DNA from: a bacterium
Lineage (GTDB): Bacteria > Joyebacterota > Joyebacteria > Joyebacterales > Joyebacteraceae
NCBI GenBank assembly: GCA_025774935.1
Contig: JALGZK010000002.1
Span: 1-64,000 of the forward strand
Direction: 5' to 3'
DNA: 64,000 bases
Shown: positions 1 to 64,000 of the stretch, one piece after another
Numbering within the stretch: the stretch's first letter is position 1
Layout: each line of letters opens with the position of its first letter
The notes under the pieces: model-generated
The model's input: the letters and a program-made list of their open reading frames with translations, nothing else
Databases searched by the model: none
Told to the model about the DNA's origin: nothing
Made by a program: the position numbers and the translations under genes

Positions 1-141
1 TGGTTCCGGATCTCCGTCGCGACGGTCGTCGAAGGCGTGGAGGGTCCCTTCGGCGAGAGAACGAAGAGGCTCGTGACGAGAACCGGCCGGAGGCTCCTGG
101 GACGCCGGCCCATCCGCGACGCCGCTGAGCCTTCAGACTAG
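1..141 (+). CDS. C-terminal end of an unknown protein (truncated by the window)
   Basis: Frame 1 is open from the first base to a TAG at 139-141 and encodes 46 residues ending in ...DAAEPSD. Nearly every third codon position is G or C, which matches real genes here and is strong coding evidence despite the short length. The segment is basic (many Arg and Lys) and has no motif I recognise. Its stop codon overlaps the stop of the convergent gene to the right within a CTAG tetranucleotide. The function cannot be judged from this fragment. Confidence 0.6.
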   Translation, partial: WFRISVATVVEGVEGPFGERTKRLVTRTGRRLLGRRPIRDAAEPSD

Positions 142-2735
142 TCAGCGTCGTTCGTGAACTCCTCCAGCAGTTCGACGAACTCGGGATCGTCCGGGTAGAG
201 CTCCTGCCCCACGGCCATCGCCGCGATCGCCCTCCTGAGGTCCCAGTCGTAGTTGGAGTAGGCCTCCGCCAGGATCTTGAGTTCCTCAGGTCCGTCGATG
301 GCGTTCAACGGCACGACGGCAGCCTCCATGAGCATCTCGATGTTCTGTATTCGCGTTTCCTCGAAGAGATGGAGCGGCGCCTCGTACTCGACGCGCATGT
401 TGTCGTCTGTGTTCCGAACGACGTCGCCCACCAGCGTCCTGAGCTCCTCTTCCCCGAAGAGGTAGAGAGCGACGATCTCCTCGGACTTCCGCATGCCGAG
501 GCGGGCGAGGTCCATCCCGGCGTCGGGCGAGCGCTGGACGACCTCCGCGATGCTGTCCGCCGAGAACGGAAGCGGAGCGTCGCTCCCGAGGATGACGAGA
601 TCCGCATCGTCGATCCGGAAGACGGCCACGAACCCGAACACGTCGGCGAACGACGCGAAGACCGACTTCAGGTTCGATGGGGTCATCGCGTAGGTCTGCA
701 CCCACTGCGCCCAGACTCCGCCCGGGCTCATCTTCCGCTTCCCGAGCTCGAAGAAGTCCCGCGTGAACAGGTTCGACACGCCGCTCAACCACGGGTTCGA
801 GGGCTCGGAGCTCACGAGGTCATACGTCCCGTCCGGGACGAGCATGAGGTGGTTGCGCGCGTCGTTCAGGATAACCCTGACTCGCGGGTCGTCGAGGGGG
901 CGGTTGTTGTGCTCGTCGAAATAATGGCTCGCCTCGATCACCGCCGGCTCGATCTCCGCCGCGTCGATTCGTGTCGGGGAATCGTAGAGCGCGATGGAGC
1001 CGGTAGTCATTCCGCTCGCGAATCCGATCACGAGGACGTTATCTGCGTCCGGGCGAACGACGATGGGTAGGTGTGCGAGGAGGACCTGCGTCTCGAGGTC
1101 GGCCTCCGTCGATGCGTCCACCTTCCCGTTGACGGAGAGCCAGATGTTCCCCGACCCCCGGGTGCGCGCGACCGCGACGACCGACGATAGCCCCTCGTCG
1201 TAGTGGAGGAGCTCGAACGGGGTCACCGCGGAATCGATCAGGCCCGTCCGCGAGCGGTCCTCGAGGTCGTCCACGTACTGGTACATGCCGGACGTCATGA
1301 GGAGCGGGTTCCACGGCGGACGGAAGAGAAACATCAGGATGATGAGAGCCGCGCCGCCCGCCATCTTCGCTGCGAACCGGGCATCCCGGACCCGGCCGGC
1401 CGTTGCCACGGCCGCGGCGCTCACGAGCACCGCGGCGAGGATGTTGACGGACGCGGCAGCGACGACGGTGCCGCGGATGTTGAGCGCCGGAAGGAGCACG
1501 AGCCCCGCGAGCGATGCGCCGATGAGCGCGCCAATCGTGTTCGTCCCGTAGAGCCTCCCGACAGGACTGCTCACCCGATCGGGCCGGCCCGCCGCCGCAC
1601 GGACCAGATACGGGAACGTCGCTCCCATGAGGAGCGTAGGGAGGATCATGATCGCGAGCGCCAGCCCCACCTGCGCGACCCAGAAGAGGGCCCCGGAACC
1701 GCCGACGCGGTCGAAGAGCCAGACGAACGCGAAGGGAAGCTGACCATATGCGAACATCGCGCTCCAGCACAGGATGCCCACCGCGAACTGAATCCCGGCG
1801 AGACGTCCGAGGACGAGCTTCCTCCCTCCTCGCGCGAGGTCTCTGTCGGCGAGCCTCCCGCCCACCCATCCTCCGATGCCGATCCCGAGGAGGAACGCCA
1901 GGAGCATGATCGTGAACGCGTACGCGCTGCCGCCGAGCGTGAGCGAGAGGAGCCTGAACCACGCGACCTCACAGAGGAGGCTCGCGAACCCGGCGAGCGC
2001 GGCGACGATGAGGAGGGGGCGGTAGTCCTCCCCACCCTTCGCCTTAGCTCCGGCGGGCGCGTGTGCCACCTCGGCCGCCGGGATCGGCTCGCTTGCCCGC
2101 GAGAGCGCGACGGCAAGGAGCGCCAAGACCAGGTTCACCGCGGCCGTTCCCCACGTGGTCGCGGCGAGTCCCAGTCGCGGGAGCAGCACGAATCCCGCGA
2201 GCGCCGTTCCGAGCACGGCTCCGAGAGTGTTCACTCCGTAGAGCCTCCCGACCTGGTAGCCGGTCTCCGCTCTCTCCGAGGTCACAAAGCGCGCGAGGAG
2301 CGGCAGGGTCGCGCCCATGCAGAGCGTCGGCGGCAACAGGAGCACACCGAGAAGAACGAACTGAAACGTCCCGAACGCGGCGGGCCCAGGCTCGACCGCG
2401 CGCCAGAGCCCGAGATAGAGCGGGCTCACTGCGCGCAGCAGGAACGGGAAGATGAGCGCGTAGAAGCCGATGAACGCCTCGAGGATCGCGTAGCCGAGGA
2501 GCGGTCTGGCCGTGCGTTCGGCCCAGCGCGCGGCGGCGAAGCTCCCGAGGGCGAGCCCTCCCATGAACGCCGCCAGAACGGTCGTGATGGCGAGCTGGCT
2601 CGTTCCGAAGAGAACGTGCAGCTGACGCGCCCAGAGCGTCTCGTAGACGAGAGACGCGGCGCCGCTCAGGAGGAAGAGCGGGACGAGCAGGAGCGTCGCG
2701 CGCTCGCGGCTGAGCCTGTGGGCTTCACCCGGCAT
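138..2735 (-). CDS. Fused multi-pass membrane protein with spermidine-synthase-like domain
   Basis: The 865-residue product starts at ATG 2735, preceded by a purine-rich GAGGGAAAGGGA. The open frame continues to 2945, but the upstream part lacks protein character. The first ~480 residues hold about a dozen hydrophobic segments in two similar halves (both contain a GRLYGxNTxGAxxG motif). The C-terminal ~300 residues form a class I methyltransferase-like fold related to spermidine synthase, with a nucleotide-binding VIGFASGMTTG, an acidic EIEP and a following NDARNHL. The canonical DxTDP active-site strand is replaced by SEPSNPW, so ordinary putrescine aminopropyl transfer is doubtful. This architecture is widespread and usually annotated as fused MFS/spermidine synthase; its substrate is unknown. 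It is transcribed away from the export operon to its right. Confidence 0.85.
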   Translation of the reverse strand: MPGEAHRLSRERATLLLVPLFLLSGAASLVYETLWARQLHVLFGTSQLAITTVLAAFMGGLALGSFAAARWAERTARPLLGYAILEAFIGFYALIFPFLLRAVSPLYLGLWRAVEPGPAAFGTFQFVLLGVLLLPPTLCMGATLPLLARFVTSERAETGYQVGRLYGVNTLGAVLGTALAGFVLLPRLGLAATTWGTAAVNLVLALLAVALSRASEPIPAAEVAHAPAGAKAKGGEDYRPLLIVAALAGFASLLCEVAWFRLLSLTLGGSAYAFTIMLLAFLLGIGIGGWVGGRLADRDLARGGRKLVLGRLAGIQFAVGILCWSAMFAYGQLPFAFVWLFDRVGGSGALFWVAQVGLALAIMILPTLLMGATFPYLVRAAAGRPDRVSSPVGRLYGTNTIGALIGASLAGLVLLPALNIRGTVVAAASVNILAAVLVSAAAVATAGRVRDARFAAKMAGGAALIILMFLFRPPWNPLLMTSGMYQYVDDLEDRSRTGLIDSAVTPFELLHYDEGLSSVVAVARTRGSGNIWLSVNGKVDASTEADLETQVLLAHLPIVVRPDADNVLVIGFASGMTTGSIALYDSPTRIDAAEIEPAVIEASHYFDEHNNRPLDDPRVRVILNDARNHLMLVPDGTYDLVSSEPSNPWLSGVSNLFTRDFFELGKRKMSPGGVWAQWVQTYAMTPSNLKSVFASFADVFGFVAVFRIDDADLVILGSDAPLPFSADSIAEVVQRSPDAGMDLARLGMRKSEEIVALYLFGEEELRTLVGDVVRNTDDNMRVEYEAPLHLFEETRIQNIEMLMEAAVVPLNAIDGPEELKILAEAYSNYDWDLRRAIAAMAVGQELYPDDPEFVELLEEFTNDAD

Positions 2736-2862
2736 GATTCCCTTTCCCTCGCGGAGACGTCGTGGCCTATCGTAAACCGATGACAGGCTAGCAGATTCGG
2801 ACGGCGCGTGAGAGGAAAAAACCGAGCCCGCCGGAAAGGACGGCTCCGGAGTTCCGGAAGCG

Positions 2863-2871
2863 TGGTACACT
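2863..2871 (+). promoter_or_regulatory. Possible extended -10 promoter for the export operon
   Basis: TGG (2863-2865) directly precedes TACACT (2866-2871), an extended -10 arrangement seen at several other promoters here. There is no convincing -35 at the usual distance. The start codon at 2948 lies about 70 bases downstream and has GGAGGA at about 2930-2935. Confidence 0.35.
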
Positions 2872-2947
2872 TGTTCACTCACGAAAACAGGGAGACGGCG
2901 CGCGACTCTCAGAGCGTCGAGGGACCATCCGGAGGATCGGCTCACGC

Positions 2948-4258
2948 ATGAAGAAGCTCATCGTCATCGCGATCGCAGCAGTGGCAGCGGTCCCTGTAAT
3001 CTGGTACGTCGTCGGGCGGGACGGGGAGGGGGACGCGAGTCGCTACGAGACCGTCGAGATAGAACGGGGGGACCTCGAGAACGTCATCTCGAGCACCGGA
3101 CAGCTCTCCGCCGTCGGGACCGTGGAGGTCGGGACGCAGGTCTCGGGGACCATCAGCAGGGTCCTCGTCGACTACAACGAGAGTGTCCGGAAGGGGCAGG
3201 TCCTCGCGGTCCTCGACACGACGATGTTGTCGGCGAGCGTCCGACAGGCGAGCGCCGACGTCATGCGGTCGCAGGCCCAGTACGACCAGATGGCGCGTGA
3301 CTACGATCGCGAGAAGGACCTGCGCGAAGGCAACCTCATCAGCGAGCAGGAGCTCCAGGACGCCGAGACGCTTCTCGAGACGGCACACGCCAGCGTGATC
3401 TCGGCGAACGCCTCGCTCGACCGGGCGCGCGCGAACCTGCGCTACGCCGTCATCCGCTCCCCCATCGACGGAACCGTCATCATGAGGAACGTCGAGCCCG
3501 GGCAGACCGTGGCCGCGAGCTTCTCGACGCCGACCCTCTTCGTGATCGCGGAGGACCTGGCGGAGATGGAGATCCGCGCCCAGGTTGACGAGAGCGACAT
3601 CGGCGTCATCGAGGTCGGACAGAAGGTTCGGTTCACGGTAGAAGCGCACATGGACGAGACGTTCGAGGGCATCGTTCGGCAAATCTGGCTCCAGCCGCAG
3701 ACGGTGCAGAACGTGGTCACCTACACCGTCGTCGTCGACGCGGAGAACGACAGGGGGCTTCTCTACCCCGGGATGACCGCGGTGACCGACTTCGTGGTCG
3801 ACGAGAGACACGATGTCCTGCTCGTGTCGAACGCCGCGTTCAGGTTCCAGCCCTCCGATGAGATGATGGAGGAGTTCCGTTCGCGCATGCAGAAGCGGAT
3901 GGAAGATCTCCCCGACTCGACGAAGGCGAAGATGGGGAAGCGCGGGACCGACGCGAAGGCTCCGGGTGGGCAGGGCGGAGGTCACGGGGGGCAGGGCGGA
4001 TCCGGTGGATACACTGGCGGGCCGCCCGGGATGTCGGGAGCCCACGGCGGGCAGCAGTGGGGCGGGCAGCGCCTCTGGATCCTCAAGGAGGACGGCAGCT
4101 TCGACGCGGTGCGGATCGAGGCCGGCGCTACCGACGGGCGGAAGACGGAGATCGTGCGCGGCCGCGGCATCGAAGAGGGAGCGAAGGTCATCACGAAGGT
4201 CGACGAGGAAGCCGAACGGGGAAGCACCGCGAGCAGGGCGCTCCGCCGCGGGATATAG
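2948..4258 (+). CDS. HlyD/MacA-like periplasmic adaptor of an efflux system
   Basis: This 436-residue protein has an N-terminal membrane anchor (residues 2-22). It then shows the membrane-fusion-protein order: first lipoyl half (57-90), a coiled-coil hairpin (about 95-165), second lipoyl half (166-190, with SPIDGTVIMRNVEPGQ) and a beta-barrel (205-285). It would bridge the inner-membrane ABC complex encoded next to an outer-membrane channel. The odd part is residues 300-373: a charged helix followed by a glycine-rich stretch (338-373) with GGHGGQGG-type repeats inserted in the membrane-proximal domain, which is not typical of MacA. The ATPase and permease genes follow on the same strand. The family assignment is firm; the cargo is unknown. 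Confidence 0.9.
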   Translation: MKKLIVIAIAAVAAVPVIWYVVGRDGEGDASRYETVEIERGDLENVISSTGQLSAVGTVEVGTQVSGTISRVLVDYNESVRKGQVLAVLDTTMLSASVRQASADVMRSQAQYDQMARDYDREKDLREGNLISEQELQDAETLLETAHASVISANASLDRARANLRYAVIRSPIDGTVIMRNVEPGQTVAASFSTPTLFVIAEDLAEMEIRAQVDESDIGVIEVGQKVRFTVEAHMDETFEGIVRQIWLQPQTVQNVVTYTVVVDAENDRGLLYPGMTAVTDFVVDERHDVLLVSNAAFRFQPSDEMMEEFRSRMQKRMEDLPDSTKAKMGKRGTDAKAPGGQGGGHGGQGGSGGYTGGPPGMSGAHGGQQWGGQRLWILKEDGSFDAVRIEAGATDGRKTEIVRGRGIEEGAKVITKVDEEAERGSTASRALRRGI

Positions 4259-4298
4259 GAGCGCGACCCGGACACCGGCGACGCTCGAGGGCAACACG

Positions 4299-5069
4299 AT
4301 GGCGAGTCTGATCGAGACACGTGGAGTCACGAAGGTCTACCACATGGGAGACGTCGCCGTGCAGGCATTGCGCGGCGTCGATCTCGTCGTGGAGGACGGC
4401 GAGTTCGTGGCGCTCATGGGCGCGTCCGGCTCGGGGAAGTCGACGCTCATGAACGTCCTCGGGTGTCTCGACGAGGCGACCTCCGGCGAGTACCACCTGG
4501 GCGGCGTGAACGTCCACGAGCTCACCGGTGACGAGTTCGCCGAGATCCGGAACCAGAAGATCGGGTTCGTGTTCCAGGGATTCAACCTCCTCGCGCGAAC
4601 CACCGCCCTCGACAACGTGGAGCTGCCTCTCTTCTACGACCGTTCCGCCCGGATCGAGGACCCGCGCGCCGCGGCGATCGAAGCGCTCGAGCGCGTCGGC
4701 CTTGGCGACCGCGTCGAGCACGAGCCGAGCGAACTCTCCGGAGGCGAGCAGCAGCGCGTCGCGATCGCTCGCGCGCTCGTGAACCGCCCGTCGATCATCC
4801 TCGCAGACGAGCCGACAGGGAACCTCGACAGCCACACGTCCCTCGACGTCATGTCGCTCTTCCAGGAACTTAACGCCCAAGGCATCACGATTCTGGTGGT
4901 CACCCACGAACACGATCTCGCCCGATACACGAGTCGGACGGTGACGCTCAGGGACGGTGTAGTCGTCGAGGACCGTGTGAACGAGAGCAGGCGCAACGCG
5001 GCGAAGGACGCCAAGGACGTGCCGGAGATCGGAGACCCCGCAAGCGTCGGCGGATTCCCAGGGAGCTAG
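4299..5069 (+). CDS. MacB/LolD-type ABC transporter ATP-binding protein
   Basis: This 256-residue ATPase starts at ATG 4299, chosen because homology begins with the MASLIETRGV sequence; the frame is open further upstream but overlaps the adaptor gene. It shows Walker A GASGSGKS (41-48), a Q-loop with VFQGFN (91-96), signature LSGGEQQR (146-153) and Walker B IILADEPTGNLD (166-177), all intact. The EPTGNLD form is typical of the MacB/LolD/FtsE group that works mechanically with FtsX-like permeases. It lies 40 bases after the adaptor gene and 7 bases before the permease gene, so the three form one operon for periplasmic export or lipoprotein-type extrusion. Confidence 0.93.
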   Translation: MASLIETRGVTKVYHMGDVAVQALRGVDLVVEDGEFVALMGASGSGKSTLMNVLGCLDEATSGEYHLGGVNVHELTGDEFAEIRNQKIGFVFQGFNLLARTTALDNVELPLFYDRSARIEDPRAAAIEALERVGLGDRVEHEPSELSGGEQQRVAIARALVNRPSIILADEPTGNLDSHTSLDVMSLFQELNAQGITILVVTHEHDLARYTSRTVTLRDGVVVEDRVNESRRNAAKDAKDVPEIGDPASVGGFPGS

Positions 5070-5076
5070 AGAGACG

Positions 5077-6294
5077 ATGAAGGTCCGCAACCTCGTCAGG
5101 ATCGCCTTCAAGAGCCTCACGAAGAACAGGATGAGGAGTCTCCTGACCTCACTGGGTGTGATCATCGGCGTCGGAGCCGTCATCGTGATGGTGGGAATCG
5201 GATCGGGCGCGCAGGCGGACGTCGAGGCTCAGATCCGCTCGCTCGGCGCCAACCTCATCGTCATCTTCCCGATGCACAGGAGGGTCGGCGGCGTCAGCCA
5301 GGGCGCGGGATCCAGGAACATGCTCACGCTCGCCGACGCCACGAAGCTCAAGGAGCAGGCGCTCCTCGTGACCGCGGTCTCGCCGCTCGTCCGTTCGGGT
5401 GGACAGATCATCGGTGGGGTCGGGAACTGGAACACCTCCGTCGAGGGCGTCGACCCTTCGTACATCGACATACGAAGCTGGCCGCTCGCCACGGGTGAGT
5501 TCTTCGGAGACCGGGAGGTCCGCGCAAAGAGTAAGGTCGCCGTGCTCGGACAGACGGTCCTCGAGAACCTCTTCCCCGACAGCGACCCGATCGGCGAGAC
5601 GATCCGCATCAGGAACACCCCGTTCCGCGTGATCGGCACGCTCACGGAGAAGGGACAGACCTCCTGGGGGCACGACCAGGACGACGTCATCCTCGCGCCC
5701 TCGACGACGGTCTTCTATCGGCTGGCGGGCGGGAGGTACATCAGCAGGATCTACGCGAGCGCCAGCTCTCCCGAGGAGTCGGCGGCCGCACAGGAGGAGC
5801 TGACGCTCCTCCTGAGGGAGGCCCACAGGCTCCATCCCGGCGAAGAGGACGACTTCCGGGTCCGGAACCAGGCCGAGATCATGGAGACCGCGTCCGAGAC
5901 CTCGCGCGTCATGACGCTCCTCCTCGGTTCCGTGGCGGGGGTCTCGCTCATCGTCGGCGGTATCGGCATCATGAACATCATGCTCGTCTCGGTGACCGAG
6001 CGGACGCGGGAGATCGGTATCCGCCTGGCAGTCGGGGCGCGCAGCAAGGACGTCCTCAGGCAGTTCCTCACCGAGGCCGTAGTCCTCTCGCTCGTCGGCG
6101 GCATCATCGGGATCATCCTCGCGTTCGTGGTCAGCTCCCTCCTCTCGAAGTACGCAGGCATGACCACGCTCATCGACCCGTTGGTCATCGCGATCGCCTT
6201 CGGGTTCTCCGGGGCGGTCGGCGTCTTCTTCGGCTACTACCCCGCCCGCAAGGCCGCCCGCCTGAATCCCATAGACGCGCTCCGGCACGAGTAG
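5077..6294 (+). CDS. MacB-like FtsX-family ABC permease
   Basis: This 405-residue protein begins with the N-terminal signature of MacB permeases (SLTKNRMRSLLTSLGVIIGV), continues as a first transmembrane helix (about 18-42), a large periplasmic domain (about 45-270) and three C-terminal membrane helices (about 280-305, 330-352, 365-385). The cytoplasmic loop holds TREIGIRLAVGAR, the coupling region of the family, and the protein ends in the usual PARKAARLNPIDALRHE. In E. coli ATPase and permease are one MacB chain; here they are separate genes, which is also common. A GAGAGACG element precedes the start and the ATPase stop is 7 bases upstream. A small CGGGG/CCCCG hairpin at 6311-6322 follows. 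Confidence 0.92.
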   Translation: MKVRNLVRIAFKSLTKNRMRSLLTSLGVIIGVGAVIVMVGIGSGAQADVEAQIRSLGANLIVIFPMHRRVGGVSQGAGSRNMLTLADATKLKEQALLVTAVSPLVRSGGQIIGGVGNWNTSVEGVDPSYIDIRSWPLATGEFFGDREVRAKSKVAVLGQTVLENLFPDSDPIGETIRIRNTPFRVIGTLTEKGQTSWGHDQDDVILAPSTTVFYRLAGGRYISRIYASASSPEESAAAQEELTLLLREAHRLHPGEEDDFRVRNQAEIMETASETSRVMTLLLGSVAGVSLIVGGIGIMNIMLVSVTERTREIGIRLAVGARSKDVLRQFLTEAVVLSLVGGIIGIILAFVVSSLLSKYAGMTTLIDPLVIAIAFGFSGAVGVFFGYYPARKAARLNPIDALRHE

Positions 6295-6383
6295 GCGACC
6301 GCTCAAGCATCGGGGCTCCCCGGAACCGCTCTTGATGGCATTCTGCACCCCTCCCACCGTTCCCCGCGAGAAACCCTGATTCA

Positions 6384-6412
6384 TTGACAAACCGCACTAA
6401 TAGTGGTAAGAT
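6384..6412 (+). promoter_or_regulatory. Sigma-70-type promoter upstream of the repeat-protein gene
   Basis: TTGACA at 6384-6389, a 17-base spacer and TAAGAT at 6407-6412; TGG lies immediately before the -10. The -35 box is a perfect match. Transcription should start near 6419 and run through the structured leader to the start codon at 6865. Confidence 0.7.
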
Positions 6413-6436
6413 AGGCAGTTAGAGGATCAAGCTCAC

Positions 6437-6483
6437 GGCCATCGTGCCGCGGGGGCGCATGCGAATGCTCCCGCCGGGTGGCC
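6437..6483 (+). other. Stem-loop in the long 5' leader
   Basis: An outer stem GGCCA/TGGCC (6437-6441 with 6479-6483) encloses an inner stem, GCGGGGGC 6449-6456 with GCTCCCGC 6467-6474 (one G-T pair), and a 10-base loop. It lies about 20 bases after the predicted transcription start. I could not match it to a known riboswitch or small RNA family. Confidence 0.4.
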
Positions 6484-6864
6484 GTCTTATATCCGCGTAC
6501 GGTCGACAGACCGGCGCGGCGACCGGCTCCGTCCTGAGAGCGGGCTCGGAAAGGACGCACAGTCATCGCCTACTGCTCATGCTTGTAGTCAAGAAGAGTG
6601 GAAGTCGGTCCGCAGCTTGACGTTGCGGCCAGTGCGTTCCGCTGCCGGGGACGGCAGGAGAGTCAGCTGAGATGAGGGAGCCGGTTGTGCTGAACGGCCT
6701 AGGGATTGCTCCGGGTCTGTACGGGGAGCCGCGACTTCTGCGGCTGTCGACCCGTGCGGATACGCCCGGGGCACGTTGTTTTGTGGAGACGGGTACCCAT
6801 GAGAGAGCGAGATGACACGAGAGGGCGCACGGCGCCCGTGGGACTTCGAAAGGAAGCCAACACC

Positions 6865-9800
6865 ATGAGATGGGGAACGCTGGTTTGCGCGGTGCTCCTT
6901 GCGGCGACGGCAACCGTGAGTGTGGCGGACGTCCCGCGGACGATGAGCTACCAGGGAGTACTGAAGGACTCGGGCGGGAGCGTGGTGCCCGACGGCGACT
7001 ACGATGTCACGTTCGCGATCTACGACGTCGACGTCGGAGGCACGGCCCTCTGGACGGAGACGCAGACGCTCCCCGTCGCCGGCGGGATCTTCAACGCCGT
7101 CCTCGGCAGCGTGACAACTCTCGACGTCCTCTTCGACGTGCCGTACTGGTTGGGTGTCTCGGTCGAAACGGATCCGGAGCTTGAGCCGCGCGTGGAGCTG
7201 ACGGCCGCGCCGTACGCGATGCGCGCCCTCTACGCCGACACCGGTGGTGATGACGACTGGGTCATCTCGGGGAACGACGTGTACAACATCACCGGGAGGG
7301 TGGGGATCGGAACGGCGACGCCGGAGTACGCACTCGACGTCGCAGACACGGCTCGCGTGTCGGCTCTCGTGATGCCGACGGGCGCGGTCGACGGTCACGT
7401 CCTCACCTCCGACGCCGCCGGGATCGCGTCCTGGCAGCCGGGCGGAGGGGGCGGCACGGGTGACATCACGGGCGTCGCGGCTGGCGAAGCTCTGTCCGGA
7501 GGCGGGACCGAGGGCGACGTCACGCTCGACGTCAACGCGGGCGCCGGCCTCGCGATCGCCGCGGACACGCTGCGCCTCGCCGGTCCGTACCTCGACGGAA
7601 CCGCCTACGACGGCGCCTTCGTCAACGAGGGCCAGGCCGGCTCGATCACGGCAGACATGGTCGTACCCGACGTCGTCTCGAGCCTGGACGGCGTGGCGAA
7701 CGACGCGGGCGACATCGACCTCGTCGCCGGGGAGAACGTCACGATCACCCCCGACGACGTCGGTAACACCATCACCATTGCGGCCGTCGGCAGCGGCGAT
7801 ATCACGGGCGTCGCCGCGGGCGTCGGCCTCCTGGGCGGCGGCACCGAGGGCGACGTCACTCTCGACGTCGGAGCCGGAGACGGCATCGCGGTCACCGCGG
7901 ACTCGGTTGCGGTCGTGGCGGCGGACCTCGCCGGCGACGGCCTGGTCGAGAACGCGAACGACCTTGCAGTGGGTGCGGGGGACGGTATCACTGTCGCAGC
8001 CGATGACGTCTCGGTGGTCGCAGCCGACATCGCAGGCGCCGGACTCGCCGACGACGGATTGAACGATCTCGAGATCGTCACGGGCACCGGGCTCGAGGTC
8101 GTGGCGGACACGCTCGGACTCACTGCCCCCTACGAGACCGGCGCGGCGTACGACGCCGCGTTCGTGAACGAGGGACAGGCGGACGCTGTCACGACCGACA
8201 TGATCGCCCCCGACATCCTGAGCGGCATCAGCGGCGTCACGAACGACGGAGGGCAAATCACGTTCGTCGAGGGTTCGAACATCCAGATCCTCCCGAACGA
8301 CGAGCTGAACACGATCACGTTCGCGGCCGCCGCGACGCTCTCTGGTGACATCACGGCCGTCATCGCAGAGGACGGTCTCTACGGTGGCTCCGAGTTCGCG
8401 GACGCCCACCTCTGGGTAGGCGACGGCGACGGCATCGTCGCGGACGCCGACTCCATCCACGTTCAGGTCTCCGACTTCGCGGGAGCCGGTCTCGTCGACG
8501 ACGGGTTCAACAATCTGGACGTCAACACCGGCGCCGGGCTTGCGGTGGTCTCAGACACCGTCGCTCTGACCGTCCCCTACCTGGACGGAAGCGCCTACGA
8601 CGCCGTCTTCGTGAACGAGGGACAGGCCGGCGCCGTCACCGCTGACATGGTCGTCCCCGACGTCGTCTCAAGCCTCGACGGCGTCGCGAACGACGCTGGC
8701 GACATCGACCTCGTTGCCGGAGAGAACGTCACGATCACACCAGACGATGTAGGGAACGCTATCACGATCGCCGCCACAGGCGGCGGCGACATCACGAGCG
8801 TAGACGCAGGAATCGGTCTCGGAGGCGGCGGAACGGAGGGCGACGTAACGCTCGACGTCCTGACCGGCCCCGGACTCGAGGTCGCCGCCGACACGCTCGG
8901 TCTGACCCTTCCCTATCAGGACGGTAGCGCCTACAACGCCGTCTTCGTTAACGAAGGACAGACCGACGCCGTCACGGCAGACATGGTCGTCCCGACCATC
9001 GTCGCCAGCTTGGACGGCGTCATTAACGACGCCGGCGACATCGACCTCCTCGAAGGTGAGAACATAACGATCACCCCCGATGATGAGGGCAACGCGATCA
9101 CGATCGCCGCCACGGGCGGGGGCGACATCACCGCGGTCACGGCCGGGAGCGGTCTCTCCGGAGGCGGGACGGAAGGCGACGTCACGCTGGATGTGGTCAC
9201 CGGTCCGGGGCTCGCGGTCGCGGCGGACACGCTTGGACTGACCGTTCCGTACCAGGACGGCAGCGCCTACGACGGCGTCTTCGTGAACGAAGGACAGGCG
9301 GACGCCGTGACGACCGACATGGTCGTCCCGGATATCGTGTCCAGTCTCGACGGAGTCGCGAACGACGGCGCCGGCATCGACCTCGTCGAGGGCGACAACA
9401 TCTCCATCACGCCTGACGACGTGGCCAACACGATCACGATCTCGGTCGCGGACGGTGGCGACGGGGACTGGTCGTTCGACGGAGATAACATCTACTCGAC
9501 GGTGCCCGGGAACGTCGGCATCGGCGAGCCCATTCCCGACACGAAGCTCCACGTCGCAGGCGATGCGAAGGTCACGGGGAAGGTCTACGCGAATGCGGTC
9601 TCGAGCATGAGTCCGCTCGAGCTCCAGACCGGCGACGTGACCAGGGTGTTCGTCGACGATGTCACCGGCAACGTCGGCGTGGGGACCAGCACTCCCATCG
9701 AGAAGGTGGAGGTGGACGGGGCGGTCCGGATGACGGGCCTGCAGCTCACGGCGGGCGCCGGAGACGGTCTCGTGCTGACCTCCGACGCCACTGGCGCGGG

Positions 9801-12504
9801 CACCTGGCAGGATCCGGTCGACGTGATCATCCCGCTCGACGCTTCGGCCGACGCCCCACTCACCGCTGTCATCGGGGCCACGAACACCACCCTCGAGTCA
9901 GGCTTCGCCGCGGGCGTGCAGGGCACGCACGCGGCCACCGGGACCTTCGGTTATCTCGGCGGAGAGAATATCGGTGTGATGGGCATCGGCGCAATCGGTA
10001 CCGGCGTCGAGGGGTTCGGCGCCATCGGCCTCAAGGGCACGGGCAGTACGGCCGGCGTCCAGGGCATCGGAACCGGCGCCGTCGGAATCGGTGTCTTCGG
10101 CTCCAACCCGGCTGGGTACGCCGGGTACTTCGATGGGAACGTCCTCATGACCGGGTTCGAGTTCCCGCCGGGCGCGACGGAGGGTCACGTCCTGACCGCG
10201 GGCGTCGGCGGAGTCGGCTCGTGGCAGGCGATCCCCGCCAGCCTCGCCGGAACGGGCGACGCGAACAGAATCCCCAAGTTCGTGGACAGCCAGACGCTGG
10301 GGAATTCGGGCATCCTCGAGAGCGGTGGCACCGTCAGCATCGGTCTCGTCGCAGCCAGGGGTGACGGCTCGCCACGCGTCAAGAGGGGGGACACCAGGAC
10401 GTACAGCCGACTGGCCAGGAGGCTCGTCGTCTCTCAGGACAACTCGGAGACAGGACACTTCAGCGTCATGGAGACGAACGCCCTGGAGGATGGCCGCACG
10501 GCCATCTACGCTCTGCGTGACAGGGAGTGGGACGTCCCGAACGACGGCGCAGGATACGGCGTCGGACAGACGAACAACGCGATCACTGGCTTCAACTACT
10601 GGGGCGATCTCTACACGTTCGGGGTAGCCGGATACTCCTACAACGACGAGAAGCTCACCGGCGGAGTCCTCGGGGCGGAGCACGAAGGAGACTACTGGGG
10701 CGCGCTGGGCTATCGCGACATCAACTACCAGGGCTGGGGGGTGTACAGCCCCCACAACGTGTACGTCGGCGGCAGCCTGGGCATCGGGACCGAAGATCCC
10801 CAGGCCAAGCTCGACGTCGCCGGAACGGCTCAGGTGACCGGCTTCACCATGCCCACCGGCGCGTCGACCGGTTACATCCTCACCTCCGACGCGTTCGGCA
10901 TCGCGACCTGGGAGGCGCCGAGCAGTTCGGACATCACCGCGGTCTACGCGGATGACGGTCTGACCGGAGGCGCGGAGACGGGTGACGCGCACCTCGCCGT
11001 CGGCGCGGGCGACGGAATCAGCGTCGCAGTCGACGACGTCTCGGTTGTCGCGGCGGACATCGCTGGCGCCGGGCTCGCCGACGACGGCGCCAATAACCTC
11101 GAGGTCGTGACTGGCCCGGGGCTCGCGGTCGTCGCTGACACGCTCGGACTGACCGTCCCCTATCAGGATGGCAGCGCGTACGACGCCGTCTTCGTGAACG
11201 AGGGACAGGCGGACGCGGTCGGAGCCGGCATGATCGTGCCCGACGTCGTCTCGAGCCTGGACGGTGTCGCGAACGACGCCGGCGACATCGATCTCCTCGA
11301 AGGCGCGAACATCACCATCACTCCCGACGACGTTGGCAACTCGATCACGATCGCGGCCACGGGTGGCGGCGACATCACGGCGGTCGCGGCCGGCGACGGA
11401 CTCACAGGCGGCGGCACCGATGGTGACGTGACGCTCGACGTCCAGACCGGCACCGGCATCGCGTTGGTCGCCGACGCCGTCGAGCTGGCTCTTCCCTACC
11501 AGGACGGCAGTGCCTACGACACCGTCTTCGTGAACGAAGGACAGGTCTCTTCCGTCACGAGCGGCATGATCGCGGATGGGGAGGTTGTCGACGCCGACGT
11601 CGCTGTCGGCGCGGCCATCGACCCCACCAAGATCAGCGGCACCGCGTGGACGACAGTGAACGACGGGACCGGGAGCGGTCTGGATGCGGACACCGTGGAT
11701 GGACTCGACTCCACCGATCTTGCCGCGGCGGCGCACGAGCACGATGCCGCCTACATCGACGATGAAGCCGGTGAGGTCGACACGGCCGCGGACTTCGGGT
11801 TCGTCGCTCCCACCCACGTCACGAACCTCGACGCCGACCTCCTCGACGGGCAGGAGGCCACCGACTTCGCGGCGACCGCTCACGGGCATGCCGGCATGGG
11901 AGACATCACCGCCGTGACCGCCGGGAGCGGCCTCGCTGGCGGTGGGACCGACGGCGACGTGACGCTGGACGTCTTGACCGGCACGGGCCTCGCGGTCGTG
12001 GCTGACACGATTGGCCTCACGACCGCCTACGAGGACGGAAGCGCGTACGACGCCCGCTTCGTCAACGAGGGGCAGGCGGACGCCGTCACGGTGGCCATGA
12101 TTTCCACCGACGTCGTCTCGAGCCTCGATGGGGTCGCCAACGACGGCGGCGACATCGATCTCGTTGCGGGATCGAACGTGACGATCACCCCGGACGACAC
12201 CGGCAACACGATCACGATCGCGGCGAGCGACCCGGCGGACGGCGATTGGACCGTCTCGGGGAGCGACGTGTACTCGGCGGTCGCGGGCAACGTCGGCATC
12301 GGCACGTCGTCGCCGGCGCGGAAGCTCCACATCAGCGACGTCATGAGGCTCGAACCACGGGCCGACTTCCCGACGAGCCCGAGCGACGGCGACATCTGTG
12401 TCCAGGGCGAGTCGGGCAGCAGACACATCTACTGCTATCTGAATGGCGCCTGGGTGCAGCTCGACCCGGCTGCCGCGGCCCGCAGAAACGACGTCACGGA
12501 GTAG
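6865..12504 (+). CDS. Giant modular repeat surface protein (tail-fibre/adhesin-like)
   Basis: This 1,879-residue protein starts at ATG 6865 with AAAGGAAG about 9 bases upstream and a clear signal peptide (MRWGTLVCAVLLAATATVSV-A). Residues ~22-130 form the PRTMSYQG...LTAAPYAMRAL domain common at the N terminus of secreted proteins in environmental bacteria. Eight repeats starting with (G/S)DIT follow in two blocks, separated by a region with GIGT.P..LDV tail-fibre motifs and G-V-x-G repeats. One repeat carries LDADTVDGLDS/AHEHDAAY and DLLDGQEATDF/AHGH elements like those of phage tail fibres. The protein is very acidic and nearly Cys-free, and has neither the FlgD-like C-terminal tag of its neighbours nor an S74 chaperone domain. 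A fibrous cell-surface or secreted adhesin is the likeliest role (inference). Confidence 0.85.
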   Translation: MRWGTLVCAVLLAATATVSVADVPRTMSYQGVLKDSGGSVVPDGDYDVTFAIYDVDVGGTALWTETQTLPVAGGIFNAVLGSVTTLDVLFDVPYWLGVSVETDPELEPRVELTAAPYAMRALYADTGGDDDWVISGNDVYNITGRVGIGTATPEYALDVADTARVSALVMPTGAVDGHVLTSDAAGIASWQPGGGGGTGDITGVAAGEALSGGGTEGDVTLDVNAGAGLAIAADTLRLAGPYLDGTAYDGAFVNEGQAGSITADMVVPDVVSSLDGVANDAGDIDLVAGENVTITPDDVGNTITIAAVGSGDITGVAAGVGLLGGGTEGDVTLDVGAGDGIAVTADSVAVVAADLAGDGLVENANDLAVGAGDGITVAADDVSVVAADIAGAGLADDGLNDLEIVTGTGLEVVADTLGLTAPYETGAAYDAAFVNEGQADAVTTDMIAPDILSGISGVTNDGGQITFVEGSNIQILPNDELNTITFAAAATLSGDITAVIAEDGLYGGSEFADAHLWVGDGDGIVADADSIHVQVSDFAGAGLVDDGFNNLDVNTGAGLAVVSDTVALTVPYLDGSAYDAVFVNEGQAGAVTADMVVPDVVSSLDGVANDAGDIDLVAGENVTITPDDVGNAITIAATGGGDITSVDAGIGLGGGGTEGDVTLDVLTGPGLEVAADTLGLTLPYQDGSAYNAVFVNEGQTDAVTADMVVPTIVASLDGVINDAGDIDLLEGENITITPDDEGNAITIAATGGGDITAVTAGSGLSGGGTEGDVTLDVVTGPGLAVAADTLGLTVPYQDGSAYDGVFVNEGQADAVTTDMVVPDIVSSLDGVANDGAGIDLVEGDNISITPDDVANTITISVADGGDGDWSFDGDNIYSTVPGNVGIGEPIPDTKLHVAGDAKVTGKVYANAVSSMSPLELQTGDVTRVFVDDVTGNVGVGTSTPIEKVEVDGAVRMTGLQLTAGAGDGLVLTSDATGAGTWQDPVDVIIPLDASADAPLTAVIGATNTTLESGFAAGVQGTHAATGTFGYLGGENIGVMGIGAIGTGVEGFGAIGLKGTGSTAGVQGIGTGAVGIGVFGSNPAGYAGYFDGNVLMTGFEFPPGATEGHVLTAGVGGVGSWQAIPASLAGTGDANRIPKFVDSQTLGNSGILESGGTVSIGLVAARGDGSPRVKRGDTRTYSRLARRLVVSQDNSETGHFSVMETNALEDGRTAIYALRDREWDVPNDGAGYGVGQTNNAITGFNYWGDLYTFGVAGYSYNDEKLTGGVLGAEHEGDYWGALGYRDINYQGWGVYSPHNVYVGGSLGIGTEDPQAKLDVAGTAQVTGFTMPTGASTGYILTSDAFGIATWEAPSSSDITAVYADDGLTGGAETGDAHLAVGAGDGISVAVDDVSVVAADIAGAGLADDGANNLEVVTGPGLAVVADTLGLTVPYQDGSAYDAVFVNEGQADAVGAGMIVPDVVSSLDGVANDAGDIDLLEGANITITPDDVGNSITIAATGGGDITAVAAGDGLTGGGTDGDVTLDVQTGTGIALVADAVELALPYQDGSAYDTVFVNEGQVSSVTSGMIADGEVVDADVAVGAAIDPTKISGTAWTTVNDGTGSGLDADTVDGLDSTDLAAAAHEHDAAYIDDEAGEVDTAADFGFVAPTHVTNLDADLLDGQEATDFAATAHGHAGMGDITAVTAGSGLAGGGTDGDVTLDVLTGTGLAVVADTIGLTTAYEDGSAYDARFVNEGQADAVTVAMISTDVVSSLDGVANDGGDIDLVAGSNVTITPDDTGNTITIAASDPADGDWTVSGSDVYSAVAGNVGIGTSSPARKLHISDVMRLEPRADFPTSPSDGDICVQGESGSRHIYCYLNGAWVQLDPAAAARRNDVTE
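7459..9456 (+). repeat. First block of five in-frame repeats (112-residue unit)
   Basis: Repeats begin at 7459, 7795, 8344, 8785 and 9121. Units 1, 4 and 5 are 112 residues. Unit 3 is 147 and unit 2 is 183, the extra length being one or two copies of a ~35-residue GAGDGI...AGAGLADDG...NNLE module. Each unit runs GDIT-AGxGLxGGGTEGDVTLDV-ADTLGLT-PYxDGSAYDAVFVNEGQ-DMVVPDVVSSLDGV-NDAGDIDL-GENVTITPDD-NTITIAA. The DNA is also highly similar between units, so recombination could change copy number. Confidence 0.9.
10927..12228 (+). repeat. Second block of three in-frame repeats
   Basis: Units begin at 10927 (147 residues, with one ~35-residue insert), 11368 (extended by tail-fibre-like DADTVDGLDS and HEHD/HGH elements) and 11899 (about 110 residues). 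They match the units at 7459-9456 in order and sequence. Confidence 0.9.
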
Positions 12505-12544
12505 GGCTACAGGAACTGATCGCTCGCAGCACGCAACACGGAGA

Positions 12545-12574
12545 AGATCCCCGCCCCATCCGGGGCGGGGATCT
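12545..12574. terminator. Bidirectional hairpin terminator
   Basis: A perfect 13-bp stem, AGATCCCCGCCCC with GGGGCGGGGATCT, and a 4-base ATCC loop. It lies between the convergent repeat-protein gene and the ABC exporter. No T-rich tract follows on either strand. Confidence 0.8.
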
Positions 12575-12609
12575 CTGCGTTCCGGACCTCACCTCAAATC
12601 ACTCGCAGC

Positions 12610-14724
12610 CTACTGGGCGTACTGGAGCTCGTAGAGGCGGTAGTAGTAGCCCTTCTTCGCCAGGAGCTCCTGGTGCGAGCCGACCTCCCGGACCTTCCCC
12701 TTGTGCATGACGAGGATCTTGTCCGCGTGCTGAATCGTCGAGAGACGGTGGGCGATGACGATCGAGGTCCTCCCCTCCATCAGCCTCACGAGGGCGTCCT
12801 GAATGAGCCGTTCAGTCTCGGTGTCGATGTTTGACGTCGCCTCGTCGAGGATGAGGATCTTCGGATCGAACGCGAGCGCGCGGGCGAACGCCAGGAGTTG
12901 ACGCTGACCCGTCGACAGAGTCACGCCCCTCTCGCGAACCTCCTCATCGTATCCGGCGGGGAGACGCTCGATGAACCGGTCCGCATTCACGTGCTTCGCC
13001 ACCGCGCGGAGCTCCTCGTCGGTGATCGCGTCGTTCCCGAGTTTGATGTTCCCCTTGATGTCCCCCGCGAACACGAACACGTCCTGCATGACCAGGCCCA
13101 GGTGCGAGCGGAGGAACTTCTTCGGGAGCTTGCGGATGTCGACCCCGTCGAGCGTGATTCGACCCTTCTGGATGTCGTAGAACCGCTCGAGCAGGCTGAT
13201 GATCGAGGTCTTCCCCGCGCCCGTCGCTCCAACGATCGCCACCGTCTCACCCGGCTCGACCTCGAACGAGACGTCCCGAAGCACGTACTCGTTCCCGTCA
13301 TACGAGAAACTCACGTTCTCGAACCCGATGTGTCCCGCCACCTCGACGGGAACCTGCGGCTCCGTGGGCTCGGGGATAATCTCCTCGTTGTCGAGGAGAA
13401 GGAAGATTCGCTCCGACGACGCCATCGCCTGCTGCATCGTGCTGTACTGCTCCGCGAGGTTTCTGATGGGGCGGAAGAACATCTGAACGTACGAGAGGAA
13501 CGCCACCAGCGTCCCCAGCGACAGCGTGTTCTGTATGACCTTGCCGCCGCCGTACCAGATCACGAGCCCGATCGCCACTGAGCTCGCGAGCTCCATGAGC
13601 GGCATGAAGACGGCGAACACCTTGATCTGCCGCATCGCCGCCAGGAAATTGTCGTGGTTGATCTTCGCGAAGCGGCGGTAGCTCTCTAGCTCGCGCGCGA
13701 AGATCTGCGTCACCCTCATCCCTCCGATGTTCTCCTGGAGCGACGCGTTGATCCGCGCCACCCGGACCCGCACCTCCCGGAACGCGTCACGGATCCTCAC
13801 GCTGAAGATCGCCGTCGCCCACGCCATGAACGGAAGCACCGCGAAGCACACGAGCGCCAGCCGCCAGTTGAGGCGCAGGAGCAGAATGATGACACCGATC
13901 AGGATGAACACGTCCCTCAGGAGCATGATCACGATCGACGTGAACATCTCGTGCAGGACCTCGACGTCGTTCGTCGCCCTCGTCACTAGACGTCCCACGG
14001 GGTTCTTGTCAAAGAACGAAAGCGAGAGGCGCTGCAGGTGACCGAGGACCTTCATCCTGATGTCGTACATCACCCGCTGCGACGTCAGTTCCATCATGTT
14101 GATCTGGAAGAGGGAGAACGCGAACGTCAGGACGAGGATGGTCACGATGAGGAGCGCTACGCGCGCGAGCCCACGGAAGTCGGCTTCGCGAATCATCCAG
14201 ATCTGCTCGCTCGAGATCTCGGCGAACCTCTCCACGGGAATACCGACCGTCGACCCGGCGGAGAGGAACCCGGTCGCGTCGACTCCGGACCGCTCGACGG
14301 ACTCTCGATCCGCGAGGTAGTAGTTCGCCTCGCCGATGACGCCCGCGTCCGTAGCGCGCGCCACGACCCGGGGATCGTAGCCAGAGAGGTGCTTCGAACG
14401 CACGAGGAACGCGTCCCCGGGGAGGCCCTCGACCGGCAGGAGATCGTCGGAGTGTTCCTCGATGAACGCCCTCGCAAGGGCTCCAGCGTCCGTCCCGGTG
14501 CCGGCGTCTACCTGGACGAGCCGCGCCGTTGCGACGATGTAATCGTCGATCGCGAGCTTCGTGATGTACGGGATGGCCAGCTCGAAGCCGGCGACGAAGA
14601 TCAGGATGATCACGGCCACGACGACGTACCTCACGTACGGTCTCACGTACTTGAGGAGCCTCTTGACGAGTCGTGCGTCGTACGGCTTGCCCAGCACTTC
14701 CTCGTCGTGGTGGTCGTGAGCCAT
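12610..14724 (-). CDS. ABC exporter subunit with intact catalytic Glu and a luminal insertion
   Basis: This 704-residue protein has a transmembrane domain plus nucleotide-binding domain. Walker A is GATGAGKT (499-506), the signature LSTGQ (603-607, noncanonical third residue) and Walker B ILILDEA (623-629) with the catalytic Glu. Between the first (33-52) and second (185-206) membrane helices there is an extra ~120-residue hydrophilic region, much longer than the usual external loop. The partner upstream has LSGGQ but Asp instead of the catalytic Glu. This complementary degeneracy is the TM287/TM288-type heterodimer pattern, with this protein in the TM288 role. The two genes are 4 bases apart. 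Substrate is unknown; lipid or drug export is typical of the family. Confidence 0.92.
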   Translation of the reverse strand: MAHDHHDEEVLGKPYDARLVKRLLKYVRPYVRYVVVAVIILIFVAGFELAIPYITKLAIDDYIVATARLVQVDAGTGTDAGALARAFIEEHSDDLLPVEGLPGDAFLVRSKHLSGYDPRVVARATDAGVIGEANYYLADRESVERSGVDATGFLSAGSTVGIPVERFAEISSEQIWMIREADFRGLARVALLIVTILVLTFAFSLFQINMMELTSQRVMYDIRMKVLGHLQRLSLSFFDKNPVGRLVTRATNDVEVLHEMFTSIVIMLLRDVFILIGVIILLLRLNWRLALVCFAVLPFMAWATAIFSVRIRDAFREVRVRVARINASLQENIGGMRVTQIFARELESYRRFAKINHDNFLAAMRQIKVFAVFMPLMELASSVAIGLVIWYGGGKVIQNTLSLGTLVAFLSYVQMFFRPIRNLAEQYSTMQQAMASSERIFLLLDNEEIIPEPTEPQVPVEVAGHIGFENVSFSYDGNEYVLRDVSFEVEPGETVAIVGATGAGKTSIISLLERFYDIQKGRITLDGVDIRKLPKKFLRSHLGLVMQDVFVFAGDIKGNIKLGNDAITDEELRAVAKHVNADRFIERLPAGYDEEVRERGVTLSTGQRQLLAFARALAFDPKILILDEATSNIDTETERLIQDALVRLMEGRTSIVIAHRLSTIQHADKILVMHKGKVREVGSHQELLAKKGYYYRLYELQYAQ

Positions 14725-14728
14725 CGTT

Positions 14729-16486
14729 CTACCTCGCCTCGTCCGAGGCTTCCATCTCGTCCTCGAGCAGCTGCCGTTCGTTGATGCCGGCGTAGAGACC
14801 GCCGAGCGCGAGGAGCTCTTCGTGCGTTCCGCGCTCCGTCACCCGCCCGTCCTCGACCACGACAATCTGGTCCGCGTGCTTGATCGATGAGATCCGGTGC
14901 GAGACGATGATGCTCGTGCGGCCCGAGAGCGCGCCCTTGAGCTCCTGCTGGATTCTCTCCTCCGTCGCGGTGTCGACCGACGAGAGCGCGTCGTCCAGGA
15001 CGACGATGGCCGGCCGCTTGAGGAGCGCCCGGGCGATCGCGATGCGCTGCTTCTGGCCACCTGAGAGCGTCACGCCCCTCTCGCCGACGAGCGTGTCCAT
15101 TCCTTCGGGGAACGCTTCGATCTCCCCTAGCATCCCCGCTATCCTCGCCGCCTCCACGACGTCCTCGTCGGGTGCGTCCGGGATCCCGAACCTGATGTTC
15201 TCCCGGAGCGTGTCGGAGAACAGGAACGTGTCCTGGGGAACGTAGCCGATCGACCGCCTGAGCGACGAGAGCGTGAGGGTGCTCACGTCGTGCCCGTCGA
15301 TTCGAATCTCCCCTTCCGACGGCTCGTAGACCCGCAGGAGCAGGTTGCACACTGTGCTCTTCCCGGAGCCGGTCCGCCCCAGGATCCCGAGGATCTCGCC
15401 CGGCCTTACGTGTATGTCGACGTCCGCGAGCGAGGGGTCGAGTCCCTCCTCGTAGCGGAAGGTGACGCCCCGGAACTCGATCTCCCCGCGGACCTCCCCG
15501 ATGTCGATCGCGTCCGGTGCGTCGGCGATCTCAGGCTCGGTCTCGAGGATCTTGTTGATCCTCCCCATCGATGCGGCACCCCGCTGCATCACGTTCACGA
15601 CCCATCCCATCGCAATCATCGGCCACGTGAGGATCCCGAGGTAGCTCGTGAACGCGACGAGGTCGCCCGTGGAGATAGTCCCCAGGATCACCCGGCGGCC
15701 ACCGAAGAAGATGATGATGACGACGCTCATGCTCGAGAGCATCATGATGAACGGGAAGAACGCTCCCCAGACCCTGATCAGTCGGATGTTCTTCTGCACG
15801 TACTCTTTCCCCGCATCGGCGAGGCGGTCGCGTTCGTGGGCCTCCTGGGCATAGGCCTTGACCACGCGGATTCCCGAGATGCTTTCCCGGACGCGCTCGG
15901 TCAGGTCGGCGAAGCACTCCTGAACCTGCTCGAAGCGCTGGTGCAGGAGCCTCCCGGCCCGCATCGTGAAGATCGCGATGATCGGCATCGGGATGAGGGC
16001 CATCAACGTGAGCTTTACGTTGAGCGCGAGCATGAACCCAATCGTCGCGAGGCCCAGGATGAGAGCGTCGGTTCCGGCGACGATGCCGATCCCGGACGCC
16101 ATCCTCACGGCGTTCAGGTCGTTCGTGGCGTGGGCCATCAGGTCGCCGGTCTTGTTGACCGCGAAGTAGCTCGCAGGGAGCTTCTGGAGGTGGCTGAAGA
16201 TGTTGTTTCTGAGGTCTTCCTCGATGTGGCGCGAGGTCCCGATGATAAGGAAGCGCCAGAGGAAGCGGAGGCATGCGATGCCCGCCGCCAGCGCCACGAT
16301 CATGAGCCCGTAGTTCACGAGATCACCGCGCACGACTCCGCCCGCGGTGAGATCGTCCACGGCCCGCTTGATGATCCGCGGGATGAGGAGCTGCATCCCG
16401 TCGACCACGAGCAGCGAGGCCAGTCCGACGACGACCGCCCACTTGTACTTGGCGAAGTGCTTGAGGAGGCTCTTGAGACTTCCCAT
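14729..16486 (-). CDS. ABC exporter subunit with degenerate Walker B
   Basis: This 585-residue protein starts at ATG 16486; an in-frame GTG at 16522 is possible but less likely. Six membrane helices lie in the first ~300 residues. Walker A is GRTGSGKST (370-378), the signature LSGGQKQ (474-480) and Walker B VVLDDA (495-500), where Asp499 replaces the catalytic Glu. It is thus the regulatory half of a heterodimeric exporter. It is the first gene of the pair and has its own promoter at 16616-16645. A perfect 8-bp hairpin (16494-16511) lies directly upstream of the start codon. Confidence 0.92.
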   Translation of the reverse strand: MGSLKSLLKHFAKYKWAVVVGLASLLVVDGMQLLIPRIIKRAVDDLTAGGVVRGDLVNYGLMIVALAAGIACLRFLWRFLIIGTSRHIEEDLRNNIFSHLQKLPASYFAVNKTGDLMAHATNDLNAVRMASGIGIVAGTDALILGLATIGFMLALNVKLTLMALIPMPIIAIFTMRAGRLLHQRFEQVQECFADLTERVRESISGIRVVKAYAQEAHERDRLADAGKEYVQKNIRLIRVWGAFFPFIMMLSSMSVVIIIFFGGRRVILGTISTGDLVAFTSYLGILTWPMIAMGWVVNVMQRGAASMGRINKILETEPEIADAPDAIDIGEVRGEIEFRGVTFRYEEGLDPSLADVDIHVRPGEILGILGRTGSGKSTVCNLLLRVYEPSEGEIRIDGHDVSTLTLSSLRRSIGYVPQDTFLFSDTLRENIRFGIPDAPDEDVVEAARIAGMLGEIEAFPEGMDTLVGERGVTLSGGQKQRIAIARALLKRPAIVVLDDALSSVDTATEERIQQELKGALSGRTSIIVSHRISSIKHADQIVVVEDGRVTERGTHEELLALGGLYAGINERQLLEDEMEASDEAR

Positions 16487-16493
16487 GGTCACC

Positions 16494-16511
16494 CGGAGGC
16501 CGTGGCCTCCG
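16494..16511 (-). promoter_or_regulatory. Hairpin directly upstream of the exporter start codon
   Basis: CGGAGGCC and GGCCTCCG form an 8-bp stem with a 2-base loop, ending 8 bases before ATG 16486 on the minus strand. The best Shine-Dalgarno-like GGAGG sits inside the stem, so folding could limit ribosome access. The regulatory role is inferred. Confidence 0.35.
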
Positions 16512-16615
16512 CCTCGGAACACCCGGGTGGCAAAAATCCGCCCCGCAGGAGATGCGGCGCGGACGTTCCTGCCACCTTCGTGACACTTCCGGCTTGTGGT
16601 CAGTGGGTCGGGGAG

Positions 16616-16645
16616 ATTCTATCGCCTCGGGCACGGCCGTGTCAA
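16616..16645 (-). promoter_or_regulatory. Promoter of the ABC exporter operon
   Basis: On the minus strand: TTGACA (16640-16645), an 18-base spacer, TAGAAT (16616-16621). It is divergent from the promoter at 16673-16701. Confidence 0.7.
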
Positions 16646-16672
16646 CAGAAGCCCCGGGCGGTGCGGTCCCCG

Positions 16673-16701
16673 TTGAGTGGTGCGTGGATCGATGGTATAA
16701 T
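16673..16701 (+). promoter_or_regulatory. Promoter of the small secreted protein gene
   Basis: TTGAGT (16673-16678), a 17-base spacer and a perfect TATAAT (16696-16701), with TGG immediately before the -10. Predicted start near 16708 gives a leader of about 55 bases. Confidence 0.75.
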
Positions 16702-16763
16702 GATGGTGTGGCACCGCTCGCCACGCGCGATACCGATCGTCTCCCGGAAGGAGGTGTGTATCG

Positions 16764-17327
16764 ATGCGTACTGCGATAGCTTTCCTCGTGCTCTGCGTTC
16801 TGGGCACCGGCACCGTCCTCGCCAACCCGATCGTCGGGGAGCAACTCTACATCGACTTCGACCCGCCGAACCTGCAGTACGAGACCTACCCCGCTCCGTT
16901 CTCGACGGTCGACGCGTACGTGGTCGTTGATCTTACGCAGGGAGTCCCCGGGTTCACCGAGGTCTCGTTCGCCCTAGCTACGACTCCGGGCATGGCGTCC
17001 GGCCACGTCTTCACGAACCTGGTTCCGGGAGCCGTTGTGGTCGGCGACTGGTTCAGCGGCGTGACGATCTCGGCCGACTGCATAACGGACCTGATAACCC
17101 CGGTCGCGAGGCTCTCGTTCGTCTACGAGGGCACTCCGGGCGTGGTCAGCATCGAGGACCATCCGACGTCGACGAGGCTCCTCTATGACTGCGAGGTTCC
17201 GCCGTACGTCTACGTCTTCTGCCACCGGTACCACGGAGGCGTGGGCCAGCCCGCGGTCCTCGGAGACTGCGGCGGGAATCCGGTAGAGAACGTGTCGTGG
17301 GGCGCCATCAAGGGGCTCTACGAGTAG
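16764..17327 (+). CDS. Small secreted protein of unknown function
   Basis: This 187-residue protein has a signal peptide (residues 1-20, cleavage likely after VLA) and a complete AAGGAGGT Shine-Dalgarno at 16748-16755, the strongest in the window, 8 bases before the ATG. The mature part is beta-rich with five cysteines and no catalytic motif I recognise. It ends with CGGNPVENVSWGAIKGLYE, a conserved-looking tail that may be a localisation tag (inference from memory of similar tails in environmental bacteria). Strong promoter plus strong ribosome site suggest an abundant protein. It converges on the beta-propeller gene, with a hairpin terminator between them. Confidence 0.8.
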   Translation: MRTAIAFLVLCVLGTGTVLANPIVGEQLYIDFDPPNLQYETYPAPFSTVDAYVVVDLTQGVPGFTEVSFALATTPGMASGHVFTNLVPGAVVVGDWFSGVTISADCITDLITPVARLSFVYEGTPGVVSIEDHPTSTRLLYDCEVPPYVYVFCHRYHGGVGQPAVLGDCGGNPVENVSWGAIKGLYE

Positions 17328-17365
17328 CGGGAAGCCGGCAGCAGGAACACCGAGCGACAAGAGAG

Positions 17366-17393
17366 AGGCGGCCACCCCTCGGGGTGGCCGCCT
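17366..17393. terminator. Bidirectional hairpin terminator
   Basis: AGGCGGCCACCCC pairs with GGGGTGGCCGCCT over 13 bp around a TC centre. It sits between the convergent genes ending at 17327 and 17436. No T tract follows. Confidence 0.8.
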
Positions 17394-17435
17394 GTCGTTG
17401 CTCACCAGAGCGCGCTCCGCATGCCCGCGGTGCGC

Positions 17436-19415
17436 CTAGCGCAGAACCACGACCTTCCGGCTCGTGCTCTCGCTCCCAACCTCCATCCTGACGAGATAGA
17501 CGCCCGACGCGACGGGATCGCCACTCTCGGAGAGGCCGTCCCAGGTGACCGTCCCCTCTCCTCCGGAAGCCCCTGACGCGAGGCGCCGGACGAGCCTGCC
17601 GGTTGCGTCGTAGACCGCGAACGTCGCGTCGGCTCCCGCGGGAGCCACGAACTCCATCCTCGAGGAGACAGCGAACGGGTTCGGGCGCGGCGGAGCGAGC
17701 CAGAGCGCTGATTTCCGGAGATCCGCCAGAATCTCCACGGGGCCTGCGAAGGTCTCCTCCCCGTCGGACGCGACCGCCCCCACCATGTATGCGTACATCG
17801 CGCCGTCGACGACGCTCGTGTCGACAAACTCGCTGACGCTCAGAAGCTCCCCGTTGAGCCGGACGAAGCCGCCCCTCGTGCCGATGCCGGCCCGCGCCGC
17901 GAGGATCTCGGGAATCGTCGCGGAGCCGTGGTCGCCTACGCGACCGCCGGGCGTCGCGTCTTCCCCGCCCACTGCCATCCGGTAGACATGGTAGCCCGTG
18001 ACGTCCGGCGTTTCGTTGAGGTCCCACGCGACCACGACAGCGTTGCCGTCGACGCGGCACGTCACGTTCTCGACCGGCGGGACGGACGTGCCGTCGCCGT
18101 CGGCATCGAGGCAGAACACCTTCCCCCCGCCGCTCGAGTACTGCGTCCCGACGAGCGCCTCTGCGATGCCGTCCCCGTTGACGTCGTTGATTCCCCGCAC
18201 CGAGTAGACGCGGTTCCCGACCGTGTACGTCCAGAGGACCTCGCCGTCCCGACCGCTCACGCAGTAGGCTTTGAGATCGAACGACCCCGCGATCACGTCG
18301 TCGTACCCGTCGTAGTCGACGTCCTTCATCGCGTCGATCGTCCAGACGTCTCCCCCGTTCGTCGTGCCCGTCGGAACGCTCCAGTGCTCGACGCCGGTCT
18401 TCCCGCTCACGCAGACGATGGTGTTGCCCCATGAGCCGATGAGAACCTCCGGCGTGCCGTCGTCGTCGAGATCGTCGGTCGTTACGACACGCATGACGTT
18501 GTCGTACTGGTTCGGCATGTCGTACTGCCAGATCCACGAGCCGTTCGCCCCGCTCACGCAGACGACACCGGCCGGCGTGTTGGAGGGGTATCCGGAGGAG
18601 TACCAGCGTCCGAGGAGCGCGTCGTCGATGTCGTCGTCGTTCACGTCATCGATCGAGCAGATCGAGAAGACGCTCGACTCCGCGTCGTACGACCAGATGT
18701 GGCCCGCTACCCCGACGCTCCCACCGTCAACGCAGTAGGCGTAGTCGGAGTCGTCCCCGGTCCCCACGAGGACGTCGGCCTTCCCGTTGCCGTTCACGTC
18801 CTCGATCGGGGCGACACTGTAGACCGCGTCGGGCGCCTGGAATTTCCAGATGAGGGTCCCGGTCACGCCGTCGACGCAGTACGCCCGGTTGTTGTCGCTC
18901 CCGCAGCCGAAGATGATGTCCGGGAAGCCGTTCTCGTTCACATCGGGAATCCAATCGATGCTGTAGACCCAGCCCGACGGTGGGTCGTGCGTGTAGGTGT
19001 CGAAGGCCCAGTGAATCGTCGGCTCGTCGCCGATCGCGTACGCGGTCCGCCCGCCCCAGGACGTACCCAGAAGCGCCTCCTGCAGACCGTCGCCGTCCAG
19101 GTCGGGCGCGCTGTTGACGCAGAAGTCGCCGTAGCCGCACCCATTGCTGACGCCGCCGGGCGGAGAGACCTCCCATATCACGCCGCCGTCGGCGCCGCTC
19201 CGGCACTTGAAGTGACCGGACGGGTCGTTGGTGTAGTCGATCTCGACGAGGACGTCGGGGAAGGTGTCGCCGTCCACGTCCTCGATGGTGCCGATGCACC
19301 TGACGTGGTGGCCGGACGAGGGAGTCTGCCAGACGACGGAGACAGGCTCCGCAGCCGTCGGAATCGCGACTGCCAGCACGAGCGCCGTAACGAGGGGAAT
19401 GCCGAGGGGTCTCAT
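17436..19415 (-). CDS. Secreted FG-GAP/PQQ-like beta-propeller protein with FlgD-like C-terminal tag
   Basis: This 659-residue protein starts at ATG 19415, placed 8 bases after GGAGG (the GTG two codons earlier is too close). A signal peptide is followed by eight calcium-loop motifs of the DVDGDTFPD/DLDGDGLQE/DVNGNGKAD type at regular spacing, forming a beta-propeller (about 25-430). A fibronectin-like region comes next (about 435-570), then a FlgD-like Ig domain (about 575-659) with YDATGRLVRRLASG, WDGLSESGDPVASGVYLVRM and final RKVVVLR. That C-terminal domain resembles T9SS-type sorting domains. An extracellular binding or scaffold role is inferred. Its own promoter lies at 19526-19554. Confidence 0.85.
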   Translation of the reverse strand: MRPLGIPLVTALVLAVAIPTAAEPVSVVWQTPSSGHHVRCIGTIEDVDGDTFPDVLVEIDYTNDPSGHFKCRSGADGGVIWEVSPPGGVSNGCGYGDFCVNSAPDLDGDGLQEALLGTSWGGRTAYAIGDEPTIHWAFDTYTHDPPSGWVYSIDWIPDVNENGFPDIIFGCGSDNNRAYCVDGVTGTLIWKFQAPDAVYSVAPIEDVNGNGKADVLVGTGDDSDYAYCVDGGSVGVAGHIWSYDAESSVFSICSIDDVNDDDIDDALLGRWYSSGYPSNTPAGVVCVSGANGSWIWQYDMPNQYDNVMRVVTTDDLDDDGTPEVLIGSWGNTIVCVSGKTGVEHWSVPTGTTNGGDVWTIDAMKDVDYDGYDDVIAGSFDLKAYCVSGRDGEVLWTYTVGNRVYSVRGINDVNGDGIAEALVGTQYSSGGGKVFCLDADGDGTSVPPVENVTCRVDGNAVVVAWDLNETPDVTGYHVYRMAVGGEDATPGGRVGDHGSATIPEILAARAGIGTRGGFVRLNGELLSVSEFVDTSVVDGAMYAYMVGAVASDGEETFAGPVEILADLRKSALWLAPPRPNPFAVSSRMEFVAPAGADATFAVYDATGRLVRRLASGASGGEGTVTWDGLSESGDPVASGVYLVRMEVGSESTSRKVVVLR

Positions 19416-19790
19416 AGTCACTTCCTCCGCCGAGGGGATTCGCGTGATGGGGAGTCGCGGCGCGAACGCACGCTCCTCTCCATTGCCCGGATGGTCGCTT
19501 CAGGTAACATCCGAAGAGCACTGCGAGTATACCATTGAACTCGGGGGTTATCAAGAACGCGGGCCGGACGGCCCCGGCATCCAGTCGCAGCTCCCAACGA
19601 GAGACGGGGAGACAGGGGCAAACAGCGCTCCCCTACTCCCCGTCTGCAACGCGCGGAGCCTTTCTCCCGCCTGGCTCCGGGACCTCTCGCGAGGTCACGA
19701 CGCGTCAGCCGCAGCGCCGACTCCGAGCGACTCAAGATGCCGACGCGTACTCAGGCACGAGTACAACGCCGCGCCCCGACCTGTCAAGTG
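19416..19790. other. 375-base non-coding region between two minus-strand genes
   Basis: Holds the promoter of the beta-propeller gene (19526-19554), a GGGCC/GGCCC mini-hairpin near 19561-19574 and a GTACTC/GAGTAC hairpin at 19747-19764 that may end transcription of the upstream gene. No coding frame is convincing. Confidence 0.5.
19526..19554 (-). promoter_or_regulatory. Promoter of the beta-propeller gene
   Basis: On the minus strand: TTGATA (19549-19554), a 17-base spacer, TATACT (19526-19531), with TGG right before the -10. Five of six matches in both boxes. The predicted leader is about 100 bases. Confidence 0.75.
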
Positions 19791-20588
19791 CTATTCCAGC
19801 GATTCCGTACTTCGGACGTCGGTGATGGTGACCAGGTAATCATCGTAGAAGATGTGCCGGACACCCCGCCTGCGTACAAGAAGGAGGTTCGCCTCCCCCT
19901 CACCGCTGTGCCGCCGAACGAACCAGAGGCCCGATGGCTCGGGAGCGAACGACTTGTCGAGTTTGATCTCGGTGATCGGGAACGGCGGATCTGAGACCTC
20001 GGCGACGATCCGGACGGGCGTCAAGTGCTGTGAGGAGATCCATATGGTCCCGTCGATGTGATCGACGTCCCGAACAGCAGCCTCGAGCGACAACCGGTAG
20101 CAGTCGTGCCCCTCCGCTTCCTCCGTATCCTCGAGCTCGATCAGGTACTCGGACGGCTCGAGCGTGGGCCCGATGAGGCTGCGCAGCGTATAGTTGCCGG
20201 CCGGGTACTCTAGCTCGGAGCGCACCTCGTCGCGCACCATCCCGCCGGCGCGGGTGTAGGTGAGGATGGCCCGCGCCGTCTTCTGCGTGCCGTCGGGCTG
20301 GGGCTCGAACATGTCCTGGACGACGTGCAGGCTGTCGATCGAGTCGAAGGCCCGCCGGATGTTCTCGTTATAGCTGGCGAGGATGTCCTCGAGCGCCACC
20401 TCGGGGACCGGGATCGGGGCCGCGGTCGAGTCGGCGGCGCACGTGTCGGGAACCGCGGTACCGGGGTCCCGAGCCGCCAGGCCGTGCGCGAGCGGAGCAA
20501 ACAGGAGGCAGACGGAGACGAGTGCCACCAGGGCTGCGGCGCCGGTCCGAACGGTTCGTGAGCTGGGCAGGTCGTCGCGATGGAGCAC
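19791..20588 (-). CDS. Secreted LolA/RseB-like fold protein
   Basis: This 265-residue protein begins at GTG 20588, preceded by GAAGGCGGA; no better ATG exists near the N terminus. Residues ~14-38 form a signal peptide or anchor. The region 65-260 has the layout of LolA/RseB-like outer-membrane lipoprotein-sorting folds: a helix ILASYNENIRRAFDSIDSL, then alternating beta strands with YRLSLEA and a WISSQHLTPVRIV strand. In this superfamily the domain binds lipid or lipoprotein in the periplasm, but no specific ligand can be claimed. It is divergent from the FG-GAP gene at 20774 with back-to-back promoters. Confidence 0.65.
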   Translation of the reverse strand: MLHRDDLPSSRTVRTGAAALVALVSVCLLFAPLAHGLAARDPGTAVPDTCAADSTAAPIPVPEVALEDILASYNENIRRAFDSIDSLHVVQDMFEPQPDGTQKTARAILTYTRAGGMVRDEVRSELEYPAGNYTLRSLIGPTLEPSEYLIELEDTEEAEGHDCYRLSLEAAVRDVDHIDGTIWISSQHLTPVRIVAEVSDPPFPITEIKLDKSFAPEPSGLWFVRRHSGEGEANLLLVRRRGVRHIFYDDYLVTITDVRSTESLE

Positions 20589-20625
20589 GGGTCCGCCTTC
20601 GTCGAGAGTGAGTCACGCTCCGCGG

Positions 20626-20654
20626 ACTCTATCGGTCGCGAGGCGGACTGTCAA
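20626..20654 (-). promoter_or_regulatory. Promoter of the LolA-like gene
   Basis: On the minus strand: TTGACA (20649-20654), a 17-base spacer, TAGAGT (20626-20631). Start near 20619, about 30 bases before the GTG. Confidence 0.6.
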
Positions 20655-20667
20655 GGAGCCCTGCCTC

Positions 20668-20697
20668 TTGACGCCGTCCCGCGGCTGCCTGCATACT
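20668..20697 (+). promoter_or_regulatory. Promoter of the FG-GAP repeat gene
   Basis: TTGACG (20668-20673), an 18-base spacer, CATACT (20692-20697). The -35 lies only 13 bases from that of the divergent promoter. Confidence 0.5.
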
Positions 20698-20773
20698 CAT
20701 CTGAAGCGAGAGGGGCGCGCGAACCCCCTCCGCCACCGGCAGTCTCCCGGCCGACACCCAGGAGAGAGACAAG

Positions 20774-22318
20774 ATGGCCCGCGGACACGGATGCCCCGAC
20801 GCTCGACCGACGGTCTTCCTGGCCCTCTTCCTCGCGTTCACGGTTGCCTCTCCGCTCCACGCCGGCATCGTCATCGACCTCGCGGACGAGAGCGTCCCCA
20901 CGCTCGCCGGAACCTCTCCGGATGAGCACTTCGGACACAGCACCGCGGTCGGGGACTTCGACGGGGACGGAACCCTCGAGCTCGCGGTCGGAGCGCCTGG
21001 AGCAACGAACGACGCCGGCGGAGTCCACGCGGGCGCCGTCTACGTCTTCGACGCGGCCACGTTCGCGAGTCTCGACGGCGTGACGGATGCCGCCGCGGCG
21101 GCCACCCTCGTCATCAGGGAAGCTCGCGAGCACTCCAGGTTCGGAGCCGCGCTGGCCGCTGCGGACCTCGACGGGGACGGCGCGGACGAGCTCGTGGCGG
21201 GCGCTCCGGGCCTCGACTCGGTCGGAGCCATCGCCGCCGGAGCCGTGTACGTCTTCGCGGGCGGAGACCTCGACGCGTGGGCCGGCGCGCCGGGCGAGAC
21301 GGCGGCCTACTCGTTCAACGGGATCAATGGCGGCGGGCGGTTCGGGTCGGAGCTCCTCGTCACCGACGTCGACAGCAACCGGGCGAACGAGATCCTCATC
21401 TCCGCACCTGGCGCGGGCACCTCCGAGATGCTCCACGCAGGCGAGATCTATCTCGTGCGGTTCCATTCTGTGGACGCCGAAGGCGGCACGCCGGAGACCG
21501 AGCCCCGACTGGAGACCGTCGTCTTGGGCGGTAACCCCGGCGATGCGCTACGAGGGATGGGTGCAGGTGACTTTGACGGCGACGGAAAGTGGGAGATCGC
21601 GGTCGGCGCCTACCACTCGGACGAGCCCGACGGCGAGCGCGTCGACTCCGGAACGGTCTACATCGTCCCGGCGGAGCTGCTCGACGGTGGTTCCCCCATC
21701 ACGGTGCCCGGGGACGACGAGGCGAGGATCCTCGGTCCGATCAACTTCGGCTATTTCGGGCGCTCGATAGCGACGGGCGACGTCGACGCGGACGGGAAGG
21801 ACGACCTCTTCATCTCGGCGTACGCCTCGCGTCTCGACTCGAAGTCGATCGAGGCGTCCGGCGAGGCGTTCCTAGTCTTCGGTGAGGACCCGTTCGAGAC
21901 CGTGGACCTCGAGCACGCCGAGGCGCCGCGCTTCGTGAGTCGCTCGCGCTGGGACCTCTTCGGCCTGCCCGTCCTCCTCGCGGACATGAACGCCGACTTC
22001 TCGGACGATCTCATCGTGGCCGCGCAGTTCTCCGGCGGGCCCGACAAGGACCGCAGGTGGTGCGGGGAGGTGCACGTCTATCTGGGGAGCCTGAGGTCGG
22101 TCGTCGAGGCCAAGGCGGGAAAACCCGAACTCGCGGACGTCACGGTCGTCGGCCCGGAGGAGGAGTACGCTATCGGAGGCTCCCTCCTCGCCGCGCGGCT
22201 CACCTCGGACGGTCGGCCGGACCTCGTCATCGGAGCTCCGGACGCGCCGGGCGCGGACCCCACCGTCCCCCGAGCCGGAAGGCTCTACCTCATCCCGGTC
22301 GCGCGCCTCACCCGCTGA
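20774..22318 (+). CDS. Secreted seven-bladed FG-GAP (integrin-alpha-like) propeller protein
   Basis: This 514-residue protein has an AGGAGAG ribosome site and a signal peptide (about 1-30). Seven regularly spaced calcium-binding loops can be seen (DFDGDGTLE, DLDGDGADE, DVDSNRANE, DFDGDGKWE, DVDADGKDD, DMNADFSDD and a weaker last one), each after an F/G-rich strand, as in integrin-alpha type propellers. The propeller fills the whole protein; no catalytic domain and no FlgD-like tail is present, unlike the propeller at 17436. Likely extracellular and binding-related. It converges with the GTPase gene with a 31-base gap and no obvious hairpin. Confidence 0.85.
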   Translation: MARGHGCPDARPTVFLALFLAFTVASPLHAGIVIDLADESVPTLAGTSPDEHFGHSTAVGDFDGDGTLELAVGAPGATNDAGGVHAGAVYVFDAATFASLDGVTDAAAAATLVIREAREHSRFGAALAAADLDGDGADELVAGAPGLDSVGAIAAGAVYVFAGGDLDAWAGAPGETAAYSFNGINGGGRFGSELLVTDVDSNRANEILISAPGAGTSEMLHAGEIYLVRFHSVDAEGGTPETEPRLETVVLGGNPGDALRGMGAGDFDGDGKWEIAVGAYHSDEPDGERVDSGTVYIVPAELLDGGSPITVPGDDEARILGPINFGYFGRSIATGDVDADGKDDLFISAYASRLDSKSIEASGEAFLVFGEDPFETVDLEHAEAPRFVSRSRWDLFGLPVLLADMNADFSDDLIVAAQFSGGPDKDRRWCGEVHVYLGSLRSVVEAKAGKPELADVTVVGPEEEYAIGGSLLAARLTSDGRPDLVIGAPDAPGADPTVPRAGRLYLIPVARLTR

Positions 22319-22349
22319 ACCGCACCGGCGCCCGCCCTCTCCACACACG

Positions 22350-23462
22350 CTAGCGAGTCAGGATCTCCACGGTGTCGCCTGGGGCGAGCTCGTGCTCGAG
22401 TCCCACCTCCTGCCCCGGGAACTTCGCCGACGTGCCCCAGACCTTCCCGCGTTTCGCGTGGCCGGCCAGGTCCCCATGGATCTCCCGGGCGAGGTCGTGG
22501 ACCGTCGAGCCCGTCCTGACCGCGAAGGCCATCGGCTCGTCCCGCGAGTCCGGATCCCGTGCGACCACGACGATTCGGTCGAGGAAGAGGCAGAGCGCCT
22601 CCCCCACCCCGCGGAGCTGCGACCGGTCGAGCGGGTGACCGAACACGCGTGCCCGCGGGAGAAGTGTGCGGACGGGTTCGACCTCGCGCTCTCCATCGAG
22701 GTCCAGCTTCGTCACGAACACGATCGCGCCCTTCACGGAAGGCGACGGTTCGCCCGCAGCGACGTCGGCGGAGAACTCCGCCGTCGCCCCGATCTCTCCC
22801 AGACGGTCCCCGATCACCGCGAGCTGTAACCCGGCGTCACCGGTCGCGTCGAGCACGAGCCCGAGGAGGTTGGCGTTCAGCACCGCCTCCTTGAGCCCGG
22901 TTGCGTAGGAGAGCGTGTCGATCGGGCCGTCGGGAACCGCTGGCAGGTCGACGATCTCGAACTCGAACCCGCCGAGGCTGAACATGCCGACGTTCGGCTT
23001 GAGCGTCGTGTACGGGTAGTCCGCGATCTCGGCCTCGGCGCCCGTGAGCGTGTGGAAGACGCTCGTCTTCCCGGAGTTCGGCAGGCCGACGAGGGCGACC
23101 TCGGCGAGCCCGCGCTTCCGCACGGAGAACGGGTCGACGTGACCCCGCGCCCCGCTCGACAGAACGTGCTCGACCTTCTTGAGCTCCTCGATCCGGCGCT
23201 CGTACTTCTTGCGCATCTCCTGGTAGGGCCCCTTGAACTCGGGCCAGTCGCTGAGGTAGCGCGCGAGAATGGCGATCTCCTCGGAGGGAGTCTTCCCCTT
23301 CGTCTCACGCTTGATCTTCCGCCAGAGGTCCTTGTGCGATATCGGCATGGGCTCGTCGTCTCCCCAGGAACGGAGCCTCTTCGCGTAGCTTCTCCACCTC
23401 CGGCGCAGGAGCGCCGCGCGGAGCCGCTTCCGGTGTTCGTCGGTGCCCTTGGGTGCTGCCAT
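22350..23462 (-). CDS. DRG/Obg-like GTPase with TGS domain
   Basis: This 370-residue protein has a basic helical N terminus (1-110), a GTPase domain and a C-terminal TGS domain (about 300-370, ending PGDTVEILTR). G1 is GLPNSGKT (126-133), G2 the YPYTT segment (149-153) and G4 VTKLD. The G3 motif reads DLPA where DxxG is expected, so its usual Gly is replaced. The order and the ADYPYTTLKPNVGM segment match the DRG/Obg branch, best known in archaea and eukaryotes, where members bind ribosomes. A translation-related role is inferred. It lies 36 bases after the small metallopeptidase-like gene and is probably co-transcribed with it. The ribosome site before ATG 23462 is weak. Confidence 0.85.
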   Translation of the reverse strand: MAAPKGTDEHRKRLRAALLRRRWRSYAKRLRSWGDDEPMPISHKDLWRKIKRETKGKTPSEEIAILARYLSDWPEFKGPYQEMRKKYERRIEELKKVEHVLSSGARGHVDPFSVRKRGLAEVALVGLPNSGKTSVFHTLTGAEAEIADYPYTTLKPNVGMFSLGGFEFEIVDLPAVPDGPIDTLSYATGLKEAVLNANLLGLVLDATGDAGLQLAVIGDRLGEIGATAEFSADVAAGEPSPSVKGAIVFVTKLDLDGEREVEPVRTLLPRARVFGHPLDRSQLRGVGEALCLFLDRIVVVARDPDSRDEPMAFAVRTGSTVHDLAREIHGDLAGHAKRGKVWGTSAKFPGQEVGLEHELAPGDTVEILTR

Positions 23463-23498
23463 CGGATGGCATTGCGGAGCGGGCGCGTCCGGGGACGT

Positions 23499-23987
23499 CT
23501 ATCGTCGCGCGCGGGCCTTCTTCTTGTCGGCGTTGAAGACCTTCCAGTACATGTCTTCCGCCGACTGCGCCTCGTCCTCGTCGAACCCGACGCGCTTCAT
23601 GACCCTCACGACGAACGCGTCCGCGTCCCGTTCCTGGTTCCTCTTATCGGCCTTCGCGAGATAATAGTGCCCCCACTCGTGGGCGGCGAGATACCACGCC
23701 GCGAGCACGGCCGTCTCGGGCTTCTTCTCTGCCATGTGATAGAGGTTGTGGATGAACCCGAAGTCGTACACGGGCACGATCGCTTTGTACTCGTCGTTGG
23801 TCAGGAGAACCTGGCCGCCCGTCGTGTCCCAGTGTCGCAGGCGTAGCGACCTCGACGAATAGCCGTCCCTGATGTGGAGCGCCTTGTAGACGAGAGACCC
23901 GATCTGACTGTGGACCGTGGCCATGTAGCGGAAGCCGGAGCGGACCTTCTTCACCCACTCGACCTCGCTCCTGAGCTTGGTGCTCAC
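23499..23987 (-). CDS. Small HExxH zinc-metallopeptidase-like protein
   Basis: This 162-residue protein starts at GTG 23987 after GGGAGGA. It contains HEWGH (103-107), an HExxH zinc motif, on the helix AAWYLAAHEWGHYYLAKA. An ERDADAF segment (119-125) about 12 residues later resembles the third-ligand helix of neutral zinc metallopeptidases. There is no signal peptide, so it should act in the cytoplasm. The rest matches nothing I recognise. It precedes the DRG-like GTPase gene in an apparent two-gene operon. Peptidase activity is inferred from the motif only. Confidence 0.7.
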   Translation of the reverse strand: MSTKLRSEVEWVKKVRSGFRYMATVHSQIGSLVYKALHIRDGYSSRSLRLRHWDTTGGQVLLTNDEYKAIVPVYDFGFIHNLYHMAEKKPETAVLAAWYLAAHEWGHYYLAKADKRNQERDADAFVVRVMKRVGFDEDEAQSAEDMYWKVFNADKKKARARR

Positions 23988-24008
23988 CTGGTGTCCTCCC
24001 TGCCGAAG

Positions 24009-24017
24009 ATGATACCA
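24009..24017 (-). promoter_or_regulatory. Extended -10 promoter for the metallopeptidase/GTPase pair
   Basis: On the minus strand TGG (24015-24017) directly precedes TATCAT (24009-24014), 22 bases from the GTG start. No clear -35 box is present. Confidence 0.45.
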
Positions 24018-24048
24018 CAGGCTCGGGGGACGACTGCGGCATGAGAAG

Positions 24049-24073
24049 AGGGGCGGCGTCGAACGCCGCCCCT
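24049..24073. terminator. Hairpin terminator after the metalloprotease gene
   Basis: AGGGGCGGCGT (24049-24059) pairs with ACGCCGCCCCT (24063-24073) around a CGA loop: an 11-bp perfect stem, about 36 bases past the stop of the gene ending at 24110. No T tract. Confidence 0.7.
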
Positions 24074-24109
24074 CCCGTACAGCTTCGGGTGCGCCCGCAA
24101 TGGCGCTGC

Positions 24110-25903
24110 CTACTTGAGGACCATCAGCTTGCCGCTCGCCGTCAGGCCGTCGACGTCGAGGCGAGCGAAGTAGACTCCCGCGCCGACGCGGTTGCCGCGG
24201 TTGTCCAGCCCGTCCCAGACCGCCTCACCGGCACCACCGGGCTTCCTCTCGTTCACGAGGTTCCTCACCTCGCGCCCGTTCACGTCATAGATCGTCACCT
24301 CGACGAGGCCGCCGCCGGTCGGAACCGTGTACGCGATCGCCGTCGTCTCGACGAACGGGTTCGGGCTCGCCGGCTTCATGCCGAACACGTAGCTCTCGTC
24401 TTCGATGCCGGTCTCCACGAGCTCGGCGTCGAAGGAGAAGAGCATCTCCTCCTGGGCCTGGGTGGGATTGACGACCACCATCGTCACGTACTCGAGGTCG
24501 TTGAAGCCGTTGATGGTGAGGTCGCCGTTCCCCCACGGGTTCAGCTCGAAGGGACCGACCTCAGCCGTGTGGCCGGCGTTCGACCGGCAATTGCAGTGCG
24601 CCGCGTTCGGCATCGAGATGAGCGCGGGGCCGTCGTAGTGAATGTGCAGGCCCGTCTCGCCGGTTCCCGGGTTGTTGAACTGGACGTAGTTCGCGGCCAT
24701 GTGATCGGGCCGCCAGCCGGGGAACGTCGTCTCGCCCGAAATCGGGTAGTTGTTGTGGTACTCGGTCGTGTGGGTGACCGGCCACATCGCGCCCTCGCGG
24801 TAGTGATTCGCGTCGTCCCGCCAGCCCGTGAACCAGTTCCAGACGCAGAACTCGACGAACACCTCCTCCAAGGTGAGGCCGAAATCGGCCAGCCTGGACT
24901 GCATTCCGATGTACTCGGGTGTGACGAGATCGTACTCGTCCCAGATGCTCGGGACGATCCACTCGTCGACGTACTCCGTCAGGAAGATGTTCCAGACGAT
25001 GGAACCGTACTTGCGCATGCCGGTGGGGTCGTCCCAGTCCAGCGACTCATACGGCTTGTTGAAGAGCCACGGGATGTAGCCGATGTAATCGTTGACCTCC
25101 GAGTAGAGCGTCTCCTCTGCCCACATCGACGTGCACTCCTTGTACCAGGTGTTCACGCTGACGTTGTGGGCGTTCTGCACCGCGTGGCCGAACTCGTGCG
25201 CGACCGTGATCTTCATCAGGTCGTACTGGTTGCCGCCGTAGCCGAGGAAATCGTTGTCGATGACGACATAGCTCGTCACGTCGTTCTGCGGCGTGGCGGG
25301 CACGTAGTAGCTGCCCTGGCAGTACCCGTAGAGACCGCTCCCCAGGTTCTGGAGGTAGATGTCGTACTTGTCGTTCCCGCCGCCGCCGTCCGGATCGCCG
25401 CCATCAGCCGGAGGCTGCCTGAATCCCCACTCTACGACCTCGGCCTCCCAGGCTTCCTCCGCGCGCGTCATCACCCAGTCGCGGAAGGTCGTGCTCGGCC
25501 AGCCGTAGACCTTGTGGGTTCCGGAGGTGTCGTAGTGGATGCGGAAGTGATCGGTGTCGATGTACGTCATGCAGTTGGGTCTGGCGCGGAGCCCGCGGAT
25601 CTCGGCTTCAACCTCCCCGGGGAGCGTCCCGTCCTCGAGCGCCCTCGTCAGCTCCTCAGCGAAGGAGAGTCCGCACCTGTCGCCGACGCCGCCGCGGTAC
25701 TCGACAGGCAGGCGGTCGGGAGAGTAGACCGCGTACGCCTTGAGCAGCATCATCCGCGGATGGTCGATCGCGCGCTCTTCGTACGCGGCGTTGATCGCCT
25801 CCGCCGTGGTCATTTCCTCGAGGTTCTTCCGCGCCGAAGCGGGAAGCGCAACGAACAGAACGACCGCACAGCACAGAAGCACAACCGCTGCCGGCTTCCG
25901 CAT
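24110..25903 (-). CDS. Secreted zinc metalloprotease with FlgD-like C-terminal tag
   Basis: This 597-residue protein starts at ATG 25903, right after AAAGGAGG; the frame is open further upstream but those codons carry no signal sequence. The signal peptide covers 1-24. The core shows HEFGH (236-240) and a downstream CTSMWAEE with a likely glutamate ligand (263-264), the pattern of the MXAN_6640-like putative metalloprotease group. Residues ~510-597 form a FlgD-like Ig domain with YDVNGREVRNLVN, WDGLDNRGNRVGAGVYFARL and final GKLMVLK, closely related to the tails of the other secreted proteins here. Extracellular protein degradation is the likely role. A strong promoter precedes it. Confidence 0.85.
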   Translation of the reverse strand: MRKPAAVVLLCCAVVLFVALPASARKNLEEMTTAEAINAAYEERAIDHPRMMLLKAYAVYSPDRLPVEYRGGVGDRCGLSFAEELTRALEDGTLPGEVEAEIRGLRARPNCMTYIDTDHFRIHYDTSGTHKVYGWPSTTFRDWVMTRAEEAWEAEVVEWGFRQPPADGGDPDGGGGNDKYDIYLQNLGSGLYGYCQGSYYVPATPQNDVTSYVVIDNDFLGYGGNQYDLMKITVAHEFGHAVQNAHNVSVNTWYKECTSMWAEETLYSEVNDYIGYIPWLFNKPYESLDWDDPTGMRKYGSIVWNIFLTEYVDEWIVPSIWDEYDLVTPEYIGMQSRLADFGLTLEEVFVEFCVWNWFTGWRDDANHYREGAMWPVTHTTEYHNNYPISGETTFPGWRPDHMAANYVQFNNPGTGETGLHIHYDGPALISMPNAAHCNCRSNAGHTAEVGPFELNPWGNGDLTINGFNDLEYVTMVVVNPTQAQEEMLFSFDAELVETGIEDESYVFGMKPASPNPFVETTAIAYTVPTGGGLVEVTIYDVNGREVRNLVNERKPGGAGEAVWDGLDNRGNRVGAGVYFARLDVDGLTASGKLMVLK

Positions 25904-25918
25904 GTTCGAGCCTCCTTT

Positions 25919-25932
25919 GCAGTGTTCACTGC
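25919..25932 (-). promoter_or_regulatory. Inverted repeat abutting the Shine-Dalgarno sequence
   Basis: GCAGTG (25919-25924) and CACTGC (25927-25932) are separated by two bases and end where the AAAGGAGG of the metalloprotease gene begins. It may form a small hairpin in the leader or bind a protein; the role is inferred. Confidence 0.35.
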
Positions 25933-25959
25933 TCTGTAATGTCATATCTCCAAATACGT

Positions 25960-25988
25960 ATTGTATCACAAGATAGCGCGACCGTCAA
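25960..25988 (-). promoter_or_regulatory. Promoter of the secreted metalloprotease gene
   Basis: On the minus strand: TTGACG (25983-25988), a 17-base spacer, TACAAT (25960-25965), with TGA before the -10. Five of six matches in each box; leader about 50 bases. Confidence 0.75.
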
Positions 25989-26204
25989 GGATGACTGACT
26001 GGTCACCGCACAGTTCTACGTACATCGCTACACGCGAACGGGTGCCGTGTCAAGCCGGCCATCTCAGTCCCGGCCGAGAAGCTCTCGGATCGATTCACCC
26101 GGCTGCGTCAGTCCTTTAGATGCGCTCCCCCCCTGTACGAATTCAATGGTCCGCGAAATTCACACGCAGGAACGACTTAGGGCGTGATCCGGAAGCGCGT
26201 CCGC

Positions 26205-26233
26205 TTGACCCCCGCTCACCCCGGGGCTATAGT
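26205..26233 (+). promoter_or_regulatory. Promoter overlapping the start region of the site-2 protease gene
   Basis: TTGACC (26205-26210), a 17-base spacer, TATAGT (26228-26233). The ATG is at 26242, so transcription should begin within a base or two of it. Confidence 0.65.
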
Positions 26234-26241
26234 GAGTCAGG

Positions 26242-27411
26242 ATGGCAACCACACCGCCCACACGACGCGCCACCTGGTTCTCCCGCCACCGAGGCGTTCC
26301 GCTCTTCTCGGTTCTCGGAATCCGCATAGTCGCCGACTACAGCTGGTTCCTCATCGTGGCACTCATCGCCGCGACGCTGACGCTCGGGTGGTTCCCGACC
26401 GAGCTGCCCGGACGCGGGACGTTCCAGTACCTGCTCCTCGGGGTCATCACCGCCTTCTTCTTCTTCGCGTCCGTACTCGTCCACGAGCTCTCGCACAGCG
26501 TCGTGGCCGTCCTGTCGGGAATCCCGGTCAGACGGATCACGCTCTTCCTGTTCGGCGGCGTCGCCGAGATCACGAAGGAGCCGTCGGATCCGAGGACCGA
26601 GCTCAAGGTCGCCCTCGCCGGCCCCGCGACGAGCGCCATTCTCGCAGGTCTCTTCTGGTCGATCGTCGTCCTGATGGGCGACGGAACGGGCCGGCCGGGG
26701 CTTCAGCTGGCCTTCTTCTACCTCGCGTTCGCGAACACCGCCCTGCTCATCTTCAACCTGCTCCCGGGGCTCCCTCTCGACGGCGGCCGCGTGCTGCGCG
26801 CGATAGTCTGGGCGGCGACGAAGAACATCCGCAGGGCGACCTACGTGGCAAGCATGGCGGGGAAGGCGATCGCGGGGCTCCTCGTGATCCTCGGTCTCGT
26901 CGCGATCCTGTCCGGCGGGAACGTCATCGCCGGGCTGTGGTTCATCTTCATCGCGCTCTTCCTGAGACACGCGGCCGACACGAGCTACCGGCAGGTCCTC
27001 ATCAAGGAAGCGCTCGGCGCAGTGCGCGTCATGGACGTCATGAGTCCGGACGTCGTCACGGTCCCGCCCTCGATCTCCCTTGCAGAACTCGTCGACGTCT
27101 ACTTCCTCCACCATCATTTCATCTGCTATCCGGTCGTCGACGGCACCCGCCCCCTCGGCGTCATCTCCATTCGGGACGTGAAGCACGTCCCGCGGGAGAG
27201 GTGGCCCGAGACGTCGGTGGCGGACGCGATGACCCGCCTCTCCCCCGACACGACGCTCCGGTCCGACGAGGGGATTCCGGCCGCGATGGAGAAGATGGCG
27301 GCGTCGGGGCTCGGGCGTCTACCAGTCATCGACGGGGACAGGCTCGTCGGGATCGTGACCCGTCGCGACATCATGAACCACATCCAGATCAGGACCGATC
27401 TTCGTCGTTGA
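26242..27411 (+). CDS. Site-2-protease (M50) membrane metalloprotease with CBS pair
   Basis: This 389-residue protein has membrane helices at about 33-50, 62-80, 128-148, 155-175 and 200-235. HELSH (81-85) lies in the second helix and LLPGLPLDGGRVLRA supplies the third zinc ligand, Asp180; together these are the SpoIVFB/Rip-like M50 active site. Residues ~260-385 form two CBS domains that usually sense adenine nucleotides. Such enzymes cut membrane-embedded substrates such as anti-sigma factors. The ECF anti-sigma encoded at 54624 is a conceivable but unproven target. No good ribosome site precedes the ATG, and the promoter is placed for a leaderless transcript. Confidence 0.9.
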   Translation: MATTPPTRRATWFSRHRGVPLFSVLGIRIVADYSWFLIVALIAATLTLGWFPTELPGRGTFQYLLLGVITAFFFFASVLVHELSHSVVAVLSGIPVRRITLFLFGGVAEITKEPSDPRTELKVALAGPATSAILAGLFWSIVVLMGDGTGRPGLQLAFFYLAFANTALLIFNLLPGLPLDGGRVLRAIVWAATKNIRRATYVASMAGKAIAGLLVILGLVAILSGGNVIAGLWFIFIALFLRHAADTSYRQVLIKEALGAVRVMDVMSPDVVTVPPSISLAELVDVYFLHHHFICYPVVDGTRPLGVISIRDVKHVPRERWPETSVADAMTRLSPDTTLRSDEGIPAAMEKMAASGLGRLPVIDGDRLVGIVTRRDIMNHIQIRTDLRR

Positions 27412-27444
27412 CTCCCCGCGCGAAGGTCCTGATTCCCGATGAGC

Positions 27445-27480
27445 GAACGGGCGCGGCCTCACCTGAGACCCCGCCCGTTC
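27445..27480. terminator. Bidirectional hairpin terminator
   Basis: GAACGGGCG (27445-27453) pairs with CGCCCGTTC (27472-27480), and the 18-base interior can fold further (CTCA with TGAG). It lies between the convergent genes ending at 27411 and 27541 and is followed by TCTT on the plus strand. Confidence 0.7.
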
Positions 27481-27540
27481 TCTTCCGTGTAGCTCGATCG
27501 TGCTGCCCGAGCGCTCGCCCGCTCGCTCACACGCTCGTCG

Positions 27541-29058
27541 TCAGGCCCTCGCCCTGGTCTCCTCGCTGACCGCCGAGTCCTGCACGGCGGCGTGCGGGTG
27601 CGTGCTCACGTACTCCTCGTGCCACTCGTCGAGGCGCGGCCGCTCGACGGCCCACTGACGCAGCATGCGCGCGCCGAGCCTGAACCACTCCGACTCCGGG
27701 TTGTCGTAGTGGTCGCGGTGCCACTCTGGCTCCGTAAGGTCGCGCAGCCTCTCCGAGTAGCTGTCGAGGTGCCCGACGATCGCCGGATCCCGGACGATCG
27801 TGTCGGCCCCGTCGTGGCTCGGCCGTATCCTATGCTCGGCGACGAGCCTTCGAAGGACCTGGGGATTGTCGATGATCATGCACGGCATATAGAGGTTCTT
27901 GTCATCGGAGTAGGGCTGCTCGTACCGGATCGACCGGAAGAAGTCACAGGCGAGGATCTCCTTGAGCGGCTTCTCCCGGACGTTCCCGACGGTGAAGTGG
28001 CAGAAGACGCACGGCTCGACATTCCCGTTCGAGGTGACGTGGAAGTAGAGGCGTCCCCCCGCCATGCACCCTCCGACGTACGAGCCGTCGTTCCAGAAGT
28101 CGCCGATGAACATGGGCCTGTTTGGGCGCCGCTCGTGGAGCCAGTGCCGGAGCTCGGTCCTCTGTTCAGGGGTGCTCATCAGATCGACGTTCGGCTCCCG
28201 CCCGATCGGGATGTACTGGAAGAGCCAGGCGAAGCTGGCTCCCAGGTCGTGGTAGTAGTCGTAGAAGTCATCGTCGACGATGAGGTCGGAGTTGTGCCTC
28301 GTGGCCGTGACCGAGATGCCGAAGAAGAGCCTCCTCTCCTTGAGCCTCCTCATGGCCGCGAGAATCGCGTCGTAGGTCCCTAGTCCTCGCCGCGCGTCTG
28401 TCTCGCCCAGGTAGCCCTCGACGCTGATGGCCGGCGCGGCGTTCCCGACCTCGAGGAGCTTGTCAGCAACGTTGTCGTCGATGAGGGTCCCGTTCGTGTA
28501 GATCTGGAAGAAGCAGTCCTCGTGCTCCTCGAGCATCTCGAGGAGGTCGCCGCGCACGAACGGCTCGCCTCCCGAGATCGTGATGAAGTGCATCCCGAGG
28601 TCCTTGCACTGCCGGATCACCCCGTCGAACTCGTCGGTCGTGAGCTCACCGTCCCTCGTGTACTCGAAGGCGTAGCAGCCCTCGCATCGGAGGTTGCAGC
28701 GCATGGTCGGGCTGATGACCGCGAACGCCGGCGGGAACCAGCCTTCCTGCTCGAGAACCTCATAGCGCCGCGAGCCACCCAGGATCCCCCAGTTGACCAT
28801 GAGGTTCTCCAGGAAGCGCTTGCGCTGGTTCTGAGCGAGGTTGAAGAAACTCCGTACGAACTCGCCGCCGGCATCACCGGAGTGGAGTGCCTGGTGCAGC
28901 CGGCCGGCCTGATTGCGGACATCCGGGTTAGGAAGGTACTTCGAGACCCAGAGGAAGACCTTGTCGACATCTTCGACCGTCAGTCGAGCGCCCCAAGACC
29001 CCAGCCGCCGCAACAGGCGCGCCTTGAAGGCCTGCTGGAATTCACTCCGTGAGGGCAT
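27541..29058 (-). CDS. Radical SAM protein with SPASM-like C-terminal cysteines
   Basis: This 505-residue protein starts at ATG 29058 after GGAGGGGGC. A helical N-terminal extension (1-110) precedes the radical SAM core, with CNLRCEGC (Cys121, Cys125, Cys128) for the 4Fe-4S cluster and TISGGEPF for AdoMet binding. Further cysteines in GGCMAGG, EPCVFCHF and MPCMI in the C-terminal half fit a SPASM/Twitch-type auxiliary cluster. Such proteins often modify peptides or lipids, but no small peptide gene lies alongside. It is 106 bases downstream of a TetR-family gene in the same direction and may be under its control. Confidence 0.87.
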   Translation of the reverse strand: MPSRSEFQQAFKARLLRRLGSWGARLTVEDVDKVFLWVSKYLPNPDVRNQAGRLHQALHSGDAGGEFVRSFFNLAQNQRKRFLENLMVNWGILGGSRRYEVLEQEGWFPPAFAVISPTMRCNLRCEGCYAFEYTRDGELTTDEFDGVIRQCKDLGMHFITISGGEPFVRGDLLEMLEEHEDCFFQIYTNGTLIDDNVADKLLEVGNAAPAISVEGYLGETDARRGLGTYDAILAAMRRLKERRLFFGISVTATRHNSDLIVDDDFYDYYHDLGASFAWLFQYIPIGREPNVDLMSTPEQRTELRHWLHERRPNRPMFIGDFWNDGSYVGGCMAGGRLYFHVTSNGNVEPCVFCHFTVGNVREKPLKEILACDFFRSIRYEQPYSDDKNLYMPCMIIDNPQVLRRLVAEHRIRPSHDGADTIVRDPAIVGHLDSYSERLRDLTEPEWHRDHYDNPESEWFRLGARMLRQWAVERPRLDEWHEEYVSTHPHAAVQDSAVSEETRARA

Positions 29059-29164
29059 GCCCCCTCCACACGCTCGTCCGTAGATGCTCAGAAGACGGAA
29101 GCGCGGGCCCTCCAGAACACAGACTCACCACGAATGCGACCCGCGCGCAAAGCCGACCGTGATT

Positions 29165-29782
29165 CTACTGATGTTCCCCGGCAGTTTCCACTGTCAGATG
29201 ACAGCCGACGCCGTTCAGCACGAAGTTGGACAGCTCGTCCGCGAAGCCCGAGAGCGGGTATGAGCAGTCGTCGGCCACCCAGTCCAGCACGACGCTCTGG
29301 AAGGCCCCGAACAGCATGCTCGCCGTCATCGAGGCGTTCATGTGCCGGCAAACCCCCTCGCGCACGCCCTCTTCGAGGATCTCCTCGATGATGTCCTTGT
29401 AGGCGCGGCTGCTCCGCTTCGCGACGGTCTTGATCATCGACGTGCTCTGCCGGAGCTGCGAGAGGAAGATCCTGGCGCTGTCAGGGTTGTTCTCCATGAG
29501 CTCGAGACCGAGCGTGAGGAGCCTCCTCAGCTTCTTCTCCGGTCCCTGCTCCCGCGCGATGCCGTCGCGCAGCCTGTCCATGTGCGCGCTCAGGAACTCC
29601 TCGAAGACTGCGACGAGCAGTTCCTCCTTGCTGGAGAAGTAGATGTAGATCGTCCCCGCCGCCACGTTCGCCGTCTCCGCGATCTCCGCGGTCGTCGTGT
29701 TGTGGTAGCCCTTGTCGCCGAACAGCCTCGCCGCGGCCGAGATGATCCGCTCCCGCTTGTTGCCGACACGCTTTCTGGCCAT
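29165..29782 (-). CDS. TetR-family transcriptional regulator
   Basis: This 205-residue protein has the TetR N-terminal helix-turn-helix: RERIISAAARLFGDKGYHNT, then TTAEIAETANVAAGTIYIYF and SSKEELLVAVFEEF. The remaining helical region (70-200) is the ligand-binding and dimerisation domain, resembling FadR/AcrR-like members that sense acyl compounds or drugs. GAGAGAGG precedes the start. The radical SAM gene downstream is the likely co-transcribed partner. Its operator was not firmly identified. Confidence 0.93.
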   Translation of the reverse strand: MARKRVGNKRERIISAAARLFGDKGYHNTTTAEIAETANVAAGTIYIYFSSKEELLVAVFEEFLSAHMDRLRDGIAREQGPEKKLRRLLTLGLELMENNPDSARIFLSQLRQSTSMIKTVAKRSSRAYKDIIEEILEEGVREGVCRHMNASMTASMLFGAFQSVVLDWVADDCSYPLSGFADELSNFVLNGVGCHLTVETAGEHQ

Positions 29783-29975
29783 GACCTAGCCTCTCTCCCG
29801 CTGGCCCCGGCGTCCGCCGCGGGCCTCTGCCGTGTGGGGGTTCGATTCGCTGGTGAATGTCTGAGGGTTCGGTTCCCGTCCCGGCCGGCGGACTCCCGCA
29901 GGGGCCGGAGCCGGTTCGTCCCAGTCCGGGAGGCTCCGTCCCCCACCCTTGCCCCCCGAGACTGAAGGCGACTCG

Positions 29976-30004
29976 ATATTAACCGACGAAGGCGGAGCGC
30001 GCAA
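29976..30004 (-). promoter_or_regulatory. Candidate promoter of the TetR/radical SAM pair
   Basis: On the minus strand: TTGCGC (29999-30004), a 17-base spacer, TAATAT (29976-29981). It would give a ~185-base leader. The -35 match is weak. Confidence 0.35.
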
Positions 30005-30147
30005 GTGCTTTTCCTGAGGCGGGTCTCACTCACCCTTAGAGGGGCTCCAAAAGGGGCTCCTGTGGGTATCCGGGAACGGGGGCGGGCAGGTGGGTGACCC
30101 TCAAACATGCTAGGGCGCCCGGCGCGCGGCCGGTCGGCCGGGCACGT

Positions 30148-30163
30148 CTGAGGGCGCCCTCAG
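30148..30163. repeat. 16-bp perfect palindrome
   Basis: CTGAGGGCGCCCTCAG reads identically on both strands. It lies about 70 bases past the stop of the lipoprotein gene ending at 30234 and could be part of a terminator or a protein-binding site. Confidence 0.6.
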
Positions 30164-30233
30164 GAATGGAAGGCGGGGCGGGCCAACTCAGGGGATGCAG
30201 CGCGGCGAGCCAATGATGGAATCGCCGTCCAGG

Positions 30234-32579
30234 CTAGCGCATCCCGCTGGTCAGATACCTCGCCCCGCCAGTCTTCGGCGGCCTCCCCCTTTCGTCCGGC
30301 TTCACGATGTCGCCGAAGTCGTGGACGAGAGGAAGCCCGAGCACGTAGCACACCACGTGCGGCATCACCGCACCGCACGTCCAGTTGTTGTAGAAGGTCC
30401 ACTCGAGCGGCTGGGTCGTCATGATCACCCAGCCTTCGCCGTATCCGAACTCGACGAGCGTCGGTCCGTGTTCGTCGTCCACGGCATAGACGGTGGCTCC
30501 GTCCGGCAGATTGTCGATACGCGCGTGGCTTGCGAACTCCCCGTAGAGCGTCGACGGGAGTCCCTGGACCAACGGAGCGCCGGGGAGCTCGACGTAGTTG
30601 AACCACGTCTCGTGCGGCTGGAGATCGACGGAGCCGGGCAGGACGATGCCGGCCTGCTCGATCGAGCCTCCGTGCCAGCCGAGGTCGCACGCCTCCCAGA
30701 AGATCGTTCCCCCGTCCCTCACGAACTGAAGGAGAAGGACCTGGTTGTCTCCACATGCATCGTAGAAGCCCTGGGTCTGGTCGCTCTGGACGATGACCAG
30801 GTCCTCGCCGGGCGTGAGGTCGAGGCCGCGCAGCTGTTCGGAGCCCGCCACCTCGTACTGGCCCGGTCCCGGTCCCTCGGTGAGGTCCATGATCTCGAGC
30901 ATCTGGTCGAGGACTGGGGGCACCTCGGGCGACCAGGGGACGACGTCCCTCAGGATCACGATGTGCGCCGCGCTCGCCTCGCCACCTCCGACGTTCACGT
31001 CACGCACGACGGTGTCGTTCAACATCCGGGGGTCACGCACCTGCAGGGCGACCTCATGGACGCCCGGCGTCGAGAACGCGTGCTCCGGACTGACCGCCGA
31101 GAGCCACTCCGTGTCCCAGACGCCGTCGTTCTCCCAGTCCCAGCGCATCAGGAGATCGGCGGAATCGTCATCGGGGTCGATCGTAGGCGACGGATCGAAG
31201 AAGACCGGCTCGCCCGGTTCCACGAACGAAGGCTCGACCACGAACTCCGCCGACGGCGGGGAGTGATCTCCGGCGTAGATCATCACACCGTCAAGCTGGC
31301 TGATCCGGTGCGAGTCCAGCGTGCCCGGTGACACCAGCCGCGAGAAGTACGGAATGGTCTCGACGCCGCCGGCCACGACCTCCGTGGCGAACGTGCACCC
31401 GGCGACGACCGCGCACAGCATGTCGATGTAATCCTCGCAGTCCTCGTTCTGACCGTCCCAGATCCATGAGGCCACGCGGGCCGTCTCTGCCTCCGCGAGG
31501 TCGAGGAAACTCCCGACGACCCGGTACGGGTCGCCGGACCGAACGGCCGGACCGAGCGCCCCGGCCGCCGGAGCGGCCGTGAGGTCGAGGTCCGCGGGGT
31601 CCAGGTCCGGGACCATCCCGGACCCGAGCGCGATGATCTCGAGAATCCCGCGCCCAGCGTTGGCAGTCGCGGCGAGACCCTCGGAGGTCGCCGCGTCGTA
31701 GGAGAGGAACTCGCCGCGCGTGGCGACGATGTCGAAGGTGCCGTCACCGAGCATCACCTCGGTTCTCGTCGCCTCCGACATGAGAACAAGCGGAGGCCAT
31801 CCCAGACTCACGGTCACATCCGCGCGCTCCGACTCCACGAGCGTCTCGATCGTGTTCTCGCCTCCCACCTCGGACACGCTGGCGGTGTAGTAGACCGGGT
31901 GCGGGTTCGCGAGCGCGACGCCGTCCCCGGCCATGTCCTCGGTCCACGGGTCTGCGTACTGAGCGGGTCCGGCGATGAAGCCATCGAGGACGTCGATGAC
32001 AACCTCGGCCGCCAGCTGCCACAGTCCGGGGTCGACACCCGGATCGAGGCTTCCGGACTCCTCGATCGCGTCGACCGCGTGCTCCGTGAGCGTCGTCCAC
32101 TCCGCCGCACCGAGGGCGGCCTGGGCGACGATCTCCCGCTCGTCGGCGGGACACATGGTCAGGAAGGGATTCGCGAGAACGAGCGCCGCGGCGGTGCTCG
32201 AGGCGCCGATCACTACTCCGTCGACGTCGGCCGCACCGACGAGGCCCATCATGATCGGGACGTTCTCTGTCCCCGCGACGAACAGGATCTGCGGGTGGTC
32301 GGTCTCGGGAACGAGGACCTTGAACCGCCCGGACTCGTCGATCCGAGCACGTTCGGCGAGGGACACGACCTCGAGCGTCGCGAGATCGAGATCCGCGTTC
32401 TTCGGGGGCACAACCGATCCGCTCACCGCCCGCACGGCATGGTTCCAGTCCGGCGCCGATGGACCGCTCGGTCCGCTGGTGGACGAGCAGGATCCGAGAC
32501 AGAGCGACAGGGCTGCGACGAGCGCGACCAATCGAGCGGTGTTCCGGCCTGAATCGGTTCGGCCTGCGGCGTTCCGCAT
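30234..32579 (-). CDS. Large lipoprotein with PKD domain
   Basis: This 781-residue protein starts at ATG 32579 after GGGAGGAGA; the open frame continues upstream but without protein character. The signal peptide ends in a lipobox LGSC, so the mature protein should be lipid-anchored at Cys. The middle part is unfamiliar and acidic. A PKD-like Ig domain lies at about 480-565 (ends with the HEVALQVRD strand). The C-terminal ~200 residues (AAHIVILRD... EDLVIVQSDQTQGFYD... GEGWVIMTTQPLEW) look like a Rossmann/GATase-like ThuA-type fold. A cell-surface role is inferred. No FlgD-like tail is present, consistent with lipid anchoring. Confidence 0.75.
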   Translation of the reverse strand: MRNAAGRTDSGRNTARLVALVAALSLCLGSCSSTSGPSGPSAPDWNHAVRAVSGSVVPPKNADLDLATLEVVSLAERARIDESGRFKVLVPETDHPQILFVAGTENVPIMMGLVGAADVDGVVIGASSTAAALVLANPFLTMCPADEREIVAQAALGAAEWTTLTEHAVDAIEESGSLDPGVDPGLWQLAAEVVIDVLDGFIAGPAQYADPWTEDMAGDGVALANPHPVYYTASVSEVGGENTIETLVESERADVTVSLGWPPLVLMSEATRTEVMLGDGTFDIVATRGEFLSYDAATSEGLAATANAGRGILEIIALGSGMVPDLDPADLDLTAAPAAGALGPAVRSGDPYRVVGSFLDLAEAETARVASWIWDGQNEDCEDYIDMLCAVVAGCTFATEVVAGGVETIPYFSRLVSPGTLDSHRISQLDGVMIYAGDHSPPSAEFVVEPSFVEPGEPVFFDPSPTIDPDDDSADLLMRWDWENDGVWDTEWLSAVSPEHAFSTPGVHEVALQVRDPRMLNDTVVRDVNVGGGEASAAHIVILRDVVPWSPEVPPVLDQMLEIMDLTEGPGPGQYEVAGSEQLRGLDLTPGEDLVIVQSDQTQGFYDACGDNQVLLLQFVRDGGTIFWEACDLGWHGGSIEQAGIVLPGSVDLQPHETWFNYVELPGAPLVQGLPSTLYGEFASHARIDNLPDGATVYAVDDEHGPTLVEFGYGEGWVIMTTQPLEWTFYNNWTCGAVMPHVVCYVLGLPLVHDFGDIVKPDERGRPPKTGGARYLTSGMR

Positions 32580-32789
32580 GGTGTCTCCTCCCCCCCTGAT
32601 GGAAGCCCGGGCGGCCTCGAATCCCCTCCGATCAGTTCGATCGGGAATCGTGCCGCCGGTCCTTGACACGGAAATGCAACCTGCGCAGAAGGACCGGACA
32701 GACCGGGGATGCCGGCGCCCATGGGCACTTCTTCCCAACGCGAACGATGCAATCGGCGTACCAAGAGGGAGTTCTGGGGGCGGACGGAC

Positions 32790-32817
32790 GGAGGGCCGAC
32801 CCTTGGGCCGGCCCTCC
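32790..32817. terminator. Hairpin terminator after the papain-family gene
   Basis: GGAGGGCCG (32790-32798) pairs with CGGCCCTCC (32809-32817), with an inner CCC/GGG. It is about 55 bases downstream of the stop at 32873 on the minus strand. Confidence 0.6.
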
Positions 32818-32872
32818 CCGAGACCTTCGCTGCGCGGTGCTTCTGTTCCAGGAGCTCCTGCTTCGGGAGCTT

Positions 32873-35800
32873 CTACTTCAACATGACCATCTTGCGCTCG
32901 AAGAGCGCGTCGCCGATCTCCGCCCGGTAGAAGTAGACACCGGGCGCCACCACCCGCCCGTCCTCGTTCGTCCCATCCCAGACGGCGACGTGCCGCCCTC
33001 CGCCCTTCTCGGTGTCCAGGAGCGTCCGGACGCGCCGTCCCGCGAGATCGTAGATCGTGATCCTCACGCGTTCTCCCGCCTGAGGGACCGTGAGCGCGAT
33101 CGACGTGGACGGATTGAAGGGGTTCGGGAAGTTGTGACTCACCGACGGTCCCGCGACTTCGTCGCCCGCCACGCCGCTTCCGCACTCGAAGAAGGTCTCC
33201 GTGTGGCTCTCGTCGGTCCAGGGAACGTAGTCGACCGTCCCGGAGAACCACGACGGGTCGACGCAGACGTCGCCCCAGTAGTTATAGTCGGCGTCGACCA
33301 CCGCCGCGCCCGCGTTCAGCACCTGGAACATCCCACGGTTCAGGAAGTCGTTCGCTTCAGCGTGCGTTCTCCCGATCTCGGGACCGGGGTCCCCCGTCAC
33401 GAAGACGGCGCATACGGTGTTTCCGTCGAAGGTGTTCCCGGCAAGGAAGGGCGCGGCGGAGTCTGCGCACGCGACGCCGTACTGGTTCTCCGTGAACGTG
33501 CTGCCGGAGACCTCCGGCGCTCCTCCGAATCGGAAGCTCGCTCCCGTCGCGGCTCCAGTGAGAACGCAGTCCTCCACGCGGAGGAACGCGCCCGGACAGT
33601 CGAGACACGCCGACGCGGACCCGAGTCCGTCGAGCGTGAATCCGGCGAGCCTCGTGATGTCGACGAGGCTCACGCCGCTCACGACGGCCCCGACCGACGA
33701 ACGGATGGAGGTCAGGCCGGGCCCCCCTGGCGCGACCACCGAGACGGCGTCCTTGAGCGTGACGTTCTCGTCGTAGTTCCCTGCCGCCACGAGGACGGTG
33801 TCGAGCGCCGCGGCCGCGTCGATCGCCGCCTGGATGGTGGGGTACGGCGACGGCACGGTGAGCACGTCTCCGGACCCGAGGTAGGCGATCTCCGAGTAGG
33901 CGCTCTTCTGACTCGAAGCGTCGCTGGCGGTGATCCGGTAGAAGTAGACGTCCTCCGGATCGAGGCCGGGATCGACGTACGTCGTGTCCTGCGTGAATCC
34001 TATGAGCAGGTTCGAGCTCGGCGGAGGCGAGAACGGGACGACGTCGCGGTAAATCCAGTAGCGCCGGAAATCGCTCTCGCAGTTGGGCGACCACGAGAGG
34101 ACGGCGTCGACTCCCGACCACTCGACCGCGAGGTTCGTCGGGGCCGCTGGCGCCGGATCGATTGCGACCGTCTCCGAAGGGAACCCGCGCCAGCTGGTGT
34201 CGTAGACCGGGACGACCCCGTAGGCGAAGTTGTCTCTCGCGCAGTCGCCGGTCGAATCGTCCACGAAGTGGGTCTCAGGGGCGGGCACCCATCCGACCGA
34301 ATCGGGAGGGTCCGCCTCGGTCGACCGCATTATGACGTAGGACTCGACCGGACCGTCGGCGGGCTCCCACGACATCTCGTTGCCGCCCTCGTCGAACGAG
34401 ACCTCGAGGTTCGCCGGCCCCGCGTAGCAGAGCTCGCCCGAAATCTCTTCGGAAGACGCCCCCTCCAGCCCGCTCGTGTCGACCGCCGTCACGCAGTAGT
34501 CGTTCACCTCGCACGCCGGAATCCCGACGTCGACGAAGACCGTGTCGGGCGCCTCTATCGTCGCGACCGCCACGCGTCCCGACCAGAGCGTGTCCCTGTA
34601 GACGACGTAGTGATCGACCACGACGTCGACAGGGGGCGGGGACCACGACACAACGAGGGACGCTCCCGCCTGGAGGACCTCGAGTTGCGTGGGCCCGGGC
34701 GGGCAGCCGATCCCGAACGCGCCGACGTCCTGTCCGAAGTCCCCCGCACCCACGCAGCCGGACGACGCATGCAGGCGGAAGTCGAACGCCTCGGGGTCGC
34801 AGAAGACAGGGTCCTCGCACAGGCAGCCGTTCCCCGCCTCACATCCGGAGAAGTCGGCCGTGGCGTTGTCCCACACGTCGCTGAACGTGACCTCGCAGCT
34901 CACGCCCTCTGAGAAGACGCCGTACCGGCCGTTCGAGGTGACGATGCTCGAGAGCACGATCGCCTCGGCCTGGTTCCCGACCGTGACGCCGTCGAGGCCG
35001 TTCCCGACGACCGTGCAGTTCACGACGCCGACGGACGAGTAGATCGAGCTAATCCCGGAGCCGCCGTTCCCGTAGATCGCGCTCCACGAGACCGTGGCGG
35101 GGTGGGGACCGAGGGACGGGACCTGCACCCCGTCGAAGGCGTTGTCCCTGATCACGCACGATTCGATGCGAACGCTACCTTCGGCCATGTAGCTCGTGTC
35201 GAGGACGATCCCAGACCCGCACCCGTGGATCTCGAGGTCCCTGAGCACGACCTCCTCGCCGGTTATGACCCAGAGGCCGGCCGAAAAGGCGTTCGTGATC
35301 TCGAACCCGTCCACGATGAGGCGCTCGGAGCCCGGCAGTGACTCGCCGCACTCCACGCCGACGTACGCGCCTCCGGCATCGATCACGGTCGGGTACGTCT
35401 CAGGATCTCGCGTCGTGAAGGTCGGGTCGTAGCCGCCCTCGAGCGTCCGCATCGGCGGAATCGCGATCGCCTCCTCGTACACTCCTCCGGCCACCTTGAT
35501 GACGTCACCGCGCTGGGACGCGTCGAGCGCGGCCTGTATCGTCGGGAACTCCTCGGGCACGCGCCGCTCCCTCGGGGTGTGCGGGTTGATCGAGCGGACC
35601 GCGCCCCAGGTCATCGAGCTGTCATACGCGTAGTAGGACCAGAAACCCCCGTAGAGGCTGTCCTTACAGATCCACGACTGGATGGAGTCGTCCCAGCCGA
35701 TGATGAGGATGCAGTGGACGCCGTCGCAGGCGGCGATCGGGGCCTCCATGATCGCCGCCTTGTAGGCGTCGACGTTCGCGGCGGTGTACGTATACCCGTC

Positions 35801-36358
35801 GACGAACGCGATCTTCTCACAGAATCGCTGACGGCACGTCCCGTTGTCGTCGATGTACGGCATGCACTCCTCGGCGACCGCACCGGGGATCCGCGCGAGG
35901 TCGAACGCCGATCCCGGATAGCCGCCCGAGTCGCAGTCGTGTCCCTCCGCGTTGCAGTCGGCCGGCTGCTGCTCCGCGAGGTTGAGGCTCAGACCCTCGT
36001 TGATGAGGATGCCGCTCTCGATCTCGGCGTAGGCCGCGAAGGCCCAGCAGAACTCGCACGTCCCCTGGTCCCGGAGGGGCGTCACTCCGCCCAGCTCGCG
36101 CCAGTCCCAGGTCTCGGGGTAGGTCCGCTCGAGGACCGAGGGGTCGGGCCTCAGCGTGTCGAGGATCGCGCGTGTGCGGGGCGAGTAGCGGCCGCCGGTG
36201 AACTCGGGGCGGCCCGGGCCCGCGGTACCCTCGGCGAAGCAGGGAGGCGCCGTCGCGACCACGACGAGCGCGGCGAGAATCGGTACGAGGGCCGCCCCGG
36301 CGCGTGCGGCGGAGCGCGCTGCGGAGCGTCGGGATGAGGTTCCTGCGCTCGCGAACAC
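32873..36358 (-). CDS. Secreted papain-family (C1) protein with beta-helix, FN3 and FlgD-like tag
   Basis: This 1,161-residue protein begins at GTG 36358 after GGAGGT, with a signal peptide ending near residue 42. Residues 80-255 form a papain-like domain: Gln98 (RDQG), nucleophile Cys104 (CEFCWAF), His215 (GVHCILIIGWDD). The expected Asn of the WxxKNSWG motif is Asp233 (WICKDSLYGGFW). Then come a right-handed beta-helix (about 270-560), fibronectin-type III-like modules (about 570-840), a second beta-helix (about 850-1050) and a FlgD-like domain (about 1080-1161) with SHNFPNPFNPSTSI, YDLAGRRVRTLLD and final RKMVMLK. An extracellular cysteine peptidase binding polysaccharide or cell surfaces is the likely role; activity may be altered by the Asn-to-Asp change. 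Confidence 0.87.
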   Translation of the reverse strand: MFASAGTSSRRSAARSAARAGAALVPILAALVVVATAPPCFAEGTAGPGRPEFTGGRYSPRTRAILDTLRPDPSVLERTYPETWDWRELGGVTPLRDQGTCEFCWAFAAYAEIESGILINEGLSLNLAEQQPADCNAEGHDCDSGGYPGSAFDLARIPGAVAEECMPYIDDNGTCRQRFCEKIAFVDGYTYTAANVDAYKAAIMEAPIAACDGVHCILIIGWDDSIQSWICKDSLYGGFWSYYAYDSSMTWGAVRSINPHTPRERRVPEEFPTIQAALDASQRGDVIKVAGGVYEEAIAIPPMRTLEGGYDPTFTTRDPETYPTVIDAGGAYVGVECGESLPGSERLIVDGFEITNAFSAGLWVITGEEVVLRDLEIHGCGSGIVLDTSYMAEGSVRIESCVIRDNAFDGVQVPSLGPHPATVSWSAIYGNGGSGISSIYSSVGVVNCTVVGNGLDGVTVGNQAEAIVLSSIVTSNGRYGVFSEGVSCEVTFSDVWDNATADFSGCEAGNGCLCEDPVFCDPEAFDFRLHASSGCVGAGDFGQDVGAFGIGCPPGPTQLEVLQAGASLVVSWSPPPVDVVVDHYVVYRDTLWSGRVAVATIEAPDTVFVDVGIPACEVNDYCVTAVDTSGLEGASSEEISGELCYAGPANLEVSFDEGGNEMSWEPADGPVESYVIMRSTEADPPDSVGWVPAPETHFVDDSTGDCARDNFAYGVVPVYDTSWRGFPSETVAIDPAPAAPTNLAVEWSGVDAVLSWSPNCESDFRRYWIYRDVVPFSPPPSSNLLIGFTQDTTYVDPGLDPEDVYFYRITASDASSQKSAYSEIAYLGSGDVLTVPSPYPTIQAAIDAAAALDTVLVAAGNYDENVTLKDAVSVVAPGGPGLTSIRSSVGAVVSGVSLVDITRLAGFTLDGLGSASACLDCPGAFLRVEDCVLTGAATGASFRFGGAPEVSGSTFTENQYGVACADSAAPFLAGNTFDGNTVCAVFVTGDPGPEIGRTHAEANDFLNRGMFQVLNAGAAVVDADYNYWGDVCVDPSWFSGTVDYVPWTDESHTETFFECGSGVAGDEVAGPSVSHNFPNPFNPSTSIALTVPQAGERVRITIYDLAGRRVRTLLDTEKGGGRHVAVWDGTNEDGRVVAPGVYFYRAEIGDALFERKMVMLK

Positions 36359-36451
36359 GGTCGCACCTCCGTTCGACAGAGGTCGCGGGCGCGGTCGGGG
36401 ATGGCCCGAGACCGCACCATCGCTTTCGACGGCTCAGCGGGGATCACTACC

Positions 36452-36480
36452 AGAATACCACAGACCGTCCCCTTCCTCAA
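36452..36480 (-). promoter_or_regulatory. Promoter of the papain-family gene
   Basis: On the minus strand: TTGAGG (36475-36480), a 17-base spacer, TATTCT (36452-36457), with TGG before the -10. Leader about 85-90 bases. Confidence 0.65.
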
Positions 36481-36515
36481 GAACACGTGCCCGCCCCGCG
36501 CGGGCTGGACGAAGG

Positions 36516-36544
36516 GAGCTCCCGAGTCGAGGACCCGGGAGCTC
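36516..36544. terminator. Hairpin terminator after the first M14 gene
   Basis: GAGCTCCCG (36516-36524) pairs with CGGGAGCTC (36536-36544); the stem continues as GTC/GAC after one mismatch with a 3-base GAG loop. It lies 45 bases past the stop at 36589. No clear T tract. Confidence 0.75.
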
Positions 36545-36588
36545 ATGATTCGTCACTCGTGCGGCCTGTCGTTCCGCTGCTTCGGCCG

Positions 36589-39216
36589 CTACTTCAATAC
36601 GACGACCTTGCCGTGTCTGACCTCGTCGCCCGCGACGAGCTTCATGAAGTAGAGCCCGCTTCCGACTCTCCTCCCGTGCTCGTCCCGACCGTCCCAGGTC
36701 ACGGCGACCGCACCGGGACCGGCATCGCCATCGACGAGCGTCCGCACGAGGCGGCCGTCCACTCCGTAGATCGCGAACCTGACCTCGCTCCTGACAGGGA
36801 GCTGGAACGAGAGTGTGCTCTCGGTCGCGAACGGGTTCGGGCGACCTGGGTAGAGCGCGACCTTGCCGAGCTCACCGTCGACACCCGTGCTCACGACCTC
36901 GAACGAAGCCGTCTCCATCAGCGGGCCGCGAAGCGCGCCGTCGTCGGCGTACGAGCGCCACCAGTAGGTGCCGTCCGGCAACGCGGTGTTGACCTCCCAC
37001 TCCGTATGGTCGGTCCCCTCGACGACGCCTTCGGCCGACGCCACGACGTCGGTGCAGAACTCGTCGGAGTAGACCAGGAACGCGTAGGTCAAAACGTCGC
37101 CGCCGTCAGGATCGACCGCATTCGTGACGGTCAGAGTGGGCGTCGAGGATGTCACGGTTCCGCCGTTCGGGGGATCGAACAGCGTCGGCGCCGAGGGATA
37201 CGCGTTCCCGGTCGGCGGACCGAGGATCGCCACGTCGTCGACGTACCAGCCGTCCTCATTGATATAGGTGTCGGAGGTGAATCGGAACCTCACCTTGAAG
37301 CCCGAGGTGCCGGCGTAAGCGCCGACGTCGAGCTCGACCATCTCCCACGAACCGTTGTCGCCGGAGTAGCGCGGCCCGACCTGGTACCAGCTCGCGCCGC
37401 CGTCATCGGAGACCTCGACATAGCAGAAGTCGTAGTCCTCCTCCGTCAGCACGCGGTGCCAGAACTGCACAATCGCGGAGCTCGCGTGCGAGAGGTCGAG
37501 GGGGTCGGCGAGCTCGATCCAAGTGTTCATGTAGCTCTGGTGGTTCCCGCCCGGGCTGTCGGTGTAGGAGTGCGTGGGCGAGTGCGACCTGAGGACCGAG
37601 AGCCCCCAGTAGCCGTCGTTCTCGATCCAGTTGCCCGTCCCGCTCTCCATGTCGTCGTAGAAGAGCGTGACCGGCGTCCCGACCATCCAGGAGAGCTCCT
37701 CCTGTGTCGAGAATCCCTCCGCCTCGATGTTGACGCGGAGCACGATACCGTGAGCATCGGGGGTGGAAGGATCGATCGTGAACGAGAACGGGTCTGCGCC
37801 GTTGTCGGCGCTCTCCCTGGCCCCGATGGCCCCGAGCGAGGAACTCGCGTCGTGGAGCTGGACGTACGGATCGTCGCACTCGACCGTGACCGCGACGTCG
37901 CTCGCCGAGCCGCTGAGGCCCTGGTTCTGCACGGTGACGATGAGGTCGAGGGTCTCGCCCGGGTCGGGCTGCCCGTTCCCCATCGGTCCGTCGTCCAGAA
38001 CCTCGCCGACGACCCCGAGGTACATCCCGGCGATGCGCGTGATGTACTGCTGGGGGTACAGGTTCTCCGCCCTCAGGCCGGGAATCTCGCTCTCCTGCGG
38101 CCAGAACCCGCTTCCCCCGACCTCAATGCACACCGAGAAGACGCCCTGGTCCGCGTAGAGCCAGTCGCAGGTCGTCCCGGAGCAATTGTACCAGAGGATC
38201 TCCCCGCACTGCCCGACCGAGTACCCGTTGTACTCAGTCATGGCTTCACCGATCTCGCGGAAGAGCGCATCGTCGGGCGTCTGGACGCTGTCGTCGTACG
38301 ACCACGGGATGAGGACGGTGCCCACAACCGAGTGGATCGAGATGTTCGTCACGAACTCGCGGCTCTCCGCGAACGCCTTGTAGTGCTGGTTCTCGTACTC
38401 AGAGAAGGGCTCTGGCCCGCAGAAAATCTCCCCGTCGCACGGATCGTGCGAGACACCCGAAGTGCCCCACATGTAGGAGTAGTTCCTGTTGTTGTCCGCG
38501 CCGTAGCAGCCGCTGTGCGGCTGCCGGTTCTGCCGCCACATCCCGCCGCCGTTCGGGTTCTGCACCTGGTTGTACATGAACCCATCAGGGTTCACGATGA
38601 TGATGAACCAGATCTCGCGCTCGTCGACGAGGAACGTCGCCTCGGGGTCCGTGCCGTAGTTCTCACAGAGCCACGACATGTAGTGCATGAGGACCTCGGG
38701 GACGATGATCTCCCTCGCGTGGTGGACGCCGTCGTAGAGAACCTCGGGCTCTGGCTCGTCGACGTCGGGGTTGTCCGAGATCTTGATCGCCCAGATGTCG
38801 CGTCCCTCGTACGTAGTTCCGATCGAGAACTTCTCGGTCGTGATCGACGGGTGGTTCGCGTGCAGATCGTCCAGGTACTGGAGGATCTCCTCATACTCGT
38901 GGAAGTCGCCGTAGTCGCGCCCGCGGACCCTGGAGGCGTACTCCGCCTCCATATCCTCGAGCTCGACGGTCACGTTGTAGCCGAGCCCGCGGATGAACTC
39001 AAGCTCCTGCGGGTGCGTCACGATCGTCACACCTCTGCCCGGCTTCGCCTTCATGACGTCGAAGTCGCTCAGCGACATGAACTGCTCCATCTCCTCGCGC
39101 GAGTCGAATTCGATGCGCGCCTGGATGTAGACGGTCTCGGGCGGGGCGGCCTGCAGCCCGCCGGCGAACACGATGACCGCCACGATCACGAAGAGCGCTG
39201 GATTCGTCCTTCTCAT
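36589..39216 (-). CDS. Secreted M14 zinc carboxypeptidase with FlgD-like tag (copy 1)
   Basis: This 875-residue protein starts at ATG 39216 after a GGAGGAGGAG site. The signal peptide covers 1-23. The peptidase domain (about 105-415) has zinc ligands His166 and Glu169 (HHARE), His295 (ISIHSV), a substrate-binding NNRNY (242-246) and catalytic Glu365 (CIEVGGSGFWP), so all M14 active-site residues are present. Later regions contain a CARDB/Ig-like module, a MAM/laminin-G-like adhesion domain and a FlgD-like domain with YGVDGRLVRTLVD, WDGRDEHGRRVGSGLYFMKL and final GKVVVLK. It is a close paralogue of the gene at 39335 and lies downstream of it on the same strand. Extracellular peptide degradation is the likely role. 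Confidence 0.92.
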   Translation of the reverse strand: MRRTNPALFVIVAVIVFAGGLQAAPPETVYIQARIEFDSREEMEQFMSLSDFDVMKAKPGRGVTIVTHPQELEFIRGLGYNVTVELEDMEAEYASRVRGRDYGDFHEYEEILQYLDDLHANHPSITTEKFSIGTTYEGRDIWAIKISDNPDVDEPEPEVLYDGVHHAREIIVPEVLMHYMSWLCENYGTDPEATFLVDEREIWFIIIVNPDGFMYNQVQNPNGGGMWRQNRQPHSGCYGADNNRNYSYMWGTSGVSHDPCDGEIFCGPEPFSEYENQHYKAFAESREFVTNISIHSVVGTVLIPWSYDDSVQTPDDALFREIGEAMTEYNGYSVGQCGEILWYNCSGTTCDWLYADQGVFSVCIEVGGSGFWPQESEIPGLRAENLYPQQYITRIAGMYLGVVGEVLDDGPMGNGQPDPGETLDLIVTVQNQGLSGSASDVAVTVECDDPYVQLHDASSSLGAIGARESADNGADPFSFTIDPSTPDAHGIVLRVNIEAEGFSTQEELSWMVGTPVTLFYDDMESGTGNWIENDGYWGLSVLRSHSPTHSYTDSPGGNHQSYMNTWIELADPLDLSHASSAIVQFWHRVLTEEDYDFCYVEVSDDGGASWYQVGPRYSGDNGSWEMVELDVGAYAGTSGFKVRFRFTSDTYINEDGWYVDDVAILGPPTGNAYPSAPTLFDPPNGGTVTSSTPTLTVTNAVDPDGGDVLTYAFLVYSDEFCTDVVASAEGVVEGTDHTEWEVNTALPDGTYWWRSYADDGALRGPLMETASFEVVSTGVDGELGKVALYPGRPNPFATESTLSFQLPVRSEVRFAIYGVDGRLVRTLVDGDAGPGAVAVTWDGRDEHGRRVGSGLYFMKLVAGDEVRHGKVVVLK

Positions 39217-39334
39217 CTCTCCTCCTCCGCTGTCTGCTTCGTTCCCGACTTCCTCTCTTTGTATTCTCTCTACGCCTCTCGGCGTTCTCTTCATTCAGTC
39301 TCTTCTCAGCATCAGGCCGCCGCGGCCCCGAAAC
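39217..39334 (-). other. Purine-rich intergenic leader between two M14 genes
   Basis: Read on the minus strand, 39217-39305 is dominated by A and G (for example GAGAAGAGACTGAATGAAGAG) and contains an ACGCC/GGCGT hairpin. A GGCCGC-C-GCGGCC quasi-palindrome (39315-39327) lies just after the upstream stop. No clear promoter is seen, so the second gene is probably read from the first. Confidence 0.5.
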
Positions 39335-41968
39335 CTAGCGCAGCACCAGGACCTTCTGGTACCGGATACTCCCCACGGCCTCGAGCCTAGCGAGGTAGAG
39401 GCCGCTGCCGACCCTCGACCCGCTGTCGTCCTTGCCGTCCCACGTGACGTTCTCCATCCCCGGACCGGCGGGATCGTCGAACAGCGTCCTCACGAGACGG
39501 CCCTGCACGCTGTAGATCGCGAGCCTCGCGTTCCCCTCGTGTCCGGCCATGTCGAACGAGAGCTCGGCGTGCCCGGCCGACGGGTTCGGACGCCCCGGGA
39601 AGAGCGTGAGTGCCGACGAGAACGACTCGTCCCGCTTCACCGTGAATGACGCCGCGTCCATCAGACGACTCCGCGTCGTCCCGTCGTCGGCGTATGCGCG
39701 CCACCAGTACGTACCCTCAGATAGCTCGATCGCGGGCTTCCACTCGGTCGTTCCGACGCCCTCGGGGACGCCGGACGCGGACGCGACCTCGATCGTGAGG
39801 TGCTCGTCCGCGTAAACCGCGAACGCGTAGGTGAGTTCGTCCTCCTCGTCCCCGTCCGTCGAGTTCTCGACCGATAGGGCGAGGTCCCACGGGTGGACGC
39901 CGTGCCCGTCCCCGGGGCGGTCGAGGACCGGCGCCGTGGGAACCGAGCCGACCGGCGCGGGGCCGAGTATGCCGACGTCGTCCACGTACCAGCCGTCGAA
40001 TTCGAGGAACCAGTCGGAGACGAGCCGGAAGCGCACCTTGAAGTCCGTCGTTCCGGTGTGTCCGAAGAGCGAGTACTCCTCGCGCCGCCAGCTCTCGTTC
40101 GTACCCCAGAACACGGGCGAGAGCCGCGTCCACGTGTGTCCGTCGTCCGAGGATACCTCCACGCAGCACAGGTCGGTCGTCCCGGCCGTCGAGAAGATGT
40201 GCCAGAATGAGAGGATCGCGTTCTCCGCGTGCGAGAGGTCGACGGCTTCCGCGAGCTCGATCCACGTGTCGCTCTCGGGACCGTAGAACCCGAGGGGGCT
40301 GTCGGTGTACGAGTAACCCGGCGAGTGGCAGTCGAGGTCCGTGAGTTCCCACTCCCCGTTGCTAGTGTCCCAGTTGCTCCTTGTCTCCATGTCGTCGAAG
40401 AAGATCGTCACCGGCGTTCCGACCATCCAGTCGAGCCGCTCCTCCGTCCACAGGCCGTCGCCGGTGAAGGTGACCGTCACGACGAGCGAATGGCCGTCGG
40501 GCGTCTCCGGGTCCAGCGAGAACCGGAGCGGGTTCGCCGCGTTGTCCGCCTCCTCGCCCGCCGCGATCGTGCCGAACGGCGAGACGGCGGCGATGAGCCT
40601 CACGTAGGGATCGTCCGTGGTGAGCACGGCCTGAACGTTCCCGACGTCCGAGAGCACTCCGTCGTTCGAGACCGACACGACGAGGTCGACCGTTTCGCCC
40701 GGGTCGGGCTCTCCGTCGTCGTCGCCTCCGAGCACCGTGACGTCACTCACGTCGACCGAGGTGCCGGCGATGCGGCTCGCGTAGATCTGCGGCCACAGGC
40801 AGTCCTCATTGAGGCCGGGGATCTCCCACTCGGCCGGCCAGAAGCCGGACCCGTCGACCTCGAAACAGAACGAGAGGATCTTGTTCTTCTCGACCTGCTC
40901 GCCGTACGCATAGTCGCCGGTGTTCCCGCTCGCGAGGTAGTGGAGGACGTCGTCGCACTGCCCGATCCTGTAGCCGTTGTAGCGTGCCATCTCCTCTGCG
41001 ATGTCGCGGAGGAGCGCGTCGTCCTCCGTGTGCTGCGCGGTGTACCCCCAGGGGATCAGAATCGCGCCGACCACCGAGTGGAACGAGATCATCGTGACGA
41101 ACTCGTGCGCGAGCATGAGATCGATGACGCCTTGCACTTCCGGCTCCGTGGCGGGATCCGTTCCGCGGTAGGTGTTCTCGCACGGGTCCCCGGACGAGCC
41201 GACGGGGCCCCACTCGTACGGGTAGTTTCTGTTCAGGTCGACCCCCCGGCAGGTCGACCCCTCGTTCTCGGCGCGGTTCTTCCGCCACATCCCTCCCCCG
41301 GCCGGCGCCATCTCCTCATTGTAGCAGTAGCCGTCGGGGTTCACGACGGGCACGAACCAGATCTGGCGGTTGTCGACGAGGAACGCAGCCTCTGGGTCGG
41401 TCGTGTAGTTGTCGCAGAGCCACGACATGTAGTGGAGCGCAGCCTCGAGCCCCGCGGGCTCGCGAGCGTGGTGGAGCGACACGATGAGGACTTCCGGTTC
41501 GTCCTCCTCGAGGTCCGGGTTGTCCGAGATCTTCATCGCCCAGACATCGCGGCCTTCGAACGTGGTCGCGATCGACATCTTGTCGGTGGTGATCCCCGGG
41601 TAGGTCGCGTGGAGCTCGTCCAGGAACTCGACGGTCTCGGAGAACGTGTGGAAGTCGCCGAAGTTCGGTCCTCTGATCCTCGAGGCGTAGAACGCCTCCA
41701 TGTCCTCGATCTCGACCGTGACGTCGAGCCCGAGGGCGCGGAGTTCGTCCAGCCCCCGAGCGTCGGTCGCGATCCGGGCGGCGACGCTCGGCTCGAGCTT
41801 CATGACGTCGAGCCCCTCGAGGGTCAGGAACGCCTGCCAGTCCGCCTCCGATGCGAACTCGACGCGGGCCTGTATGTAGGGCTCCCCCGTTCCGGCGGCC
41901 GACGCGCGAGGCGCCACTGCCGGAGCTATGAGGACGAGCGCGAGGAGCGCTGTCGAAACGCGCGTCAT
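39335..41968 (-). CDS. Secreted M14 zinc carboxypeptidase with FlgD-like tag (copy 2)
   Basis: This 877-residue protein has a signal peptide (about 1-24). The M14 domain shows His167 and Glu170 (HHARE), DLNRNY (244-249), His297 (ISFHSV) and catalytic Glu370 (CFEVDGSGFWP), all intact. Downstream modules follow the same order as copy 1 and the protein ends in a FlgD-like domain with YSVQGRLVRTLFD, WDGKDDSGSRVGSGLYLARL and final QKVLVLR. The two proteins align over their full length and are a tandem duplication that has diverged considerably. The binding sequence after HARE differs (PAGLE versus IIVPE), suggesting different substrate preference (inference). Its promoter is at 42118-42146. Confidence 0.92.
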   Translation of the reverse strand: MTRVSTALLALVLIAPAVAPRASAAGTGEPYIQARVEFASEADWQAFLTLEGLDVMKLEPSVAARIATDARGLDELRALGLDVTVEIEDMEAFYASRIRGPNFGDFHTFSETVEFLDELHATYPGITTDKMSIATTFEGRDVWAMKISDNPDLEEDEPEVLIVSLHHAREPAGLEAALHYMSWLCDNYTTDPEAAFLVDNRQIWFVPVVNPDGYCYNEEMAPAGGGMWRKNRAENEGSTCRGVDLNRNYPYEWGPVGSSGDPCENTYRGTDPATEPEVQGVIDLMLAHEFVTMISFHSVVGAILIPWGYTAQHTEDDALLRDIAEEMARYNGYRIGQCDDVLHYLASGNTGDYAYGEQVEKNKILSFCFEVDGSGFWPAEWEIPGLNEDCLWPQIYASRIAGTSVDVSDVTVLGGDDDGEPDPGETVDLVVSVSNDGVLSDVGNVQAVLTTDDPYVRLIAAVSPFGTIAAGEEADNAANPLRFSLDPETPDGHSLVVTVTFTGDGLWTEERLDWMVGTPVTIFFDDMETRSNWDTSNGEWELTDLDCHSPGYSYTDSPLGFYGPESDTWIELAEAVDLSHAENAILSFWHIFSTAGTTDLCCVEVSSDDGHTWTRLSPVFWGTNESWRREEYSLFGHTGTTDFKVRFRLVSDWFLEFDGWYVDDVGILGPAPVGSVPTAPVLDRPGDGHGVHPWDLALSVENSTDGDEEDELTYAFAVYADEHLTIEVASASGVPEGVGTTEWKPAIELSEGTYWWRAYADDGTTRSRLMDAASFTVKRDESFSSALTLFPGRPNPSAGHAELSFDMAGHEGNARLAIYSVQGRLVRTLFDDPAGPGMENVTWDGKDDSGSRVGSGLYLARLEAVGSIRYQKVLVLR

Positions 41969-42117
41969 GGTCGGAGGACCCCCTCCATTTGTTCACCGCG
42001 CACGAATGCACGGACACGTCCGCCGCCCCAACGAAGAACGGTCCGCGAGGACACCCCCAGACGGAGCGTCGGGTCGCGGGCCGGCGAGTCCGGGCGGCTT
42101 ACGTCTCCCAACTCCTT

Positions 42118-42146
42118 ATGATAACACAGATTACGGAGCGAATCAA
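42118..42146 (-). promoter_or_regulatory. Promoter of the M14 pair
   Basis: On the minus strand: TTGATT (42141-42146), a 17-base spacer, TATCAT (42118-42123), preceded by TGT. Leader about 140 bases. Confidence 0.7.
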
Positions 42147-42183
42147 TGTTCAGGGGACTCGAGCTCGGACGGCGGAGAGAGGC

Positions 42184-42903
42184 TCAGAGGGCGAGCAGGA
42201 CCGCGCTTCGGTCGGGGACGGCCTCCCACTCCGCGTCAAATCCTGCCACGACCTCGGAGGAGACGAGCGTGAATCCCTCTCCGCGGCCCTGCCAGAGCCT
42301 GTAGTACCTCGGCCTTGGGGTCTCGGGGTCCATCCGGGCCCCCGCGAGGACCGAGTCCCTGCGCGCCAGGAAGCAGTTCGCGGCCGTGAAGTCCCTGATC
42401 GCAGAGAGGATCTCACCCAGGGACTCGGTCGGACGATCCCTGTCGAGCCTGCTCAGTATGTGGAAGAACAGGGGCTCGGAGTCGATGTCGCCTTCCGGCA
42501 CAAACTGGGAGTCGTACGGGATCTGCGAGAGGTCGCGAACCTCGCCGTTGTGGCAGAAGGCCCACGACTCGCCGTCGTGTTCAGCCAGAAACGGATGGCT
42601 GTTCTCCACGCGGATGGTGTTCCTCGCCACAGTGCGGCGAGCGTGCAGGATCATGAGCTCGGTCTCAACGCCGGCGAGCGAATCGAACGCGTCGTCCTCG
42701 AAGCACGGAACCGCGCTCCGCACCCGCGTGAGCTCGCCGCCCTTCCGGTACGCGACGCCCCACCCGCAGTCGTGCTGGAGCGCGTCGCCCTTGTCCCGGA
42801 GCTCGTGGTCGTACGCCGGATTCCTGTTGAGCGCCATCTGCTTGAGCGCCCGGAGGGCGGGCTTCATCTCGAACCGTCCGACCGCCGCGATCATCCTGCA
42901 CAT
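42184..42903 (-). CDS. Class II glutamine amidotransferase (YafJ-like)
   Basis: This 239-residue protein begins MCRM at ATG 42903, so removal of Met would expose Cys2 as the N-terminal nucleophile of class II amidotransferases. The start is fixed by this Cys and by the GGGGAGGA overlapping the preceding stop. The region with LMILHARRTVARNTI and HPFL and SWAFCHNGEV matches the glutaminase core (the CHNG motif binds glutamine). No synthase domain is attached, as in stand-alone YafJ-type proteins whose amide acceptor is unknown. The start follows the dehydrogenase stop by 5 bases, so the two form one operon. Confidence 0.88.
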   Translation of the reverse strand: MCRMIAAVGRFEMKPALRALKQMALNRNPAYDHELRDKGDALQHDCGWGVAYRKGGELTRVRSAVPCFEDDAFDSLAGVETELMILHARRTVARNTIRVENSHPFLAEHDGESWAFCHNGEVRDLSQIPYDSQFVPEGDIDSEPLFFHILSRLDRDRPTESLGEILSAIRDFTAANCFLARRDSVLAGARMDPETPRPRYYRLWQGRGEGFTLVSSEVVAGFDAEWEAVPDRSAVLLAL

Positions 42904-42908
42904 CGAGT

Positions 42909-43919
42909 TCAGTCCTCCCCGGCCACACGGAGCACGGCCGCGCCGTCGATCCTGCCCGACTTGAGCCGGCGAAGCACTTCGTTCGCTTCCTCGAGAGGGA
43001 AGGCGACAGTCTCCGTGCGAATCGGGATCTCCGCTGCGAGCTCGAGGAGCTCGATCCCGTCTCTTCGCGTGCTCGCGGTCACGCTCGTGAGCGTCTTCTC
43101 GTGATAGAGGTGCTTGTCGTAGTCCATCTCGGGGATGGGCGTCATGTAGATGCCGGCGAGCGCCACCGTGCCGCCCTTCTCCAGGTGCTCGAGCGCGTTC
43201 AGGACGAGCGGGCCAGCCGGCGCGAAGATGATGCTGCTGTCGATCCGGGCGGGCGGCGTATCCTCGGCCGCGCCGGTCCACGCGGCCCCGAGCCTCTGCG
43301 CGAGGTCGCGATGCGACACGCTTCTGGAGAAGACGTAGACCTCGCATCCCTGGTGAACGAGCACCTGGATCGCCACGTGCGCCGATGCGCCGAAGCCGTA
43401 GAGCCCTACCCGGCGTCCGGGAGCCGCCCCGGACCGTCGAATCGCGCGATAGCCGATGATCCCCGCGCAGAGGAGCGGAGCCGCCTGTTCGTCGGAGAAC
43501 CCGTCCGGGATCGGATACGCAAAGTCCTCGTGTACGAGGACGAACTCGGCGTAGCCGCCGTCGAGGTCGAACCCGTGAAAGAGCGCGCTCTCACAGAGGT
43601 TCTCGTCCCCGCGCTCGCAGTACGGGCAGACACCGCACGTCCGGGCGAGCCACGCGAGGCCCACGCGCTGCCCTGCGCTCAGGCGTGCGGCTCCCTCCCC
43701 GACTTCCTCAACGGTGCCCACCACCTGGTGGCCCGGGACGATCGGGAGCCGCGGCGGGACGATCTCACCCTCGACGGTGTGCAGATCCGTGTGGCAGACG
43801 CCGCAGTACCGGACGCGCACGAGGGCCTCCCGCGTCCCCGGCACCGGACGCGGCACGTCGCGGAGGACAAGCGGGCTCTGTTCGATGGGACCGAAGACGT
43901 CGAGGACCATCGCCTTCAC
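42909..43919 (-). CDS. Zinc-binding alcohol dehydrogenase
   Basis: This 336-residue medium-chain dehydrogenase has the catalytic-zinc Cys39 (CGVCHTD), His64 (PGHQ) and a further Cys in LLCAG. A structural zinc site is formed by Cys95, Cys98, Cys101 and Cys109 (CGVCPYCERGDENLC). The NAD(P) fold carries YGFGASAH. The PGHQ and single-nucleotide-domain pattern match the AdhA/YahK-like broad-specificity group, so aldehyde or alcohol oxidoreduction is likely but the substrate is unknown. Promoter at 43971-43999, divergent from the arginine decarboxylase promoter. Confidence 0.9.
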   Translation of the reverse strand: MKAMVLDVFGPIEQSPLVLRDVPRPVPGTREALVRVRYCGVCHTDLHTVEGEIVPPRLPIVPGHQVVGTVEEVGEGAARLSAGQRVGLAWLARTCGVCPYCERGDENLCESALFHGFDLDGGYAEFVLVHEDFAYPIPDGFSDEQAAPLLCAGIIGYRAIRRSGAAPGRRVGLYGFGASAHVAIQVLVHQGCEVYVFSRSVSHRDLAQRLGAAWTGAAEDTPPARIDSSIIFAPAGPLVLNALEHLEKGGTVALAGIYMTPIPEMDYDKHLYHEKTLTSVTASTRRDGIELLELAAEIPIRTETVAFPLEEANEVLRRLKSGRIDGAAVLRVAGED

Positions 43920-43970
43920 TGCGCGTTCTCCTGTCTGGACGCGACGTGCGCCGCTGCCGAAGGTTCCGAA

Positions 43971-43999
43971 CGACCATACCAGCGCCGCGACCAGGCGTC
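43971..43999 (-). promoter_or_regulatory. Promoter of the dehydrogenase/amidotransferase operon
   Basis: On the minus strand: TTGACG (43994-43999), a 17-base spacer, TATGGT (43971-43976), with TGG before the -10. Confidence 0.65.
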
Positions 44000-44013
44000 A
44001 ACGCGGCGCCCGG

Positions 44014-44042
44014 CGTTGACACCCCGACTCACGCTTCCTATA
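44014..44042 (+). promoter_or_regulatory. Perfect-consensus sigma-70 promoter of the arginine decarboxylase operon
   Basis: TTGACA (44014-44019), a 17-base spacer and TATAAT (44037-44042): both boxes and the spacing match the consensus exactly. Transcription should begin near 44049. Confidence 0.85.
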
Positions 44043-44053
44043 ATCGTTGTCCG

Positions 44054-44067
44054 GACCGGCGGAAGCC
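44054..44067 (+). other. GNRA-capped hairpin at the mRNA 5' end
   Basis: CCGGC (44054-44058) pairs with GCCGG (44063-44067) around a GGAA loop, a GNRA-type tetraloop. It begins within about 6 bases of the predicted transcription start and may protect the 5' end of the mRNA (inference). Confidence 0.45.
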
Positions 44068-44119
44068 GGCGCCGCACGGGGCGGGTGCGCGACCGCGGAA
44101 CGAAAGAGGGGAAGCGCGA

Positions 44120-44686
44120 GTGGGCAACGTCTGCGAGATCTTCCTGACCAAGGGCGTGGGCAGGCACAAGGAGAAGCTCGCGAGCTTCGAGATGGCGCTC
44201 CGGAACGCGCAGCTCGCGACCTACAACCTCGTCCGCGTCTCGAGCATCCTCCCGCCGGGCGCGCGCATCGTCTCGCGCGAGCGCGCCATCAGGGAGCTCC
44301 AGCACGGTCAGATCCTCTTCGCCGTCATCTCCGAGACGGCGACGAAGGAACCACATCGGCTGATCGCCGCATCGATCGGCATCGCGAAGCCCAAGGACCC
44401 GGATCACTACGGGTATCTCTCAGAGCACTCGTCCTTCGGTGAGAGAGGTGGCGTAGCCGGCGACTACGCGGAGGATCTCGCCGCGCAGATGCTCGCGACG
44501 ACGCTCGGCGTACCGTTCGACCCGGACTCGAGCTACGACGAACGTCGAGAGCTCTGGAAGATCAGCGGGAAGATCGTCTACTCGCGCAACATCACGCAGA
44601 CGGCCGTCGGCCACAAGGACGGACTCTGGACCACCGTCGTCGCTGCCGCGGTCTTCGCCACGCCACCCCTCAGACTCGGAGACTAG
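44120..44686 (+). CDS. pdaD: Pyruvoyl-dependent arginine decarboxylase
   Basis: This 188-residue protein starts at GTG 44120 after GAGGGGAAG. It converts arginine to agmatine. The family cuts itself between two serines to create the pyruvoyl cofactor; the site is visible as VSSILPPGA with Ser41-Ser42. The following GARIV strand, the ETATKEPHRLIAASIGIA segment and the ISGKIVYSRNITQTA end are typical. Archaeal and chlamydial enzymes are the best-known members. The agmatinase gene follows 55 bases downstream on the same strand, completing the arginine-to-putrescine route. The consensus promoter upstream predicts high expression. Confidence 0.92.
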   Translation: MGNVCEIFLTKGVGRHKEKLASFEMALRNAQLATYNLVRVSSILPPGARIVSRERAIRELQHGQILFAVISETATKEPHRLIAASIGIAKPKDPDHYGYLSEHSSFGERGGVAGDYAEDLAAQMLATTLGVPFDPDSSYDERRELWKISGKIVYSRNITQTAVGHKDGLWTTVVAAAVFATPPLRLGD

Positions 44687-44741
44687 GCTCGCGGCCCCTC
44701 ACCACCTTGGTCGCCACCACCTCAGAGCGGAGCAGCCACCA

Positions 44742-45641
44742 TTGTCTGGGCAGAGGCACAATCCCGGCGCCTTCCTCGACCTTCCTCGCGAGCTCGCCGA
44801 CCGTCAGACGTCGCGCGTTCTCGTGCTCCCGATTCCCTACGAGGCCACGACGACGTGGGTGAAGGGAACGGCGCGCGGTCCGGCCGCCATCCTCGAAGCT
44901 TCGACCCACATGGAGACCTACGACGAACTCGTACATGACGAGCCGTGCCGCGCGGGCATCCACACCCTGCCTCCTCTCGACACGACGGGGAGCCCCGAGG
45001 AGGTGATCGACCGGATCCGTGTCGAGGTCGCGACGCTCGCGTCAGAGAGGAAGTTCGTTCTGTCTCTCGGGGGGGAGCACTCTCTCACGACCGGCGTCGT
45101 CCGGGGGATCGCGGAGACCCGGCCGGAGCTCACGGTCGTTCAGATCGATGCGCACGCCGACCTCCGCGACGAGTACGAGGGAAGCCCGCTCAACCACGCC
45201 TGCACGATGAGGAGGCTCGTCGACGACTTCCCGATCGTCCAGGTAGGCATCAGGAGCCTGACCCCGGAGGGAGCCGGGCTCATCGAGGAACGCGGTGTCC
45301 CTGTGTTCTACGCCGAGGACATCGCCTCGACATGCTCCGCTAGGCGCATGGAGGTCCGGGACTGGATGGAGGAGGCGATCGAGGCGGTCCCGACCGACGA
45401 CGTCTATCTCACCGTCGACCTCGACGGCTTCGATCCCTCGATCATGCCGTCAGTCGGAACTCCGGAGCCCGGAGGGCTTCTCTGGTATGAGGTCCTGACG
45501 TTCGTGGCGACGCTCTTCGAGCGCCGGAACGTCGTGGCCGCCGACGTCGTAGAACTCTGCCCGATCGATCGGCTCGTCGCGGCCGACTTCCTTGCGGCGA
45601 AGCTTGCCTACAAGATCGCGGGCCACGCGCTCCGCGCGTAG
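44742..45641 (+). CDS. speB: Agmatinase
   Basis: This 299-residue ureohydrolase is read from a TTG at 44742; the start is uncertain because no strong ribosome site is present and no nearby ATG fits. Manganese ligands are visible: His113 (GGEHS), Asp136, His138 and Asp140 (DAHADLRD), Asp226 and Asp228 (DLDGFDP). It hydrolyses agmatine to putrescine and urea, and adjacency to the arginine decarboxylase favours agmatinase over arginase. It converges with an amidotransferase gene with a 24-base gap lacking a hairpin. Confidence 0.93.
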   Translation: MSGQRHNPGAFLDLPRELADRQTSRVLVLPIPYEATTTWVKGTARGPAAILEASTHMETYDELVHDEPCRAGIHTLPPLDTTGSPEEVIDRIRVEVATLASERKFVLSLGGEHSLTTGVVRGIAETRPELTVVQIDAHADLRDEYEGSPLNHACTMRRLVDDFPIVQVGIRSLTPEGAGLIEERGVPVFYAEDIASTCSARRMEVRDWMEEAIEAVPTDDVYLTVDLDGFDPSIMPSVGTPEPGGLLWYEVLTFVATLFERRNVVAADVVELCPIDRLVAADFLAAKLAYKIAGHALRA

Positions 45642-45665
45642 CCCACCCCGCTCGAGTCCACTCTC

Positions 45666-46361
45666 TCAGACTGCTCGGCGTCCGCCTCCCCTCGCGGCGT
45701 CCGCGAGAATCCTCATCGCGTTCTCGAGGATCGCGCCCCCGTCGTGCACGAACGGTCCCTCCCACCCGAGTTCCTCCCACGCTTCGTCCTCTGCGAAGAC
45801 ACCGTCCCCGTAGCACGGGTGAAACTGCACGCCGTAGACCGGCAGCTCCTCGTGTCGGATCGCCTGGACAGGGCAGTAGTCTGACGTCGCGATGAGTTCG
45901 AACCCGCCCGGCACCGCATCGAGCTGGTCGCTGTGCTGCTCGGGGACGCTCACCGTCGCCCCGAGCCCGGCGAAGACGGGGTCGTTCCCGACCTGCGTCA
46001 CGTCGAAGAGGCCGACGCGCTTCTCCTTCGTGACGAGCCCGGCTCCGAACGCGTGCCCGAGAAGCTGGTGGCCGAAGCAGATTGCGAACACGGGGAGCGA
46101 GGAATCGACGGCGACGCGAAGGAGTTCTTCCTCCTCGAGCATCCAGCGAACGGGTGAGGTCAGCGAGAGCTCGCTGCCTGAGAGCACGAGGGCGTCCGCC
46201 CGGCGGGACCCCAACCACTCGGCCGCAGGCGCGAAGCCGGCGAGCTGCGTCACGACCTCGGTCTCGAAAGCGGCCTCGAAGACGGCGGCGAGGCGGCCGG
46301 CTCCGTAGGCAGATGCCGGGTGGTCGTTATTGATGACGATCGCGCGCGGGCGTCTCGACAC
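45666..46361 (-). CDS. Class I glutamine amidotransferase-like protein
   Basis: This 231-residue protein starts at GTG 46361, preceded by GGGAGGA, and overlaps the end of the upstream flavoprotein gene by 35 bases, which indicates translational coupling. The nucleophile lies in AICFGHQLLG and the His in GVQFHP. The Glu normally two residues after that His is replaced (HPC instead of HPE). It resembles stand-alone GMP-synthase-like amidotransferases without a synthase domain. Its acceptor substrate is unknown; the missing Glu leaves activity uncertain. Confidence 0.8.
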   Translation of the reverse strand: MSRRPRAIVINNDHPASAYGAGRLAAVFEAAFETEVVTQLAGFAPAAEWLGSRRADALVLSGSELSLTSPVRWMLEEEELLRVAVDSSLPVFAICFGHQLLGHAFGAGLVTKEKRVGLFDVTQVGNDPVFAGLGATVSVPEQHSDQLDAVPGGFELIATSDYCPVQAIRHEELPVYGVQFHPCYGDGVFAEDEAWEELGWEGPFVHDGGAILENAMRILADAARGGGRRAV

Positions 46362-47508
46362 GCAGCCGTCCTCCCTTCGACTCGAATTCCTGCCACATCC
46401 TGCGCCTGACGAGCATCTCGCGGAGAAGCGGGGCACGCGCCACGGTCCCGATCACGCGGGGCCCAAGCGCGTAGAGGAGATTCCCAAGCGGGCGCATGCC
46501 ATTCACCTCGGGCACGACCTCGCGCATGATCCTCCTCCGGTAGACTCCGGCAGCGTCGAGTCCCGCCGCGCTACCCGACGCCGAGCCTCCGCTCTCCGTC
46601 ACCGCGTCTATGCCGAGCGACTCCGCAATCGACTCCGCGGCGATTCTCCCGCTCGCTATCGCGTGCGAGATCCCCTCACCGGTGATCGGGTCAGCGAGCC
46701 CCGCGGCGTCGCCCGCGAAGAGGACGCGGCCGTGTGACAGGTGCTCCTTCCCCGTCGAGCACGGGATCGGAAACGCGAACGGTCCCTCGGTCCGCCACTC
46801 CGAGAGGCCGAGCGACTCGAGGAGCGACCTCAGGCTTCGGCGGAGACTGCCGCCGCCCAGGCCCTTCCCGTAGACGCCCACGTTGAGGTGGTCGCGCTTC
46901 GGGAAGACCCAGCCGTAGCCACGCCTGTGCTCCGTGAAGTCGAAGACGAGCTCGCCGCGGTAGCGTTCGAGCTCGCCGGTCTCGTCCGGGAAGGCGTGAA
47001 TGTATATGGCGCCCGTCAGGCGGACCCTCGGCATGCCGCAGGCCCGTCGCACGACTCCCTCAGGGCCGTCGGCCGCCACCAGGTGGCGCGCACGGTGGGT
47101 GTGCCCACCCGCCAACATCGAAGCTCCCGTCTCCGTCGTCTCCACGGACTCGACCCGGACACCGAACTCGATGCGAGCCCCGACCTCGGCGGCCCGGTCG
47201 GCCAGAAGCTGATCGAGCTCCCGGCGGGAGGTGGTCGCCACGACGACGCCTCCACCGTCCCAGACGACCTCCACTCCGCTGGAGACGACGAGCCTCACGA
47301 CGCTCACTTCGTCGTGAATCACGGGAGCGAGCTCGTCACCGAACCAACGGAGCGCCTTCGAGGTGAGGCCGGCCGCGCAGGGCTTCGGCCGAGGGAAGGG
47401 GACTTTCTCGAACGCGAGCACCGACAGACCCAGCTCGGCCGCCCGCCGGGCGCAACTCGCCCCGGCCGGTCCGGCTCCGGCTATGATGAGATCGTATGTC
47501 GGCTCCAT
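46327..47508 (-). CDS. Geranylgeranyl-reductase-family FAD-dependent oxidoreductase
   Basis: This 393-residue flavoprotein starts at ATG 47508, where the FAD fold begins (MEPTYDLIIAGAGPAGAS). It contains PKPCAAGLTSKAL near the N terminus and GDAAGLADPITGEGI in the C-terminal half, both signatures of the geranylgeranyl reductase/ChlP-like group that saturates isoprenoid double bonds in lipids or quinones. The ribosome site is weak, and a GTG 13 codons upstream is an alternative start. It lies between a metallophosphoesterase gene and an amidotransferase gene with which it overlaps, so the three may share a transcript. Confidence 0.87.
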   Translation of the reverse strand: MEPTYDLIIAGAGPAGASCARRAAELGLSVLAFEKVPFPRPKPCAAGLTSKALRWFGDELAPVIHDEVSVVRLVVSSGVEVVWDGGGVVVATTSRRELDQLLADRAAEVGARIEFGVRVESVETTETGASMLAGGHTHRARHLVAADGPEGVVRRACGMPRVRLTGAIYIHAFPDETGELERYRGELVFDFTEHRRGYGWVFPKRDHLNVGVYGKGLGGGSLRRSLRSLLESLGLSEWRTEGPFAFPIPCSTGKEHLSHGRVLFAGDAAGLADPITGEGISHAIASGRIAAESIAESLGIDAVTESGGSASGSAAGLDAAGVYRRRIMREVVPEVNGMRPLGNLLYALGPRVIGTVARAPLLREMLVRRRMWQEFESKGGRLRVETPARDRHQ

Positions 47509-47572
47509 TGCGGGGGCATCCCCGATGCGGGCCCGCCCGGACCACACGGTCGCAGCTCAGCGCCCGGCGACG

Positions 47573-49333
47573 TTACTCCCCGAACTGCAGCTCCCCGAAC
47601 GTGCCGGGGTCGTAGTCGATCGGGATCTGCCAGTCGCAGGCCGAGTCGGTTCTCGGCTGCTTGCGTCTGAAGTTCAGTCCCCAGTTCGGGTTCGCGACGA
47701 CGTCGCCCTCGACTTCGTCCATGGGCATCCGGACCTCGGTACTCCAGTAGTGTTCGGTCCTCTGTACGGCCACCTCGTAGTGGCCGTCCCAGTCGCGGTC
47801 CGCGGTGTAGTACATGTTCTCGTCGAACGTGATCCTCTGGTCGAAAGGCGTTCCGAGCGGGTTGAAGTAGATCTGGTAGACCACCATGTCCTGCCAGTCG
47901 GGCGCGAAGAAGAAGCCGACGCAGTCTTCGCCGTAGACCGCACCGTCGCGCTCTTCCACGTTCGCGGTAATCTCGCTCATCGCAGGGTCGTAGCACACTG
48001 CGGAGAGATAGAGGTTCTCGTCGTCGTAGGCGAACCGGAACTCCGTCGCACCCTCGACCTCAGCGTCGTACGGCGGATACAGAACCGTCGCGGGTTCGAC
48101 TCCTTTCCACTCGTCCTGGTTCACGATGCCGTCGATCGTCGGCGCCTCGTCGACGCGCGGCGCGCCGACGGTTCGCTTCACGTCGAGGGGCATGTCCACG
48201 TCGATCTTCATCCCGTTGGTCATGGGGTAGGCGCACGAGACGCGGGGCACCGGATACAGCGAGCCCGTGTTCACGACGGAGAACTCCATCTCCTGTGCCT
48301 CGCCCGGCGCGACGACGAGATCGGCGACGACCGGCGTGACCAACCACCCTTCCGGCACCTCCCACTCGAGGAGGTTCTCGATCGGATCGTCGCTCGTGTT
48401 CTCGACCGACACCGTGATGGTGGTGTCGATCAGCTCTGCTTCGTTGACGTAGAGCGCGCTCAGGCCGACGAGCTCGCCCTCGATCCGCTCGATCTCCACG
48501 ATGTCGTCGCTCGTCACGACCTCTCGCGGGTAGATCCCGCCGACGTCGATCACGGCAAGCTGGTAGCCTTCCGGACTGACGGTGACCCACCCGAACTGGA
48601 AGAACTCGCCGCGGGCGACCGGCTGAGTCGCCGACCTGTACATATGGCCGCCGGAGCTCCCCATGACGGTGTAATCGACGCCGTCGTAGTTCACGGAGAA
48701 GTAGTGGTGGAGGTGCCCGTTGAAGACCGCGTCCACGCCGAACTCGACGAAGACCTCGTGGAGCGGGTCGGGGTTCCCGACCGTCAGGGTGCCCGCCCAG
48801 ATCGGCTTGTGGAAGAAGACGTAGATGGCGTCCGCCGACTGCGCCGCCTCGAGATCGGCCCGGAGCCACGCGAGCTGCCCGTCCGGGAACTCCTCGGGGG
48901 TCTCGATCCTGCTCACGTCGAGGATGACGAAGTGCGTGCTCCCGTGGTCGAAGGAGTAGTGCGGTTTCTGTCCGGTCCGCTCTACGTAGATCGCCTCCGA
49001 CTCGTCGCTCCAGATGTCGTGGTTGCCGGGGGTCATGTAGACCGGCGCGTCGATGGTGTCCAGCATCGCGAGAAGCGTGTCCCACTCGGCGTTGACCCTC
49101 TCGAAGTCCTCGCCGTAACCCTCGATGTGGTCCCCCACCGTGACGACGAAGTCGGGACTCAGGAGGTTGATCTCCTCGATGACCTTGGGGTAGACGCCCT
49201 CGGTGTGCCCGCCCGTCCGGTCGCTCAGGATCACGAACTGGTACTGCCCGTCCGCGTCTGCCGCCGGCGCCGCCGCAGCCAGGAACAGCGCGCCCAGGAC
49301 AACGGCCGCTCCCGCTGCTCGTCTCGTCAGCAT
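47573..49333 (-). CDS. Secreted calcineurin-like metallophosphoesterase with carbohydrate-binding-like domain
   Basis: This 586-residue protein starts at ATG 49333 after GAGAGGGGG and has a signal peptide (about 1-25). Metal motifs are GDH (67-69), GNHD (103-106), a His in FFHKPIW and NGHLHHY. The first motif reads LSDRTGG, so the usual His after Asp38 is missing; this variant occurs in some secreted members. Residues ~400-586 resemble a CBM9/DOMON-type domain (ATEFRFAYDDENLYLSAVCYD). It may hydrolyse extracellular phosphoesters while binding a sugar or haem; substrate unknown. It is first in a possible operon with the two genes below it. Confidence 0.85.
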   Translation of the reverse strand: MLTRRAAGAAVVLGALFLAAAAPAADADGQYQFVILSDRTGGHTEGVYPKVIEEINLLSPDFVVTVGDHIEGYGEDFERVNAEWDTLLAMLDTIDAPVYMTPGNHDIWSDESEAIYVERTGQKPHYSFDHGSTHFVILDVSRIETPEEFPDGQLAWLRADLEAAQSADAIYVFFHKPIWAGTLTVGNPDPLHEVFVEFGVDAVFNGHLHHYFSVNYDGVDYTVMGSSGGHMYRSATQPVARGEFFQFGWVTVSPEGYQLAVIDVGGIYPREVVTSDDIVEIERIEGELVGLSALYVNEAELIDTTITVSVENTSDDPIENLLEWEVPEGWLVTPVVADLVVAPGEAQEMEFSVVNTGSLYPVPRVSCAYPMTNGMKIDVDMPLDVKRTVGAPRVDEAPTIDGIVNQDEWKGVEPATVLYPPYDAEVEGATEFRFAYDDENLYLSAVCYDPAMSEITANVEERDGAVYGEDCVGFFFAPDWQDMVVYQIYFNPLGTPFDQRITFDENMYYTADRDWDGHYEVAVQRTEHYWSTEVRMPMDEVEGDVVANPNWGLNFRRKQPRTDSACDWQIPIDYDPGTFGELQFGE

Positions 49334-49423
49334 GAAGTGCCCCCTCTCTCCAATAGCGGACTCCCGCATTGCCCCACCGGGCGCTGCGGTTTCATCGTGA
49401 CGGCGATTCAACATGGACGTTCG

Positions 49424-49452
49424 ATGCTAGTCGGAGCGTGGCGCGATGTCAA
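49424..49452 (-). promoter_or_regulatory. Promoter of the metallophosphoesterase gene
   Basis: On the minus strand: TTGACA (49447-49452), a 17-base spacer, TAGCAT (49424-49429). Leader about 85 bases. Confidence 0.6.
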
Positions 49453-49539
49453 CCCGTCCCGTCGCCGGTCGTGTCGTGGGTGGCAACCCGCCCCGGCGCC
49501 GGCGACCGGCCGCCCGTTGACCGTCGGTACAAGTTTCTG

Positions 49540-49567
49540 TTTGACTCTCGTCCGACCGTTGCTACTA
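49540..49567 (+). promoter_or_regulatory. Candidate promoter of the zinc-ribbon/DUF2007 gene
   Basis: TTGACT (49540-49545), a 16-base spacer, TACTAT (49562-49567). Leader about 45 bases. Confidence 0.5.
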
Positions 49568-49620
49568 TCTTACTCGTTCACGGGCAGCCGCCCTGTCGCT
49601 TCACCTTGGAGGAAGAGCAC

Positions 49621-49977
49621 GTGCCCACCTGTCCCGAGTGCGAGTGCGAGTTCGACGAGCCAGTTGTCGTCTGTCCGCACTGCAACGTGCCTCTCGTGAA
49701 CAGAGAGGAAGCACCACCCACCGGTGACGGTGAAGACGTCGACGGCGATCTCCCCGCGGAGGGACTTGTCGTGATCGAGACGACGGACGACGAGAATCGC
49801 GTCGGCCAGATCCGCGAGCTGCTCGAAGAGAGCGGCATCCCGTGCTTCCTCAGCGACGAACTTTCGCCGGCGCAGACTCCCGAGGACGAGACGAAGGTCC
49901 TGGTGCCGAGGGAGATGCTCGGCGACGCGAAGCGTCTCATGCGCGACTTCGTCGCGATGAGCAAACCGGCGACGTAG
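49621..49977 (+). CDS. Small zinc-ribbon protein with DUF2007-like domain
   Basis: This 118-residue protein starts at GTG 49621 after GGAGGAAG. It opens with a CPEC...CPHC zinc ribbon (residues 4-21), a linker, and then a DUF2007-like fold (about 48-118) with ETTDDENRVGQIRELLEESG and VLVPREMLGDAKRLM. DUF2007 proteins are proposed signal-transducing modules in bacteria, but no ligand is established. No signal peptide, so cytoplasmic. A hairpin terminator follows. Confidence 0.75.
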   Translation: MPTCPECECEFDEPVVVCPHCNVPLVNREEAPPTGDGEDVDGDLPAEGLVVIETTDDENRVGQIRELLEESGIPCFLSDELSPAQTPEDETKVLVPREMLGDAKRLMRDFVAMSKPAT

Positions 49978-50025
49978 TCAACGAACGTCGCCGGTTCATT
50001 CCAGCGGAACATGTAATCAAAGAGA

Positions 50026-50046
50026 CGCGCGGCCACGAGCCGCGCG
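50026..50046. terminator. Bidirectional hairpin terminator
   Basis: CGCGCGGC (50026-50033) pairs with GCCGCGCG (50039-50046) around CACGA. It lies between convergent genes ending at 49977 and 50056. Confidence 0.7.
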
Positions 50047-50055
50047 CGTTTCGTG

Positions 50056-50538
50056 TCAGCGCTTGTAGCCGATCACCCGGAGGAACTCCCCGCGCTTCGC
50101 GATGTCCTCCTCGCCCTCCACGCCCGCCGGGCCCGACCCGTCGATCACGCCCAGAATCCCCTTGCCTTGGGGGCTTTCCGCCAGGATGACCTCGACCGGG
50201 TTCGCGGTCGCGCAGTAGATCCCGCACACCTCCTGGCAGGCCTTGACGGCGTTCAGAACGTTGATTGGGAAGCCGTCGGTCATGACGATCGCGAACGTGT
50301 GTCCCGCTCCAAGGTCGCGCATGATCGTCACCGCTGCCGCCTCGAGCTCGTCGTCGTTCCCGTCGTGACGGACCAGGCACGGACCCGACGCCTCCGCGAA
50401 AGCGACGCCGAACTTGATGCTCGGCGAAGACGTCACCATCACCTCGTAGAGATCCTCGACCGTCTTGATGAAGTGACTCTGGCCGAGGATGATGTTCGCC
50501 CCTTCCGGAAAACCGATGGGCACGGTTCTGATCTCCAC
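50056..50538 (-). CDS. Adenosine-specific-kinase family protein (PF04008-like)
   Basis: This 160-residue protein starts at GTG 50538 immediately after AAGGAGGTAACC, which fixes the start. Its sequence matches the family named after an archaeal protein described as adenosine-specific kinase: SIKFGVAFAEASGPCLVRHDG, GHTFAIVMTDGFPINVLNAV, and a C-terminal GVEGEEDIAKR. It is short, with no classic P-loop. The biochemical role in bacteria is unclear. It stands alone with its own promoter. Confidence 0.85.
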   Translation of the reverse strand: MEIRTVPIGFPEGANIILGQSHFIKTVEDLYEVMVTSSPSIKFGVAFAEASGPCLVRHDGNDDELEAAAVTIMRDLGAGHTFAIVMTDGFPINVLNAVKACQEVCGIYCATANPVEVILAESPQGKGILGVIDGSGPAGVEGEEDIAKRGEFLRVIGYKR

Positions 50539-50622
50539 GGTTACCTCCTTGGTCGGCGCCCGTCGCTCGCCTGACCGGTCGCGGGAGTCGTCTCCGAGCC
50601 ACGACCTTCGTCGCTCGGCCGC

Positions 50623-50651
50623 AGTATCTCCTCTTCGCCACCGGATGTCAA
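50623..50651 (-). promoter_or_regulatory. Promoter of the adenosine-specific-kinase family gene
   Basis: On the minus strand: TTGACA (50646-50651), a 17-base spacer, GATACT (50623-50628). Confidence 0.6.
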
Positions 50652-50722
50652 CGCGCCGTCTCGCGACGCGCGCCCCGTATCCGGAGGACCCCGGGGTCCC
50701 GACGGCGCCAACAATGCGGCGG

Positions 50723-50751
50723 TTGCCTCTCGCCGGACCACGCGCTAGACT
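50723..50751 (+). promoter_or_regulatory. Candidate promoter of the glycosyltransferase gene
   Basis: TTGCCT (50723-50728), a 17-base spacer, TAGACT (50746-50751). Leader about 45 bases. Confidence 0.45.
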
Positions 50752-50802
50752 CTCACGTGGCCGGTCCGGGCCGGGGCGGACGGGCGACTGAGCGGAGGCA
50801 GG

Positions 50803-51945
50803 ATGAGAGTCTTCTACATCTCCGAGGTCCAGTGGCTCGCGCAGATCTCGCGGAAGCACCTCCTCGTCCAACGGTTCCCGCCCGGGTGGGAGACGGTCTT
50901 TACGTCCCCCGTGAACCTCACGTTCAGGGAGAACAGCCTGCACCTCCGGACCGACGCGAGTCACCCTGACGTCCGCTACATCTCCCTGCCGCTGCCGAAG
51001 CCCGACTCGCTCCTGGCACCGGTGCGAGCGATGACGGGCGTCCTCTCTAGCATAGGGACGAGGAGCATTCGGAAGCTCGTTGGTGCGTTCGAGCCCGACG
51101 TGGTGATCTGCTCCCTCATCTGGGCGGCGCCGGTCGTCCCGTTCGTCCGGAGTCAGGGAATCCCCGTCGTCTACGACTGCAACGACCTCCACCCCGATTT
51201 CTACCCGGCGCGGGAACGGGAGGCGTGGGAGGCCTTCAGGGAGCTCACGTCCTCGGCGGACGAGGTCGTCGCCTCGTCGAGCTACCTTCGGGAGACGTGC
51301 GGGCGCGGAATCGTGATCGGGAACGGTGTCGACCTCGACACGTTCAGAGGCAGGACGGAGGGCCCCCTCCCCGATCCGATCGCGGAGAGCCCCCTTGCGG
51401 AGTGCGACGATCTCGTGGTCTACGTGGGATCCCTGGACGCCAGGATCGACTTCGACATGCTGGAGGCGGTCGCGGAGAGGCTCGACGAGGACGAGCGGAG
51501 GCTGGGGCTTGTCTGCGTCGGCCGGGTCTTCGACAGCACGCGTGACCGTGCTGAGGCGATCGCCAGGCGCTTTCCCGGGAGCTTCCTCTTCACGGGACAG
51601 AAGCCCTACTCGGAGCTCCCCGGGTACCTCTCGGCGGGGTCGGTCGGGGTCGCGCCCTTCCTTCTGAACGAGCGCACGGAGGCGGTGAACCCGAACAAGC
51701 TCTACATGTACTCGGCGATGGACATGAACGTCGTCTCTACACCGTTCTCGCGCGAGATCCGCGAGCTCGGCGACGCCATCCGCGTCGAGTCCGAGCCGCG
51801 TGCGTTCGCCGAGGCCACAATGGAAGCGCTCGGCGACGATGCACGCCGCCGAGCGATCCGCGAACTGGTGGCCCTTCCTAACGGCTGGGACGAGAAGGCA
51901 AAGGAGTTCACCGAACTTCTCGTCGACCTAGCCGAGAGATCCTAG
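50803..51945 (+). CDS. Glycosyltransferase (GT-B fold, family 4-like)
   Basis: This 380-residue protein begins MRVFYISEVQW, preceded by GGAGGC. Two Rossmann-like halves are visible: the acceptor half with PDVVICSLIWAAPVVPFVR and YDCNDLHPDFYP, and the donor half starting at VVYVGSLDARIDF with VCVGRV and FTGQKPYSELPGYLSAGSVGVAPFLLNE, followed by NPNKLYMYSAMDMNVVSTPF. The late PNKLYMYSA segment corresponds to the donor-binding E/Q-x7-E region of similar enzymes. It probably adds a sugar to an envelope polysaccharide. The stop codon overlaps that of the convergent lipoprotein gene within CTAG. Confidence 0.85.
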   Translation: MRVFYISEVQWLAQISRKHLLVQRFPPGWETVFTSPVNLTFRENSLHLRTDASHPDVRYISLPLPKPDSLLAPVRAMTGVLSSIGTRSIRKLVGAFEPDVVICSLIWAAPVVPFVRSQGIPVVYDCNDLHPDFYPAREREAWEAFRELTSSADEVVASSSYLRETCGRGIVIGNGVDLDTFRGRTEGPLPDPIAESPLAECDDLVVYVGSLDARIDFDMLEAVAERLDEDERRLGLVCVGRVFDSTRDRAEAIARRFPGSFLFTGQKPYSELPGYLSAGSVGVAPFLLNERTEAVNPNKLYMYSAMDMNVVSTPFSREIRELGDAIRVESEPRAFAEATMEALGDDARRRAIRELVALPNGWDEKAKEFTELLVDLAERS

Positions 51946-52487
51946 TTCATGTGCTTCGGGTTCTCTTCTCTCGGCTCCCCAACCCTCACGCGATCCGGTG
52001 GTCCCTCGCCCTCCGGAAGGGCCTTGCGTTCCTCGTTCCCGTCGTCACCCGGCACGACCTCACGCCCAGGGTGGAACGGATACAGGTAGAAGTAGACGGT
52101 CTCGGCAGGGTAGTAGTAGTCCAGGTCGATCTCGAACCACTCGCGGTAGTAGCCCCCCGCAAAGACCTCCAAACGGTAAGTCCGACCCTCCGGGCCACCA
52201 GCGCCTTCCCGGAAGAGCGGGCCGCCGTAGACGGGCACGTACCCGCTCCTGTCGACCAGCCACGTACCCATGTACTCCCAGTCCCACCACCCGGCCACCA
52301 GGAGGTCGACCTCGGCCCAGTAGACCGGCGCGCCGGTCCAGTAGTCGGACGTGTAGACGTGCAGCACCGCGTCCCGAGGAGGGGACGTGTCGCACCACGA
52401 CCCCGGGCAGACGATGCACCCCGACATGACCGCCGTGACGACGACGGCGACGGCGGGAACGACAAGCCTTCGCACTATCGGTCTCAT
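51942..52487 (-). CDS. Small lipoprotein rich in Tyr and Trp
   Basis: This 181-residue protein has a signal peptide ending in a lipobox MSGC, so Cys24 should be lipidated. The mature part is beta-rich with many aromatic residues (for example DLDYYYPAETVYFYLYPF) and no recognisable enzymatic motif; the form suggests a carboxypeptidase-regulatory or similar Ig-like domain. It lies 104 bases after the DUF4384-type gene on the same strand and probably belongs to the same transcript. Confidence 0.7.
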   Translation of the reverse strand: MRPIVRRLVVPAVAVVVTAVMSGCIVCPGSWCDTSPPRDAVLHVYTSDYWTGAPVYWAEVDLLVAGWWDWEYMGTWLVDRSGYVPVYGGPLFREGAGGPEGRTYRLEVFAGGYYREWFEIDLDYYYPAETVYFYLYPFHPGREVVPGDDGNEERKALPEGEGPPDRVRVGEPREENPKHMN

Positions 52488-52591
52488 GCTGCAGACCTCC
52501 CTTCGTCCAGCCTCTTCTTGCCGACTTCATCGATCCGAAGCCTGCCGCGCGTGGCGTGGAACGACTCAGCACGATGGCCCCCCGGGGCGCC

Positions 52592-53758
52592 CTAGCGACC
52601 CCTCACCTTCACGTCGAACCGTATCAACCCGATGCTCTTCTCGTAATGACGGCTGCCGCGTCTGATGTCGACGTCGGTGATCTTGATGTCGACCTTGAGC
52701 GGACCGTCCCTCAGTTTGTACTTACGTCCCTCTCGCGGACGGTCGCCTCGCTCGCCCTCGACGTCGATCACGAAGATCGTCTCACGGCTCCAGCCGTCTT
52801 CCCACGTCAGGCTCCCGACGATCATCGTCGGCCGTCCCTCGTAACTCTCCATGCACTCGATGGCGAGAAGCGCCGCTCTGTTCCCGTAGTAGACGTCACG
52901 GTAGTACACGTCGCCGCCCCGCCTCATCGCGAACGCCTCGTGGAACCGGGTGTCGGTGCGCCACCGGCGCCACCGTCTCTCACCCTCAACGTAGAACGAG
53001 ACCGACGCGCACGACCACCGGCCCGGGCTCTCGCGCCACTCGGGCGGGACCGACCACCCGACCTCCGGCGCGACGACCACGCGGTCCCGCTGCCCGCCGC
53101 CTTCCCTCGGACCTCCAACGATGACGGTGCCACCTCCTCGCGCGCCGCCGTGCCCGTCGCGGGGCGCTCCCCTGTCGTGCCAGGGCTCGATGCGATATGA
53201 GGGCAGCCAGGCGCCGTACGGGCCCATCGGCCAGGGGACCTCGTGCGCGCACGCCACGAGCGTCTCCACTCCCTCGGCGCCCGCGATCCTGAGCGAGTAG
53301 CTGCGGCTCTCCGGCACACGGTACGTGCGTCCGGGGAGCGCGAAGTTCGAGCCCGACCACCTGTTCGGGTAGACGATGTCCACGCGCCCGTCCGGCGAGT
53401 AGTCCAGGATCGTCACGTAGCACGGACGGTCGACGCGGAAGTTGACTTCCAGGCGGTCGCCGGGCAGGTAGGTCGACCACTCCCCCCTGTCGACCCACAC
53501 TCGGACCAGCGGAGGTGTTCCGGCCGTCCGCCAGTAGACCTCACGGCCGTCGCTCCCGCGCGGCTCGGGGCCAACGATGATCCTCTCCGATCGCGCGTCG
53601 TCCCCGACCGGCTTCGGCTCGCCGCCGGCTGCCGAGTCCTCGATCGTGACCCTCGCGGACCACGCGGGCGGAGCCGACAGAAGAAGGGCCGTGAGAACAG
53701 CGGCCGCGGCCCACCAGAGAAGTGCGCTCCCTCTCCTCACACTTAGCACAGCAGTCAT
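52592..53758 (-). CDS. Secreted protein with DUF4384-like domain
   Basis: This 388-residue protein starts at ATG 53758 after GAGAGGAGGCGG and has a signal peptide (about 8-35). Residues ~80-165 show the DUF4384 pattern: YLPGDRLEVNFRVDRPCYVTI, then LDYSPDGRVDIVYPNRW. The middle is rich in Gly and Arg, and the C-terminal third is a basic beta domain. DUF4384 proteins are often linked to envelope stress and secreted kinase-like systems, but no activity is proven. It follows the sigma/anti-sigma operon on the same strand, after a gap with several hairpins. Confidence 0.75.
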   Translation of the reverse strand: MTAVLSVRRGSALLWWAAAAVLTALLLSAPPAWSARVTIEDSAAGGEPKPVGDDARSERIIVGPEPRGSDGREVYWRTAGTPPLVRVWVDRGEWSTYLPGDRLEVNFRVDRPCYVTILDYSPDGRVDIVYPNRWSGSNFALPGRTYRVPESRSYSLRIAGAEGVETLVACAHEVPWPMGPYGAWLPSYRIEPWHDRGAPRDGHGGARGGGTVIVGGPREGGGQRDRVVVAPEVGWSVPPEWRESPGRWSCASVSFYVEGERRWRRWRTDTRFHEAFAMRRGGDVYYRDVYYGNRAALLAIECMESYEGRPTMIVGSLTWEDGWSRETIFVIDVEGERGDRPREGRKYKLRDGPLKVDIKITDVDIRRGSRHYEKSIGLIRFDVKVRGR

Positions 53759-54037
53759 CGTTCCGCCTCCTCTCCCAACTCCTTCCCCGTCACTCCCTCG
53801 CTTCCGCCACTTCGCGCCTTCACTGTGTTTCGACGGACGCGCGAAGAGGGCTATTCAGACACGCGTGTTCGGACGCGTGCGCTCGCGTCCGACGCGCAAC
53901 GCGGGGGAATTGCGCGCGATCGATCGCGCGACGCGGCGTCGTGCGCCTTGTAACAAACGCACGAACCGGACCCGTGAGGGTCCGGCCTGTCGCTCGCGCG
54001 GGCTGCGCCTAGTCTTCAGTGTGGAGTGTGTGTCGGG
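53759..54037 (-). other. 279-base gap with three strong inverted repeats
   Basis: CGGACGCG/CGCGTCCG (53870-53891, 6-base loop), an 18-bp perfect palindrome CGCGCGATCGATCGCGCG (53913-53930) and CCGGACCC/GGGTCCGG (53966-53985, GTGA loop). The last is about 50 bases after the upstream stop and is the best terminator candidate. No clear promoter was found. Confidence 0.6.
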
Positions 54038-54577
54038 CTATCCTCTCGCGGAGAGCGCGAGGATGAGAACGCCCCCTTCGATCGGCGGCCCGCCCAGAAG
54101 GACGGTCCCGCCGTTCCCCAACCGGATCTTCGTGCGGAGGACGATCTCCTGTCTCCCGCCCTGGCGCCCCTCTTCCCTTTCCCGGTGCGCCTCTCCTCGC
54201 TCGCCCTCCACCTCGTGGACGAGCGTGACCATCATCTCGATCCGCCCCTCGCTCTCCTCCATCCTCTCCGGCTCCACGATCAGGGAGAATCGCTCCGGGA
54301 GCTGGAACGTGCACGGGCTGCCGAAGTCCGTCTCCGTCCGCCCGCTCGCGAGGAACGTGTACTTGGTGTAGGCGAAGAGCGCGCGCAGCTTCTTGGCGTA
54401 ACCGGAGAGCTTGGGATCGACGAAGGCCTCCCCGCCGGACTCCGCGTCCTCGTCTCCTGACGAAGCGGCGATCGAGATGACCTCGACGATGACCTCGTCC
54501 TTCGCCAGCGCCGGGGCCGGCGCCAGGAGCACCATCAAGAGCATGATGACCGGTAGAGCGATAGCAACTCTTCGCAT
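54038..54577 (-). CDS. Secreted protein of unknown function in the sigma-factor operon
   Basis: This protein has 179 residues if read from ATG 54577 (after GAGGGTGCGC) or 193 from ATG 54619, which lies 4 bases after the anti-sigma stop. The signal peptide fits the shorter form. The mature part has VIVEVISIAAS, an acidic patch, and a region KLRALFAYTKYTFLASGR resembling secretin-associated short domains, then beta strands. No catalytic motif is seen. Being third in a sigma/anti-sigma operon suggests a role in sensing or maintaining the envelope. Confidence 0.6.
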   Translation of the reverse strand: MRRVAIALPVIMLLMVLLAPAPALAKDEVIVEVISIAASSGDEDAESGGEAFVDPKLSGYAKKLRALFAYTKYTFLASGRTETDFGSPCTFQLPERFSLIVEPERMEESEGRIEMMVTLVHEVEGERGEAHREREEGRQGGRQEIVLRTKIRLGNGGTVLLGGPPIEGGVLILALSARG

Positions 54578-54623
54578 GCGCACCCTCGGGGAAGTCTCGG
54601 CGTGGCCCGTCGCCATCATCCGT

Positions 54624-55178
54624 CTATCTTGCTCCGGGACGCTCGCCGTTCACGCCTCCCTCGACTTCGTCCGCGAAGACCCAGATCACCGTCATCTCCG
54701 GATCCTCAGACGTGAAGAACATCGGCGTGTAGCCGGCCGAGAACGTCTCGATGCTGTCGACGACGCACTCGTTCGCATTCCGGTTCCACTGATCGAACAG
54801 CCCCAGCGGACCGAGGGCCACGGCCACGAACACGACCGCGGCGAACGCTCCCGCAGTGGCCAGCGCGCGCCTTCGGTACGTGCCGTAGACCGGCCGTGCC
54901 TCGCGGACCCTCGCCCGCTTCCTCCTCGCCTCCCTGTCGACCTCGTCGAGCGCTTGCGACAGATCCACCCGGAACGTCGCCCACCTGTCGTCGGCAACGG
55001 CAGGCTTCGGCACGGCTCTCAGGATTCTATCAGACGCGAGAATCGAGTCAAGCTCGCTCGCGCAGTCCGCACAGGAGGCCAGGTGCCCGTCGACCCTCCG
55101 GCGGGTCCGCTCGTCGAGCTCGTTGTCCACGTAGGCCGTGAGATAGCGTGATATCCGGCAGCCCTTAGCCATCTTCAT
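54624..55178 (-). CDS. Anti-sigma factor with zinc-finger (zf-HC2) domain and one membrane helix
   Basis: This 184-residue protein has the ZAS motif with Cys7, His32, Cys36 and Cys39 (HLASCADC), a cytoplasmic helical stretch, one transmembrane helix (about 106-127) and a short outer-membrane-facing tail. Such proteins bind and inhibit an ECF sigma factor until cut by membrane proteases. The ATG lies directly after the sigma stop codon with no bases between, typical of coupled sigma/anti-sigma pairs. The site-2 protease at 26242 is a possible processing enzyme (inference). Confidence 0.9.
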   Translation of the reverse strand: MKMAKGCRISRYLTAYVDNELDERTRRRVDGHLASCADCASELDSILASDRILRAVPKPAVADDRWATFRVDLSQALDEVDREARRKRARVREARPVYGTYRRRALATAGAFAAVVFVAVALGPLGLFDQWNRNANECVVDSIETFSAGYTPMFFTSEDPEMTVIWVFADEVEGGVNGERPGAR

Positions 55179-55805
55179 CTAGTCGTCTCCTCCGCTGCCC
55201 GCCGTCACCGCATGCCCGCCATCGACATAGGGTTCGAGCATCTTCCTCAACTTCTTCCTCGCGTAGTGGAGCCGCGACATCACCGTGCCGATCGAGCAGC
55301 CCACCACGTCGGCGATTTCCTTGTACGACATCCCCTCGATCTCGTAGAGCACGAACACCGACTTGTGATACGGGGGAAGCTCGTCGATCGCCTTCTGGAT
55401 CTGCTCCCCGAGCTCCCCGCTCAGGACGACGTCGTCGGGGCTCTTGGGCGCGCCCGCGTCGATCGTCTCGGTCCCCGCGAACTCCGCAACCTCTTCGGGA
55501 ACCGTCTGAGACGCGACCGATCGCGACTGCTTCCGCGTGTAGTCGATGCATGTGTTCATCGCGATGCGGTAGAGCCACGTGGAGAAACTCGACTTCCCCT
55601 TGAAGCTCTTGAGCCCGCGGTACGCGCGGATGAACACCTCTTGTGAAAGATCGAGAGCGAGGTCGGGGTCTTTCGCGAACCGATACGCGACCGCGTAGAC
55701 GATGTCCTTGTGGAGCTCGACGAGTTCGTCGAACGCCGCACGGTCACCGGCCTGGGCGGCCCAGACCTTCTCGAGGTCGTACTGCTTGGGATCACGCTCC
55801 GGCAT
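55179..55805 (-). CDS. ECF-type RNA polymerase sigma factor (SigE/RpoE-like)
   Basis: This 208-residue protein has sigma region 2 (AFDELVELHKDIVYAVAYRF, then DLALDLSQEVFIRAYRGLKSF for -10 recognition) and region 4 (LPPYHKSVFVLYEIEGMSYKEIADVVGCSIGTVMSRLHYARKKL, split here only by linker) with no region 1.1 or 3, as expected for ECF factors. Upstream lie a 14-bp palindrome and a degenerate decamer repeat. The genes downstream encode its anti-sigma factor and secreted or lipidated proteins, so it probably drives an envelope response and may be autoregulated, though a clear ECF promoter was not found. Confidence 0.95.
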   Translation of the reverse strand: MPERDPKQYDLEKVWAAQAGDRAAFDELVELHKDIVYAVAYRFAKDPDLALDLSQEVFIRAYRGLKSFKGKSSFSTWLYRIAMNTCIDYTRKQSRSVASQTVPEEVAEFAGTETIDAGAPKSPDDVVLSGELGEQIQKAIDELPPYHKSVFVLYEIEGMSYKEIADVVGCSIGTVMSRLHYARKKLRKMLEPYVDGGHAVTAGSGGDD

Positions 55806-55878
55806 GGTCCCTCTTCGCCGTCTTAGACGGAGCGGGCCGGTTCCTATTCACCAACGAAACGGGACTCCGGACCGCCTA

Positions 55879-55892
55879 ACTGAACGTTCAGT
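55879..55892. promoter_or_regulatory. 14-bp perfect palindrome resembling a TetR-type operator
   Basis: ACTGAACGTTCAGT lies 73 bases upstream of the sigma-factor start codon. Palindromes with a TGAAC/GTTCA core are common operators of TetR-family repressors. One TetR gene occurs in this window (29165-29782) but is distant, so binding is only a possibility. Confidence 0.5.
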
Positions 55893-55933
55893 CATTTGAG
55901 TGGTCGCGCCAGTATCCGGGACCAGAAGCGGTC

Positions 55934-55993
55934 CTCGCGGCCGCTCGCGACCCCTCGCGGCCCTCTCGGGCCCTCTCGAGGCCCTTTGGGGCC
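55934..55993. repeat. Degenerate 10-bp tandem repeat
   Basis: Six consecutive decamers of the type CTCGCGGCCC (CTCGCGGCCG, CTCGCGACCC, CTCGCGGCCC, TCTCGGGCCC, TCTCGAGGCC, CTTTGGGGCC). It lies just after the phosphomutase gene (stop at 56002) and upstream of the sigma operon. The GGCC/GGCC halves can also pair, so it may act as a terminator. Confidence 0.6.
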
Positions 55994-56001
55994 CCCGATA
56001 T

Positions 56002-57357
56002 CTAGTACCTGATCTCCCCGAACTCGGCGAGCTTCCCCTGCACGAGCTCCCGGATCTCCACAAGCCTGGCCTCACTTCGGGCCTCGAACCGCATCACGAT
56101 CACCGGCTGCGTGTTCGACGCCCGCACGAGGCCCCACCCGTCGCCGAACAGGACGCGGACGCCGTCGACGTCGATGACGTCGTGGTTCGCCTTGAAGTAC
56201 TCGACGGCCTTCTCGACCATCGCGAACTTCGTCGCGTCGTCCGACGTCTCGCCCCTGATCTCCGGCGTCGAGTAGTACCTCGGGATCGTCGCGACCATCT
56301 CCGAGAGCGGACGGTCTGTTCTCGACAGCATCTGGAGGATGCGGCACGAGGCGTAGATCGCGTCATCGAACGGGTAGTAGTCGTCGGCGAGGACCATGTG
56401 CCCGCTCATCTCGCCGCCGATGGGGGCGCCGCTCTCCTTGATCTTCTTCTTGAGGAGCGAGTGCCCCGTCTTCCACATCACCGGGGTCCCGCCGTGAGCC
56501 TCTATGTCCTCGACGAGCGCCTGCGAGCACTTGACGTCGAAGATCACCTCCGCAGGCCCCTTCGCCAAGATCTCGCGCGAGAGGAGAGCCAGGACCTTGT
56601 CGGCGAAGATCATCTCGCCCTTCTCGTCGATCGTCCCGACCCGGTCCGCGTCTCCGTCGTAGCCGATCCCGACGTCGGCGTTCTCCGATTTAACCGTGGC
56701 GAGGAGGTCCGTGATGTAGTCGAGGACGGTCGGATCCGGATGATGGTTCGGGAAGTTCCCGTCGGGCTCGCAGAAGAGCGGCACGACCTCGCAGCCGAGG
56801 CTCTCGAGCAGGTCGCACGCGACGAGGCTGCCGCAGCCGTTCCCGGCGTCGACCACGACCTTGAGCGGCCGCTCGAGGTGGATCCTCTCCCGGATGGCAT
56901 CCTTGTAGGCGTCGAGCACCTGCGCTGACGACACGTTCCCTTCCCCGGCCTCGAAGTCGCCGGCCTCGATGATCTCACGGACCTTCTGGATGTCGGCCCC
57001 ATACATCGAGTCATTCCCGGCGTTCAGCTTGAGACCGTTCATGTCCGGAGGATTGTGGCTTCCGGTGATCATGACGCCGCCGTCGACGGGCAGTTCGTAG
57101 AGACTGAAGTAGAAGGCGGGAGTCGGCACGGTCCCCACGTCGATGACGTCGACGCCGACCGAGACCAGACCCTCGGTAACGCGCGCCCTGAACCGCTCCG
57201 TCGAGAGCCGCACGTCTCCGCCGAGGGACACCTTCCGTCCACCACGTCGCCTGATGTAGGTTCCGAACCCCTTACCGATCTGGCGAACGACGTCCTCGGT
57301 GAGGTCCTCGTCGACGACGCCCCTGATGTCGTACTCCCGGAAGATGTGGCTCTCCAT
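56002..57357 (-). CDS. Phosphomannomutase/phosphoglucomutase
   Basis: This 451-residue protein belongs to the alpha-D-phosphohexomutase family. The phosphoserine loop is TGSHNPP (98-104, Ser100), the magnesium loop DGDADR (234-239), the sugar-binding loop GEMSGH (315-320) and the phosphate-binding loop RASNTQP near the C terminus. GEMSGH is shared by PMM/PGM enzymes with dual specificity. It supplies mannose-1-phosphate or glucose-1-phosphate for polysaccharide synthesis. The tail-end of a cluster of minus-strand genes (59087 to 56002); the gap to the preceding gene is 42 bases. Confidence 0.95.
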   Translation of the reverse strand: MESHIFREYDIRGVVDEDLTEDVVRQIGKGFGTYIRRRGGRKVSLGGDVRLSTERFRARVTEGLVSVGVDVIDVGTVPTPAFYFSLYELPVDGGVMITGSHNPPDMNGLKLNAGNDSMYGADIQKVREIIEAGDFEAGEGNVSSAQVLDAYKDAIRERIHLERPLKVVVDAGNGCGSLVACDLLESLGCEVVPLFCEPDGNFPNHHPDPTVLDYITDLLATVKSENADVGIGYDGDADRVGTIDEKGEMIFADKVLALLSREILAKGPAEVIFDVKCSQALVEDIEAHGGTPVMWKTGHSLLKKKIKESGAPIGGEMSGHMVLADDYYPFDDAIYASCRILQMLSRTDRPLSEMVATIPRYYSTPEIRGETSDDATKFAMVEKAVEYFKANHDVIDVDGVRVLFGDGWGLVRASNTQPVIVMRFEARSEARLVEIRELVQGKLAEFGEIRY

Positions 57358-57399
57358 CCGTGCTCCCTTCGTGTGCGTCTCGCGGTCGGTCGTCGCCCT

Positions 57400-58047
57400 C
57401 TACTGCCCGCCAGCCCAGGGCCATCGCACGACGGGCTCGTCCTCGACCTCCTCGTACTCGACTTCGCGTTCGAGCAGTGAGCGATCGGTCGACATGCCGA
57501 GGCGCCGTCGGACGTCGATCCACCACCATTCGCCGTGCGCGCTCTCGAATCGAATCGTGTAAGAACTCGGACCGGTCACCCTGATGCGAACGGTCGAACG
57601 CCCGCCGCGCTCGGCAGGCGTCATCTCGACGTCGACGACGCCGAACTCCTCCTGCCGCTCCCTCGAGAGCGGGAACCGCATCGGGTCACGGCGGCCGGTG
57701 ACGTCGAACACGTAGAGCGCGGCGCGCGTGAGAGTGACGTCAGCCGTGAACGAGCCCCCGAGCTTCCCGTTCACGAAGCGCGCCGTGACGGCGCGCTCCT
57801 CCCGCACGAGCCCTTCCTGGAGAATCCCCTTCTGCCACGCCTCCTTCGCCTCCTTCGACTTCTTCCTCCGCCAGACCTGCGTGAGGACGGCGAAGAGTGG
57901 CGCTATGGCGTACCCGAGCGTCGGCGCGAGCTTCCCGATCCGCCCGGGGCTTATGTCGATCGAGTCGTGGTACCTGTAGACGACGTAGGCGAGCGCGAGA
58001 ATCCCGAGGGCAACGTAGACCCAACGTTCGTTCCGTTCTTCGGCCAC
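57400..58047 (-). CDS. Membrane protein with two N-terminal helices and a soluble C-terminal domain
   Basis: This 215-residue protein starts at GTG 58047 after GAGGAG. Two membrane helices (about 9-25 and 43-58) are followed by a soluble beta-rich domain (about 78-190), from AVTARFVNGKLGGSF to RFESAHGEWWWIDVRRRL, which resembles a PH/GRAM-like fold. No enzymatic motif is seen. It lies between tryptophanyl-tRNA synthetase and the phosphomutase, all on one strand with short gaps. Confidence 0.65.
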   Translation of the reverse strand: MAEERNERWVYVALGILALAYVVYRYHDSIDISPGRIGKLAPTLGYAIAPLFAVLTQVWRRKKSKEAKEAWQKGILQEGLVREERAVTARFVNGKLGGSFTADVTLTRAALYVFDVTGRRDPMRFPLSRERQEEFGVVDVEMTPAERGGRSTVRIRVTGPSSYTIRFESAHGEWWWIDVRRRLGMSTDRSLLEREVEYEEVEDEPVVRWPWAGGQ

Positions 58048-58091
58048 CGGGACTCCTCATGGGTAGTTCCGCGCTCCGCCCCGTCGAGAGT

Positions 58092-59087
58092 TCAGGCGGA
58101 GTCGCGGCCGAGCGTCACGCCGGTCCTCTCCCTGACCTCTGCCATCGTCGCGCGGGCGATCGACCGGGCTCTCGTCCCACCAACGCGCAGCACATCGACG
58201 AGGTCGTCCGGACGCGAAAGCAGTTCGACTCGCTTCTCCCGGATCGGGCTCACCAGATCCTGAAGGTGAGCGATCAGAATTCGCTTGCAGTCGAGACAGC
58301 CGATCTCTGCCGTCCGGCAGCCGTTCGCGCAGTGCTCGATCTCGTCGGGCGTGGAGAACACCTCGTGGTAACTGAAGATGTTGCAGATGTCGGGGTTCCC
58401 GGGATCGTTCCTGCGCTTCCGCGAGGGATCGGTCATCGCCGTCGATATCTTCTTCGCGATCTCCTCGTCGCTGTCGTCGAGGTAGAGGCAGTTGTCGAGG
58501 CTCTTGCTCATCTTGTTGACGCCGTCGAGCCCGAGCACCTTGGCGCCTCTCGACAGGACCTCCGCCGGCTCCGGGAAGGTCTCCCCGAAGACCGAATTGA
58601 ACTTCCTCGCGACCTCGCGCGTGAACTCGAGGTGAGGAACCTGGTCCTCCCCGACGGGGACGATCTCCGACTTATAGAGGAGGATGTCGGCTGCCATCAG
58701 GACCGGGTACCCGAAGAGGCCCATGTTGATGTTGTCGGGGTTCTGGCGGACCTTCTCCTTGAACGTCGGGATCCGCGAGAGCCTGCCCATCGGGGTAACG
58801 CAATTGAGGATCCAGGCCAGCTCCACGTGCTCGTGGACGTGGGACTGGACCATGAGGATGCTCCTCTCGGGATCCAGCCCCGCCGCGAGGTAGCTCGCAG
58901 CGGCGTCGAGGACCCGGCCGGGCATGTCGCCGGGGTCGTACCTCACCGTCATCGCGTGGTAGTCGACGATGCCGAAGACCGGTTCGTACTGATCCTGCAG
59001 GCCGGTCCACTGCTTGATGGCGCCGAGGTAGTTCCCGATGTGCAGTCGCCCGCTCGGCTGGATGCCGCTGAAGAAGTGCTTCCTCAT
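58092..59087 (-). CDS. trpS: Tryptophanyl-tRNA synthetase
   Basis: This 331-residue class I synthetase charges tRNA-Trp. HIGN (16-19, within PSGRLHIGNY) and KMSKS (192-196) bind ATP, and GEDQ (146-149) recognises the substrate. Length and order match bacterial TrpS. A candidate promoter lies at 59164-59193. The genes below it on the minus strand may be co-transcribed. Confidence 0.97.
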   Translation of the reverse strand: MRKHFFSGIQPSGRLHIGNYLGAIKQWTGLQDQYEPVFGIVDYHAMTVRYDPGDMPGRVLDAAASYLAAGLDPERSILMVQSHVHEHVELAWILNCVTPMGRLSRIPTFKEKVRQNPDNINMGLFGYPVLMAADILLYKSEIVPVGEDQVPHLEFTREVARKFNSVFGETFPEPAEVLSRGAKVLGLDGVNKMSKSLDNCLYLDDSDEEIAKKISTAMTDPSRKRRNDPGNPDICNIFSYHEVFSTPDEIEHCANGCRTAEIGCLDCKRILIAHLQDLVSPIREKRVELLSRPDDLVDVLRVGGTRARSIARATMAEVRERTGVTLGRDSA

Positions 59088-59163
59088 CTAGGGTTCCTCA
59101 TCTGTTCGCCTGCGGCGTGCGCCTCCGGTGGCCCCCGCTCGCCAAGCCCGGTCAGAGACGGCC

Positions 59164-59193
59164 ATGCTAGCACGGCCGAGTTGCTCGCTTCAA
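59164..59193 (-). promoter_or_regulatory. Candidate promoter of the trpS cluster
   Basis: On the minus strand: TTGAAG (59188-59193), an 18-base spacer, TAGCAT (59164-59169). Confidence 0.45.
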
Positions 59194-59212
59194 CCCGGGC
59201 CGCGACGACGCC

Positions 59213-61546
59213 CTACCGTCCGGGCCGCTGCGGCGCACCGGAATGCGCCAGCGCTTCGAGCCGCTTGCTCGCTTCGCTGGAGGAGGGGTTCGAGCGCAGG
59301 GCCATCTCGTACGCCCTGATCGCAGCTGCTGTGTCGCCCGACGCCTCGTGGAACCTGCCGGCGGCCAGGTAGACTTTCTCCCTCATGGAGCCCGGCACTT
59401 CCTCGGACGCCGTCGTCGGCAACCCCGCGCCGGTGGCGCCGACACGGTCGCGCAGTTCGAGGAGGACCCCGACGCTTGCGTCGGCCTCGTCGAGTCTGTC
59501 GAGGCCGACGAGCGCCACGATCCTCTCGGAGTGACCAGCGGGGTCATCAGGACGCCCCTCGACGTACGCCTCCAGGTGCGCGAGCGCGGACTCGTAGTCG
59601 TTCAGTCTGAGATAGAGCCTTGCGAGCCAGAGCCTCCTCGAGAAGACGGAGGGGTCCAGCGCCACTGCGTCTTCGAGGACCGACAGTCCCTCGGCCAGTC
59701 GTCCGGAGTTCACGAGCGCCTCGCCGAGCCTGAACGCGTAGGCCGAGCTGGCCGGGTCGAGCGCAGCGGCGGTCCCGAACTCCTCCGCGGCGAGCCCCCA
59801 CTCATTCTCCAGCCCCTCGCGCAGACCGAGCTCGAAGTGGATCTGCGCTCGGTACCGGGCGTCGATTCTCGGTACGATCCGCAGCTCGTCGACGCTGACC
59901 TCGAACGGCTCGAGTGTCGTCCTGACCTCGAACGTCTGCTCGGCTGACTCGATCGCGATCCACTCCTCGTACGACCACACGCCGAGGTCGATCGTGAGCG
60001 GGAGGGGGGTACGGTAGATCTCGCCCTCCTGGCCGACGGTGCCGCGGACGAGGTATCCGCCTGCCTCCGTCGTCTCGACCTCGTACTCGAGAACGTATGT
60101 CGGCAGATCTCCGCGGTAGACCCACTCGTAGAAGTACCAGTCGAGCTCTCCGTCGGCGACCGCTTCGAACGCTGCAACCACCTCGCGGAGCCCGGCCGGG
60201 CGGAACGCGTACTCCTCGCCGAGCGTCCCCAGGGCGGAGCAGTAGGCGTCCCGGCCGATCAGGAGCTCGAGCATCTCGAAGAGGGCCGCTCCCTTGCCCC
60301 GGCAGATCCTGGGATCCTTCGACTCGGCGTTCCCGAGGCACGACCTCAGCGGAGCGCGCCCTCCGGAATCGGCGAGCGCCGCGACGTAGTCGCTGAGGAG
60401 CTCCTCTCTCCGCCGCCCTGCGCCCTCGCCGTCGTCGATGGCCGTGAGCCACGCGAGCTCCGTCCACGCGGCCAGCCCGTCGGACAGAATGGGTCCGGCG
60501 TCGACGAGGAACGGCCACCAACTCCTCGACAGGTCGCTCACGTACCTCGCCGGGTGGGGCCTCTTCGACATCCCGCCGCTCGTGCCAGCAGAGGGAATGA
60601 CGATGAGACCGGGACCCCACGCCTGGCTCGCAAACCCACCGGTCTCCGGGGGGGCGAGCACGACGTCGATCCAGTCGAACGGGTAGGGTCCGTAGCACGC
60701 CTCGAGGAACCGCACGAGGTCCCGGAGCTCGGAGGACTGAATCGGGAACGAGCCGGACCGTCCGCTGCGGGGATCGCCGGGAGGAATCGCAATCCTGTGG
60801 TATCCCATGAACACGTCGCCGAGCACGCTCATCGCGCTCTCGAATGCGCCGACGAGGATCGCCGCGCCTGGAACCGGCGATCCGACCTGCCAGACGTCTC
60901 CCCCGAAGCACGGGTCCAGCCGGTCCTCGAGCGACGGCGCCATGCCGGCGAGCGCTCCGGTCGCGACGCTCGCGTACCCCTCGGGATAACGGGCCACGAT
61001 CCGCATGGTCGCTGGATCGTGCACCGGAGAGACCGGGTGCCAGCGCGACTCCACTCCCAGGAGGACGAAACCCGTCGCGAGTAGAACGCCGTTTCCCCGC
61101 GCGAGCGTCCCGTCGTAGCGGATTGAGACGACGACGTCACGGGGATCGTCGCCGCCGGCCCCGCCGTCCGGCATCGCGACCTCGAGCGTCTCGCCCGCCC
61201 TCTCGAACGCGAGCTCCGCGCCCGCTGCCGTGCGCACCTGCCGGACTTCGAACGTCTCGTTCAGGCGTAGCTTCAGGTGTTCGCTCCGAAGCACCGCCTC
61301 GATCCTGCTCTCGCCCGAGATGAGCCCGCCTGCCGGATCGATGCAGACGGCGACCTCGTGATGCGTCACGTCCTGCGTGGCGAGGACCGCGAGCGTCGAG
61401 TCGACCCGGACGGCGTCGGCGAGGAAGAGCTCCTCGAGAGCGTCGCCGGCGTGGTCGGTGACGACCGGGCAGAACGGGAGCTGGGCCGGGGCCGCTGTCG
61501 CGACGACCACGACGACGACAAGCGCGAGTGCGAGCGACGTTCTCAC
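59213..61546 (-). CDS. M1-aminopeptidase-like protein lacking the zinc motif, fused to TPR repeats
   Basis: This 777-residue protein has a signal peptide (about 1-21). Residues ~50-490 follow the M1 gluzincin layout: an N-terminal beta domain, a GGFASQAWG segment in place of GAMEN, then the helix YVSDLSRSWWPFLVDAGP where active enzymes have HELAHQWWGN. His, Glu and His are replaced by Ser, Asp and Arg, so zinc binding is lost. Next follow ILSDGLAAWTELAW (the usual NEGFA region) and a C-terminal block of about four TPR-like repeats (about 590-770). It is probably a secreted non-catalytic binding or scaffold protein. Confidence 0.8.
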   Translation of the reverse strand: MRTSLALALVVVVVVATAAPAQLPFCPVVTDHAGDALEELFLADAVRVDSTLAVLATQDVTHHEVAVCIDPAGGLISGESRIEAVLRSEHLKLRLNETFEVRQVRTAAGAELAFERAGETLEVAMPDGGAGGDDPRDVVVSIRYDGTLARGNGVLLATGFVLLGVESRWHPVSPVHDPATMRIVARYPEGYASVATGALAGMAPSLEDRLDPCFGGDVWQVGSPVPGAAILVGAFESAMSVLGDVFMGYHRIAIPPGDPRSGRSGSFPIQSSELRDLVRFLEACYGPYPFDWIDVVLAPPETGGFASQAWGPGLIVIPSAGTSGGMSKRPHPARYVSDLSRSWWPFLVDAGPILSDGLAAWTELAWLTAIDDGEGAGRRREELLSDYVAALADSGGRAPLRSCLGNAESKDPRICRGKGAALFEMLELLIGRDAYCSALGTLGEEYAFRPAGLREVVAAFEAVADGELDWYFYEWVYRGDLPTYVLEYEVETTEAGGYLVRGTVGQEGEIYRTPLPLTIDLGVWSYEEWIAIESAEQTFEVRTTLEPFEVSVDELRIVPRIDARYRAQIHFELGLREGLENEWGLAAEEFGTAAALDPASSAYAFRLGEALVNSGRLAEGLSVLEDAVALDPSVFSRRLWLARLYLRLNDYESALAHLEAYVEGRPDDPAGHSERIVALVGLDRLDEADASVGVLLELRDRVGATGAGLPTTASEEVPGSMREKVYLAAGRFHEASGDTAAAIRAYEMALRSNPSSSEASKRLEALAHSGAPQRPGR

Positions 61547-61630
61547 CTGATCTCCATGGGTTCGGGCGTGAGGGATCGCCTCCCCTGCGGACGACGAGTC
61601 CGCGCTCCCGTGCGGCGGGCAGTGTCGGCC

Positions 61631-61659
61631 ATCTTACCACCGCCCCGCGGACCCGACAA
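61631..61659 (-). promoter_or_regulatory. Promoter of the M1-like/TPR gene
   Basis: On the minus strand: TTGTCG (61654-61659), a 17-base spacer, TAAGAT (61631-61636), with TGG before the -10. Leader about 80 bases. Confidence 0.55.
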
Positions 61660-61781
61660 GGCGGGGACGCGCCTGACGGCGCGTGCGGAGGGCCGCGAGG
61701 TCGGCCGGTGGCATCCGGTTGCCCGGGCCGCGCCGGGGAGGCGGGACGTCCGGACCGGCCTGACCGCCGGGTCCCCACGAC

Positions 61782-61810
61782 TTGACCTCGGCCCGCGCCG
61801 GGGGTATCAT
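61782..61810 (+). promoter_or_regulatory. Promoter of the iron-sulfur scaffold gene
   Basis: TTGACC (61782-61787), a 17-base spacer, TATCAT (61805-61810). Leader about 27 bases with AAAGGAGC before the ATG at 61844. Confidence 0.75.
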
Positions 61811-61843
61811 ACTCGTCGGACACTCTGAAAGGAGCCCGGGCAG

Positions 61844-62248
61844 ATGTCACCTGCGTACAGCGAGAAGGTCCTGGAGCACTTCAAGAACCCCAGGAACGTC
61901 GGAGAACTCGAGAACCCGGACGGTGTGGGGGTCGAGGGGAACCCTGTCTGCGGCGACCTCATGGAGATCCACATCCAGGTCCAGGACGGCCGCATCGCGG
62001 ACATCAAGTTCAAGACGTTCGGGTGTGGGTCGGCGATTGCCACGAGCAGCATGGTGACCGAGATGGCCAAGGGGAAGACGCTCGAAGAGGCGATGGCGAT
62101 CACCCGGGGCGACGTCGCGAACGAGCTGGATGGACTCCCGCCTCAGAAGATGCACTGCTCGAATCTGGCCGCAGACGCCCTCCACAAGGCCATCAAGGAC
62201 TACTGGGAGAAGCACGGCGGAGGACCGCCTGAGGAGGCGGGCGCCTGA
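61844..62248 (+). CDS. IscU/NifU-type iron-sulfur cluster scaffold
   Basis: This 134-residue protein assembles Fe-S clusters before transfer to apoproteins. The three cluster cysteines are present: Cys36 (NPVCGD, with Asp38), Cys61 (FGCGSAIA) and Cys105 (MHCSNLA). The PPQKMHCSNLA segment corresponds to the LPPVK chaperone-recognition loop of IscU but differs in sequence, closer to the NifU N-terminal form. No NifS/IscS gene is adjacent in the window. A good ribosome site (AAAGGAG) and promoter precede it. Confidence 0.93.
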   Translation: MSPAYSEKVLEHFKNPRNVGELENPDGVGVEGNPVCGDLMEIHIQVQDGRIADIKFKTFGCGSAIATSSMVTEMAKGKTLEEAMAITRGDVANELDGLPPQKMHCSNLAADALHKAIKDYWEKHGGGPPEEAGA

Positions 62249-62318
62249 CGGAATCGGCGGTCGGAATAAACCCGGCCGGGAGAAGTAGTACTAATAGAGT
62301 AGAGAGAGTGTGGCAGCG

Positions 62319-62340
62319 CGGCCCCGGTCCTCTGGGGCCG
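62319..62340 (+). terminator. Hairpin terminator after the scaffold gene
   Basis: CGGCCCC (62319-62325) pairs with GGGGCCG (62334-62340) around an 8-base loop, about 70 bases after the stop at 62248. Confidence 0.5.
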
Positions 62341-62512
62341 TCTGCATGTCCGGGAGAGACGCAGGGACCCGAGTTCGCTCGACGGAGCGGCGCCAGGGAG
62401 AGGCGTCCGGCAGTACGGCGAAACACCGCTTGACATTCACCGAACCTCGTCGTAATCCGATGGGCGTTCGCGTGAAACCCGTCCAACCCGCGCGGCGCAT
62501 GAGGAGAACACT

Positions 62513-62860
62513 ATGGAAGGGGCTCCGACCAGCCAGCCGCAGGCCCCGCAGCCGGTTCAGCCCGGCCAGGGCCAGCCGACCGTGATGAAGCCGCACCGCG
62601 GCGCCACGGTCCTCGTTCTGGGAATCCTCGGCATCGTGCTCTGCTTCATCTGCGGCATCATCGCCTGGATCATGGGACAGGGCGATCTCAAGGAGATGAG
62701 CCAGGGCCAGAGGGACCCCGAGGGCTACGGGCTCACGAGAGCGGGGATGATCTGCGGCATCGTCGGGACCGGACTGGCGGTCGTCGGCCTGCTCTGGTGG
62801 ATCATCGCCATGGCGATCTTCGGAACGAGCTTCCTGGGCGCGCTGAACGGCTGCTACTAG
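62513..62860 (+). CDS. Small DUF4190-like membrane protein
   Basis: This 115-residue protein starts at ATG 62513 after GAGGAGA. A Pro/Gln-rich cytoplasmic N terminus (1-27) leads to two membrane helices (about 30-53 and 77-105) separated by MGQGDLKEMSQGQRDPEGYG, the typical loop of DUF4190 proteins (helix, G..DL..M..G..DP.G, helix). Its role is unknown. It is followed 25 bases later by the DUF2752 gene. Confidence 0.8.
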   Translation: MEGAPTSQPQAPQPVQPGQGQPTVMKPHRGATVLVLGILGIVLCFICGIIAWIMGQGDLKEMSQGQRDPEGYGLTRAGMICGIVGTGLAVVGLLWWIIAMAIFGTSFLGALNGCY

Positions 62861-62885
62861 GCGGCCCGCGTAGAACGGCAGGCCG

Positions 62886-63305
62886 GTGAACCTCGAGGTC
62901 TCACGCTCGGCGACGCCCTATCGCGTGCCGTGGCGGGCGATCGCCGCGGCGGGCGTCCTGCTCGCCCTTGGCATTGTCGTCGCCGCGCAGCCTACTCTCG
63001 AAGAAGGCCCCGTCGTCTGCCCCTTTCGGGTGGCGACGGGGCTTCCCTGTCCCACCTGCGGTCTCCTGAGAACGACGCACCACGTCCTCGAGGGAGATCT
63101 CGGCCGCGCGATCGCTACCAACCCGCTCGACGCGGTCTTCCTGGTCGTCGTCGTTCCCATCGCGCTGATCGTCTGGATCGCGAACGCCGCGCGCGGGTTC
63201 ACGCTGCGCGTCACGCTCTCGTCCGTGGAGCGACGGTGGGCGTGGACGATCCTAGGGACGATCGTCGCGGCGAACTGGCTCTACGTGCTGGTGACGCAGC
63301 GCTAG
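62886..63305 (+). CDS. DUF2752 membrane protein
   Basis: This 139-residue protein is read from GTG 62886. It contains the DUF2752 core CPFRVATGLPCPTCGLLRTTHHVLEGD split over a short loop, with three cysteines and a following NPLDAVFL helix. Three membrane helices can be drawn (about 18-34, 82-100, 118-135). DUF2752 proteins have no established function. It often sits near DUF4190-like genes in other genomes, as here (from memory). Confidence 0.85.
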   Translation: MNLEVSRSATPYRVPWRAIAAAGVLLALGIVVAAQPTLEEGPVVCPFRVATGLPCPTCGLLRTTHHVLEGDLGRAIATNPLDAVFLVVVVPIALIVWIANAARGFTLRVTLSSVERRWAWTILGTIVAANWLYVLVTQR

Positions 63306-63355
63306 CCTGGAGACGTGAACACGATCGAGGAGCTCGTGAAGAGAGGGCCGTGAGG

Positions 63356-64000
63356 TCACTGCACGTTGAGGTCGTAGATCTCACGGTAGATGAGGGAGTA
63401 CCGGTAGACGATGCGGACGTAGTCGCGCGTCTCGAAATACCCGATGTCCTCGACGAAGACGTCTGTGTCATTCCCGCCTCCGTAGTCCCACCACCGCTCG
63501 ACGTTGTCCGGGCCCCCGTTGTAGGCCGCGAGGGCGCTCATGATGTTGCCGTCGAATCGCTCGATGAGGGACGCGAGATACCAGGTCCCGAACCGCACGT
63601 TGACCTCGGGCGTGAGGAGATCGGCCGTCTTGAAGCGCCTGACTCCGAGCTTCCGTGCGATCCCCCTACCGGTGGCCGGCATGATCTGCGAAAGCCCCCT
63701 CGCCCCGGCCCACGAGACGGCGGCAGGTTCGAAGAGGCTCTCCTGCCGCATGAGGGAGAAGTATAGGTTGGGGTCGATGCCGTTCGCCGCGCACTCCCGA
63801 AGGACAATCTCGTCGAAGTGCGCGGGGCAGATCCTCTTCCTCAGGTAGACGGGGGCGTCGCTCAGCCGCGTTGCGGGTGAGATCGCGAGAATGCGCTCCG
63901 AGACGCGGATGGCCCGCTTGTGAAGCCCGGCGCGCTCGTAGTAGTTCACGAGGACGTCGAGCATCCTGGGGTCGGGGGCGAGACCCTCCTCGAGTAGCTC
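63356..64000 (-). CDS. Lytic transglycosylase (SLT domain), 5' end outside the window
   Basis: The frame is open through 64000, so the start lies beyond the edge; 214 C-terminal residues are visible. The transglycosylase core shows the catalytic Glu in RQESLFEP, then AVSWAGARGLSQIMPATG, VRFGTWYLASLIERFDGN and ALAAYNGGPDNVERW, the standard SLT motifs. The enzyme cleaves peptidoglycan glycan strands with formation of anhydro-muramic acid. The visible N-terminal part is helical, like the superhelical U domain of Slt70. It converges on the DUF2752 gene across a 50-base gap. Confidence 0.92.
   Translation of the reverse strand, partial: ELLEEGLAPDPRMLDVLVNYYERAGLHKRAIRVSERILAISPATRLSDAPVYLRKRICPAHFDEIVLRECAANGIDPNLYFSLMRQESLFEPAAVSWAGARGLSQIMPATGRGIARKLGVRRFKTADLLTPEVNVRFGTWYLASLIERFDGNIMSALAAYNGGPDNVERWWDYGGGNDTDVFVEDIGYFETRDYVRIVYRYSLIYREIYDLNVQ

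Follow-up and report, generated by a model that had tools for sequence, protein, structure and literature searches.

The closest described system to the giant repeat protein examined here is the mosaic adhesive trimer (MAT) superfamily of the predator Bdellovibrio bacteriovorus (Caulton et al. 2024, PMC10769870), whose fibres serve in sensing prey. That account describes a consensus for the capping loops of the MAT fibres, notes that the loop is common also to S74 phage fibres and myelin regulatory factor, and reports a solved fragment of Bd2133 in which about 370 residues span 142 Å. The protein resembles the MAT fibres in its conserved N-terminal domain (a weak but specific profile match), its capping-loop β-helix segments and its signal-peptide-like start, and also in being one of several paralogues per genome with a common N-terminus and mostly different C-termini. 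In contrast to the MAT fibres, it comes from a different, uncultured phylum, is longer than the MAT proteins whose length is stated in that source (PMC10769870), carries no S74 domain that could be found, and has a shaft of 112-residue units with insertable pairs of sub-repeats for which there is no database match.

Two other families of fibres deserve comparison. With the S74 phage fibres and endosialidases, such as the T5 L-shaped fibre and K1F, the protein shares the capping-loop β-helix, and tail-fibre-like genes of viruses contain pieces of its shaft unit; unlike them, it is encoded at a cellular locus, has a signal-peptide-like start of its own, and gave no Pfam or NCBIfam match to the S74 peptidase/chaperone C-terminal domain. 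With the YadA-type trimeric autotransporter adhesins, whose known members are trimers, it has in common the plan of an adhesive fibre that is long and modular; however, neither a YadA anchor nor any other Pfam domain was found above cut-off, and its C-terminus is a short capping-loop tip.

The gene occupies positions 6865 to 12504 on the plus strand of the 64,000-nucleotide stretch of DNA that was analysed as a whole (the window). The frame is open from an ATG at 6865 to the stop at 12504 and encodes a protein of 1879 aa with a pI of 4.05. A mechanical ORF call starts upstream at a TTG (6706); however, the ATG at 6865 opens a signal-peptide-like sequence, MRWGTLVCAVLLAATATVSVA, and is preceded by a AAAGGAAG stretch, and it is taken here as the probable start of the fibre. 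Read by eye, residues 1–21 (6865–6927) consist of MR, a hydrophobic run, and SVA before DVP. The N-terminal domain follows (residues 22–126; 6928–7242), and then a neck (residues 127–198; 7243–7458) that presents the capping-loop motif VGIGTATPEYAL. Beyond a first stretch of shaft units lies a 490-residue collar (9457–10926) with three capping-loop motifs at residues 884, 937 and 1305. A second stretch of shaft units leads to a tip (residues 1790–1879; 12232–12501) with the capping loop VGIGTSSPARKL. The initial annotation had described an acidic, modular, fibre-like protein without the C-terminal tag of its neighbours, and each part of this description stands. Neither Pfam nor NCBIfam identified a T9SS type-A sorting or FlgD_ig domain in the fibre, while four of its neighbours carry tails of the FlgD_ig / T9SS type-A-like kind.

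The four tailed proteins are all encoded on the minus strand (17436–19421, 32873–36358, 36589–39294 and 39335–41968) and are of secreted type: an FG-GAP/propeller protein, a papain-like peptidase with a β-helix, and two M14 carboxypeptidases. When the tails were compared with the TIGR04183 cut-off, two passed and two narrowly missed.

Contrary to the initial annotation, which could not name a family for the protein, the N-terminal domain, neck, collar and tip all match the MAT fibres of Bdellovibrio. When the N-terminal domain was compared to 18,950 NCBIfam models, the sole match was NF053851 (Bdello_MAT_N), and so it was for each of the 14 homologues (this protein and 13 others); none of 14 control genomes matched this model. 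The best E-value among the homologues was 7e-8, and in one relative (contig C12 of G003) both halves of the model were matched in order. The scores were below the curated cut-off of 60 in all genomes; the present protein reached 28.7 bits (E = 9.6e-7), about half of the cut-off. In a search of the whole fibre against Pfam and NCBIfam, nothing rose above cut-off and this sub-threshold match was the sole lead. Matches to KOW2_Spt5, Adhesin_Dr and TRP47 were weak and of low complexity and were set aside.

A second line of evidence is structural. A profile built from the neck, collar and tip of this protein and its relatives was searched against 177,635 PDB sequences, and the top four matches were all MAT fibres: 8ond (Bd2133; E = 1.1e-19), 8ojn (E = 8.5e-9), and 8oml and 8ol4 (both about 1.5e-4). 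The next match was myelin regulatory factor. The tip profile alone also placed 8ond first (E = 3.8e-7) and matched 8ojn and 8oml. The capping-loop motif, of the VGxGTxxPxxxL type (V-G-x-G/N-...-P-x-x-x-L in the MAT superfamily), occurs five times in the protein, compared to a mean of 0.02 and a maximum of two in 5000 shuffled sequences; such VGIGT-type segments mark a type of fold as much as a family. The full protein, an alignment of unit pairs and an alignment of the N-terminal domain gave no match in the PDB, and a model of the N-terminal domain gave no PDB match with Foldseek at E ≤ 0.001.

The matches thus point to homology of the N-terminal domain and of the collar and tip elements with those of the MAT fibres. 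As the best explanation of these data, the protein is probably a secreted fibre that works in a MAT-like manner and is a distant relative of the Bdellovibrio MAT proteins. Since the score of its N-terminal domain lies below the curated cut-off, it is best filed as a MAT-like protein rather than as a certified member. The initial annotation had named a full-length match to a characterised family as grounds against its reading; the match found covers the ends and the collar, but leaves the shaft unit unmatched.

The genomic distribution of the N-terminal domain also follows the MAT example. Relatives of the domain are present in all 20 genomes of the phylum that were examined, at 1–27 copies each, and the present genome has 11. 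Among five full-length paralogues, the N-terminal domains are 45–64% identical, while the C-termini are only 17–36% identical in nine of ten pairs; in the remaining pair, the tip is 63% identical. A shared N-terminus joined to mostly different C-termini is the MAT pattern. Two further large fibres lie in tandem at locus L021 (contig C38 of G000, positions 2400–10200) as frames of 1185 and 1141 aa; they have the same N-terminal domain and unrelated C-termini, and one of them contains several GWGDHGLAGYLTSYTETDPV repeats. A large number of contigs break off within a fibre gene or close to one (C33, C32 and C10 of G000; C86, C72, C121 and C32 of G001; C465, C471, C223 and C260 of G008), so that the draft genomes probably have more fibres and more units than were counted.

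The shaft contains eight units, each of which begins with (G/S)DIT, at residues 199, 311, 494, 641, 753, 1355, 1502 and 1679. Their lengths are 112, 183, 147, 112, 112, 147, approximately 177 and 112 residues, respectively, and the spacings of 112, 183, 147, 112 and 147 between starts are exact. Units 1 (7459–7794), 2 (7795–8343), 3 (8344–8784), 4 (8785–9120) and 5 (9121–9456) precede the collar, which contains no repeats. Units 6 (10927–11367), 7 (11368–11898) and 8 (11899–12234) connect the collar to the tip. Unit 7 is a truncated unit joined to a different module, HEHD...DADLLDG (11734–11877). Independent of this reading, Tandem Repeats Finder identified a 336-bp period at 8518–9462 with 79% matches. 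The initial annotation had given the eight repeats and the lengths of units 1–6, and was right almost to the residue.

It had also ascribed the extra length of the longer units to one or two modules of about 35 residues, which is correct for units 2, 3 and 6. Unit 2 contains two modules of 34 (7870–7971) and 35 residues (7972–8076), while unit 3 (8419–8523) and unit 6 (11002–11106) contain one of 35 residues each. The point of insertion is constant, between positions 25 and 26 of the unit. Each module is composed of two sub-repeats of approximately 16–19 residues with a G-x-G-φ turn (φ, hydrophobic). Such turns are found at intervals of some 15–19 residues in the first part of the unit, in the modules and as far as the segment VTGxGLxVxADTLxL; therefore, the optional module is made of two sub-repeats like those that flank it. 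This overturns the view that the module is distinct from the rest of the unit, as the sub-repeats are of the same kind as the part that is always present. The two-level modularity proposed earlier is upheld and in fact extends to three levels: unit, module and sub-repeat.

Searches of Pfam, NCBIfam and the PDB gave no match for the 112-residue unit. Its distribution is patchy: of the phylum's 20 genomes, 5 contain it, as do 4 of 173 others. In one of the outsiders (L093), the N-terminal domain and the 112-residue unit are again combined, with a different tip.

The recurring turns raise the question of how the shaft is folded. In one reading, which is compatible with the MAT-like explanation and concerns the shaft fold alone, the shaft is a triple β-spiral of the adenovirus type, the sub-repeats of about 17 residues are the spiral repeats, and each module adds two of them. 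The published spiral is a regular 15-residue repeat with hydrophobic residues at positions c, e, g, k and m and G/P at j (PMC3150272). The shaft resembles those of the adenovirus fibre and reovirus sigma1 in the hydrophobic pattern of its sub-repeats, with a glycine at the turn as in the 15-residue consensus, and in being extended by repeat number. The core pattern φ-x-φ-x4-[G/P]-φ-x-φ, based on positions c, e, j, k and m, occurs 13 times in the protein, 11 of them in the shaft, compared to a mean of 2.8 and a maximum of nine in 2000 shuffled sequences; however, most of these are homologous copies, not independent occurrences, and two fall in the N-terminal domain. The spacing of the sub-repeats is uneven, alternating between about 15–16 and 19 residues where the spiral has a constant 15, and consensus position g is seldom hydrophobic. 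With no sequence homology to the spiral fibres found, including in the PDB, the likeness is one of pattern only. AlphaFold monomer models calculated with 10 and 2 sequences were of low confidence (pLDDT = 46.7 and 43.6) and so show no fold. A search of the 35-residue module against the PDB returned a single match (E = 1.2) that was judged to be chance. A triple β-spiral is a possible fold for the shaft, and a doubtful one.

The fibre locus has been retained within the genus. Two further species of this genus likewise have the gene between MacA-MacB-MacB and two MsbA-like transporters; the orthologue of G002 is intact (also present as record JALGVN010000009.1), and that of G001 is split over two contigs. 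In a second genus (G008), two fibre ends on two contigs adjoin the same MFS and MsbA genes, and from these flanks they may be assigned to an orthologue. The set is composed of one complete orthologue and two broken at contig ends, all from draft metagenome assemblies. A scan of contigs was made with the full protein, the N-terminal domain alignment being too diverse to serve as a query, and identified the G002 record, two weak matches to the collar in Bacteroidota and nothing else.

Some of the flanking genes have features of their own. A MacA-like adaptor (2948–4258, plus strand) has a glycine-rich stretch at about residues 324–372 in its C-terminal part. The MsbA-like transporter at 12610–14724 (minus strand) is 704 aa in length; a match to the 572-position model TIGR02203 spans residues 21–703, but the membrane domain match begins only at residue 183, which suggests that approximately 120 residues are inserted near the N-terminus. 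MacAB was considered as a dedicated exporter of the fibre, and this is doubted, since in the other genus the gene immediately before the fibre start is that of the MFS protein, without MacAB.

A phage origin was weighed against this setting. Half-units, together with A-part and sub-repeat stretches, occur in the viral contigs L080, L083 and L084 within genes that match tail-fibre or structural profiles, and this, with the capping loops known from S74 phage fibres (PMC10769870), might suggest a phage or prophage tail fibre, perhaps recently captured, that works in a virion. Against this, the locus sits among ordinary cellular genes (a spermidine-synthase-like MFS, MacAB and MsbA), this arrangement is kept across the genus and in part in another genus, the protein has its own signal-peptide-like start, and relatives of its N-terminal domain are present in all 20 genomes of the phylum that were examined. 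Searches by tblastn of plasmids and of 50,697 phage records gave no match (in the latter, a low-complexity filter may hide some), and no informative PHROG was matched. A role as a virion tail fibre is largely refuted by synteny and must be regarded as very improbable. In genes of the viral contigs L080, L083, L084, L086 and L087, the half-unit SSxDGVxNDGGxIDLVAGxNITITPDDxANTITI or just the stretch VAGxNITITPDD from it occurs, and the GDITGVTAGSGLTGGG part is present separately; several of these genes have tail-fibre or structural profiles. The shaft thus has the appearance of a mobile building block, with pieces common to phage and bacterial fibres.

Returning to the MAT-like fibre, a comparison of the orthologues separates constant from variable parts. 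For the one species pair that could be aligned over the collar, the window protein and that of G002, all 490 positions were aligned with no change in length and 87% identity. The first 78 residues of the tip likewise align at 78 of 78 positions with 90% identity. Across three other species, one from another genus, the tip is 86–90% identical and the N-terminal domain 62–80%. In contrast, the shaft before the collar is 666 residues in the window and 516 in G002, while the shaft after it is 435 and 480 residues, respectively. Unit 1 has 112 residues in the window, 108 in G002 and 147 in G001, and unit 2 has 183, 149 and 149. Units 4 and 5 of the window correspond to one unit in G002, so that this stretch has one 112-residue unit fewer. 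After the collar, G002 has a unit 6 in the corresponding place whose core is 96% identical, three copies of the HEHD module that is single in the window, and a unit 8 without its first part. The changes in length go by module. A conserved unit order with variable copy number, which the initial annotation had named as support for recombination-driven variation, is what is found among close relatives.

The DNA of the units within the window gene is 64–77% identical (49–64% at third positions) and the longest exact repeat is 32 bp. The repeats are old, which also makes a collapse of the window assembly unlikely; the relatives, with exact repeats of 109, 68 and 66 bp, are less safe in this respect. 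In a tree of unit cores, the units of genus-mates pair by position, while three units of the G008 protein cluster together (99/95), which indicates a duplication or homogenisation specific to that lineage. The single module in unit 2 of G002 is a chimera: its first part is nearer to window module 2a and its second part nearer to module 2b (the informative sites divide 15:4 and then 1:11; Fisher 1.7e-4; none of 2000 permutations). Such a module is as expected if in-register recombination had added or removed one module. In window unit 2, the first 25 codons are also closer to those of units without a module than to those of the positional orthologue. For units 4 and 5, a test for one clean crossover in G002 did not reveal any, as the informative sites are interspersed.

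These observations bear on whether the fibre might be a phase-variable surface protein, its length shifting rapidly as members of one population come to differ in repeat number. The differences in copy number among species, the long exact repeats of the relatives, the clustering of units within one protein of another genus, and the fact that the orthologue assemblies break inside repeats would all fit such a protein. However, the window gene has neither long exact repeats nor closely similar units, and the order and identity of the units are kept between two genus-mates. Phase variation is therefore considered quite unlikely. Recombination-driven variation in length, as proposed in the initial annotation, is supported at the scale of species by the one chimera, but the window DNA is too diverged for rapid switching now; the variation is seen between species and not as a current process. 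Strongly diverged unit DNA with a fixed copy number had been named as the pattern that would speak against recombination. The DNA is indeed diverged; the copy number is not fixed.

Taken as a MAT-like protein, the fibre may be pictured as follows. Three chains would wind together, with the conserved N-terminal domain holding the fibre to the cell that produces it. The neck, collar and tip would form trimeric β-helix segments, each closed by VGxGTxxPxxxL capping loops, and between them the 112-residue units would form a rod in which runs of sub-repeats of about 17 residues are lengthened when pairs are inserted as 35-residue modules. Over species time, recombination among the units and among the modules would alter the length of the rod and leave the ends and the collar constant. 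We infer trimerisation of the shaft, display at the cell surface, adhesion and the existence of a ligand. By extrapolation from the Bd2133 fragment (PMC10769870), the fibre could have a length of the order of 70 nm. Since the rod varies in length and the ends and collar are constant, a likely role would be to keep the adhesive collar and tip away from the cell by a distance that can be adjusted. A bolder proposal, which at present seems unlikely, is that this small phylum uses its MAT-like fibres to recognise other cells and deal with them in a predatory, epibiotic or aggregate-forming manner, and that the shaft is a new trimeric fold serving as a ruler; recombination of its sub-repeat pairs would tune the length, and the collar and tip would remain fixed.

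Solved structures of such fibres have so far come from a single predatory bacterium; this study extends MAT-like fibres to a different phylum, where they were found in every genome examined. The shaft unit is new to the public family libraries that were used, and its logic is one of constant ends and collar with a variable spacer. With a rod that varies in length and a tip that apparently does not, the orthologue series may serve to probe how fibre length relates to attachment.

Follow-up and report, generated by a model that had tools for sequence, protein, structure and literature searches.

Gene and Domain Architecture

The minus strand of the window, that is, of the whole analysed stretch of 64,000 nucleotides, carries at 59213..61546 one open reading frame that starts with GTG and encodes 777 amino acids, exactly at the coordinates of the preliminary description. 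Its features are as follows (residue numbers refer to the window protein):

59213..61546, minus strand: whole gene; signal-peptide-like N terminus, pseudo-M1 part and C-terminal TPR (777 aa, GTG start)
61481..61546, minus strand: signal-peptide-like stretch, residues 1-22 (N-terminal sequence read by eye)
60785..61375, minus strand: M1 N-terminal beta domain, residues 58-254 (model, structural comparison, family alignment)
60107..60784, minus strand: degenerate M1 catalytic domain, residues 255-480 (model, structural comparison, family alignment)
60614..60640, minus strand: GxMEN-loop region GGFASQAWG, residues 303-311 (family alignment; GxMEN in 0/18)
60524..60538, minus strand: HExxH equivalent SDLSR, residues 337-341 (family and profile alignment)
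60479..60481, minus strand: third zinc-ligand position, Asp356 in the window protein (D/E in 13/18, A in 5/18)
60299..60301, minus strand: catalytic-Tyr position, Arg416 in the window protein (Tyr in 0/18)
59867..60106, minus strand: beta domain behind the catalytic domain, residues 481-560 (model, family alignment)
59240..59860, minus strand: about five TPRs and a last helix, residues 563-769 (Pfam and model)

From its N terminus, read by eye, the window protein is probably exported. The orthologues also have hydrophobic N termini, with start codons picked among alternatives and L017 lacking its 5' end. The earlier designation as secreted agrees with this signal-peptide-like start, the cleavable export signal being putative. 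In the alignment of all 18 family members, C68 occurs in 16 of 17 rows covering this position and C213 in 17 of 18; both are absent from L015 and neither is missing from any other row, which suggests a C68-C213 disulfide. This pair, together with C284, C403 and C436 of the former catalytic domain, forms a cysteine pattern that is compatible with export.

M1 Fold

With an E-value limit of 1, Pfam assigned no M1 model to the window protein by itself, so that a family profile and a fold comparison were needed. At the same limit, Peptidase_M1 was recognized in 14 of the 18 members (best E 9.8e-7), and the family profile recovered the solved M1 peptidase 6a8z with E 5e-10. An AlphaFold2 model built from the 18 members (mean pLDDT 80.2, pTM 0.68) resembles M1 peptidases across about residues 45-572. 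The top structural match is the D. radiodurans M1 peptidase (Z 28.5, 399 aligned residues), tricorn factor F3, LTA4H, PepN, IRAP and ERAP1 reach Z 25-28, and all proteins among the matches listed (50 rows) belong to M1, with Z 25.4-28.5. Foldseek paired the model with IRAP at E 2.4e-24. As modelled, the N-terminal beta domain and the catalytic domain have the M1 peptidase fold. The M1 layout recognized beforehand is borne out by both the model and the family profile, and the structure prediction that had been called for returned this fold and not a different one.

Loss of the Catalytic Site

The motif SDLSR immediately precedes the WW in the zinc helix of M1, where the family profile (leLsrsWW) aligns with HEVAHQWW of the intact relative L177. 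HExxH is found in none of the 18 family members: the position of the first His is taken by S, L, G, W or A, that of the Glu by E in eight rows, D in two and G, A or S in eight, and that of the second His by H in four rows and otherwise by R, K or A. D or E occupies the position of the third ligand in 13 rows and A in five; the four rows with the second His are all among the latter, and no sequence retains more than one of the three zinc ligands. Neither GxMEN nor the catalytic Tyr before KG could be found in any row of the family alignment, and none of the marks of an active M1 enzyme (HExxH...E zinc site, GxMEN, Tyr) is present in the 18 members. The replacement of HExxH by SDLSR and of GAMEN by GGFASQAWG, both noted from the sequence beforehand, is therefore confirmed. 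Orthologues with intact HExxH, which had been named as a sign of a recent mutation, were sought and amount to 0/18. As to the question whether the degenerate residues are conserved, the degenerate site recurs in 18/18 members, but the replacing residues themselves vary. The old active-site residues drift between genera with none conserved among the 18 members. This drift speaks against a single, constant ligand of the former pocket.

An enzyme of different chemistry in a remodelled pocket could draw on C284, C403 and C436, which are invariant (18/18) in the former catalytic domain. However, the zinc-ligand, general-base and Tyr positions lack any invariant residue, and invariant cysteines in an exported protein are more simply explained as disulfides; we consider such an activity very improbable.

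TPR Part

The C-terminal TPRs, likewise seen beforehand, are substantiated by Pfam TPR_14 (E 1.5e-14 in the window protein) and by TPR models in 17 of 18 members; the remaining one, L018, stops at the contig end before the TPR region. The family profile matches an engineered TPR protein with E 6.8e-52. Beyond residue 572, which the structural rows barely pass, the TPR call is made from sequence profiles and model helices. On these grounds the C terminus is assigned to tandem helix-turn-helix repeats of the TPR type. Against NCBIfam, the TPR part gave weak, below-cut-off matches to envelope proteins, for example BcsC, PgaA and PrsT. In ERAP-type M1 enzymes, the corresponding C-terminal place is taken by the helical domain IV. 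By Pfam, HEAT_2 occurs in 4/53 and 5/46 M1 relatives in our two sets, two loci being common to both. Since M1 proteins are thus able to end in a helical repeat, the TPR array may replace such a domain. Passages of PMC7950410 describe TPRs as interaction modules. The remark that TPRs are unusual for secreted proteins was overstated, as exported TPR proteins are well known, for example BepA in the same passages (PMC7950410).

Comparison with Other M1 Loci

We collected 99 other M1 loci (53 + 46 + 3, minus the three same-place duplicates L156/L026, L157/L021 and L200/L020); the count leaves out the PF01433 matches L111, which was omitted from the list, and L114, which fell under the length limit. 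HExxH is kept in 97 of these loci. The two exceptions are L132, a fragment missing the region, and L184, a separate loss. In the 46-locus set, the motif was read in 45 of 48 reading frames; where L155 and L170 have a frame lacking it, the gene is split and the motif lies in the companion piece. The family-derived TPR profile detected no TPR in any of the 99 loci, and Pfam none in the sets of 53 and 46 relatives, the last three loci having been tested by the family profile only. Since a locus extends 1.5 kb to either side of its match, some proteins are truncated, and a TPR in a missing end would escape detection. With this scope, the view that TPRs are unusual for M1 proteins holds for the 53 + 46 sampled relatives.

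Searches with the M1-part profile in other phyla (1, 77, 10, 4, 132, 17 and 9 genomes; E-value limits 1e-8 to 1e-14) revealed no additional pseudo-M1/TPR fusion in the matches that were examined. These phyla are few and were chosen by the genomes that happened to turn up. The 132-genome search gave 37 matches, of which the 30 with a locus were examined; in the six other searches a locus accompanied every match listed. The proposed search for other inactive M1-TPR fusions thus yielded 17 orthologues within the phylum and none further among the matches examined elsewhere.

L184 (G251:C14), from a different phylum, is an M1 homologue with GCGVACQWW at the zinc helix and no detected TPR. The other seven rows of its clade retain HExxH, making L184 an independent pseudo-M1.

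Distribution and Genomic Context

The M1-part profile matched in 18 of the 20 genomes that were searched within the phylum of the window, a count that includes the window's own genome. The 17 other members share 41-81% identity with the window protein, apart from a truncated one at 36%. On 15 of the 17 contigs of other genomes the order is trpS, pseudo-M1/TPR gene and divergent nifU, and the remaining two contigs end at the gene. To one side the row continues with genes for a zinc-finger anti-sigma-like protein, an ECF sigma factor, a phosphomannomutase and a hypothetical protein of 215 aa, and to the opposite side with DUF4190, DUF2752 and SLT. The row is incomplete in places: G003 lacks the 215-aa gene, and DUF4190, DUF2752 and SLT are missing within the stretch fetched, for example from G003 and G010. 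The neighbours trpS, phosphomannomutase, the ECF sigma/zinc-finger pair and nifU are ordinary genes and point to no partner. Two genomes lack the gene. G005 (96% complete) has no match to trpS either, so an assembly gap is likely. In G009 (90% complete) trpS is present, and the 7.4 kb ahead of it contain neither the pseudo-M1/TPR gene nor nifU, pointing to a gene that was lost or moved. A pattern scan of the contigs returned 13 loci, all on contigs with the same lengths as orthologue contigs already found, and no new members; close relatives are favoured because the pattern includes the invariant Cys284.

Two observations concern the neighbours themselves. The 215-aa protein (window 57400-58047, minus strand) has no Pfam match at E 0.001; of the 17 contigs with orthologues, 14 carry its gene next to trpS, and G009 has it too. 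Just ahead of the divergent nifU, a promoter-like TTGACC-17-TATCAT is located at window 61782-61810 (plus strand), compared with a mean of 0.2 such sites in the shuffled region.

Selection and Age of the Loss

The former catalytic domain evolves with NG86 dN/dS of 0.15-0.20 in 9/9 pairs, indicating purifying selection and hence an old and fixed loss. For the TPR part, dN/dS amounts to 0.08-0.40, with one low-divergence pair at 0.58; constraint is lower in one genus (0.31-0.58, four pairs). Compared with its neighbours the protein is fast-evolving, with 36-80% identity versus 72-92% for trpS.

A recent or decaying pseudogene product might be invoked because the catalytic residues are gone. This reading is already contradicted and scarcely credible: the frames are open in 18/18 members and interrupted only by contig ends (L017, L018), and purifying selection is accompanied by a conserved genomic place. 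Stops flagged as frame breaks in L002, L004 and L010 were rejected as such, since they are the natural protein ends.

In a first tree of 68 rows, from which 3 of 53 intact rows had been dropped as incomplete (L128, L132, L135), the 18 pseudo rows form one clade (support 100/100), whose stem measures 1.75 changes per column. A second tree of 12/18 pseudo and 45 other rows (19/50 intact, 26/46 further loci) agrees, with 100/100 and a stem of 1.5. The branch joining this clade to the others has support of 48/82 in the first tree, where long branches meet, and of 86/62 in the second. These trees fit a catalytic loss that happened once, before the split of the sampled members of the phylum. Inheritance is vertical and selection has been maintained. 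Being conserved, old and under selection, the degeneration is more than a chance mutation. We judge the protein to be a pseudo-enzyme variant and not a system of a new type.

Mean pairwise identity is 0.46 for the N-terminal domain, 0.46 for the catalytic domain, 0.60 for the following beta domain and 0.49 for the TPR part, making the beta domain (481-560) the best-conserved part. This bears on the possibility that the M1 part is a rigid carrier only and that binding falls to the TPRs together with the conserved beta domain, as the catalytic domain is less conserved and its former active-site residues drift. The low dN/dS of the catalytic domain in all nine pairs speaks against it, however, as do a TPR identity hardly above that of the N-terminal and catalytic domains and the higher TPR dN/dS in one genus. 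We regard this as rather unlikely.

Proposed Function

The fold, the loss of the catalytic motifs, the TPR, the vertical inheritance and the maintained selection are established. Beyond these, we lean, with reserve, towards an exported non-catalytic pseudo-peptidase binder with a C-terminal TPR, in which the M1 apparatus was lost once and which serves a chaperone-like or envelope-assembly role. An ancestral M1 aminopeptidase would have given up its zinc site and catalytic apparatus before the sampled phylum members split, and the resulting protein would act outside the cytoplasm. It could offer two candidate binding surfaces, the M1 groove deprived of its chemistry and the TPR array, each of which might hold a protein or peptide partner. 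The preliminary description had suggested that the protein may have been recruited for binding or assembly; this is still the likeliest reading, though an inferred one.

Alternatively, the protein could regulate an intact M1 paralogue, for example as inactive subunit or decoy. A further PF01433 protein bearing HExxH exists in 10 of 20 genomes (G000, G001, G002, G004, G006, G007, G008, G010, G016, G019), but in six of 20 (G003, G011, G013, G014, G017, G018; 78-100% complete) the pseudo-M1/TPR protein is the sole PF01433 match at E 0.01. Its presence thus does not depend on an intact PF01433 paralogue, which disfavours an obligate partnership with intact M1; moreover, the conserved neighbours are non-M1 proteins. 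A regulator of this kind appears improbable.

For the binder favoured here, the known M1 pseudo-enzymes are the first comparison; to our knowledge all of them are eukaryotic. The catalytic residues of TAF2 are lost, and we know of no TPR in Tma108. From M1 aminopeptidases proper (PF01433; D. radiodurans M1, 6a8z) the window family differs by the absence of HExxH, GxMEN and catalytic Tyr (0/18) and by the C-terminal TPR, while the N-terminal and catalytic domains are alike (Z 28.5, profile E 5e-10). For the M1 family, a review names, in its section on other pseudometallopeptidases, yeast Tma108 as the sole case (PMC11266112). This nascent-chain binder seems, according to the same section, to hold N-termini in its substrate pocket, an indication that the M1 fold can serve this purpose; in contrast to the window family, it is associated with translation in yeast and keeps all active-site residues but one, its activity being unsettled (PMC11266112). 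TAF2 of TFIID shares a predicted aminopeptidase-like fold and a place as assembly subunit, as excerpts of PMC4309443 have it, but is nuclear and eukaryotic.

BepA of the E. coli periplasm, an M48 peptidase with C-terminal TPR, offers the closest functional model; it is similar in joining an exported peptidase fold to such repeats, export being predicted in our case. Extracts of PMC7950410 and PMC8423444 report a chaperone activity of BepA, of which the protease-dead E137Q still weakly promotes LptD maturation, and contacts of its TPR with BamA, BamC, BamD and LptD. Unlike the M1 fold without HExxH (0/18) found here, BepA belongs to M48 and has an active HExxH. The BepA model matches 2 of 18 family members with E 0.0018 at best, the sole sequence resemblance to BepA seen, and M48 was absent from the 25 of 27 matched Pfam families listed for the family. 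The window family thus lacks the M48 domain with HExxH that, together with TPR, defines BepA. The role proposed above would be comparable, by analogy, to the chaperone side of BepA. In a more specific and tentative form, the protein might be a phylum-specific exported assembly factor or chaperone, in which TPRs replace the helical domain IV of an M1 protein with erased zinc site, a counterpart of BepA on the chaperone side only.

Among the open-licence PMC papers listed for M1 pseudo-peptidases, M1 + TPR and Eisenbacteria peptidases, we found no description of this protein. A bacterial pseudo-M1 kept at one genomic place by 18 of the 20 genomes sampled would illustrate clearly how an exported protease can become a binder, and it would add a conserved protein of unknown function to an almost unstudied lineage.

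Some intact M1 relatives show extensions of their own. Seven loci (L032 at G000:C10:30988-31530, L100, L109, L110, L113, L117 and L118) have frames of 1,071-1,322 aa in which an M1 domain with intact HExxH lies towards the end. Some of the 53 Pfam-scanned relatives match ABC-2 membrane families, and a tie of these to the long frames of the L032 type is a guess. L124 (G043:C178) combines intact M1 with an M28 peptidase domain in a single 994-aa frame. Intact M1 is also found in L020 (G040:C22), L199 and L201, with frames of about 970-990 aa. One of the 53 scanned relatives matches a PDZ domain and one a ChaN/Tiki-type haem-binding family, presumably L020 to judge from its sequence.
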